From a virus: 30,632 bases of DNA. The stretch spans positions 1-30,632 of the IMG/VR virus record IMGVR_UViG_3300048589_000247, one strand, 5' to 3'. Shown here piece by piece: positions 1-30,632 of this stretch. The translations under genes and the position numbers were made by a program. The notes beneath the pieces are model-generated. The model was not told where the DNA came from. It was given only the letters and a program-made list of their open reading frames with translations, and did not search any database. The number at the start of each line of letters is the position of its first letter. Positions within the stretch are counted from its first letter, which is position 1.

Positions 1-2
1 CT

Positions 3-101
3 GACGGAGTGCGTTTGTTCGAGGAAATCAAGGGGACGTTCGTATTGACGGTTGCGTGTTACGAGCGCACGCCGTGGACCGTGACCATTCAGGCGCCCTA
101 G
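3..101 (+). CDS. 3' end of an unidentified plus-strand gene (partial)
   Basis: An open frame enters from the left edge and ends in TAG at 99-101, giving 32 residues ending TPWTVTIQAP. About three quarters of its third codon positions are G or C, which suits real coding sequence here. It runs convergent to the tape-measure gene and overlaps its stop by a few bases. The product is not recognisable from so short a piece. It could be a phage gene of opposite orientation or the first host gene beyond a truncated prophage. The minus strand of the same stretch holds no obvious downstream tail gene. Confidence 0.4.
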   Translation, partial: DGVRLFEEIKGTFVLTVACYERTPWTVTIQAP

Positions 102-2908
102 CCCCGTCTGCGGGCCATCGCGTGCGAACGCATTTCGAGATGTGACACCGGCAGGTTGTCGGCTTCGTTGATGATGCCGTAGTTGTAGAATCCGCCACCT
201 GCGCCCATTTGTTGCGACTCACGCGGCCCGGTACTGATTCCGGCGGCGGTGGCCATTGCTCCGGCGGCGCTGGTGATCTCCGGCAACCCCTGACGCATGC
301 CGAGCGCCAGCCCTTCCGCCAGGTACCCGCCGATCTCATGAAAGACACGGGACGGCGATTGCACCTGGAGCGCCGCTTCCACCGTCTGCCGGGCGGTGAG
401 CGCCACCTGCAACGCGGCAGCTTGCACGGCGGCGATTGCGCTCAACATGCCGTTCGCCATGCCCTGCACTGCGTTGCGGCCCACGGATTCCAGCCGTCCG
501 AGCGCCCCTTCCACCACGATCACGATGGCTTTGGCGTGCGCGTCCGACGTGCCGAGCGCCTCGGTCATGCCCATCGCAATCGCCCGTGCGAAGCCCCGCA
601 TCATGCCGGTCGTGTTCTGGAGCATGAGGCCCATTTGCTCGCCGATGGTGGCGCTGATCGCAGCGGCCCCGGTGGCAGCGTTGGCATCGGCTGTCGCCAG
701 TGTGTCCGTGATGCTGGTCGGGATCGCGGCCAGCGACGTGTTGAACGTTTCGAGGTTGATAACCGGGATGATGATTTCCGGAAACTCGATTTCCGTCTCG
801 ATCATCACCGGACCGATGAAGCCTTCGTCACCCGGCCCAGGAATAGCCGGCGTGGCAGCCGCTGCCCCCTCGCCGATGAACGGCAGGATGCCGAGCAGCT
901 CGCGCCCCTTATCGACCAGGTTGACGATGTGCCCGACCAGATCGACCAGCCCAGCCGGAATCGCGAACACGACGCTGGAGACGGCGCTGCCCGCCTCGCT
1001 GATCGCGCCGCCCACCTTTTCCGCGCCAGTTTTGGCCGATTCGAGCAGGTCGCCGAGCAGATCGAGGTTGCCGGGCATCGTGATCGTGACGCCGCCGATG
1101 GTGGTTGCCGCCGTACTGATGACATCGCCGATGGTTTCGGCGGCGCTCTTGACGTCGTTGAGTGCGGTTTCCAGCGTATCGAGGCCGGGAATATCGGGGA
1201 TCGTGATGCCCTCGAAGAACGATGACCAGTCGGTCGGGATCGCATCGGTGATCCAGCCGGTGATCTTGTCTGTGAGGTTGCCGAGCTTTTCAATGATCGC
1301 CCCGGTCACATCGGGCACCTTGCCGGTGAAGTAGCCGAGCATCACCCCGGCCACCGGGATCGCGTCACGAATCCACGCGCCGATCTTGTCGCCCCATTTG
1401 CCGAGCTTTTCGAGGACCATGTTGGTGATATCGGGGATACGTCCGGGCAACGATTGCACGCCGGTCACAAGGGCGGAGCCGATGCTGCCCCACGGGATAG
1501 CAGTAAAGGCAGAAATAATCAAACGCGGCAACCGGGTAATCATGCGCACAAACACATCGAACGCGCCGCGCCAGTCGCCCTGAAAGACTTCCTGAATCAG
1601 CCGTCCCATATCGACGAAGTGCCCGCCGACGGCGGTCAGGATCGCATCGATCGGCGCGAATCCGGTTTCGATGCCCCGCACGAACTCGCCGATCGCTTTG
1701 GCGGGCGCGGCCAGCAGATCGCCGATGCCGGCCAGCGCCTTACGCCAGTTGCCCGACATGATGCCGGACCCGGTTTTTTCGAACGCCCGCCCGAGCCGAT
1801 CCAGCAGCCCGGTGACGGCGTTGACGGCAGACGTCACAACCGAATTGACGAGCGCGAACTCATTGAGCCGGGTGAGCAGGGTACTGACTGACGATGCCAC
1901 ACCGTCTACCGCGTCCCGGAATCCCCACCAATTGCCGATATAGGCCGCCGTGAGCAAAGCAATCGCCGCAACCACCAGCCCGATCGGCCCGGTCAGGATC
2001 GCGAACGCCGCCCCAATGGCGGGCAACACGGTGAGCAGCGTCCCCAACACGATCAGGAGCGGACCGATAGCGGCGGCGGCGAGTGCAATCAGCACGATCC
2101 ACCGTTGCCACGATTCCGGCAATCCCTGGAACCGGGTCAGCAGTTCACGGAACACGGCCACGACGCGGGTCACCGTTGGCAGCAACACATTTCCGAGTTG
2201 CGCCCCGACGTCCTTGATTTGCGCACGGAGGATCTTCTGGGAGTTCGCCAGGCTGTTCGAGGTCCGGGCAAAGTCGCCCGTCGCCGCGCCGGCCCGCTGC
2301 TGCATATAGGCGTTGGTGGCGAGGATGCGCTGCTGGGTGGTCATGGCGCCGTTGCCGTCGTGAATCCCCTCAGCCAGCGCGAACTGTTCGAGCGTCGTCT
2401 GATTGAGCATGATGCCGTAGCGGTCAAGGGCGTCGAACTCGCCCCGGTACGCGGCTTGCAGGGCGCTGGTCACGTCTTCGGTGGAGGCGTTGAAGAATGA
2501 GCCGAGATCGGCGGCGAGCTGCAGGTTGGCGTTCGCGAACTCGGCCGCTTCCTGACCGGCAAGGCCAGCCGCCGTGCTGTAGACGCCGAAGACAGCGGCG
2601 GCGCTCAGGTACTCGGCTTTGGCCAGCCCCATGCTCTGCGCGGCGGCGTCGCCGTAGGCCAGCACAGTCGCAGCTCCACTCCCGTAGACCTCATTGACGG
2701 CATTGATCGCTTCCTGCTGATCGGACGCCATTTTGATGGCCAGTCCCGTCGCCGCAATGATCGGCGTCGTCACTGCTGCTGTCGTCCATGCTCCAGCCTT
2801 GCGGATGGACTTGCCGAGCTTGTCGATATCACGCTGCGCCTTGGAAAGCGTCTTAGTCGCGTCGTCCTGCATCGTGAGCAGAATGTTCAGGTTTGCGATC
2901 GTGGCCAT
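98..2908 (-). CDS. phage tail tape measure protein
   Basis: The tape measure sets tail length and occupies the tail tube lumen. The product has about 936 residues. Its first 250 residues resemble the TP901-type tape-measure core (a coiled N-terminus, then an AT/G-rich segment with SMGLAKAEYLSAAAVFGVYS and a QAAYRGEFDALDRYGIML block). Hydrophobic membrane-like segments lie near residues 270-330. Repetitive amphipathic helices follow, and a conserved QSPSRVFHEIGGYLAEGL block near the C-terminus is typical of tape measures. The ATG at 2908 is preferred because GGGA lies 7 bases upstream; an ATG two codons earlier (2914) is too close to it. The start lies inside the chaperone T frame, as usual for this gene pair. 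Confidence 0.93.
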   Translation of the reverse strand: MATIANLNILLTMQDDATKTLSKAQRDIDKLGKSIRKAGAWTTAAVTTPIIAATGLAIKMASDQQEAINAVNEVYGSGAATVLAYGDAAAQSMGLAKAEYLSAAAVFGVYSTAAGLAGQEAAEFANANLQLAADLGSFFNASTEDVTSALQAAYRGEFDALDRYGIMLNQTTLEQFALAEGIHDGNGAMTTQQRILATNAYMQQRAGAATGDFARTSNSLANSQKILRAQIKDVGAQLGNVLLPTVTRVVAVFRELLTRFQGLPESWQRWIVLIALAAAAIGPLLIVLGTLLTVLPAIGAAFAILTGPIGLVVAAIALLTAAYIGNWWGFRDAVDGVASSVSTLLTRLNEFALVNSVVTSAVNAVTGLLDRLGRAFEKTGSGIMSGNWRKALAGIGDLLAAPAKAIGEFVRGIETGFAPIDAILTAVGGHFVDMGRLIQEVFQGDWRGAFDVFVRMITRLPRLIISAFTAIPWGSIGSALVTGVQSLPGRIPDITNMVLEKLGKWGDKIGAWIRDAIPVAGVMLGYFTGKVPDVTGAIIEKLGNLTDKITGWITDAIPTDWSSFFEGITIPDIPGLDTLETALNDVKSAAETIGDVISTAATTIGGVTITMPGNLDLLGDLLESAKTGAEKVGGAISEAGSAVSSVVFAIPAGLVDLVGHIVNLVDKGRELLGILPFIGEGAAAATPAIPGPGDEGFIGPVMIETEIEFPEIIIPVINLETFNTSLAAIPTSITDTLATADANAATGAAAISATIGEQMGLMLQNTTGMMRGFARAIAMGMTEALGTSDAHAKAIVIVVEGALGRLESVGRNAVQGMANGMLSAIAAVQAAALQVALTARQTVEAALQVQSPSRVFHEIGGYLAEGLALGMRQGLPEITSAAGAMATAAGISTGPRESQQMGAGGGFYNYGIINEADNLPVSHLEMRSHAMARRRG

Positions 2909-3613
2909 TGGCATTTCCCGGTTCGCGTGGTTTGAAGGCGCTGCTTGCCCGGAACTTCTGATAGAGCTGGTCCGGTGAGTCCGGGGCCGCTTCCGTTTCC
3001 TGCGGCATCACCCGGAACGCATCGGGCTTGAATCGCTGCTTGCCCTGTGCCGCCGCAATGACCGCGTTCACGACGGCGGCGGTGTTGACGGCGTTCCTGG
3101 CATCGGCAAGTTCTTCACCGAACGGTTCAGCGCCGTAATAGACCATCCATTCCGTGAACTCGCGGCTACTCATTTCGTTCAGCATTCGAGCGACCGGCAT
3201 GCCGAGATGCCCCGCTAGGCGGAAGGCGAATCGTCGTTCTGGCCGCTCTCGGAGTTTTTTGCGAGTTCGTCCTCATCGTCTTTCGACAACCCGGACAGCC
3301 GGGACGCCACCCCGTAGAGCAGATCGACGGCAGCGGCGCTTTTCTCGCCGATCTTGCGGACGTCGGTATCGGCGAAGATGCGCACGCCCGCTTCATCGAC
3401 CACCGACAGCGCCACGAGCTTGGCCCGGATGTTCTGCCGGTTCAGCTCGACGTTCTTTCCGCGCTGGCTGACGATGCTGGTTTCGTAGACGTCCCGTTCA
3501 GCGGCGGTCAGCCCCCGGACCTTGACCGTGCCGTTCCACTCGGGCACGAACACGTCTTCGGTCTGGATGTCGGATACCGCGAAGATCGCGTCACGGGTGA
3601 GAAACGTCGTCAT
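2853..3613 (-). CDS. tail assembly chaperone G-T fusion made by -1 frameshifting
   Basis: Reading starts at 3613 in the G frame, slips back one base at 3254-3260 and continues in the T frame to the stop at 2853, giving about 253 residues. The T-frame stretch before its first internal ATG already reads as good protein (FAFRLAGHLGMPVARMLNEM), followed by SSREFTEWMVYYGAEPFGEE. This is the conserved segment of the gpT-like (DUF4035-type) tail chaperones. In lambda-like phages the minor GT product recruits the major tail protein to the tape measure. The T end overlaps the tape-measure start by 56 bases. The frame assignment is seen directly; the slippage itself is inferred from the canonical site and the gene order. 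Confidence 0.85.
3215..3613 (-). CDS. tail assembly chaperone (gpG-like)
   Basis: This 132-residue protein sits between the major tail protein and the tape measure, the invariable place for gpG-type tail chaperones. It contains EDVFVPEWNGTVKVRGLTAA near residues 19-38, a motif common in this family, and an acidic, Ser/Asn-rich C-terminus (SKDDEDELAKNSESG) that is replaced by the T segment on frameshifting. GGAGG lies 8 bases before the ATG. It should be the abundant product of the pair. Confidence 0.85.
   Translation of the reverse strand: MTTFLTRDAIFAVSDIQTEDVFVPEWNGTVKVRGLTAAERDVYETSIVSQRGKNVELNRQNIRAKLVALSVVDEAGVRIFADTDVRKIGEKSAAAVDLLYGVASRLSGLSKDDEDELAKNSESGQNDDSPSA
3254..3260 (-). other. 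-1 ribosomal frameshift slippery heptamer AAAAAAC
   Basis: On the minus strand the G frame reads GCA AAA AAC TCC, so the heptamer is A AAA AAC, a canonical X XXY YYZ site. Slipping back one base puts CTC CGA GAG in frame and leads straight into the T frame without a stop. The G-frame stop is 13 codons downstream, at 3215-3217. No downstream pseudoknot was worked out. Confidence 0.85.
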
Positions 3614-3642
3614 GTGCCTTGCCTCCGGTGATTGATGGTGCC

Positions 3643-3687
3643 CGCTGCCCGGACTGCCCCGGAGGCAATCCCGACAGCCGGGCAGCG
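3643..3687 (-). terminator. two-part stem-loop between major tail protein and chaperone genes
   Basis: The outer stem pairs CGCTGCCCGG (3643-3652) with CCGGGCAGCG (3678-3687). An inner stem can pair 3651-3658 with 3664-3671, with one mismatch on the plus strand that becomes G-U on the minus strand. There is no U tract, so this is not a standard intrinsic terminator. It may damp read-through or protect the 3' end of the abundant major-tail mRNA. Confidence 0.4.
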
Positions 3688-3701
3688 AACACCCTGATGG
3701 T

Positions 3702-4139
3702 TTACGCGCCGCTCCATGTGCCAGCGCCGGTCACGCGCAATGTCACCGAGCGTGTGAGCACGCCCTGCACGGGCGCTTCATGGCCGATGTTGGTCACGAA
3801 CGCGGCGAAGGTGAGTGTGTCGTCGCCCGACGTGATCGGGAAGACGATCTGAAAGTTGCGCCGCGTGCGCGCCTCGAAGTCGTCCCAGAGATCGTCGTGG
3901 GTGGCGTGCTGGAAGAAGTTGAGATCGAACGTGACCTCGCCGCCGTCTTTTAGCGTGGCGATGTACTCCTTGTACCCGCCGGTCGTGCTGTGGTTGGTGA
4001 CCTCTTCGGTATCGAGCGTGAAGCCCGGCCCGCTGATGTCCCGAACCTCGGCGATCGTGGTGAAGGCCTCGGTCGGCGTCGCGCCGTCTCCGATCTTGAG
4101 CAACGTCCCGAACGAACTGACTGCGCTTGAAAGGCTCAT
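3702..4139 (-). CDS. major tail protein (tail tube)
   Basis: The product has 145 residues with alternating beta strands: an N-terminal GTLLKIGDGATP, then TTIAEVRDISGPGFTLDTEE and a Gly/Thr-rich C-terminus (RSVTLRVTGAGTWSG). This is the pattern of phage major tail tube proteins, which polymerise into the tube. The ribosome site GGGGGAAGG is very strong, as expected for a high-copy structural protein. The gene has its own upstream promoter and hairpin cassette (4165-4254) and is followed by a stem-loop, which suggests separate control of its dosage. Confidence 0.88.
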   Translation of the reverse strand: MSLSSAVSSFGTLLKIGDGATPTEAFTTIAEVRDISGPGFTLDTEEVTNHSTTGGYKEYIATLKDGGEVTFDLNFFQHATHDDLWDDFEARTRRNFQIVFPITSGDDTLTFAAFVTNIGHEAPVQGVLTRSVTLRVTGAGTWSGA

Positions 4140-4164
4140 CGGCCTTCCCCCTTTCTACACAACG

Positions 4165-4210
4165 AAAAACGGCGTTCGATCGGCTCCGCAGTGGAACCGT
4201 CCGAACGCCG
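4165..4210 (-). terminator. hairpin with U tract in the leader of the major tail gene
   Basis: On the minus strand a 9-bp stem (CGGCGTTCG with CGAACGCCG, 4170-4178 and 4202-4210) is followed at once by TTTTT. The loop can form a second stem (GGTTCC with GGAGCC, one G-U). It lies between a promoter-like -10 and the ribosome site, so it can act as a terminator of upstream transcripts or as an attenuator in the leader of the new one. Confidence 0.7.
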
Positions 4211-4245
4211 CTGGGTCTGCCCGGTGGCGTGATTCAGTTATGGTG

Positions 4246-4254
4246 ATTCTAGCA
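4246..4254 (-). promoter_or_regulatory. extended -10 promoter element upstream of the major tail gene
   Basis: The minus strand reads TGCTAGAAT, a TGn-TANAAT extended -10, just after the TAA of the preceding gene. The surrounding 37 bases match the element at 10519 at 33 positions. No good -35 box is visible, which an extended -10 can tolerate. Transcripts would start near 4239 and pass through the hairpin at 4170-4210. Confidence 0.5.
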
Positions 4255-4256
4255 CC

Positions 4257-4604
4257 TTACGGCAGAACAAAGACGGCGAACAGGACCTCGGCGTGATTTG
4301 CCTCCAGGTAGATCATGCCGTCAGGCTGCCGGAACCCGTTCACCTCCAAGGGCCCGTAGACGATGATGGCGCCGGCGGCGATCGCGTCGGCGGTGATGTT
4401 GCCCGTGCGCCCGTTGACGGCCACGCTATTGATCGTCACCGTCCTGCCGCTTGCGCCGCTGTTTCGGGCGACCACGATTTCCTTGCCCGTGTGGACGAAC
4501 TGGTTCTGGTTCACCGTGTCCGCCGCGGTGAAGGTCGCCGTCACGCCGTCCGTCGGCCACCCGCTCCGGGTCAGCTCCGTTTTCGTCAGGGTCGTTCGTG
4601 GCAT
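4257..4604 (-). CDS. small beta-rich head-tail region protein, function unknown
   Basis: The 115 residues include VNQNQFVHTGKEIVVARNSG, NGRTGNITADAIAAGAIIVY and a C-terminal EANHAEVLFAVFVLP. The sequence looks like a compact beta-sandwich. It lies between the tail terminator block and the major tail protein, where decoration or joining proteins often occur. No catalytic motif is seen. The start ATG lies inside the long tail of the 4776 reading frame and has only a weak upstream purine stretch, so translation may be coupled or the true start may differ. Confidence 0.7.
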   Translation of the reverse strand: MPRTTLTKTELTRSGWPTDGVTATFTAADTVNQNQFVHTGKEIVVARNSGASGRTVTINSVAVNGRTGNITADAIAAGAIIVYGPLEVNGFRQPDGMIYLEANHAEVLFAVFVLP

Positions 4605-4776
4605 CTGCTGGATCGCTTTCTGCCGGCTTGATTGCCCGGCGCTTCATCTTCTCGGCTAATGCCTGTTGGCGCTCCTGATCGGCTTGCCACGCGGCAAACA
4701 CGTCAGCGTCGATGGTGGTGAACTTGCCGTCGGGCGACTCATAGAGCGGCCGCCCGCGATAGGTCTTGTCAGTCAT
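4426..4776 (-). CDS. small charged protein overlapping the next gene, function unknown
   Basis: It starts at an ATG that overlaps the stop of the tail terminator gene by 8 bases. Roughly the first 57 residues look like real protein: MTDKTYRGRPLYESPDGKF, then a helical AAWQADQERQQALAEKMKRR. Beyond that the frame overlaps the 4604 gene by 179 bases and turns into Gly/Arg/Pro-rich sequence typical of a shadow frame. Either the gene really has this long overlap, or a small indel has removed its natural stop near 4604. The short N-terminal part has the look of phage proteins of the tail-joining region. Confidence 0.5.
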   Translation of the reverse strand: MTDKTYRGRPLYESPDGKFTTIDADVFAAWQADQERQQALAEKMKRRAIKPAESDPADATNDPDENGADPERVADGRRDGDLHRGGHGEPEPVRPHGQGNRGRPKQRRKRQDGDDQ

Positions 4777-5236
4777 GCAGGATATCCACCTGGTACGAAA
4801 CGTCGACTTCGAACCGATGGCCGAGGCCATCGATCCCGCCCGATTGCGGAAAGAGCGGACTGCGGCGAATCGGCACGCCCGAGCCGGGCGTGCCGGGATC
4901 GCCCATCGCGACGACCTGGCCGTTGAAGCGATCTCGTGAGAACGCGGCCATCAGCGCTGTAATGACGCCCTGCGCGTAGGGTTCGACCGCCTTGTAGTCC
5001 ATGAGCAGGTCAGACCGCAACACGAACACGTCAATGAGAATCGTGTCGAACGTCCAGTAGTTCGGGTAGCCGTTGCCGCCGTGGGAACTGCCGAGCGCGG
5101 CCCGCCCCGGTCCCGGATAGACCAGACAGATGACCGGGTTCTCATCCTGTTCGCTCGGGTACTCATCGGGATTCAGCCCCGGCAAGCCCCGCAACACCGT
5201 CCGAATTTCGGCCAGCACGTTTTCCTGTTGGGTCAT
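4769..5236 (-). CDS. tail terminator / tail completion protein
   Basis: This 155-residue protein begins with an amphipathic helix (ENVLAEIRTVLRGLPGLN) and continues with beta strands (NPVICLVYPGPG, NYWTFDTILIDVFVL), ending in HRFEVDVSYQVDILHD. Order and size match tail terminator proteins that cap the tail tube before head joining: it lies after the HK97 gp10-like gene and before the major tail protein. It overlaps the upstream gene at ATGA, and GGTGG precedes the start. The role rests on position and overall fold pattern. Confidence 0.7.
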   Translation of the reverse strand: MTQQENVLAEIRTVLRGLPGLNPDEYPSEQDENPVICLVYPGPGRAALGSSHGGNGYPNYWTFDTILIDVFVLRSDLLMDYKAVEPYAQGVITALMAAFSRDRFNGQVVAMGDPGTPGSGVPIRRSPLFPQSGGIDGLGHRFEVDVSYQVDILHD

Positions 5237-5721
5237 GCGCCACCCCCGGCGGCTGCGGCCCGTTGCTCGATCTCCCTGGCCATCTGCTTGAGCAGGCGCG
5301 GAATCTTCGGCACCGTGTCATCAAGCGCCGGCTGCAGAAACGGCTTTGGCTCGGTGCCCGCGTTCATGATGTGCAGCGCGATCGGCCACCCCGCGCCCTC
5401 ACCCATCCCCTTGCGCCGCGCCCAATCCTCGAGCGGACCAACGGGCGGCATTTTACCGGGCGGCCGTCCGAGTTCGGTGGCGCGGGCGTACTCAAGGTTC
5501 GAGCCGACCTTCACCCAGCGCGGCATGTAGGCGGCATCGACGTCGTAGGCGATGGAATCCCGCAGGCCGCCGCGGTCAACGCGGGCGTGCTCGCGGGCCT
5601 TGCCCTGCACGCTGATGCCCGCCCGGGTGAGCAGGTTGCGGGCCGGGATCGCCACGATGTCCGTGTCGAGCGCCCGGATCGCCTCGTGCAGCCCTTCGAT
5701 GCGAATGACGGCGCGTGCCAT
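5233..5721 (-). CDS. HK97 gp10-like neck / tail-joining protein
   Basis: The product has 162 residues: MARAVIRIEGLHEAIRALD, then NLLTRAGISVQGKAREHARV, a strand with KVGSNLEYARATELG, and a C-terminal PKPFLQPALDDTVPKI. The SNLEYA and KPFLxPAL patterns are hallmarks of the HK97 gp10 family, which bridges head connector and tail. The ATG at 5721 has GGGAGG 5 bases upstream; longer in-frame readings upstream lack a ribosome site and overlap the connector gene. Confidence 0.85.
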   Translation of the reverse strand: MARAVIRIEGLHEAIRALDTDIVAIPARNLLTRAGISVQGKAREHARVDRGGLRDSIAYDVDAAYMPRWVKVGSNLEYARATELGRPPGKMPPVGPLEDWARRKGMGEGAGWPIALHIMNAGTEPKPFLQPALDDTVPKIPRLLKQMAREIEQRAAAAGGGA

Positions 5722-5722
5722 G

Positions 5723-6334
5723 TCAGCCTCCCACGAACCCGACGTTGAAACGCCGGTACGGGTCGAGCAGTTGCCGCACCACCGGATCAACACGCGGCGT
5801 GTACTGCACGGCGTTTTCCTGCACGGTGCCAGCGGTGCCGAACGGCGCTTTGGCCGTCTGATTGAGCCGCACGGCGATCATCAGGCAGGCTTCCGCGATC
5901 GGTTCGGGAATCGACGGCCAGCCCCAGTCGCCGGTGATGCGCACGCCCCGGCGCGTGCGCGGGAATGCCAGCACCGAGTTCGGGTTCACCATGATGCCGG
6001 TGTAGGGCCGTCCGAGTTGCGCGGCGTTGTAGGGTTCGAGGTCGTAATCGTTCGCCGTCCACGTCGTGCTGTACGTGCGGTTGCCGAGATCGTCCGTTTC
6101 CAGCGTCGTCAGGGCGGTCAGGTCGTCAATGAACACCATGTCGCCCCACTCCGCCGTGAAGATGCGGGTGGCGGCGGTGGCGGGGTAGAAGTGCCGGTTG
6201 CAGAGGCCGTCGATTTCGCGGGACGCCGCCTCGATGATCTGTTCGAGCTTGGCGTCGTTGGCGTCGGTGTTCCCTCCGCTGCCGAGCCGGCCTTTCAGAG
6301 CTTCGAGGGTGGTGTAGCCGTTGACGATAGCCAT
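5723..6334 (-). CDS. head-tail connector (gp6-like adaptor)
   Basis: The 203-residue protein begins VNGYTTLEALKGRLG, continues with a helix LEQIIEAASREIDGLCNRHF and TRIFTAEWGDMVFIDDL, and has a conserved GDWGWPSIPEPIAEACLM block. This is the pattern of gp6/gp15-type adaptors that form a ring under the portal. AGGAG sits 5 bases before the ATG. The gene ends 2 bases before the gp10-like gene. Confidence 0.85.
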   Translation of the reverse strand: MAIVNGYTTLEALKGRLGSGGNTDANDAKLEQIIEAASREIDGLCNRHFYPATAATRIFTAEWGDMVFIDDLTALTTLETDDLGNRTYSTTWTANDYDLEPYNAAQLGRPYTGIMVNPNSVLAFPRTRRGVRITGDWGWPSIPEPIAEACLMIAVRLNQTAKAPFGTAGTVQENAVQYTPRVDPVVRQLLDPYRRFNVGFVGG

Positions 6335-6342
6335 GAGGGCTC

Positions 6343-7272
6343 CTAGGCTGGGTTGATCGCAACCATTGCGCCACTGATGATGAAGATATTTCCGGTGGTT
6401 GTCGTTGCAACGGTGCGCGTGCCGGTTGTGCCGGATGACTCAAGAACTTCGAGACTAACGCCTCCGGCATACCCAGCCCCGCTACCAGACTCATCGAACG
6501 CCCCGCCCTCGAATGTCACCGCCGGACTACCGTCGCCTGCGGACACCGCAAGCGTAATGAGTGCCGTGCCAGCAGCGTCCGGGGCGATGGCGTCAAGTTC
6601 CACGGATTGCGTTGACGCCGCAAATCCGCCGAATTCAGGCGTGCCCGCAACGTTGACAATATCGCCGTTGTTGTATCCGCTCACCCGTGCGATCACGTAG
6701 TTGTAGAGCGCCCAATCCGGGTCAGGGGCAAATGGCGATGTTTCGTTGCCGTCAGCAATCCGATACTGCAGGATGTGCCAGTTGTACTCGCCTCCACCCG
6801 CGTCGATCGTCGTGAATCCGTCAAGCGGGGCGGCCAGTTCATCCTCCCAATACACGAGCGCCAGCAACAAGTCGCCCGCCACGATGCCAGTTGGCAGCGT
6901 GACCGCGCCGGGATAGTTCCCTGACACTGAGATGGATTCAATCAGCGGATCGCTGGCCGGCGGCTCATGCTCGTTGACCGCCGTGATGACCGCATTGAAG
7001 CGCGCCGTCGATGGGCGGCACTCGTACCCATCGGTGGCGAACTCCGGCAGCAGCGCCACCGCGCCCCCGTTGTCGTTCAGCGCCGTGATGATCTCGTTGA
7101 GCTTGGCCGTCGATGGTTCCACCTGTTGCCCGTCCGTGTCGAACTCCGGCAGTAACGCGATCTCTGCGCTGGCCGCCGTGTTCGCCGACGCGATCACTTC
7201 GTTGATCTTGGCGGTCGTCGGTTCGACCTGGTAGCCGTCCGCGTCGAATTCGGGCAACAGGGGAATGCTCAT
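6343..7272 (-). CDS. triple-repeat protein with beta-rich C-terminal domain, candidate head fibre
   Basis: The 309 residues have two parts. Residues 5-103 hold three copies of a 30-35-residue unit of the type LLPEFDxDGxxVEPSTAKxN followed by a helix EIITALN. Residues 110-309 are Gly/Thr/Val-rich with strands such as DLLLALVYWED and NIFIISGAMVAINPA, like a jelly-roll or carbohydrate-binding-type sandwich. It is transcribed between the capsid-decoration genes and the connector. Repeats that would suit trimerisation or stalk formation plus a terminal sandwich suggest a capsid or neck fibre. That role is an inference; the family is not one I can name. Confidence 0.7.
   Translation of the reverse strand: MSIPLLPEFDADGYQVEPTTAKINEVIASANTAASAEIALLPEFDTDGQQVEPSTAKLNEIITALNDNGGAVALLPEFATDGYECRPSTARFNAVITAVNEHEPPASDPLIESISVSGNYPGAVTLPTGIVAGDLLLALVYWEDELAAPLDGFTTIDAGGGEYNWHILQYRIADGNETSPFAPDPDWALYNYVIARVSGYNNGDIVNVAGTPEFGGFAASTQSVELDAIAPDAAGTALITLAVSAGDGSPAVTFEGGAFDESGSGAGYAGGVSLEVLESSGTTGTRTVATTTTGNIFIISGAMVAINPA
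6964..7260 (-). repeat. three in-frame repeats coding for LLPEF units
   Basis: Protein residues 5-39, 40-73 and 74-103 each begin LLPEF, share DG at the same place, then P-S/T-T-A-K/R and an Asn, and end in a short helix. The DNA copies differ at many positions, so this is an old duplication held by selection rather than a recent slippage. Confidence 0.85.
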
Positions 7273-7532
7273 CGCTTGCCTCTCACCGCCTTGAACGTCG
7301 AGGTGTCCATTGGCTCCTGAACGCCGCGATCAGCCCGGTTCTTCGCCGCCGTCACCTGACGGTTGCTCGGTGCCTTTTCGACCGCTCGCGCGCCCGATTT
7401 GACCGGTTCGAGGGTTCCCGGGGCGTCCCGGTTGATCGCTTCGGCCTCGGCCTCAGTCAACTCAACCACGTCGCCCTTCGCGCCCTCGCCGTAACTTGAG
7501 CGGTAGCGTTGGGTGAATCGGTACTCAGCCAT
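7269..7532 (-). CDS. small head-region protein, function unknown
   Basis: The 87 residues start MAEYRFTQRYRSSYGEG and contain KGDVVELTEAEAEAINRDAP, a pattern often found in short proteins next to phage capsid genes. The C-terminal half is basic and Lys/Arg-rich. The ATG overlaps the stop of the preceding gene (TAATG) and its own stop overlaps the fibre gene start at ATGA, so all three are translationally coupled. Confidence 0.6.
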   Translation of the reverse strand: MAEYRFTQRYRSSYGEGAKGDVVELTEAEAEAINRDAPGTLEPVKSGARAVEKAPSNRQVTAAKNRADRGVQEPMDTSTFKAVRGKR

Positions 7533-7957
7533 TAGATGCCGTCCATGTAGACGATGCACCAGACGACGGCCAGCAGGTCGGCGGTCGTGCCGTTCCAGCC
7601 CGCCGCCGTGGTCAGCTCGCAGCCGAGCCGGGTGCCCGCCGTGCCGGACGCCTTGCCGCGCGGAACCCGCAGGTAGTGATTGGTGCCGGTGGTGATCGAG
7701 AGCGTGGTGTCGGCGTCTTCGGTGCCGTCGATGGTCGCCCCGACCGTGATGCTGCCGGCGGAACCGGCCACGGTCAACGACGTCGAGACGCCGACGATGT
7801 CGTAGGGAAACGGGATGCAGTAGCCGTCCACGGTGCCGCCCTCTTCGGGTCCGACCGCCGGCAGCTGCACGTCCGTCTGGGAGGCCGCCAGCGCGTCCTG
7901 CCCAAACACGAACGGGACCAGCTGGCCCTTACTGGTATCGAGCGTAATCTGCGTCAT
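7532..7957 (-). CDS. candidate capsid decoration protein
   Basis: This 141-residue protein is the first gene after the major capsid gene, where decoration proteins such as lambda gpD usually lie. It is Gly/Thr/Val-rich with alternating strands (VGVSTSLTVAGSAGSITVG, TTLSITTGTNHYLRVPRG) and ends in a hydrophobic LLAVVWCIVYMDGI. No motif identifies it by itself. AAAGGGG lies 8 bases upstream of the ATG, a strong site fitting a high-copy product. Confidence 0.55.
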   Translation of the reverse strand: MTQITLDTSKGQLVPFVFGQDALAASQTDVQLPAVGPEEGGTVDGYCIPFPYDIVGVSTSLTVAGSAGSITVGATIDGTEDADTTLSITTGTNHYLRVPRGKASGTAGTRLGCELTTAAGWNGTTADLLAVVWCIVYMDGI

Positions 7958-7980
7958 GATTCACCCCTTTCCGGGCGGAA

Positions 7981-8001
7981 CCGGGGGCGAGCTGCCCCCG
8001 G
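7981..8001 (-). other. perfect GC-rich stem-loop downstream of the capsid gene
   Basis: CCGGGGGC and GCCCCCGG form a perfect 8-bp stem around a 5-base loop in the gap between the capsid stop and the next start. There is no U tract on either side. It may be an mRNA-stabilising or processing hairpin for the capsid message. Confidence 0.45.
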
Positions 8002-8014
8002 CCCGAACTCATCC

Positions 8015-9451
8015 CTAGATGGTCACGTTGTAGGCCACCGCGGCGGCTTCGATGCCGCTGGCCGCGCCGGTCGGGCTGAAGCGCCCGAAGCCCATGCGCA
8101 TGCTGGCAACCAGGCGGTTCTGATCGGTCGCCGGCACCCGCTCGGTTTCGAGCTTGAGGCGACGTCGCCAGCCGGTCACGAAGCCGGTGCGGTTGAAGGC
8201 CACCACCTGCCCCTTCGTGTTATTGCCGCCGGTGGTGCTCACCTTGCCGTCGGCTTCCGTCTTCGGCACGACGATCGAGCTGACAACCGGGTGCCCGAGA
8301 ATGGCGGCCACCTGGCCGTTGAGGAGGTTCGTGCCGCCGTTGTAGATGCGGGCGTTGAGCACCGGATCGAGCGCGGCGATGGCGTCGGCGGTCTGCGGAT
8401 CGGCCACGTAGATCAGGTCCTGCCCATTGGTCGGGTGGCCCCAGTCGTAGTGGTAGGTCGGATCGAGCATCAGCCCCTTGAGGCCGTGCAGGGTCGCCAG
8501 ATCGATCGCCCCGGCCACGTTGTCGCCGTTGGCGGTGTTGTCCACCAGCGCCGCATGGCGGATGCCGTCGGCGGCCAGGTAGTGCTTGGTGTCGGCGGGA
8601 TCGGCGTCATCGAGGTTGATGTTGCCGGTGCCGGCGTTCGTGGTGTCGCCGTTCATGACGATGCTGTCGGAGTAGTAGCCGACCGACCGGGCGAGCTGCT
8701 CCTGAATGAGCGCCACGAACGGAACGATCGAATCTTCTTCGAGCTCGCCCGACCACATCTGGTGGGCGATGAACTTGTAGGCCGTCACGGCGACGCGGTT
8801 CGAGCCGGTCTTCGTGGTGTTGTAGTTCGAGCTGTTGTTCGCGGTCGATTCGCCCACGAACAGGAACTCGGGGATATCGGCCAGCACCGGCAGGTAGGCC
8901 ACCGGAGCCGTCATTTCGAACGACGGGATCAGGCCGAGGATGCGGGATTCGTTACGCGCCCCGGCCCAGATGCTGCCGACGTACTGGGCGCCGACGAGCT
9001 GCGAGCCGAACCCGCTTTCGGCGGTGTCCATCGCGCGGTGCGCAGCTTCCCACTGGGCGCGGTTGTGCCTGGTGACGCGCGGGAAGAGATCGTCGATCGC
9101 CTGCCGGTCGATCCGCTTGATCTCCTCCTCGCTCATGTAGACGGCGTCGGAATAGGCCTTGAAGGCCGCTTCGAGTTCCGGGGACGGGCCGGAACCGCCG
9201 CTGCGCTTGTTCGCCATCATGATGTCGAACAGGAACTCGATGCCGGTCGGAGTGACTCCCCAGCGGGCGAACTTGCCGCCGACCACCGGCTCGTCGGATC
9301 CGAACCGCATCTTGCGCACGAAGTCGGCGTCGCTCTTGAGCAGGTTGAACCGCTCATCGACGATGCTGCGAATCTTGTCTTCGGACGTGTTCTCGCCGAT
9401 GGCCTTGAGGCGATCGGCCACATCCTGCATGAACTGCTCACTGACGGTCAT
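8015..9451 (-). CDS. major capsid protein (HK97 fold)
   Basis: The 478-residue protein follows the prohead protease directly, as HK97-type capsid genes do. Residues 1-110 are helical and charged, like the N-terminal scaffold (delta) region. The rest shows HK97-fold features: ARNESRILGLIPSFEMTAPV, a strand-rich YKFIAHQMWSGELEED, VGYYSDSIVMNGD (spine-helix-like), and a late GHPVVSSIVVPKTEADG block followed by ETERVPATDQNRLVASMRMG. The ATG at 9451 has AAAGGA upstream; a longer upstream reading overlaps the protease and is not supported. Confidence 0.88.
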   Translation of the reverse strand: MTVSEQFMQDVADRLKAIGENTSEDKIRSIVDERFNLLKSDADFVRKMRFGSDEPVVGGKFARWGVTPTGIEFLFDIMMANKRSGGSGPSPELEAAFKAYSDAVYMSEEEIKRIDRQAIDDLFPRVTRHNRAQWEAAHRAMDTAESGFGSQLVGAQYVGSIWAGARNESRILGLIPSFEMTAPVAYLPVLADIPEFLFVGESTANNSSNYNTTKTGSNRVAVTAYKFIAHQMWSGELEEDSIVPFVALIQEQLARSVGYYSDSIVMNGDTTNAGTGNINLDDADPADTKHYLAADGIRHAALVDNTANGDNVAGAIDLATLHGLKGLMLDPTYHYDWGHPTNGQDLIYVADPQTADAIAALDPVLNARIYNGGTNLLNGQVAAILGHPVVSSIVVPKTEADGKVSTTGGNNTKGQVVAFNRTGFVTGWRRRLKLETERVPATDQNRLVASMRMGFGRFSPTGAASGIEAAAVAYNVTI

Positions 9452-9465
9452 GGGGTCTGGTCCTT

Positions 9466-10410
9466 TCAGGCGGTGAGGCCGAGCGCGGTCCGCCACTTCA
9501 TTTCGTCGAATGTCCGTTCGTCGTCGTCCGATTCCTCGGGTTCCTTTTTGGCGCGATCCAGCACCGAATTGATGAGCGTGATGGCCTGCGCGAGATCCTC
9601 CCGGTTCTTGCGGGACAGGACCGCGCCGGCCCGGTTGCTCAACTCGATGAAGCGATCGGCGTGCAGATCGGGCTCGCCTTCGAGGAATCGGCCCCGCAGG
9701 GTGTCATCGTCGAACGCCTGCAGCTCAGCCGCCGTCGCGAACTCGGGCGGGGTGCGCTTGTGGCGCGCGTAGTCGCGGGCGAGCCGGTCATAGGCCGCAC
9801 GCCGGTCATCGTCCGATCGCGGGCCGTAGGGCTGAAACAGGTCCACCATCGCGGCGGATGCCTCCTCCCAGGACGGCCTAGCGGACTGTTCGGCGTCGGG
9901 TGCCGGGGAATCGTCGTCAGGGATCGCCGCCAGCTCGAGCGCCAGCGACCGGAAGAGCTTGCGCTGCCGTTCGGCCAGCGCGTTCGGATCGGCGGGCACG
10001 GGCACGCCGGAGATCTCGAGCAGCTCGGCTTTGGTCGCCCGGGGCGCGTCCTGCCCCTGCGACGGCTGATAATCGATGACGTTGAACCCGACCGAGACGG
10101 CGTTCAGGATGCCGTTGCGGTACTTGCGCTCGATGCGCAGCGCCTCGGGGTCGTCCTGATCGAACACCACATCGGCGATCAGGTTGTCGCCGTCAATGGC
10201 GATGGACTTGACGGTGCCGATCGGCGGCTCGAAGTAGTTGTGCGCCCACAGGAAGACCGGGTTGCGCTTGAAGTTGTCGAGCTGCCAGCCCGCCGCTTCC
10301 ACGATCATGCCGTCGCGCACCACGTCGGACGTGGAGGCGATGAAGCGGATCGCGTCACCAGGGCGGGAGTCGTCGGCGCGTTCGGTATAGGCTCGGATGT
10401 ACTCAGGCAT
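9466..10410 (-). CDS. prohead (maturation) protease with long C-terminal extension
   Basis: The 314 residues begin with an HK97-type U35 serine protease. The likely catalytic His57 lies in FLWAHNYFEPPIGTV, Ser106 in NAVSVGF, and a typical AELLEISGVPVPADPNA block spans about 128-144. Residues 150-314 are an acidic, helical, charged extension, much longer than a minimal protease, that could serve as built-in scaffold. The start is the ATG at 10410 with AGGGG upstream; the longer frame would run through the terminator hairpin. Confidence 0.88.
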   Translation of the reverse strand: MPEYIRAYTERADDSRPGDAIRFIASTSDVVRDGMIVEAAGWQLDNFKRNPVFLWAHNYFEPPIGTVKSIAIDGDNLIADVVFDQDDPEALRIERKYRNGILNAVSVGFNVIDYQPSQGQDAPRATKAELLEISGVPVPADPNALAERQRKLFRSLALELAAIPDDDSPAPDAEQSARPSWEEASAAMVDLFQPYGPRSDDDRRAAYDRLARDYARHKRTPPEFATAAELQAFDDDTLRGRFLEGEPDLHADRFIELSNRAGAVLSRKNREDLAQAITLINSVLDRAKKEPEESDDDERTFDEMKWRTALGLTA

Positions 10411-10434
10411 TGGGTGCGCCCCTTTGAGCAAACG

Positions 10435-10483
10435 AAAAAGCGGCTTGTCGGTGAATCGGTGGTCCGATCCCTGACAAGCCGCT
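10435..10483 (-). terminator. 11-bp hairpin with U tract in the leader of the protease gene
   Basis: On the minus strand AGCGGCTTGTC pairs perfectly with GACAAGCCGCT (10473-10483 and 10439-10449) and runs into TTTTT. The loop holds a second stem ATCGG/CCGAT. This has the form of a strong intrinsic terminator, yet it lies between a promoter-like -10 (10519) and the protease ribosome site. Confidence 0.8.
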
Positions 10484-10518
10484 GAGCACACGCCCGGTGG
10501 CGAAATTGAGTTATGGAG

Positions 10519-10527
10519 ATTCTAGCA
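10519..10527 (-). promoter_or_regulatory. extended -10 promoter element upstream of the protease gene
   Basis: The minus strand reads TGCTAGAAT followed by CTCCATAAC, almost identical to the copy at 4246. It shares CTAGAATCTCC with the early promoter at 28139. It lies about 35 bases before the 11-bp hairpin. No clear -35 is seen. Confidence 0.5.
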
Positions 10528-10534
10528 CAGTGCG

Positions 10535-10741
10535 TTAGCTCGCCTTTCGGTCATGGCAGCGGCACGATTCCTCACGTTTGCGGCGTGGCACGATCGAGCG
10601 CGGCATGTCGAGATAGTCCTCGATCGCGCCCAACTGCATAATCAGCGCCTGTCGCGTAATCATCCAGAGACGGCGCTCGTGTTCCGATCCCTCAGGCACG
10701 CCGTTTTCGTCGATAATCCGCAACGTCTCAATCGCGTCCAT
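10535..10741 (-). CDS. small phage protein, function unknown
   Basis: The 68 residues begin MDAIETLRIIDENGVPEG, continue with a helical RLWMITRQALIMQLGAIEDY and end in a basic tail with CRCH. The ATG at 10741 has GGAGG 6 bases upstream; the ATG two codons earlier directly abuts GGAGG and is unlikely. It overlaps the preceding gene by 14 bases. No family recognised. Confidence 0.65.
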   Translation of the reverse strand: MDAIETLRIIDENGVPEGSEHERRLWMITRQALIMQLGAIEDYLDMPRSIVPRRKREESCRCHDRKAS

Positions 10742-10937
10742 CGGCATCCTCCGGGCATTCGACCTCGTATCCGCTTTCCGTGCGCGTGATACGGCAATGA
10801 CGCTTCCAGCGATCAGGAATCGGCTGACCTTGCGCGGGGTTCATGAACGCCTCATGCGTCCACCGGGCAGCGAACTCTAGGTAGCCGATCGGCTTCACAT
10901 TCTTCGCAACGATGTACGGGGCGCGTTCCTCGCTCAT
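10728..10937 (-). CDS. small phage protein, function unknown
   Basis: The 69-residue product starts MSEERAPYIVAKNVKPIGYL and contains EFAARWTHEAFMNPAQGQPI and an acidic C-terminus. The start overlaps the portal stop at ATGA, and GGAGG lies 4 bases upstream, so it is probably translated with the portal. It has no cysteine cluster or membrane segment. No family recognised. Confidence 0.6.
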   Translation of the reverse strand: MSEERAPYIVAKNVKPIGYLEFAARWTHEAFMNPAQGQPIPDRWKRHCRITRTESGYEVECPEDADGRD

Positions 10938-13036
10938 GCATCCTCCATGTCGATATCGAGCACCGCCGTCATGGTGCAGCGGCACTGAATGTCCTCGGAT
11001 GCAACGCCGATCAGCCCCGGCCCCTGTCCACGGTTCCCGCCGACATTGAAGTCGTCGTCCAGCCCCACGATCTGCCCGTGCGCGGCAACGTGACTTTCGC
11101 GGGTCCGGTCATCGAGCGCCGACAGCCACCGCTTGCCCCCCACGACGCCCGATTGCTTCCAGCCCAACAGGTCCGCGTTCGAGTGCGCGATGTTCGATTC
11201 CGTGCGCGCGATGGTTTCGGCGCTTGACCGGATGCGATCGCCCATGACGTCGTTCACCCGGTCGGCCAGCTTGTCCACCGATTCCCCCGCCTCGAACCCC
11301 TCGCCGAGCGACTCCTTGAGCGCGTTCCAGGTGGTTTCGTTGACTTCGCGGGCGAACCGCTGCACCTGACGTTCGAGCGCGTTGATGACGTTCGGGTCGA
11401 ACACGTCGAACGCCGTTCCGATCCCGAGGTCGTCGAGCGCCTCATCGCCCGCCTCGCCGATGATGTCGCGCAGCACGGGCCGCAGTTCGGTGCTGAAGGT
11501 GCGGATCCAGCGCGGCAGGTCGAACGGCTCGTCAACGAAGTCCGCTTCATCGCGCTTGACCGACCGGCTGCGCAGCTGCGCCAGAATGGATTGCTTCTGA
11601 CGGCGCATCAGGTCGCCCGTCACCTTGCCGATCCGGGCGGCACGCGGCTCCTGGCGGCGATCAGCCCGCTCCATGAAGGCGCGGTGCTCCTGACTGCCGT
11701 ACTCAAGGGCGCGGGTCATGCCGGGCGCGATCATGCGGGGTTCAGCTTCGGGCGGCTCCTCTACCTCGATCTCGGACGGCGGCAACATCGGCGGTGGCTC
11801 TTCTTTCTCGCCGTCCTTGACCGGAGTCAGACCCATCGGCGCCCACCACACGTCGCCCCACGGCAACGGGTCGCGGCCCTGCTCGGACAGGTAGCCGTTG
11901 ATGGTCATGACGCCGCGCTCGATCTGTTCCTTGTCGATGGCCCACTTCTCGCGCTCAGCTTCCTGGAGCACCAGCACGTTCGCCGTGTCGAACTCGATCA
12001 CATCGGCCTGGCCGGGAAAGAGCGGCAACAGTTGCTCGGTGAGTTCGTCGGCAATGAATTGCGCCTCGGGGATCAGGGTGCGCAACCACAGGCCCAGCTC
12101 CGCCGCCTTGACGTTCTCATAGGTCCGCTGTCCGCCGATCAGATCGAGCGGCACCCCATAGGCGGTGGCGATCTCTTCCTTGCCCCATCCGAGCGTACCG
12201 AGGAATTCGGCGTCCTTCGGCGTGATGCTCACCGATTGCAGTTGCGCTTCATACCGCAGGACAGCGATGCGGTGCGCCTTGTCCGCACCCCGGAACCGAC
12301 GGCTGAACGCTTCCTCGATCTGCTTGCCTTGCTCTTCGGTGAGTTGCGTGCCGGGTTTCGGGCTGACGATGCCGGAGACCTGGTTGCCGTTCTTGAACAG
12401 CATCGCGTTGGAGAGCATGGCCGCGCTGGAGGTATCGGCGGCGATCATGCCCGCCTTGAGCGGGGTGAGGCTGCGATATTCGTTCATGACGTTCGGGTAG
12501 CGGAACCAGACCACTTCCTCGCGGTCAAAGTGGATCGGCGCGCCACCTCCGGGCGGGTCGTACTCGAATCCGTCGATATAGCCCTTGCCGGCCTTGACGC
12601 GCATCCGTTCCGGGTTCACCCACCAGATTTCCCGCGGCACGCGACCGGAGCGTCCCTGCCCCCGTTCCAGCACCCAGAACGCGCCCTGATCGAACACGCC
12701 GAGACTCATCTCGGTCATTTCGATCAGGCGGCGAAAGGTCCAGTAGGGGTTGACCTTGTGCAGCAGTTCGTACAGGTCGCCGCTGGTGACTTCGGTGCGC
12801 TTGCCCGACGTCGCCACCTTGTACAGGCGCGGAGTCAGGCTGGACAGCATTTGCGCACGCAAGCGGTTGCAGGCGTAGACGGTATTGTTCGTGTGCAGGT
12901 AGGACGCCGGGTCCGTGGTGCGCCCGAACGTGTCGGTTTGATCGTAGTAGTAGACCGGCTCGATCATGTTGTTGGCGACGGTGAAGGACCGGGCGCCGCT
13001 CATCAGGCCGTCAAGGAATCGGGTTAGAAGCGACAT
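10934..13036 (-). CDS. portal protein fused to a MuF-like (gp7-type) domain
   Basis: The 700-residue protein combines two virion proteins. Residues 1 to about 420 are an HK97-family portal: NNTVYACNRLRAQMLSSL, then EIWWVNPERMRV, LTPLKAGMIAADTSSAAML, and GWGKEEIATAYGVPLDLIGG. After a Pro/Glu-rich linker (about 420-450), the C-terminal part is MuF/SPP1 gp7-like: ETIARTESNIAHSNADLL, then SALDDRTRESHVAAHG and a terminal IQCRCTM. The portal forms the DNA gate; MuF domains are minor head proteins carried inside the capsid. Starting at the ATG at 13036 gives an AGGCGG site 8 bases upstream. Encoding both as one chain is less common than separate genes. Confidence 0.92.
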   Translation of the reverse strand: MSLLTRFLDGLMSGARSFTVANNMIEPVYYYDQTDTFGRTTDPASYLHTNNTVYACNRLRAQMLSSLTPRLYKVATSGKRTEVTSGDLYELLHKVNPYWTFRRLIEMTEMSLGVFDQGAFWVLERGQGRSGRVPREIWWVNPERMRVKAGKGYIDGFEYDPPGGGAPIHFDREEVVWFRYPNVMNEYRSLTPLKAGMIAADTSSAAMLSNAMLFKNGNQVSGIVSPKPGTQLTEEQGKQIEEAFSRRFRGADKAHRIAVLRYEAQLQSVSITPKDAEFLGTLGWGKEEIATAYGVPLDLIGGQRTYENVKAAELGLWLRTLIPEAQFIADELTEQLLPLFPGQADVIEFDTANVLVLQEAEREKWAIDKEQIERGVMTINGYLSEQGRDPLPWGDVWWAPMGLTPVKDGEKEEPPPMLPPSEIEVEEPPEAEPRMIAPGMTRALEYGSQEHRAFMERADRRQEPRAARIGKVTGDLMRRQKQSILAQLRSRSVKRDEADFVDEPFDLPRWIRTFSTELRPVLRDIIGEAGDEALDDLGIGTAFDVFDPNVINALERQVQRFAREVNETTWNALKESLGEGFEAGESVDKLADRVNDVMGDRIRSSAETIARTESNIAHSNADLLGWKQSGVVGGKRWLSALDDRTRESHVAAHGQIVGLDDDFNVGGNRGQGPGLIGVASEDIQCRCTMTAVLDIDMEDA

Positions 13037-13047
13037 AGGATCACCGC

Positions 13048-14352
13048 CTAAAAAACGAGCTGGCCGGTCAGGCCGCCGTTGAGCCAACCCACGATGTACC
13101 GAACTGCATCGAGGTAATGAAAACTGGCCTTATCCTCAATGACTTCGGTCGGTTCGCCGTTCGCGTCGAGCACCCGGCTGTACGTGTTGAGTTGGTCAAT
13201 CAGTCCGGCACAGGATCGGAACACGAACAGCTCGTTGCGCTGAAACGAGCCATAGACGCGATTGATACCAACTTCCACCTCTTTGACGTCCGGCTCGGCG
13301 ATCGGAAAACCAGCCTGCCCGAACTCCTGCCGCCACTGACCCTCACTGTGCGACCCGCCGACGACTTTCAGCGGGCGACCGTGTTTGGCTTCCCATGCCG
13401 CCGCGTGCTGTTTGGCCGTGCGACCACCGGCGAGATATTCCGCGTAGACGTAGTTCCGCTTTGTTGCCGGTTCCTGTGCGATCCAGATGCCGGCCGTGTT
13501 GACGCCACCGAAGTCAGCACCCTGATAGCGGTCCCACTCATCGGGAATCGCGAAGTTGTCAACGATGTGCAGTGCCGGATCAAAGCAGTCATAGATCAGC
13601 CCGGCTGGGCGTTGGAATCGACCGAGATAGAACATCTCGTATTTCCAGCGCGGCATGTCCCGCTCAGCCCGTGCGAGTTCTTCGGGCGGGAACTTCGGGT
13701 TTGCCGTAGACGGAAAGTTGATGACATCAATCGTTGGGTGATTCTGCTTTGCTGCAACCCACGGATCGTGAAACGTTTGCTTGAGCCACCCAAGATCATA
13801 CGGGGTCGTCGTGATAAGCGCCCGGCCCTGATGGATCGACAAACGGCGTTGGATCGCTTCCCACGATGCCCGCTTGAATGTCTTTTGTCCGGCCTCGTCT
13901 AGCCACGCTGCCTTCGCCGTCATTGACTCCAACGATTCAGGATCAGCCGCATAGCCGAAATAGACATTTGTCGGCTGCGCTTGCGATTCGCCCCACAATC
14001 GCTGTTCACCTGCGGTCGAGACGGTGAATGACCGAATAGGACTACTTCGGTATTGACCAATACTGAGTTGCGTTTCGAACAACCGGCGGAATTCGGGCAA
14101 CGCCTTCACTTCTAGCAGTGGGAACGTCGGCGTGACCACGAGGTAGTCGCCCGCGCCGCGATCGATCATCTCTTGCAACAGCCAATGAGGCCCGAACGAT
14201 GTTTTACCTGATTGTGTCCCGGCCAGCACGACAACGTTGCGTTTGCGGGATCGCAGCGCCTGCCATTGTCCGGCATGAAAATAGCGATCCAGTCCTCCGT
14301 CCGGCGAGACGACCGCAAGCTCAACAGGCGGGTGTGCGGTTGCAGCAACCAT
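13048..14352 (-). CDS. terminase large subunit
   Basis: The 434-residue packaging motor has a Walker A loop AGTQSGKTS at about residues 44-52, a Walker B AAWLDEAG at about 148-155 with the Asp-Glu pair, and a coupling-type TTTPYD. A C-terminal nuclease domain follows, with QGADFGG (acidic residue near 280) and HYLDAVRY (acidic residue near 415). The ATG overlaps the stop of the small subunit gene at ATGA and AGGTGA lies upstream. The portal gene starts 12 bases after its stop. Confidence 0.95.
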   Translation of the reverse strand: MVAATAHPPVELAVVSPDGGLDRYFHAGQWQALRSRKRNVVVLAGTQSGKTSFGPHWLLQEMIDRGAGDYLVVTPTFPLLEVKALPEFRRLFETQLSIGQYRSSPIRSFTVSTAGEQRLWGESQAQPTNVYFGYAADPESLESMTAKAAWLDEAGQKTFKRASWEAIQRRLSIHQGRALITTTPYDLGWLKQTFHDPWVAAKQNHPTIDVINFPSTANPKFPPEELARAERDMPRWKYEMFYLGRFQRPAGLIYDCFDPALHIVDNFAIPDEWDRYQGADFGGVNTAGIWIAQEPATKRNYVYAEYLAGGRTAKQHAAAWEAKHGRPLKVVGGSHSEGQWRQEFGQAGFPIAEPDVKEVEVGINRVYGSFQRNELFVFRSCAGLIDQLNTYSRVLDANGEPTEVIEDKASFHYLDAVRYIVGWLNGGLTGQLVF

Positions 14353-14741
14353 CAGTCGTCACCTGGCACATGGTCACGGATCATCGTTACAACGAGCGGC
14401 CCGCCGTCTGCTCCCGAGTGTTCGATCTGCTGTTTGTCGCCGTACACCTTCCGGTTGTGCGACTTGAGCAAGAAGATGGCCGCCGTAATGAATTGCGGGT
14501 GCTTTGGATTCCGGGCGACTTCAAAGACTTTTGTTTCAACTTCATCAATGCCCGCGGAAAGCCCAATATCCCGCGCTGCCGTGCACCGCTCTCCGAACTC
14601 GGGGTAATCCATTCGCCATCGCTGAAACGTCTTCGCGGAGATCCGGCATCGACGCGCAGCCTTGCCATACCCACCCAACTCTTCAAGAGCCTCGATGAGC
14701 GCCGCCTCTTTTTCAGGTGAATACTTTGAGACGTTTGGCAT
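14352..14741 (-). CDS. terminase small subunit
   Basis: The 129 residues begin with a helix-turn-helix-like segment (ALEELGGYGKAARRCRISAK then TFQRWRMDYPEFGERC). A helical oligomerisation region and a C-terminal tail follow (FLLKSHNRKVYGDKQQIEHS) that is typical of small terminases contacting the large subunit. The HTH should bind the packaging site (cos or pac), which I cannot locate. The ribosome site is weak (GGTGAG). It is the first gene after the third promoter/hairpin cassette. Confidence 0.85.
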   Translation of the reverse strand: MPNVSKYSPEKEAALIEALEELGGYGKAARRCRISAKTFQRWRMDYPEFGERCTAARDIGLSAGIDEVETKVFEVARNPKHPQFITAAIFLLKSHNRKVYGDKQQIEHSGADGGPLVVTMIRDHVPGDD

Positions 14742-14750
14742 CAGCTCACC

Positions 14751-14804
14751 AAAAAAGAAAACGCCGGAGACAAGAGACCTGCATGGTCACCGTTGCCTCC
14801 GGCG
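14751..14804 (-). terminator. hairpin with long U tract in the leader of terS
   Basis: CGCCGGAG pairs with CTCCGGCG on the minus strand (14797-14804 with 14762-14769), followed by TTTTCTTTTTT. The loop includes GACC-ATGCA-GGTC. It is the third hairpin of this design, again between a -10 element and a structural gene. Confidence 0.75.
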
Positions 14805-14826
14805 CGGGTCCGCCGTTATTGAGCGA

Positions 14827-14835
14827 ATTGTACCA
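14827..14835 (-). promoter_or_regulatory. extended -10 promoter element upstream of terS
   Basis: The minus strand reads TGGTACAAT, an extended -10, just before the TAA of the upstream gene ends at 14838 and followed by a CTCAAT shared with the protease cassette. It would be the main late promoter at the head of the packaging genes. A matching -35 is not evident. Confidence 0.5.
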
Positions 14836-14837
14836 CG

Positions 14838-15077
14838 TTATGGTGTTTCATCGGGAAGGAACGTTCGTCGCACGCTATCCACGTCGCTCCGCACTTCGAT
14901 GGTGTTATCCGGCATCGTCGGGTCGATCTTGATGGCGATGTATTCGCCCCGCTTCATCACCTCATACCCGGCTTCGTGGAGCGCCGCGAGAATGGCGTCG
15001 GCAACGTCGATCCGCCATCCCCATGCGTTATCGTGCTTTTCCAGTTGTTCCCCGATCACGTCTCTCGGCTCACTCAC
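14838..15077 (-). CDS. small phage protein, function unknown
   Basis: The 79-residue product uses a GTG start with GGAGG 6 bases upstream and overlaps the preceding gene by 8 bases. It reads VADAILAALHEAGYEVMKRG and then a strand region, EYIAIKIDPTMPDNTIEV, suggesting a small alpha-beta fold. It is the last gene before the terS cassette. No family recognised. Confidence 0.65.
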   Translation of the reverse strand: MSEPRDVIGEQLEKHDNAWGWRIDVADAILAALHEAGYEVMKRGEYIAIKIDPTMPDNTIEVRSDVDSVRRTFLPDETP

Positions 15078-15537
15078 CGTTGCCTCCTAGCTTGGCGTCG
15101 ATCTTGTCCCGAACTCGGCCAAACGTCTGTGCCATTGCGAAGTCATAGTGGTTCATGTTTCCGCGAATACCGCCGTCGTTCGCGTCAATCCACGCCCGCA
15201 GCTCCCGCAGCCCCGCGTTCCGGGCATCGGCGTGCAGGGCTTCGACACGAGCGCGGGCGGCGTGGAACGTGCCGTCTACGTCCTCCCACGAGTCCCAATC
15301 GCGCATCTGCCACGTACACTCGGCATCAGCCGCAAGCCCGCACAGTTCATCCAGCGCCGCCGCGAACTCCGCATCCGTTGTCGCATCCGGTGCGGCGTTC
15401 AGCGCGGCTTCGAGCGCGGCACGCATGTTCGCCAGCCCTTCATCGGTCCATTCCCACCTCCTCCATGTGGTCGAGTTGTTATGTTCTTTGTGGTAGGCGG
15501 TAAGCGCCGCGCTCACCATCTGATCCGTAACCTGCAT
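15070..15537 (-). CDS. helical phage protein, function unknown
   Basis: The 155 residues are Ala-, Trp- and Asp-rich: VTDQMVSAALTAYHKEHN, then LANMRAALEAALNAAP and several Trp residues in AECTWQMRDWDSWEDVDG. A helical bundle is likely. GGGAGG lies 7 bases before the ATG at 15537, which overlaps the preceding stop. A GTG one codon earlier is less well placed. No enzyme motif. Confidence 0.65.
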   Translation of the reverse strand: MQVTDQMVSAALTAYHKEHNNSTTWRRWEWTDEGLANMRAALEAALNAAPDATTDAEFAAALDELCGLAADAECTWQMRDWDSWEDVDGTFHAARARVEALHADARNAGLRELRAWIDANDGGIRGNMNHYDFAMAQTFGRVRDKIDAKLGGNGE

Positions 15538-15830
15538 CACCCCGCCTCCCCGCGCGCCCGCTCGACGGCGGCGGCGCGGAGAATGCCCCTAACCTCGCCT
15601 CGGAAGAACGTTCCACGCTCATGGAACGACGCCTGAATCTCCGCCTCACTCGGGCCGGTCTCCGCGTCATGCGCACGCACCGCAGCAATGGCGGCTTCGG
15701 CTCCGGCGAGAAAGTAGATGCGCTCCGTCGGGTCTGCCTCATCCCAATCAGCCGTGGGGCCGTCTGCGAGTTCGTGGTCAGCACGCAGAAGCGCCCGCGC
15801 CACCCGTTCGATCAGTCCGTCGTTCATCAT
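15537..15830 (-). CDS. small helical phage protein, function unknown
   Basis: The 97-residue protein starts MMNDGLIERVARALLRADHE and contains TERIYFLAGAEAAIAAVRAH. It resembles the small helical proteins common in phage early operons. AAGGAG lies 4 bases before the first ATG, which overlaps the preceding stop at ATGA. No motif suggests a function. Confidence 0.6.
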   Translation of the reverse strand: MMNDGLIERVARALLRADHELADGPTADWDEADPTERIYFLAGAEAAIAAVRAHDAETGPSEAEIQASFHERGTFFRGEVRGILRAAAVERARGEAG

Positions 15831-16021
15831 CTGGCTCCTTTCCTGAACGCAATCGGCGTATGCCCCCAGTGCCAGTGCCCGCACCACCGACACTTGTACG
15901 AACTCGTGATGCTCAGGTGGGCTTTCGCCACCGAGCGCCGCACCCGTTCGGCGGATCGCTTGTCCGGGTGCCGATCCTTGCCGGTGCAGGATTTGCGCCG
16001 GATTGCCCGCTTGCTGCTCAT
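15827..16021 (-). CDS. small zinc-ribbon-like protein
   Basis: The 64 residues are basic and contain SCTGKDRHPDKRSAERVRRS followed by YKCRWCGHWHWGH. One N-terminal Cys plus the C-x2-C and His residues suggest a zinc knuckle. Similar small basic proteins with a terminal CxxCxxWHxGH-type motif are frequent in actinobacteriophage genomes, where their role is unknown. It overlaps both neighbours at ATGA. Confidence 0.65.
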   Translation of the reverse strand: MSSKRAIRRKSCTGKDRHPDKRSAERVRRSVAKAHLSITSSYKCRWCGHWHWGHTPIAFRKGAR

Positions 16022-16380
16022 GCCGCTTGCCCGTTCACGAATCCGCGCAGCTCGTCGTCGGTGTAGCGGCCCAGCAATTCCAGGATCACGTCGGCGTGAC
16101 AGGCGCTCTCATCGGTGCGGATTTCGCGCGACCGTCGGCACCAGCAGGCCAGCGGTTTCCCGCGTGCAGCGATCAGAGCGTCAACGATCGCGGGTTGCCG
16201 CAAGCCGTCCCGCAGCTTCGACCGGTAGCAGGTCAGGCAGAAGGCCCGGTCGCCATGCCGGCCGATGACGAACGTGTTCGCGAGTGGGCTGCCTTTGAGC
16301 GCCAGGCGCCCGTTCGCCCGCCCAATGTAGACCGCGCCCTCGATCTGTTCGTTGACGTGACACACATAGCCGTCACTCAT
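16018..16380 (-). CDS. DUF4326-like protein
   Basis: The 120 residues contain VYIGRANGRLALKGSPLANT, then GDRAFCLTCYRSKLRD, then GKPLACWCRR and a CHADVI element. These match in order the conserved pattern of the DUF4326 family found in phages and mobile elements, whose activity is unknown to me. The Cys/His residues (CWC, CH) may bind metal. The ATG at 16380 overlaps the VRR-NUC stop; the longer frame upstream is a shadow of that gene. Confidence 0.75.
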   Translation of the reverse strand: MSDGYVCHVNEQIEGAVYIGRANGRLALKGSPLANTFVIGRHGDRAFCLTCYRSKLRDGLRQPAIVDALIAARGKPLACWCRRSREIRTDESACHADVILELLGRYTDDELRGFVNGQAA

Positions 16381-16790
16381 GCCGCGCTCCTCTGCAGTTC
16401 CGCCAGCACGGCGTCCAGATCCTCTGGGTAGACGAACCGGGCATCGACGCCGGCCCGCTGGTATTCCCTGATCCATGCCCGTTGATCGGGCCGCGACTCA
16501 CCGCGGTCAGACTTCAGCTCGAACACGAACTGGCGGCCGTGCCCGCAGATGTGCAGGTCCGGAAACCCGCCCCGGCTCTTGCGGCTATCCGTTTCGTGAT
16601 GCACCTGGTACCCGTGGTTCAGGGCCGCTTCCGTGATCGTTTCTTGCAACTCCTCTTCGGTCATGCGCGTGGCCGGACGCGCACGGCGCTGACGCTTCGG
16701 CGCCGACGCGGCAGGGACCGTTAGTCCCTGCTCACGTTCGATCATTTCGCGGTACTCGAGGTAGCTCATCTCGGTACGGGAATCGCTCAC
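16377..16790 (-). CDS. VRR-NUC domain nuclease
   Basis: The 137-residue protein has a GTG start with GGGAGG 8 bases upstream and overlaps the methyltransferase stop. Residues 45-135 form a VRR-NUC-type PD-(D/E)XK nuclease: Glu54 in ITEAAL, GGFPDLH with Asp78, FELKSD with Glu91 and Lys93, and a downstream DQRAWIREYQRAGVDA. Such stand-alone VRR-NUC proteins in phages are thought to act on branched or flapped DNA in replication or recombination. Residues 30-42 are very basic. It lies next to a DNA methyltransferase. Confidence 0.82.
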   Translation of the reverse strand: MSDSRTEMSYLEYREMIEREQGLTVPAASAPKRQRRARPATRMTEEELQETITEAALNHGYQVHHETDSRKSRGGFPDLHICGHGRQFVFELKSDRGESRPDQRAWIREYQRAGVDARFVYPEDLDAVLAELQRSAA

Positions 16791-17278
16791 GCTGCTTGCC
16801 TCCCGTCGAGCACCCGGTCCATGCCGATAAACACGGTGCCTTCTTGCGCTCGGCGCGGGTCCCAGATCACCACGCAGCTTGGGAACGGCGCGTTGATGGC
16901 CGAACCGCCGAACCGCATCCGACCCCGGATCAGCCGGATCTCCGCTGCCTTCATCACGTAGGCATGCCACCATTTGGTGCAGCTGCGTACCGGGATCAGC
17001 GCCACCACCAGCGCGCCGTTTTCCGACTCTTCATAGGCCTTGCGAATCCAGCGCCCGATCTTGTGGTTGTACGGCGGGTTCATGAACACCGTTTCGCCGG
17101 CCCATGATTGCTGCAATCCATCGTCTGCCTTAGTGAAGAACCGCTCGCAAACGGCATTCTCTTCGGTCGCGCACGGATCGAGCGAGAACGGTCCGAACTC
17201 ATCGGCCAGCGCATCAACGAACGCTCGCGGGGTTGACCACTCTTCGGTGTTCGAGCTGAATGCAGCTACGTGCCTCAT
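16787..17278 (-). CDS. phage N6-adenine DNA methyltransferase (Dam-like)
   Basis: The 163 residues match the small phage Dam family: EEWSTPRAFVDALADEFGPF, then SLDPCATEENAV (SAM-binding side, DPCA at about 34-37), then the catalytic VFMNPPYNH (NPPY at about 67-70) and ALVVALIPVRSCTKWWH. The short length, without a separate large target domain, is normal for this family. The start at 17278 overlaps the preceding stop. It may methylate the phage DNA against host restriction or mark it for its own nuclease. Confidence 0.88.
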   Translation of the reverse strand: MRHVAAFSSNTEEWSTPRAFVDALADEFGPFSLDPCATEENAVCERFFTKADDGLQQSWAGETVFMNPPYNHKIGRWIRKAYEESENGALVVALIPVRSCTKWWHAYVMKAAEIRLIRGRMRFGGSAINAPFPSCVVIWDPRRAQEGTVFIGMDRVLDGRQAA

Positions 17279-17757
17279 GCCGTCACACCTCGCGTCTGCG
17301 CCTCGAGCGCGGACAGCTTGTTCAGCACCGACAGCGGAGCCCTGTCCACGTCCTGCGCGCCGGTCGTCCAGTCGCGCACCGTGGCGGTCGTCACCCCGGC
17401 CCGTTTGGCGAGTTCCTCGGCGTCGATGTCGAGCAGCGCCATCATGCGCCGCAACCGGGCGGCGCTCCATCCGGCCCCCGTTGTGGGCAGCGGCGTCGGT
17501 TCAGGTGCGGGCGGTCGGTCGATCGCGCCGTTCGGGATGGTGGCCCCGGTGATGGCGCGGTCCCCCGCTTTCAGCGCCGCGTCGATCTGCTGGCGCAGCT
17601 GCTGGCGTTCGTCGGCCAGCGGCTTGAGCGAGGCCAGCGCGGTCGTGATCTTGCGATCCACCGCATCGAGCTTGCGGGCCAACGCCTGCAGCTCCTGCGC
17701 GCCGCCGGCGGTCTTCGTCGTGGTGGGCTTGGTTCGGTCGTAATGGCCGCGTGGCAT
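17275..17757 (-). CDS. coiled-coil protein with C-terminal helix-turn-helix
   Basis: The 160 residues have a basic N-terminus (MPRGHYDRTKPTTTK), a coiled coil at about 20-70 (ELQALARKLDAVDRKITTAL then ERQQLRQQIDAALKAG), a Pro-rich linker, and an XRE-like HTH at about 108-135 (LDIDAEELAKRAGVTTATVR). The layout suggests a DNA-binding dimer, perhaps a regulator of the early operon. The start is coupled to the previous gene by TAATG. Confidence 0.68.
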   Translation of the reverse strand: MPRGHYDRTKPTTTKTAGGAQELQALARKLDAVDRKITTALASLKPLADERQQLRQQIDAALKAGDRAITGATIPNGAIDRPPAPEPTPLPTTGAGWSAARLRRMMALLDIDAEELAKRAGVTTATVRDWTTGAQDVDRAPLSVLNKLSALEAQTRGVTA

Positions 17758-17984
17758 TAGTTTGTCTCCTTTCCGGGTTCGGCGGCCCGCTGTTTCTGGC
17801 GTTCGATGAAGCGTTCCAGGTTGCCGATTTCGACGTCGAACGCATCCACCGTTGCGGTCTGGCCGTGATCGGCGGCAGCCTTCCGTTTGAGCCGCAACCC
17901 GGTCAGCCGGTCCTCTTCGCGGGCGATGCTCGCCTCGAACTGCCTGGCGCGGATGCGATCGCGCCGTTCCTGCGTGAGGGTCAT
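17757..17984 (-). CDS. small coiled-coil protein, function unknown
   Basis: The 75-residue protein is almost entirely charged helix: MTLTQERRDRIRARQFEAS, then EEDRLTGLRLKRKAAADHG and IGNLERFIERQKQRA. It lies between two DNA-binding proteins and overlaps both (ATGA and TAATG). It may be a partner of either. No family recognised. Confidence 0.6.
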   Translation of the reverse strand: MTLTQERRDRIRARQFEASIAREEDRLTGLRLKRKAAADHGQTATVDAFDVEIGNLERFIERQKQRAAEPGKETN

Positions 17985-18658
17985 GCGGCCACCAGTCCTT
18001 CCGCGCCGTCCCCGTACACGTACCGGGCGGCGATCTGTTCGACGTGATCGTTGCGCACCAGGTGATTGCCGGTGCCCATGCGGCGTACAACAGGCAGCCA
18101 GCCCTTATCGATCCACTGGCCGACCGTGGCGGCGTCAACGCCGATCCGATCGCCTGCCTGTCCGAGTGTCAGGAAGCGCACGTCGCCCCGCACCTGGTCG
18201 ACGTGACGTCGCAACCACGCGACTGTGATGTCGTCGGGGTCCCAGTCCTGCCAGTGCGCGGGATCATCGAGGTAGGCCAGCAGGTCATGCTCCCGAATGA
18301 ACCAGACGAGATGCGGCCCCTGCCGGCGAACCTGCCGGCCCCGCAGGTGGCCGCGCTCGATCAGCTGGACCACCTTCTTGGCGCACGTGAACCCGAGCAT
18401 CCGCTGGACCTCGCGGGCCGACATGCCGGCTCGATGGGTCCGGCGTCCAAGCCCCATCCGCTTGCACTTGAGCGTGATGGCAGCCTCGGTCTTGCCGAGC
18501 CGCCTGGCCATCTCGGGGACCCCCAACCCCTGCTCCCACAGGCCCATCAGCTGGTACTCGCGCTCCTTGGTCCAGTAGCGGTCCCAGCACCGGGGCTGGC
18601 CCGATGCCCGGAACCAGTGGCGGTCGTTCACATGCTTGCCGCAGTTGAGGCAGATCAT
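17981..18658 (-). CDS. multi-HTH DNA-binding protein with N-terminal zinc knuckle
   Basis: The 225 residues begin MICLNCGKHV with a C-x2-C pair and a third Cys near residue 24. Several helix-turn-helix-like units follow: LGVPEMARRLGKTEAAITLK (about 46-65), MSAREVQRMLGFTCAKKVVQ, and LTLGQAGDRIGVDAATVGQW then IDKGWLPVVRRMG (a MerR/excisionase-like pattern near the C-terminus). It could be an excisionase, an origin-binding protein or an early regulator. The overall design is seen; the role is open. Confidence 0.7.
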   Translation of the reverse strand: MICLNCGKHVNDRHWFRASGQPRCWDRYWTKEREYQLMGLWEQGLGVPEMARRLGKTEAAITLKCKRMGLGRRTHRAGMSAREVQRMLGFTCAKKVVQLIERGHLRGRQVRRQGPHLVWFIREHDLLAYLDDPAHWQDWDPDDITVAWLRRHVDQVRGDVRFLTLGQAGDRIGVDAATVGQWIDKGWLPVVRRMGTGNHLVRNDHVEQIAARYVYGDGAEGLVAA

Positions 18659-19074
18659 GGCGTGGCCTCGTTCAACTCGCCGCTGCCGTTACAGTCGGGA
18701 CACATGCCGTCGGCGAACCCGACGTCACATGGAACGCTGACGAGTCCGTAGCCACCGCACTGTTGGCACATTCCATCCGGGGTATCGCCGATGCCGTAAA
18801 GCACGGAGCGGAGCAGATCAGCGGCACGATCCGTTATTGCGTCCACCACCTTCTCCATGTCCGACACCGGCAGCGCCACATGCGTCCGGGTGTCATAGAC
18901 GGCGTGATGCTCGGGGCAGACGGCGCGGGCGACGGCCAGCATCCCAGCGGTGTCACCACGCGGCTCATCCTTTCCGCGTGTGCCGTCGAAGAACTCCGCG
19001 TTGGTGCGCTCAAACGCCTCCACCCATGTGCCATAAAGCGCCCGCTCGTCCGTCGGGTCAATCGGCTTGCTCAT
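18655..19074 (-). CDS. protein with DnaJ-like zinc-finger C-terminus
   Basis: Of 139 residues, the C-terminal part holds MCQQCGGYGL and MCPDCNGSGE, a pair of CxxCxGxG repeats like the DnaJ central zinc finger. The N-terminal 90 residues are helical with PEHHAVYDTRTHVALP. Such fingers appear in phage proteins of unknown function and in some nucleic acid binders. No J domain is present, so this is not DnaJ. Starts and stops overlap both neighbours. Confidence 0.65.
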   Translation of the reverse strand: MSKPIDPTDERALYGTWVEAFERTNAEFFDGTRGKDEPRGDTAGMLAVARAVCPEHHAVYDTRTHVALPVSDMEKVVDAITDRAADLLRSVLYGIGDTPDGMCQQCGGYGLVSVPCDVGFADGMCPDCNGSGELNEATP

Positions 19075-19376
19075 TCCTCACCTCGCACGTAGAACGGCGC
19101 GGCTTCCTGCCGCAGGTAGCCGTCCGCCCAATCGATTCGGCGAATGAAGTCCGGCGTTGGCAGACTCACGGTCCCGCTGGTCCGGGTGGCGTTGATGCCG
19201 TACCAGTGGCCGAACCGGACGACGTGGCCGCGCTTGCTACGCACCTTCCATCGGCTGGCCCCCTCATCGGTCAACGTGATCAGCGCCTTGACGCCGCTCA
19301 CCGACAGGTCTTCGAGCGCGTCGCCCGGAGTCGTGAACTTGGGATCGAGGCCCTTGCGGTTGACGTGGATCGGCAT
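19071..19376 (-). CDS. small basic beta-rich protein, function unknown
   Basis: The 101 residues include VSGVKALITLTDEGASRWKV and RSKRGHVVRFGHWYGINATR, with basic strands that could bind nucleic acid. The ATG at 19376 has AGGAGG 6 bases upstream and overlaps the previous stop. No known family or catalytic motif is recognised. Confidence 0.6.
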   Translation of the reverse strand: MPIHVNRKGLDPKFTTPGDALEDLSVSGVKALITLTDEGASRWKVRSKRGHVVRFGHWYGINATRTSGTVSLPTPDFIRRIDWADGYLRQEAAPFYVRGEE

Positions 19377-19825
19377 CACTTCCCTCCTTTCGGCGGCGTG
19401 ATGACCAGCCGCTCGGTCGTGACCTGGGCGATGCCGGGGATGGTCTCGCCCCCTTTGGCCAGCAGCACCACGGCGGCTTCATCGACGGCGGTGTACGTGT
19501 AGTCGTCCCAGCGCCCGGTCGCCTTGAGCCAGTCGCTGATCTTGAACGCCTCGTCTTCGATGATCCGGTGCGTCGTGCGGGTCTCGATCCGCGCCCGGTA
19601 GCCGGTGGCGGCGTCGGTCACGGACGCGGTACCGTCGGTGCGCAGCCGCTGCTCGATCGCGCCCCGAATTTCGGCGACGATCGTCCGCTTGTGCTGGATG
19701 CGCGTCATCTCGTCGGCAATGTCAGCCTCCACCACGTCCAGCATCGAGAACAATTCCGGCAGGCCGATGAAGCTGGCGTCGAGGGTGACGGCGGTCGGAT
19801 CGATGGTCGTTTGGTCGCTGTTCAT
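19376..19825 (-). CDS. phage early protein with N-terminal helices, function unknown
   Basis: The 149 residues have a helical first half (LPELFSMLDVVEADIADEM then QHKRTIVAEIRGAIEQRL) and a beta-rich second half (GYRARIETRTTHRIIEDEAF, then QVTTERLVITPPKGG). Helices followed by strands recall host-nuclease inhibitors and annealing accessories in phage recombination blocks, but I cannot assign it. AGGA lies 9 bases upstream. Confidence 0.6.
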   Translation of the reverse strand: MNSDQTTIDPTAVTLDASFIGLPELFSMLDVVEADIADEMTRIQHKRTIVAEIRGAIEQRLRTDGTASVTDAATGYRARIETRTTHRIIEDEAFKISDWLKATGRWDDYTYTAVDEAAVVLLAKGGETIPGIAQVTTERLVITPPKGGK

Positions 19826-19847
19826 GCGGTCGGGTCCTTTCGGTGAG

Positions 19848-20327
19848 TCAGAACGGGCACGGTTCAGGGTTCCACGTCAGGTGAAATGCCCATTGGTTGA
19901 CGAAGACATCGATGCTGGTGCCGGTGCGCCGGTAATCGACGTCGTAGCGTTCCTTGATGTCGGCGAAGAACTCGGGGCCGAGATTCCAGCGGGCGCACTC
20001 CTGGGCGTCGAACGCCAATTCGAGGAACGCCTGCTCCCGTTGGTTCATCGGCTCGATCATGGATTGACGCTTGGCGCGTCGTTCGAGGAAGCGCGCCGTA
20101 TCCCTCTCACCCGCGTGATCAAAGAGCCAGCGGGTTCGGGCGTCCCAGTAGTAGCGGTACTTGGCCCATTCGCGGGCGGCGTCGTAGCAGGGCTGGAAGG
20201 CATCGTCGTAGAGCTCCCAGCGGCGCTCGATGCTGAGACTGCCGATCTGGGAGAAGCCGTGAGCGTGGCGTGCGCCGATGCCAGGAATGAGCTGTATGCC
20301 GTGTGCTTTGCGCTGATCAGCAGCCAT
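19848..20327 (-). CDS. Trp/Tyr-rich helical protein, function unknown
   Basis: The 159-residue product starts MAADQRKAHGIQLIPGIG and contains ERRWELYDDAFQPCYDAARE and KYRYYWDARTRWLFDHAGE, then ends VNQWAFHLTWNPEPCPF. Its start lies deep inside the preceding gene's frame (overlap of 271 bases), an unusual arrangement in an operon otherwise joined by 4-base overlaps. Only a weak GGA precedes the ATG. It may instead be the second half of a frameshifted gene begun at 20551. Confidence 0.6.
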   Translation of the reverse strand: MAADQRKAHGIQLIPGIGARHAHGFSQIGSLSIERRWELYDDAFQPCYDAAREWAKYRYYWDARTRWLFDHAGERDTARFLERRAKRQSMIEPMNQREQAFLELAFDAQECARWNLGPEFFADIKERYDVDYRRTGTSIDVFVNQWAFHLTWNPEPCPF

Positions 20328-20551
20328 TTCTTCATCCGTTCCCCCCACTGGGGATTCGCCTGATCGGCCGTGAGGGCCTCCCACGCCGCCGGCAACCACG
20401 CCTCCATCTGGTCGCGGCGTTCGACGATCGGATTCAGCGCCACCCAGATCACCCGGGCTTCGGCCATCCATGCCGGACTCTCCGGATCGGTGCGGGCCTT
20501 GAGCGCGTCGAGCATGGCCGCGATCGGATCGAGATCGGGATAGCCGGTCAT
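20057..20551 (-). CDS. helical protein with suspect C-terminal frame
   Basis: The first 80 or so residues look genuine: MTGYPDLDPIAAMLDALKAR, then MAEARVIWVALNPIVERRDQ and EAWLPAAWEALTADQ. From about residue 90 the frame becomes Ala/Ser/Pro/Thr-rich in the way of an out-of-frame shadow of the 19848-20327 gene. Its start overlaps the preceding stop at ATGA, supporting the N-terminus. Either a real long overlap exists, or an indel around 20330 has displaced the original stop. No family recognised. Confidence 0.5.
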   Translation of the reverse strand: MTGYPDLDPIAAMLDALKARTDPESPAWMAEARVIWVALNPIVERRDQMEAWLPAAWEALTADQANPQWGERMKKWLLISAKHTAYSSFLASAHATLTASPRSAVSASSAAGSSTTMPSSPATTPPANGPSTATTGTPEPAGSLITRVRGIRRASSNDAPSVNP

Positions 20552-20868
20552 GCCGCCACCTGCTCGGTCGGCGCATAGACGGCGTGTTCAAGGGCAAGGC
20601 GCTCGTACTCGGCGTTGAGGTCGCGCAGCTCCGCCCACGACTTGCCGCGCAGGCTGGCGGCGATCTCCATCATGCGCGGCGTCACGTTGATCGCCACGAT
20701 CTGCCACTTCTCGCCGTCGAGATCGTTCAGGATCGATCGCATCAGTTCGACTTGCCGGTAGAGGTCGTCGGCCTCGTATTGCGCCTCATCAAGGCGCTCC
20801 TGGGCGCGCTCCAAGTCCCGTTCCAGTGCTTCGAGGGCCTTCTTGCTGACGGTGAATGACTCGCTCAT
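20548..20868 (-). CDS. coiled-coil phage protein, function unknown
   Basis: The 106-residue protein has a long heptad-like coiled coil at about residues 8-50 (KKALEALERDLERAQERLDE, then AQYEADDLYRQVELMRSIL), followed by a short strand and helix (WQIVAINVTPRMMEIAASLR). GGAG precedes the ATG, and both ends overlap neighbours at ATGA. Likely a small structural or accessory factor. Confidence 0.6.
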   Translation of the reverse strand: MSESFTVSKKALEALERDLERAQERLDEAQYEADDLYRQVELMRSILNDLDGEKWQIVAINVTPRMMEIAASLRGKSWAELRDLNAEYERLALEHAVYAPTEQVAA

Positions 20869-21290
20869 GCCGCTCGCTCCTGCACGTGGCCGCGCGAACT
20901 GACGACGATGGCCGGGAAGCTGTGCGCCCGGGCGTCCTCAAGGATCTGGCGCGAGCTGCGGCTGAAGAAGATGCTGTCGTGGAAGACGGCGAACGAAACG
21001 TCGGCGCCGATGGACCGGAACTGCCGGGCCGTGAAGACAAGCCGCTCGATCGGCACGCGGCCCACGAGCATCGGCACATCCATCGCCAGCTCGATCGCCA
21101 GCCGGTCGATGCCGTCGTTGGTTCCCGCCACCACCGCGGCATTGAGCCGGTCACCGTCGAACGCCTGCTCGATGACCCCGCTGATCGCCGCCTGCCAGCG
21201 GGCGCGTTCCGGCGCGTAGCGGGCCGCGTTGCGATCGCCGGTGATGATCAGGACCTTCATGCCCCGCTCTGGTTTGGTCACGATGTTCAT
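20865..21290 (-). CDS. SLOG / DUF2493-like nucleotide-binding Rossmann protein
   Basis: The 141 residues show KVLIITGDRNAARYAPERA, close to the G-x-R-x pattern of the DUF2493/YspA-type SLOG fold, followed by NAAVVAGTNDGIDRLAIELA and VSFAVFHDSIFFSRSSRQI. SLOG domains bind nucleotide-derived ligands and occur in phages and stress or defence loci; the ligand here is unknown. The ATG at 21290 has GGAG upstream; an alternative ATG at 21260 (MKVLIITG) is less well placed. Confidence 0.65.
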   Translation of the reverse strand: MNIVTKPERGMKVLIITGDRNAARYAPERARWQAAISGVIEQAFDGDRLNAAVVAGTNDGIDRLAIELAMDVPMLVGRVPIERLVFTARQFRSIGADVSFAVFHDSIFFSRSSRQILEDARAHSFPAIVVSSRGHVQERAA

Positions 21291-21700
21291 GCCGCTCTCC
21301 GTTCCGGGCGGCGCACGTAGCGCCCCTTGAATGCGTCCCAGCGGACGTCGTATTCGGCTGCCGGCTTCCAGCGGTCCGGCATCTCCAGTTCGTCGACGTT
21401 CCACGCCCGGCAGCTGAATGGCTCCACGCCCGCCCGGATCACCGCACCGGCACTGTTGGTCTCGGTGCGGTGCGGGTCGAGGATGACCAGCGGCCTGGTG
21501 TCAAGGCGGTATCGCTGCATCTGGTTCCACGTCACGATGTCGCCGGGCCAGAACGGGGTCTGCCAGACGTGCCGGGTGACCACGAACAGGACGTTGCAGC
21601 GGTACTCGGATGAGTCCGGTTCCACGAGTTTCCCGGTGTGGTCGATGGCGTACTCGGGCCGGGTCAGGTGCCGGCAGGTGGCGCAGGATCGTTCGGTCAT
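21287..21700 (-). CDS. Cys-containing phage protein, function unknown
   Basis: The 137 residues begin MTERSCATCRHLTRPEYAI with C-x2-C, a third Cys near residue 35 and a fourth in FSCRAW near 97, enough for one zinc site. The middle holds VVTRHVWQTPFWPGDIVTWN. It is encoded directly after the ATPase gene with an ATGA overlap. Possibly a helicase partner, but nothing in the sequence proves it. Confidence 0.6.
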   Translation of the reverse strand: MTERSCATCRHLTRPEYAIDHTGKLVEPDSSEYRCNVLFVVTRHVWQTPFWPGDIVTWNQMQRYRLDTRPLVILDPHRTETNSAGAVIRAGVEPFSCRAWNVDELEMPDRWKPAAEYDVRWDAFKGRYVRRPERRAA

Positions 21701-23814
21701 GCCTCGCCTCCCTCGACCGGGTAGCGCAGGTGCACAACGTTGCGGTTCGCGCCCATGAGGCGGCGCCGGACCTTGAAGGTTTCGCGGGCCTCGTCACGGG
21801 TCACGATCAGGCCGCGCTCCCAGAACCGCTTGAGCAGGGTGTCCGGGGTGAGCGGGATCTCCGTGCCGATCGCAACCGCCCGCTTCTGGATGATCTGGTA
21901 GGCGGCGTTCCACTCCAGGTAGACCGCGCCGTCGCCGGTGGTCCAGCCGATGCGGGATCCCTGCGGGCGCCACTCCGGATCGGTCGGGTTGCCGTTGACG
22001 GTGGTGCCGCGGTCAACCCGCCGCCAGCCCCACGCTTCCGGGTCGGAGGGCGCGTCTCCGTTGCTGTCGACCAGGTGCGCCTCCCCCGAGACCAGAATGG
22101 CGTCGAGCGCCTCCAGGAACTGCGTGACCGGATTGGCGGACCGCAGGTGTTCGGCCTGCGCTGCGATCATCCCGCGCAGCTCCTGTTCGGCACTGGCGGC
22201 CAGCTTGGCGAGTTCGTCCTCGGTCCAGCCGATCGAGCCGAGGTAGTCGCTCAGCATGGAGTAGGCGGCCATCAGGTGCGCCGCCGTGGTGACGGTGCGC
22301 GGGTGCGCGGCGTGATCGGTCTGGAGCGCCAACCGCATCGCCTCGAAGCGGGCCGTGAAGTCGGCGATCCGGGCCGCGTAGTCGCCCACGAACCAGCGGA
22401 TGAACGCCGCCATTGCCGAGGCGTGGACGCCGGCGTGGCCGCGATCCTGCGCCTCGGTCAGCGCCCCGTCCTTGAACCGGACGCTCCCCTTCTTGAGTTC
22501 GATGATGCTCATGCGGGCCCGCAGGCTCTCGCCCTTCGGGATATCCTCGCCGGTCATCATGACCGTGCCGCGCGGCGGCTTCTGGGCGCGCAGCTGCGCC
22601 TCCCGGGTCAACCGCGTGCGGCCCGACTGGTTGCCGAGCGCGCGCCCGATCCGTTCGGCGGTGGCGTCCGCGTTGATCGCCTTGTTGCGCTGGAAGTCAT
22701 CGACGACCAGCAGGGCGTCCTTGAGCAGGTAGGCGATCATCTCGATCGAGTTGCCCGTGCCGCTGAAGCTGGCCGGCAGGTGATCGGCGTCGAGCTTGGC
22801 CCCGAACAGGCTCAGGAACAGCGCCACCAGCGTGGTCTTGCCGAGCCCGGTGCCGCCCATGATGTAGATGGCGAAGTCGGACGGCCCGAACACGCTCCGC
22901 ACCGCCGCACCGAGTAACGGGATCGTCACCGACCGGTCAGCCAGGTCGAGCAGCTCCATCGTGGCCCGCCAGGCCGCGCGCTCCTCGTCGCCCGTGGGTG
23001 GGGCCGGCAAGTGGTAGCGGTTGAGCGGCGACTCCAGGTGCACCGCGATCTCGTCGCGCAGCCCGTCGCCGGTAATGGCGCCAGAGGCCGTCAGGTAGCC
23101 CATCTGGCCGTCCTCGAGCTGCCGGACGCCCGTGTGCCCGAACACCAGCTTCCGGACCGGGATCGGCTTGTTGAGCTGGATCGCGGTGGCGACGTGCTCG
23201 AGGTGGCGCGAACCCGGGTAGACGACCGCCTGGGAGCCGAGGGCTTCCGTGATCCACTCCTGCACGTTGGCGAATTTCGCCGCCGGCACGGTGGCCGTCT
23301 TGCGGAACTCGCCCTGCCAGCAATCGATCTCGTACTCGCGGCGATCACCGATGCCGTCACTGATCGTGATATCGGCGTCGATGTGGGCGCCAAAGTTGCT
23401 GACCGGTTGCTCGACCGTGCGCGGTGGGGTACTGGGAATGGTCCGGGTGTAGAAGATGCCGCGATCGTCGACCGTGTAGATCGGCGCGCCGGCACTGACG
23501 CTATCGGTGCCGGGCGGGGCGATCAGGTCGATGTTCGTCGCGATCGCCATCAGCTCGACCCGCACGACATCGAGGTCGACGTCCACCCGCTTGCCCAGCG
23601 CCTTGATGAACCGGGCCCGCGCCAGGTCGTTCTTCACGTCGATCGCGTCGAGGTGGCGCACGGCGCCGTCGATCTCGACGTGAATGACGTTGCGGCTGTA
23701 GCTGGCCGGCTCGACCCGGTAGCGGTTTCCCGACGGGGTGAACGCCACCATGCCGTCGTCGTCGATCGTGTAGTCGATGGCGGGCGCGTCCGGCGCGGTG
23801 CGGTCAGGCGACAC
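21697..23814 (-). CDS. large P-loop ATPase, putative replicative helicase (DUF927-like)
   Basis: The 705-residue protein has a GTG start with AAAGGAG 8 bases upstream. It has a Walker A motif at about 320-328 (GGTGLGKTT), Walker B at about 367-374 (ALLVVDDF), and a later polar segment GTVMMTGEDIPKGE that fits a sensor. The 300 residues before the P-loop and the domain after it resemble DUF927-type helicases found in phages and plasmids. Next to a CHC2 primase gene and an iteron block, a role in origin opening or as replicative helicase is likely. It overlaps the primase stop by 11 bases. Confidence 0.82.
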   Translation of the reverse strand: MSPDRTAPDAPAIDYTIDDDGMVAFTPSGNRYRVEPASYSRNVIHVEIDGAVRHLDAIDVKNDLARARFIKALGKRVDVDLDVVRVELMAIATNIDLIAPPGTDSVSAGAPIYTVDDRGIFYTRTIPSTPPRTVEQPVSNFGAHIDADITISDGIGDRREYEIDCWQGEFRKTATVPAAKFANVQEWITEALGSQAVVYPGSRHLEHVATAIQLNKPIPVRKLVFGHTGVRQLEDGQMGYLTASGAITGDGLRDEIAVHLESPLNRYHLPAPPTGDEERAAWRATMELLDLADRSVTIPLLGAAVRSVFGPSDFAIYIMGGTGLGKTTLVALFLSLFGAKLDADHLPASFSGTGNSIEMIAYLLKDALLVVDDFQRNKAINADATAERIGRALGNQSGRTRLTREAQLRAQKPPRGTVMMTGEDIPKGESLRARMSIIELKKGSVRFKDGALTEAQDRGHAGVHASAMAAFIRWFVGDYAARIADFTARFEAMRLALQTDHAAHPRTVTTAAHLMAAYSMLSDYLGSIGWTEDELAKLAASAEQELRGMIAAQAEHLRSANPVTQFLEALDAILVSGEAHLVDSNGDAPSDPEAWGWRRVDRGTTVNGNPTDPEWRPQGSRIGWTTGDGAVYLEWNAAYQIIQKRAVAIGTEIPLTPDTLLKRFWERGLIVTRDEARETFKVRRRLMGANRNVVHLRYPVEGGEA

Positions 23815-24352
23815 GGACCCGCTCCTTTGGCGCGTTGACCCGGTAGCGGTCCGGCGTCCGGCCCATGCACTCCAATAGGGTCGTGCACGCCTCGTGGAAT
23901 GACTGGCGCGGGCGCAGCAGCTTCACGAAGCTGAGCACGTCGCCGCCGCCGTGGCACCCGTAGCAGAAGAATGAATCGGAGTCGGGATAGACCATCAGCG
24001 ACGGCGTTGAGTCGTCACCGGGGTGCGCGTAGAGCGGGCAACTGGCCTTGAACCGCTTCCCCTCCCGGACCAGCTCGACGCCGCCCAGCAGCGCCACGAC
24101 GTCCGTGATCCGGACATCGGCCTTGATGCGGTCGACATCGAAGCGGCCAAGCCGTCGGTGCAGCTGCACCACCGGGTCCGATCCGCGCTCGCGCCGCTCG
24201 ATCTCCCGTCTGGTGGCATCGAGCCAATAGGCCAGCAGGGACCGTGTGTGTGCATGATCGGTTTCCGCCAGCTCCCACGTGTAATGCCGGAACCGCGCCT
24301 CCAGGGCGTCGATCGGCTCCTCGCGAAGCTGGGCAACGAATGGATCTGCCAT
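23804..24352 (-). CDS. CHC2 zinc-finger primase-type protein without TOPRIM
   Basis: The 182 residues carry a DnaG-type CHC2 finger with Cys105, His110, Cys130 and Cys133 (FKASCPLYAHPGDDSTPSL, then DSFFCYGCHGGGDVLSFV). The usual preceding helix IKADVRITDVVALLG is present. The catalytic TOPRIM and RNA polymerase domains of DnaG are absent, and no TOPRIM is seen in the neighbouring ATPase. It may recruit host primase, or act with the ATPase. The ATG at 24352 is chosen because upstream in-frame sequence runs through iterons and lacks a ribosome site. Confidence 0.8.
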   Translation of the reverse strand: MADPFVAQLREEPIDALEARFRHYTWELAETDHAHTRSLLAYWLDATRREIERRERGSDPVVQLHRRLGRFDVDRIKADVRITDVVALLGGVELVREGKRFKASCPLYAHPGDDSTPSLMVYPDSDSFFCYGCHGGGDVLSFVKLLRPRQSFHEACTTLLECMGRTPDRYRVNAPKERVRVA

Positions 24353-24370
24353 CAGAACGTCCAATCCGGC

Positions 24371-24683
24371 TTGTCGGGCGATTTGTCGGGTGTTATCGGT
24401 CAACCCGACAACGCTATGGGCCGAGAATCTTCGGAGATATCCGCCTATTTCATGGGTGTTGTCGGGTTTGTCGGGTTTGTCGGGTGTAGTTCTCGCGCGT
24501 CTACAACAACATTTCGCATACGCCTTCGAGAAGATGTGCAAGATGATGTTGCAGTAGGGGTTGATATATGCCCGACAAACCCGACAAACCCGACAAATGG
24601 GGCAGAAACGCCCGGAATCACCGGGCGTTTCGACGCCTGAATGTTGTCGGGTGCCCGTTGCAACCCGACAAATTGCCCGACAA
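24371..24683. repeat. mirror-symmetric array of twelve 9-bp iterons, candidate replication origin
   Basis: The unit is TTGTCGGGT (or C at the last place). Forward copies start at 24371, 24383, 24459, 24468, 24477 and 24644. Reverse copies start at 24403, 24570, 24579, 24588, 24663 and 24675. The order is ++- +++ --- +--, which equals its own reverse complement, and every pair is centred on 24527-24528. Two triplets are perfectly tandem. The central 84 bases hold an imperfect inverted repeat (24501-24512 with 24546-24557). Its place between primase and SSB genes fits an iteron origin. Confidence 0.85.
24606..24630. terminator. 10-bp perfect hairpin within the iteron region
   Basis: AAACGCCCGG and CCGGGCGTTT flank a 5-base loop. 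On the minus strand it lies 62 bases past the SSB stop and ends in GTTTC, a weak U tract. It may terminate the SSB transcript or take part in origin structure. Confidence 0.5.
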
Positions 24684-24691
24684 CGGGCCGG

Positions 24692-25276
24692 TTACAGGTC
24701 GACGTCGAACAGCGCCGCGCCATCGTCGGCCGCCGCGACCGCCGCCGGTTGCGGAGCCGGGGCCGCCTGGCCACCGATCGGGCCGTCCACGAGCTCGTCA
24801 TACGGCCGGGCCATGACGAACTTCGTCTTGATGTAGTTGGCCTTCTGTTCGTTCGAGGTCGTGACGAAGAATGGCTTGCGCATGATCTCGGCGGGATCGA
24901 AGTCCTGCTTGCCGACGATGTCCTGGTTGGTGGCCGCGGCCTTGATCTTGCCGAGGTTGGTGCCCTTGGTCACGCTCGTGGTGACCGAGATCAGGAACCG
25001 TTCGCCCTTGCGGGGACCGGCCAGGTTCTGGAACTCGAGCTGGACCATCTCGATGGTCTTCTTGGTGATCTCGCCCGTTTCCTCGTTTTTCTCGTCGGTG
25101 TCGAACGTGTAGGGCTTGGTGATGCCAACGATCCAGGCGAGCTTTTCGCCCGGCGGAGGCGTCGGGTAGTCGTCGTTGGTGGTCGTGACCGCCTCGATCG
25201 ATCCGTCCTTGTTGAGGCGGAGGATCTCGAAGGTCCCGTAGTTCGCGGACTGAATGCGGAATCCGAACCCACTCAT
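24692..25276 (-). CDS. single-strand DNA-binding protein (OB-fold-like, acidic tail)
   Basis: The 194 residues include FRIQSANYGTFEILRLNKDG, then EKLAWIVGITKPYTFDTDE and MVQLEFQNLAGPRKGERFLI, a run of strands consistent with an OB fold. The C-terminus changes to an Ala/Pro/Gln-rich linker ending DDGAALFDVDL, an acidic hydrophobic tip like those of SSB proteins that recruit partners. Its place beside origin, primase and helicase supports the call. AAAGGGA precedes the ATG. Confidence 0.72.
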   Translation of the reverse strand: MSGFGFRIQSANYGTFEILRLNKDGSIEAVTTTNDDYPTPPPGEKLAWIVGITKPYTFDTDEKNEETGEITKKTIEMVQLEFQNLAGPRKGERFLISVTTSVTKGTNLGKIKAAATNQDIVGKQDFDPAEIMRKPFFVTTSNEQKANYIKTKFVMARPYDELVDGPIGGQAAPAPQPAAVAAADDGAALFDVDL

Positions 25277-25278
25277 GG

Positions 25279-25452
25279 TTAGCTGTTCCCTTTCTCTGCC
25301 TGTGGCTCGCTGCCTGTGGCCTCGTTTTCGTCTCGGTGGTTCGTGTCATCAGTGGGAGCCCAGCCGGCGAGCGGCGCCAGCAGGATCGCGCCAAACAGGA
25401 AGAGCGCGATCACGTAGAGCATCTCGCCGATCGTGGGCGCCCAGAAGCTCAT
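25279..25452 (-). CDS. small single-pass membrane protein, 57 residues
   Basis: The frame starts MSFWAPTIGE and has a hydrophobic segment at about 11-30 (MLYVIALFLFGAILLAPLAG), followed by a polar, acidic tail ending QAEKGNS. Its start overlaps the stop of the preceding gene at ATGA and its stop lies 2 bases before the SSB start, so it fits the operon exactly. A membrane role (holin-like, exclusion or anchoring of replication) is possible but unproven. Confidence 0.68.
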   Translation of the reverse strand: MSFWAPTIGEMLYVIALFLFGAILLAPLAGWAPTDDTNHRDENEATGSEPQAEKGNS

Positions 25453-25721
25453 TCGGACCTCACCTCCTTCAAGGTCGTGAGCCGCTCATGCTTGGCGGCG
25501 TGGAGATCGAGGTGCAGCCGCATGTTGTCCTGGCGCAGCGCATCGATCTCGGCTTGCTGCTTGTCGTACATCCGCTGCCCGAACCCGCGTTCGTAGCCGA
25601 GCGATTCGCGCCACGCGGCGTTGCAGCGGTCGAAGCGCCGTTGCCAGCGCCGGTTGAGTTCAACGGTGGCGAACGCGATCCCGGCGATCCCGCCGATTCC
25701 GATCCAGACGGCGGTATCCAT
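25449..25721 (-). CDS. membrane-anchored coiled-coil protein
   Basis: The 90 residues start MDTAVWIGIGGIAGIAFATV, a hydrophobic N-terminal anchor, then a basic stretch (RRWQRRFDRCN) and a coiled coil (QQAEIDALRQDNMRLHLDLH). The layout resembles Rz-like spanins or small membrane-tethering proteins. Lysis genes are not otherwise seen here, and the early-operon position argues against a spanin. Start and preceding stop share TGATG. Confidence 0.62.
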   Translation of the reverse strand: MDTAVWIGIGGIAGIAFATVELNRRWQRRFDRCNAAWRESLGYERGFGQRMYDKQQAEIDALRQDNMRLHLDLHAAKHERLTTLKEVRSE

Positions 25722-26041
25722 CAGGCCACCTCGCTCAACTGCGGGCGGCTGACCGCCGTATCGACGTCCCAGCAGACCCACTCGCCCTCGTCCGGGCCGC
25801 CGCCGTAGGGGCCGCAGAGTTCGACCAGCGTCGGGCCGGCGTTCTCGGCGATCTCCCACGGTTCCGGCGCGTCATCCTCGATGCGCTCCGGTTCCGGGAC
25901 TGGCGGGGCGGACATGAGGAGTTGTTCGGCCAGCCAGCTGACATTCGACGGCGTGAACGGCGTCTCCGAGACCAGCACGAAGCTGCCACCGAAGAACCGG
26001 TTCATCGCGGCTTGGAGTGCAGTTGCGTTGGGTGTGCTCAT
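25721..26041 (-). CDS. acidic phage protein, function unknown
   Basis: The 106 residues begin MSTPNATALQAAMNRFFGGS and have NVSWLAEQLLMSAPPVPEPE, then an acidic, Trp-containing half (DAPEPWEIAENAGPTLVEL, GPDEGEWVCWDVDTAV). It is strongly negative overall, like DNA-mimic or inhibitor proteins of phages, though that is only a guess. The ATG at 26041 overlaps the preceding stop. Confidence 0.58.
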   Translation of the reverse strand: MSTPNATALQAAMNRFFGGSFVLVSETPFTPSNVSWLAEQLLMSAPPVPEPERIEDDAPEPWEIAENAGPTLVELCGPYGGGPDEGEWVCWDVDTAVSRPQLSEVA

Positions 26042-26268
26042 TGCTCCGCCTCCGGCTCCCACACGCCGATCAGGGCGTTGTTGTAGCTATCGCGGAATAG
26101 GTGGAGCCCTGGGTAGGGCGACGCAACCGCGGTCAGGTCACCCCGCGCCATCGTGAGCGCCGCATCGAGCTCGTCGCTGGCAGTCACCTGGTCGCCCCAT
26201 TTGAAGCCAGCAACGGTGCGTCGAACCTCGTATACGGTCTGTGTTGTGCTATCCTTCATCTCAAGCAT
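26038..26268 (-). CDS. small phage protein, function unknown
   Basis: The 76 residues start MLEMKDSTTQTVYEVRRTVA and end RDSYNNALIGVWEPEAEQ. AAGGA lies 7 bases before the ATG. A 46-base gap to the upstream gene contains a CGCTCG/CGAGCG stem, so this may be the first gene of a sub-operon. No family recognised. Confidence 0.58.
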   Translation of the reverse strand: MLEMKDSTTQTVYEVRRTVAGFKWGDQVTASDELDAALTMARGDLTAVASPYPGLHLFRDSYNNALIGVWEPEAEQ

Positions 26269-26314
26269 GTCAGTTCCTTTGCGCTCGTCTGTGCCACCAG
26301 GCGAGCGTTCGTGT

Positions 26315-26581
26315 TTAAGCCGTCTCCGGCCCGAGTGACGGGAATAAATCGACCACGATGCCGCGGGTGCGCTTGGTGCGCCCGGTGCGCAGCAGGGCGA
26401 TGGCTGCCCGTTCGTCCTCAGCCTTTTGCTCCAGGTGATCTCCGAGGGTAATCAACATCTGATCGATCGCGGCCTCCTCGGCGTCAATGACGCCATCGCG
26501 GGACACGACCCGCACGTAATTCCGGCGCACCGTGCGCACGGTTCCGGCCAGTTGATTGGCCACGCTTTCCGTCTGGCTCAT
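26315..26581 (-). CDS. small helical protein, function unknown
   Basis: The 88 residues read MSQTESVANQLAGTVRTVRR, then VSRDGVIDAEEAAIDQMLIT and a charged helix. An in-frame extension upstream to 27223 exists, but in the 40 codons before this ATG the second-position GC is about 62 percent, against 45 percent in the first 40 codons here. The upstream part is also full of inverted repeats, so I end the gene at this ATG. The ribosome site is weak. VSRDGVIDAEE recalls small helical phage regulators, but no family is certain. Confidence 0.58.
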   Translation of the reverse strand: MSQTESVANQLAGTVRTVRRNYVRVVSRDGVIDAEEAAIDQMLITLGDHLEQKAEDERAAIALLRTGRTKRTRGIVVDLFPSLGPETA

Positions 26582-26599
26582 GCGATTGACTCGGTTTCC

Positions 26600-27180
26600 G
26601 GGGCTCTTTAATCGCCCGGCGAACAGCCGGGGTACGGTGGGAACGCGGGCGCCGGCGGTACGTCCCGCCAGCGCCGCGCCCAGCATCGGCAACGGATTCA
26701 CGGGGATCGATTCGGTCCATACGCGATAGGCGGCCTCCTTGATCGATGCGCAACCGTCAGAACCGACGGCGGTGGAAACGCTTGCCCCTGCTCGTTCCTG
26801 GTCGCCCGGGTGCCTCGCGATGAACGGCCGGGCGAAGGTGACGATGACCTTGGACGCCGGGGAGGAGAGGCCCGATGTAGCCATGAGCCCCGACTCGGTG
26901 ACAGGGTCCAGCGTTTCCACCGCCGCCCGGACCATCCGGGTCAGCGATGTGATCGCGGTGACAGAAACGCGATCAATAACCGGGGTGGGTCGTGTAACGC
27001 GCCGGCTTGACTGACCGCGCTGCGCCACCGTGGACGGCTGGACAGGGGCGTCGATGGGCGGGAAAGGAGCGGACCACACATCGAGCGCCAGCCGTCCACG
27101 GTGAGGCACCGGGATTCGCCGGAGTCCGGGCACTGCGTGAGGCGCAGCGCCGGACGTGCGGCATGAGGGGAGAGGGGTGA
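26600..27180 (-). ncRNA. candidate large structured RNA (about 580 bases, no convincing gene)
   Basis: Perfect or near-perfect pairings include 26615-26620/26626-26631 (6 bp), 26648-26658/26665-26675 (11 positions, one wobble), 26767-26782/26910-26925 (16 bp), 26786-26790/26902-26906 (5 bp, nested), 26802-26809/26828-26835 (8 bp), 26950-26957/26968-26975 (8 bp), 27017-27026/27141-27150 (10 bp) and, nested in it, 27026-27041/27088-27103 (16 bp). At 26653/26670 and 26766/26926 the plus strand has C-A or A-C but the minus strand G-U, so pairing favours minus-strand RNA, the direction of the operon. No protein frame here has the codon-position pattern of neighbouring genes. The RNA class is not identified. 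Confidence 0.6.
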
Positions 27181-27194
27181 GGGTGGGACCCATG

Positions 27195-27485
27195 TCAGGC
27201 CGCCTTCGGGCGGGCAGCCGCATCCAGCGCGGCGTTCAGGGCGTCGAGGTCGCAATAGAGGGGAATCCGGACTTCGAGCGTGTAGTTCCAGGACGATCGC
27301 GGGCTGAACCGGTCATCGAGGTTGGCGAGGCAATCCGCCATCGTTTCCCCCGTGACCGTGAACGGCTCCGGCGCGGTCGGATACTCGCCGCCCTGCCAGG
27401 CAACGCCGGCCAGATACGTACCGTCCGGGTACCGGGTGCCCTCGATGAACGGATAGGCCGCGTACGGCTGATCGGTCGGTCGCAT
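27195..27485 (-). CDS. small phage protein, function unknown
   Basis: The 96-residue product starts MRPTDQPYAAYPFIEGTRYP and includes PEPFTVTGETMADCLANLDD and NYTLEVRIPLYCDLDALNAA. TAGGAG lies 8 bases before the ATG. It is the gene immediately upstream of the structured region in transcription order, with its stop at 27195. No recognised family. Confidence 0.6.
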   Translation of the reverse strand: MRPTDQPYAAYPFIEGTRYPDGTYLAGVAWQGGEYPTAPEPFTVTGETMADCLANLDDRFSPRSSWNYTLEVRIPLYCDLDALNAALDAAARPKAA

Positions 27486-27495
27486 CGGTGGTCTC

Positions 27496-27690
27496 CTACG
27501 CCGCGTCTTTGGCGGCATCGTCGGCCCGGTCCGGGGCCAGTTCCTTGATTTCGACGAGCTGTGAATCGAGGGTGAACTCGCAGTACAGGACCAGCCAGTC
27601 GATCTGCTCGTCGGTCAGGTTCGACAACGGGGGATAGGTCTCCCGGAACAGCGCGTAGTCGAACGGGCGATCAGCGGGGCCAGTGGTCAT
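27496..27690 (-). CDS. small acidic protein, function unknown
   Basis: The 64 residues start MTTGPADRPFDYALFRETYP and contain LTDEQIDWLVLYCEFTLDSQ, ending in an acidic Asp/Ala tail. Its ATG overlaps the stop of the preceding gene at ATGA; the longer frame is a shadow. Typical of early-operon proteins of unknown role. Confidence 0.58.
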   Translation of the reverse strand: MTTGPADRPFDYALFRETYPPLSNLTDEQIDWLVLYCEFTLDSQLVEIKELAPDRADDAAKDAA

Positions 27691-27923
27691 GCCGTCGCCT
27701 CTCGCTTCGCGCCATAGATGTTCGGGTCGCTCCAGTCGATGACGGAGATGTGCGCGGCATCGACGCCCGGCAACGCCGCCGTTTCCTTGCGGCACTCCTC
27801 GGCGTCGGCGCGTGAGCGGAACAGGCGGATCACCTGGTTGATCGTGCCGGCGAGCGTGTGGCTCTCTCTCAGCACGGGCTCGGTCCGCCCGCCGATGTCA
27901 TAGACGACGAAGTACTCCTTCAT
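27687..27923 (-). CDS. small alpha-beta protein, function unknown
   Basis: The 78 residues run MKEYFVVYDIGGRTEPVLRE, then TINQVIRLFRSRADAEECRK and VDAAHISVIDWSDPNIYGA. Strand-helix-strand order suggests a compact ferredoxin-like fold. The start overlaps the RHH gene stop at ATGA, so it is the second gene of the early operon. Confidence 0.6.
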   Translation of the reverse strand: MKEYFVVYDIGGRTEPVLRESHTLAGTINQVIRLFRSRADAEECRKETAALPGVDAAHISVIDWSDPNIYGAKREATA

Positions 27924-28099
27924 GCGGCTTGTCCTTCGGTGGGCTCGTGGGCTTCCATCGCGTTGGCGATGACGCGGCGAATGAACTCGCTCTTTGAGAT
28001 GCCGAGTTCACGTGACCGCTCAGCGATCCACCGCGCAACTTCGAGCGGGACGGTGTGTGCGACCGTGACTTGCTGCTGTGGTTCGGTGATCGCTGACAT
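27920..28099 (-). CDS. ribbon-helix-helix (CopG/Arc-type) DNA-binding protein, 59 residues
   Basis: This is the first gene after the early promoter. The product begins MSAITEPQQQVTVAHTVPLE and continues with ARWIAERSRELGISKSEFIR and RVIANAMEAHEP. The strand QVTVAHTVPLE followed by two helices is the ribbon-helix-helix pattern. As first gene of the operon it could repress its own promoter or act as a Cro-like switch. GGAG lies 7 bases upstream of the ATG. Confidence 0.75.
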   Translation of the reverse strand: MSAITEPQQQVTVAHTVPLEVARWIAERSRELGISKSEFIRRVIANAMEAHEPTEGQAA

Positions 28100-28121
28100 C
28101 TTTGTCTCCGATTGTGTATCT

Positions 28122-28144
28122 GAGATTCTACTACGGAGATTCTA
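28122..28144. promoter_or_regulatory. tandem GAGATTCTA repeats, candidate operator
   Basis: GAGATTCTA occurs at 28122-28130 and 28136-28144, a 14-bp period. The core AGAWTCT is near-palindromic. The second copy covers the -10 of the early promoter and the first covers the region just past its start. Related copies lie at 4243 and 10516 on the late -10 elements. Confidence 0.5.
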
Positions 28145-28167
28145 GATGATAGAACCAGCATTGTCAA
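28139..28167 (-). promoter_or_regulatory. early lytic promoter (TTGACA - 17 - TAGAAT)
   Basis: The minus strand reads a perfect -35 TTGACA (28162-28167), a 17-base spacer and -10 TAGAAT (28139-28144). Transcription would start near 28132 and enter the RHH gene. It is the best sigma-70-type promoter in the window. Confidence 0.8.
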
Positions 28168-28189
28168 TATTGCAATCCAGACTGATCAT
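28161..28189 (+). promoter_or_regulatory. repressor promoter (TTGTCA - 17 - GATCAT)
   Basis: On the plus strand TTGTCA (28161-28166) and GATCAT (28184-28189) are 17 bases apart. The -35 lies on the same bases as the -35 of the early promoter, so the two should compete. A start near 28196 would give an almost leaderless message for the ATG at 28197. Confidence 0.45.
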
Positions 28190-28196
28190 CGAAGGT

Positions 28197-28565
28197 ATGG
28201 ATGATCGAATCGGGCTTGGCCCCTACATACGAGCGCGGCGGGAGTCGCTTGGTATGACGGCCCGGGCTTTGGCTGCCAGTGCTGACATTGAGCCGCCGCT
28301 TCTTTCGCGAATCGAAACAGGCGTCATGAAGACGCTGCCTGAGCCGGCAGTGCTTCGGCGCATCGCAAAAGCACTCAATACGACGGTCAGTGCGTTGACC
28401 ACGGCGGCGGGCTACTTTGATGATCCGTCACCAGGAGAACGGGTGATACCACCCACTCTCATCGAGCTGCATGCCTTGCTTGATAGCGTGAATTGGACAG
28501 CGGAGCGGACTGGGACAATCCGTTTGATTCTCAAGCAGTATCAGGAGTTAGATCGGAAGCAATAG
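28197..28565 (+). CDS. XRE-family phage repressor
   Basis: The 122-residue protein has an XRE helix-turn-helix at about residues 5-62: IGLGPYIRARRESLGMTARA, then SADIEPPLLSRIETGVMK and RRIAKALNTTVSALTTAA. Its C-terminus (NWTAERTGTIRLILKQYQEL) recurs in the pseudogene at 28994. Divergent from the early operon behind shared promoters, it is the likely immunity repressor; no peptidase domain is present. An in-frame ATG at 28146 has GGAG 7 bases upstream, but the 51 extra bases are only about 41 percent GC and contain promoter elements, so 28197 is preferred. Confidence 0.8.
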   Translation: MDDRIGLGPYIRARRESLGMTARALAASADIEPPLLSRIETGVMKTLPEPAVLRRIAKALNTTVSALTTAAGYFDDPSPGERVIPPTLIELHALLDSVNWTAERTGTIRLILKQYQELDRKQ

Positions 28566-28579
28566 CGGGGAGGTGCATC

Positions 28580-28993
28580 TTGGGACCGGTTGGACGAATC
28601 ATCATCGGGATCGTGCTGATCTTCGTTGCGGTCGTTATGGTCGTCAATCGATTAGAGGGAAGCAAAACGTACACGGTGACGGGCGTGGTCATCATCCAGG
28701 GCGCCGATCATTTCTACGCACAAGACGGCCGGTGCATCGGCGACGGTGGGTTTCAGGACATCGCCTTTGGCACAAAGGTCACGATCCGCAACGAAAAGAA
28801 TGAACTGATTGCTTCGGGCGACCTTGAGTTCGGCACGGCTGGATCAACTATTTGTCGGCATGAGTTCGTCATCAAGAATGTGCCAAGCGCGGAGTTCTAT
28901 CAGTTCGGGGTGAGCCATCGCAGCGCGCCCACATTCACCAAAGAACAAATGGAGTCCTCGAATTGGGCGGTGAGCTTCAGTTTGGGAGGATAG
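28580..28993 (+). CDS. membrane-anchored extracytoplasmic cargo protein
   Basis: A TTG start with GGAGG 6 bases upstream gives 137 residues. The N-terminus is one hydrophobic segment (VGRIIIGIVLIFVAVVMVVN), followed by a beta-rich outer domain: YTVTGVVIIQGADHF, then CIGDGGFQDIAFGTKVTIRN and AEFYQFGVSHRSAPTF. Secreted proteins with GGxxDIxxGTxVTV and FYxxxVSHRG blocks are, as I recall, common in actinobacteria. Located right behind the repressor and so expressed in the lysogen, it could act in superinfection exclusion. GC is about 50 percent in one 60-base stretch, lower than the late genes. Confidence 0.62.
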   Translation: MGPVGRIIIGIVLIFVAVVMVVNRLEGSKTYTVTGVVIIQGADHFYAQDGRCIGDGGFQDIAFGTKVTIRNEKNELIASGDLEFGTAGSTICRHEFVIKNVPSAEFYQFGVSHRSAPTFTKEQMESSNWAVSFSLGG

Positions 28994-29154
28994 CCGGGCA
29001 CCGCCCCAACGTGCAGGCGTTGGACCCGGACAGCGTGGAGGCGGAGTTGTCGGGGCTGGTGCACCGGATCGCGTGGACCGAGGAACGGGCCGCCACCGTC
29101 CGGATGATCCTGCGGCAGTACATCGAGCTGGACCGTCGCACGGGGAGGGAGTGA
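28994..29154 (+). pseudogene. orphan C-terminal remnant of a second repressor gene
   Basis: The frame reads LVHRIAWTEERAATVRMIL then RQYIELDRR and ends at TGA 29152-29154. It matches the end of the intact repressor (WTAERTGTIRLILKQYQELD) at about 14-15 of 23 aligned positions. No HTH part precedes it; the upstream bases belong to the cargo gene. It is GC-rich (44 of 60 bases at 29041-29100), unlike the intact repressor region. The stop overlaps the next gene at TGATG, so this was once the gene preceding it. Confidence 0.75.
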
Positions 29155-29552
29155 TGAATATAAAGTTGCCGCAGTTAGCAGCCGCGCTATTCTGCCGTCG
29201 AGCAGAGGCCATTGACGGGATGGCCAGCATCACGGATGTATTCAACGAAGTGACTATTAGACCGGACGGTTCCACCGAACCGATGGATCTGTTCTTTGCC
29301 GTGCTACCCGGCGTTATTGGTAATCCGGTCGATGTCGAGGTGAGGCAAGTGATGCCCTCCGGACAAAGCGCGGTGATCCACCACGAGCGGCATTATCCAC
29401 CGGGATCATACGGGCTCTCGCAGATGATCGTGCGCAATCCGGTCGCTAGCGCAGAGGCAGGACTTCATCATTATCAGTTTTTCCTCGACGGCGATCTGGT
29501 GCTTGATTTCCCGATTGCGTTTGCGCGGTCGCACGAAACGTCGCAGTTTTGA
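29154..29552 (+). CDS. DUF6941-like protein, function unknown
   Basis: The 132 residues start MNIKLPQLAAALFCRRAEAI, then DGMASITDVFNEVTIRPDGS and a middle with LFFAVLPGVIGNPVDVEVRQ, ending LHHYQFFLDGDLVLDFPIAF. This order (dG-x-inv start, a beta-sandwich, and a final FxxxLDGxxL strand) resembles DUF6941-type proteins, of unknown function. GGGGAGGGAG precedes the ATG. It belongs to the repressor-side operon, so it should be expressed in lysogeny. Confidence 0.6.
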   Translation: MNIKLPQLAAALFCRRAEAIDGMASITDVFNEVTIRPDGSTEPMDLFFAVLPGVIGNPVDVEVRQVMPSGQSAVIHHERHYPPGSYGLSQMIVRNPVASAEAGLHHYQFFLDGDLVLDFPIAFARSHETSQF

Positions 29553-29688
29553 GTGTTCCATGCAGACGAAACGGGGCGTCGGGGGCTGGTGGCCTCGCAA
29601 TCCGGCGGCGTACGGTTTCAAAGATTGGTGCCAGGCCGATCATGGCGTGTGCCTTTCGTTGATGCGTCAACCTGATCGAAGTTTAGCA
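29553..29688. other. intergenic stretch between convergent genes
   Basis: This gap separates the DUF6941-like gene (plus) from the zinc-finger gene (minus). It contains small stems such as GACG/CGTC and a GTTTAG-CA-CTAAAC palindrome at 29681-29694 that reaches into the zinc-finger gene stop. No clear U-tract terminator or coding frame is seen. Confidence 0.4.
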
Positions 29689-30060
29689 CTAAACGACCCG
29701 CCACCCCTTGCCGTTGCATGCCGGGCACTCGTCGTGGTTCAGCCAGCCCGAGCCGTCGCAGTCCGGGCAATAGCGGAAGGACTGCTTGACAGGCGACGGC
29801 GTTGCCGACTTGAAGATCGGCGTGCAGGGGCTGTTCCGGTAGGCTTCCGCATCCGCGATGCGCTCTTTCTGGAGTTCGTTGTAGAGGATGATGCGGGCCG
29901 TTCGGCGATCCTGAAACTCGTCCCGGAGGCCGCGTTTGCCGTCCACGCTGCGATGCTCGATCACCACGCGATCATCATGCACCTGGGTAGAACTGACGAT
30001 GTTGAGTTCCTTGCCATTGATCGATCCACTGAACACACCGCGCGATTTCGACGTCCCCAC
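29689..30060 (-). CDS. zinc-finger protein, function unknown
   Basis: The 123 residues begin MGTSKSRGVFSGSINGKELN with strands (LNIVSSTQVHDDRVVIEHRS), pass through a charged helix and end in a DnaJ-like zinc finger (YCPDCDGSGWLNHDECPACN, then GKGW). GGAGG lies 7 bases before the ATG. It is the only minus-strand gene in the lysogeny segment and is divergent from the integrase. The paired position suggests a possible recombination directionality or integrase-control role, but nothing in the sequence proves it. Confidence 0.65.
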   Translation of the reverse strand: MGTSKSRGVFSGSINGKELNIVSSTQVHDDRVVIEHRSVDGKRGLRDEFQDRRTARIILYNELQKERIADAEAYRNSPCTPIFKSATPSPVKQSFRYCPDCDGSGWLNHDECPACNGKGWRVV

Positions 30061-30153
30061 GACTGTGCCTCCACTATTGACGATTCCACTACCTGCAGAA
30101 CAAACTAGAACATCTGTTCGTATTTATCAAGATGTGCCGGGAAGGCAATCCGC
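30061..30153. promoter_or_regulatory. divergent intergenic region upstream of integrase
   Basis: The 93 bases between the zinc-finger gene and the integrase are AT-richer than the genes and include a TTGACG at 30077, a TATTTA at 30121 and a GAACA-TC-TGTTC inverted repeat at 30108-30119. Promoters for both genes must lie here, but spacing is imperfect, so I do not fix them. It is a possible binding or attachment region. Confidence 0.4.
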
Positions 30154-30632
30154 ATGACCAGCCGATACCTCCTCTATCTGCGGCAATCCGTGACCCGTGA
30201 CGATCCGGCTGACAGTCTCAGCTTGAGCTTCCAGGAACGGGCGCTGCGTGAGCTGGTGGCGCGTGAGGGTGGCGTGGTGATCGAGCCGCCGGTGATCGAC
30301 GCCGATCAGAAGGGCTGGGACCCGACGCGCCCCGGGCTGCAGGAATTGTTCGAGCGGATCGAGCGCCAGCGGCCCGACGTGATCGGCGTCTATGCGATGA
30401 GCCGGTTCGCGCGCGATTCGTGGCTGCAGGAAGGCCTCTGGCGGAAGGCGAAGGCGATCAACCCCGAGATCGCGTTCGCGTCGGTGACGGAACCGCAGGC
30501 CAACGATGATATGGTGCGCGGCATCCTGGGGGTCATCAGCCAGGCGGAGCGCAAGCGCATGGGGGCGTTCCTGCGGAGCGCGTTCGCCGAACGGGCCCGG
30601 CAGGGTAAGCAGCATGGACGCGCGCCCTACGG
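30154..30632 (+). CDS. large serine recombinase / integrase (3' end cut by window)
   Basis: The visible 159 residues are the N-terminal catalytic domain of a serine recombinase: YLLYLRQSVT carries the likely nucleophile Ser12, then DVIGVYAMSRFARDS with conserved Arg residues, and SQAERKRMGAFLRSAFAERA leading into GKQHGRAPYG, the junction to the recombinase domain seen in large serine integrases. It would catalyse attP x attB integration with no strand-crossing tyrosine. GGAAGG lies upstream of the ATG. The C-terminal DNA-binding part lies outside the window. Confidence 0.9.
   Translation, partial: MTSRYLLYLRQSVTRDDPADSLSLSFQERALRELVAREGGVVIEPPVIDADQKGWDPTRPGLQELFERIERQRPDVIGVYAMSRFARDSWLQEGLWRKAKAINPEIAFASVTEPQANDDMVRGILGVISQAERKRMGAFLRSAFAERARQGKQHGRAPY

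Follow-up and report, generated by a model that had tools for sequence, protein, structure and literature searches.

The window, that is, the whole stretch of 30,632 bases analysed here, is a virus record in which a portal and a terminase are present and from which capsid and tail-type ORFs can be read. The gap at 24353-24691 between two of its minus-strand genes is occupied by a dyad of twelve exact copies of TTGTCGGGY, six on each strand, in the order ++-+++---+--, mirrored within 1 bp (Table 1). This count and order, as given in the initial annotation, were reproduced by an exact recount, and its sums of 49054 or 49055 for symmetric pairs of positions, its 47-base spacers on both sides and its 84-base centre agreed on recalculation. 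The mirror had also been called perfect, which holds for the six mirrored pairs but not for one spacer within the outer groups (11 versus 10 nt), the sole flaw. When the intervals and orientations of the twelve sites were shuffled, all six pairs were mirrored in 2 of 100,000 trials. The iterons at 24383 and 24403 form a convergent pair at two helical turns. A search of the 30.6-kb window gave no further exact copies outside the array, and near-matches to the unit in the window included no second, crr-like array. The hairpin in the right spacer has no counterpart at the exact mirror position on the left, and the terminator listing has none here.

Table 1. Coordinates of the dyad, its parts and the neighbouring genes in the window.
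Feature	Position	Strand	Remark
P0003, 705-aa DUF927/SF3-like helicase, proposed iteron-binding initiator	21697..23814	-	family match
P0001, 182 aa, CHC2 (DnaG-type) zinc finger only	23804..24352	-	first gene past dyad
Whole 12-iteron dyad	24371..24683	.	axis between 24527 and 24528
Left outer group: + 24371, + 24383, - 24403	24371..24411	.	
47-nt spacers	24412-24458 and 24597-24643		
Left inner group: three tandem 9-bp iterons TTGTCGGGT (24459, 24468, 24477), facing centre	24459..24485	+	
Central 84 bp, putative melting region	24486..24569	.	
Right inner group: three tandem 9-bp iterons (24570, 24579, 24588), facing centre	24570..24596	-	
Perfect 11-bp hairpin in right 47-nt spacer, no T-run	24605..24631	.	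read from sequence
Right outer group: + 24644, - 24663, - 24675	24644..24683	.	
P0002, 194 aa, acidic C-terminus	24692..25276	-	upstream of dyad

The central 84 bp has a GC content of 45%, compared with 64% for the window. The position 24488 ranks 190 of 30,551 for low stability over the whole record, and the locus at 24500 is the third among its separated stability minima. Apart from the units themselves, mirror matches are found at 23 of 42 positions in the halves of the centre (P about 0.001) and at 17 of 47 in the 47-nt spacers (P 0.06). The symmetry of the dyad is mainly positional, which suggests either selection on the positions of the sites or a much-decayed inverted duplication.

The start of P0003 overlaps the end of P0001. 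The dyad heads this co-directional operon, with the helicase two genes downstream. The array had been placed between a primase and an SSB gene; the flanking genes at 23804-24352 and 24692-25276 are indeed there, but neither label was borne out. P0001 carries the zinc finger but lacks a primase's TOPRIM core; no complete primase was found among the proteins scanned. P0002 had zero family matches, and its structure model is all-beta at low confidence. A separate IMG/VR record, 3300048930_000114, has a portal identical to that of the window; its estimated extent (about 937-15309 of the window) ends before the origin.

P0003 matched DUF927 above the cut-off. A P0003-family profile built from 21 members matched two proteins over the ATPase: 8tch, the SaPI 'Pathogenicity island protein', at E 6.7e-8, and 5dgk, the SCCmec helicase, at E 4.6e-7. 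Judged by these profile matches, the P0003 family is that of two known self-loading initiator helicases, SaPI Rep and SCCmec Cch. Cch carries DUF927 and is kin of SaPIbov1 Rep (literature), and SaPI Rep binds its iterons via the C-terminal domain (PMC7581432). The C-terminal ~70 residues of the P0003 family align, with helices followed by strands; from this pattern the segment may, with low confidence, be a winged helix (model pLDDT 33). Scans of viral and genome contig proteins with P0002 or P0003 alone gave zero matches, as did a protein scan with query A3; query A6 was productive. Distant P0003 relatives occur on plasmids of actinobacteria, and many of these plasmids are linear. In Rhodococcus plasmids, L075 among them, the ATPase domain of the P0003 family is part of ~1,800-aa proteins annotated 'telomere-binding protein', and L075 has a small GGGGAGT array upstream.

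The closest phage relative is L191 (IMG/VR 3300048589_000303, 38 kb), in which the gene order is as in the window. Identity to the window is 47% over 561 aa for the helicase, 78% for TerL, 91% for the DNA methyltransferase and 32% for the CHC2 protein, which is at the equivalent place. As in the window, an array, here of TTGTCGGCA, precedes the CHC2 gene. Read in the window's direction and with one mismatched site included, its intervals are 20,55,9,9,94,9,9,45,21,10, compared with 12,20,55,9,9,94,9,9,55,21,12 in the window; the series 20,55,9,9,94,9,9 is identical in both. One outer gap in L191 is shorter by 10 bp, about one helical turn, and the counterpart of the window's first site was not seen at the position where the contig ends. 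No alignment was found between the central spacers of the two phages (P 0.54) and a weak one for one of the 47-nt spacers (P 0.017); the L191 symmetry score for exact sites gave P 0.08. Because the layout was kept while the sequence diverged, this comparison is the strongest evidence that the layout is functional. Homologous phages that had lost the units or the symmetry would have counted against the initial annotation, and the opposite was seen in this one close homologue. A scan for a 9-bp tandem followed by a ~94-bp interval recovered the L191 contig again, and its other matches had neither a family helicase nor a fuller array. Elsewhere in the window, 16377-17470 matches L217 in a VRR-NUC and a DNA methyltransferase that are >90% identical over most of the length; the helicases of these two phages are about 45% identical, which indicates strong mosaicism.

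P0003-family profile members were found in 10 of 396 Acidobacteriota genomes, 12 of 392 Planctomycetota, 1 of 398 Pseudomonadota, 4 of 381 Clostridia and 6 of 386 Actinomycetota. With an array defined as a 7-mer occurring at least 6 times, in both orientations, within a 1-kb piece, arrays were present in 15 of 77 helicase-adjacent pieces (the window counted among the 15) and in 0 of 243 other pieces (P 1.7e-10). About two thirds of the P0003-family loci had no array in the scan for arrays. The array units vary and are often related (TTGTCGGG, ATGTCGGG, TTGTCGGC, TTGTCAGC, TTGTCACC, TGTCACGG, TGGTCGG), and in most bacterial relatives the array follows the helicase gene immediately on its 3' side. 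The family helicases examined are fused to differing primase-type parts (Prim-Pol, DUF3854), and tyrosine-type integrases are encoded on four of the relatives' elements.

The helicase was the only window protein detectable in the 13 relatives' loci with arrays, although in the bacterial relatives its presence is by construction, since it was the search query, with L101 the only exception. This Bryobacteraceae locus came, amid dispersed repeats, from a helicase-blind, DNA-only search for the inverted unit that covered about 85,000 genomes. It has eleven TGTCGGGT units in mixed orientation, which start within the 3' end of a P0003-family gene; the encoded protein shares 35% identity with P0003 across 570 aa. 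Other matches of the inverted-pattern scan were set aside as unrelated: dispersed repeats in Streptomyces and Acidobacteriota, and the viral contigs L078-L081, which had no P0003 match. As far as seen, the helicase-array type of origin spreads across bacterial mobile elements of several phyla.

The early HTH proteins at 17275, 17981 and 27920 had been put forward as the binders of the iterons. None of them recurs among the 13 array-bearing relatives, and the helicase is therefore the likelier binder. It is unlikely, in our estimate, that the dyad is an origin read by another protein (the early HTH proteins 17275/17981 or a host initiator) with P0003 loaded secondarily. The phage does encode HTH/GcrA-like proteins, and lambda-type origins, in which a separate protein recognises the iterons and the helicase is loaded secondarily, offer a precedent; the array loci, however, keep the helicase and not the HTH proteins, and the P0003 family is one of self-loading initiators. 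A cluster of operators, at which a regulator on the twelve sites would control the replication operon, is very improbable. The dyad does sit just upstream of the co-directional CHC2-helicase genes, and symmetric sites fit dimeric regulators. Against this, no sigma-70-like promoter was found in 23700-25700, the units are missing from the repressor region and the remaining phage, the arrays of the relatives are mostly downstream of the helicase gene, and the weak centre is exactly conserved in length.

Global symmetry is not general across the P0003 family. In L123, L126, L128, L129, L132, L124, L151 and L158 symmetry was no greater than in shuffles, and L130, L133, L181, L155 and the helicase-less L104 were symmetric with P values of 0.0003-0.014, uncorrected for about 14 tests. 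At the end of its P0003-family gene, L130 has a 12-site near-palindrome of TTGTCGGC (5503-5758, order --+---+++-++) in which the inner triplets point outward. L104, a 7.5-kb contig of a Planctomycetia MAG on which no P0003-family helicase was found, has a near-palindrome made up of fifteen TTGTCGGG-like sites, with 6 mirrored pairs (3037-3363, P 0.0003). In the Clostridia MAG L100 (5312-5408), about 64 bp of very AT-rich DNA separates two TTGTCGGG pairs that point towards each other and adjoin a DUF5906 (P4-alpha-like) helicase gene, a different helicase branch. The TTGTCGGG repeats of L082, L086, L094 and L098 (Acidobacteriota) are dispersed, often 18 bp apart, with no obvious tie to replication genes.

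The intervals between neighbouring sites were compared over 13 arrays. The commonest spacing of same-orientation neighbours was 9 bp (29 of 67); convergent neighbours were 20-22 bp apart in 10 of 24 cases, and divergent neighbours 41-47 bp apart in 13 of 26. With GGTGAACA taken as plus, an orientation chosen by the analyst that leaves one free bit, the annotated ori of P4 reads +10+11+22-43+10+ and its annotated crr -9-43+18+14-, so the P4 origin also fits 9 tandem, ~21 convergent and ~43-45 divergent. Because P4 alpha belongs to the D5/DUF5906 branch, the spacing rule, if real, covers two helicase branches. A helical-period test was suggestive and did not single out 10.5 bp. We give somewhat less than an even chance to the proposal that the origins of DUF927 and D5/P4 self-loading helicases share one spacing code (9 tandem, ~21 convergent, ~43-45 divergent, larger gaps near whole helical turns) that places two rings mirror-wise, with the window the fullest case and its layout conserved to the base pair despite change in iterons and spacers.

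These spacings also bear on an RNA reading, in which the inverted repeats would form a long mRNA hairpin between the two genes as an attenuator or processing site. Folding of the transcript is far above that of shuffles (z -11), but any inverted repeats give strong folding. There was no Rfam match, the arrays of the relatives are mostly of mixed orientation without a global hairpin, and the clustering of spacings about 21 and 43-45 bp suits DNA binding. We consider it extremely improbable that the dyad acts as RNA.

The symmetric array, its weak centre, the family of the helicase, the pairing of helicases with arrays and the layout of L191 together make it very probable that the dyad is the replication origin of the phage, of the P4/PICI (self-loading helicase) type, with P0003 the candidate iteron binder. 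An initiator-bound origin with a melting centre had been proposed at the outset; the low-stability centre, the Rep/Cch-family helicase, the arrays in relatives and the L191 layout uphold it, but not the binders then named. We infer binding by P0003, assembly of a double hexamer and bidirectional firing. P0003, made from the operon that the dyad heads, would bind the TTGTCGGGY iterons, probably via its C-terminal winged-helix-like segment, as suggested by SaPI Rep and Cch2. The inner triplets, opposed across 84 bp of weak DNA, would position two mirror-image hexamers, one per half, which would melt the centre and then depart in opposite directions. The outer groups may serve as extra symmetric anchoring sites, and priming would then fall to the CHC2 protein together with a primase of the host or of another source. 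The way in which self-loading helicases form double rings on origins is a structural question for which a natural origin of full symmetry, with a layout kept to the base pair in a distant relative, offers an ideal substrate.

The dyad had been regarded as unusual on the grounds that iteron origins usually have one orientation. That generalisation holds for plasmids but not for the P4/PICI type; mixed-orientation iterons around an AT-rich stretch are standard in P4/PICI origins (PMC6092414). An inverted layout is therefore nothing unusual in itself, and it is the complete 12-site dyad that stands out. As far as seen, four things are new: the complete dyad, the exact conservation of its layout in a phage that has diverged, the occurrence of this origin type across phyla and in full phages, and the spacing rule; no literature on the complete dyad, its conservation, the phylum spread or the spacing rule was found in a search that most subscription journals lay outside. 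A classical iteron-plasmid or lambda-type origin was rejected, given iterons in both orientations and no Pfam match to the Rep/O family in the early proteins scanned.

The nearest known systems are the PICI/SaPI origins (SaPIbov1 Rep, SaPI5 Rep and E. coli PICIs, with Rep or Pri-Rep), whose helicases are of the same broad family as P0003. PICI origins have two iteron sets around an AT-rich region (PMC6092414), and in PICI/SaPI as in the window the iteron sets surround an AT-rich melting region with a primase-type gene adjoining; the helicase C-terminus binds the iterons there (PMC7581432, PMC6092414), and its counterpart in the window is predicted to do so. In the window, too, two sets of short iterons lie on either side of a low-stability region, and a Rep/Cch (DUF927) helicase is encoded with the origin. 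PICI/SaPI are satellites without full virion genes and have ori 3' of rep, whereas the window is a tailed phage, and in both it and L191 the origin is upstream of the CHC2-helicase genes. Because of its own virion genes and the position of the origin upstream of the helicase gene, the element is not a PICI; an origin directly 3' of the helicase, a PICI trait absent here, does not define the wider type. The complete 12-site mirror dyad also distinguishes the window from PICI/SaPI. The ori and crr of P4 resemble the window in having short (8-bp type 1) iterons in both orientations, but P4 has two separate sites without a full dyad, one 3' of alpha and one elsewhere, where the window has one full dyad, and P4 alpha is a TOPRIM + D5_N/DUF5906 helicase, unlike the DUF927 protein P0003.

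At SV40 and papillomavirus origins, two hexamers of a self-loading SF3 helicase assemble on inverted sites. This resembles how the window is proposed to work and does not imply kinship; the DNA-binding domain of those helicases is N-terminal (PMC7581432), and that of P0003 is predicted to be C-terminal. SCCmec Cch is a DUF927 protein, and 5dgk is one of two solved relatives of the P0003 family. The origin of SCCmec Cch2 has three direct iterons, and replication of SCC is unproven (PMC7581432), compared with the twelve mirrored iterons of the window.
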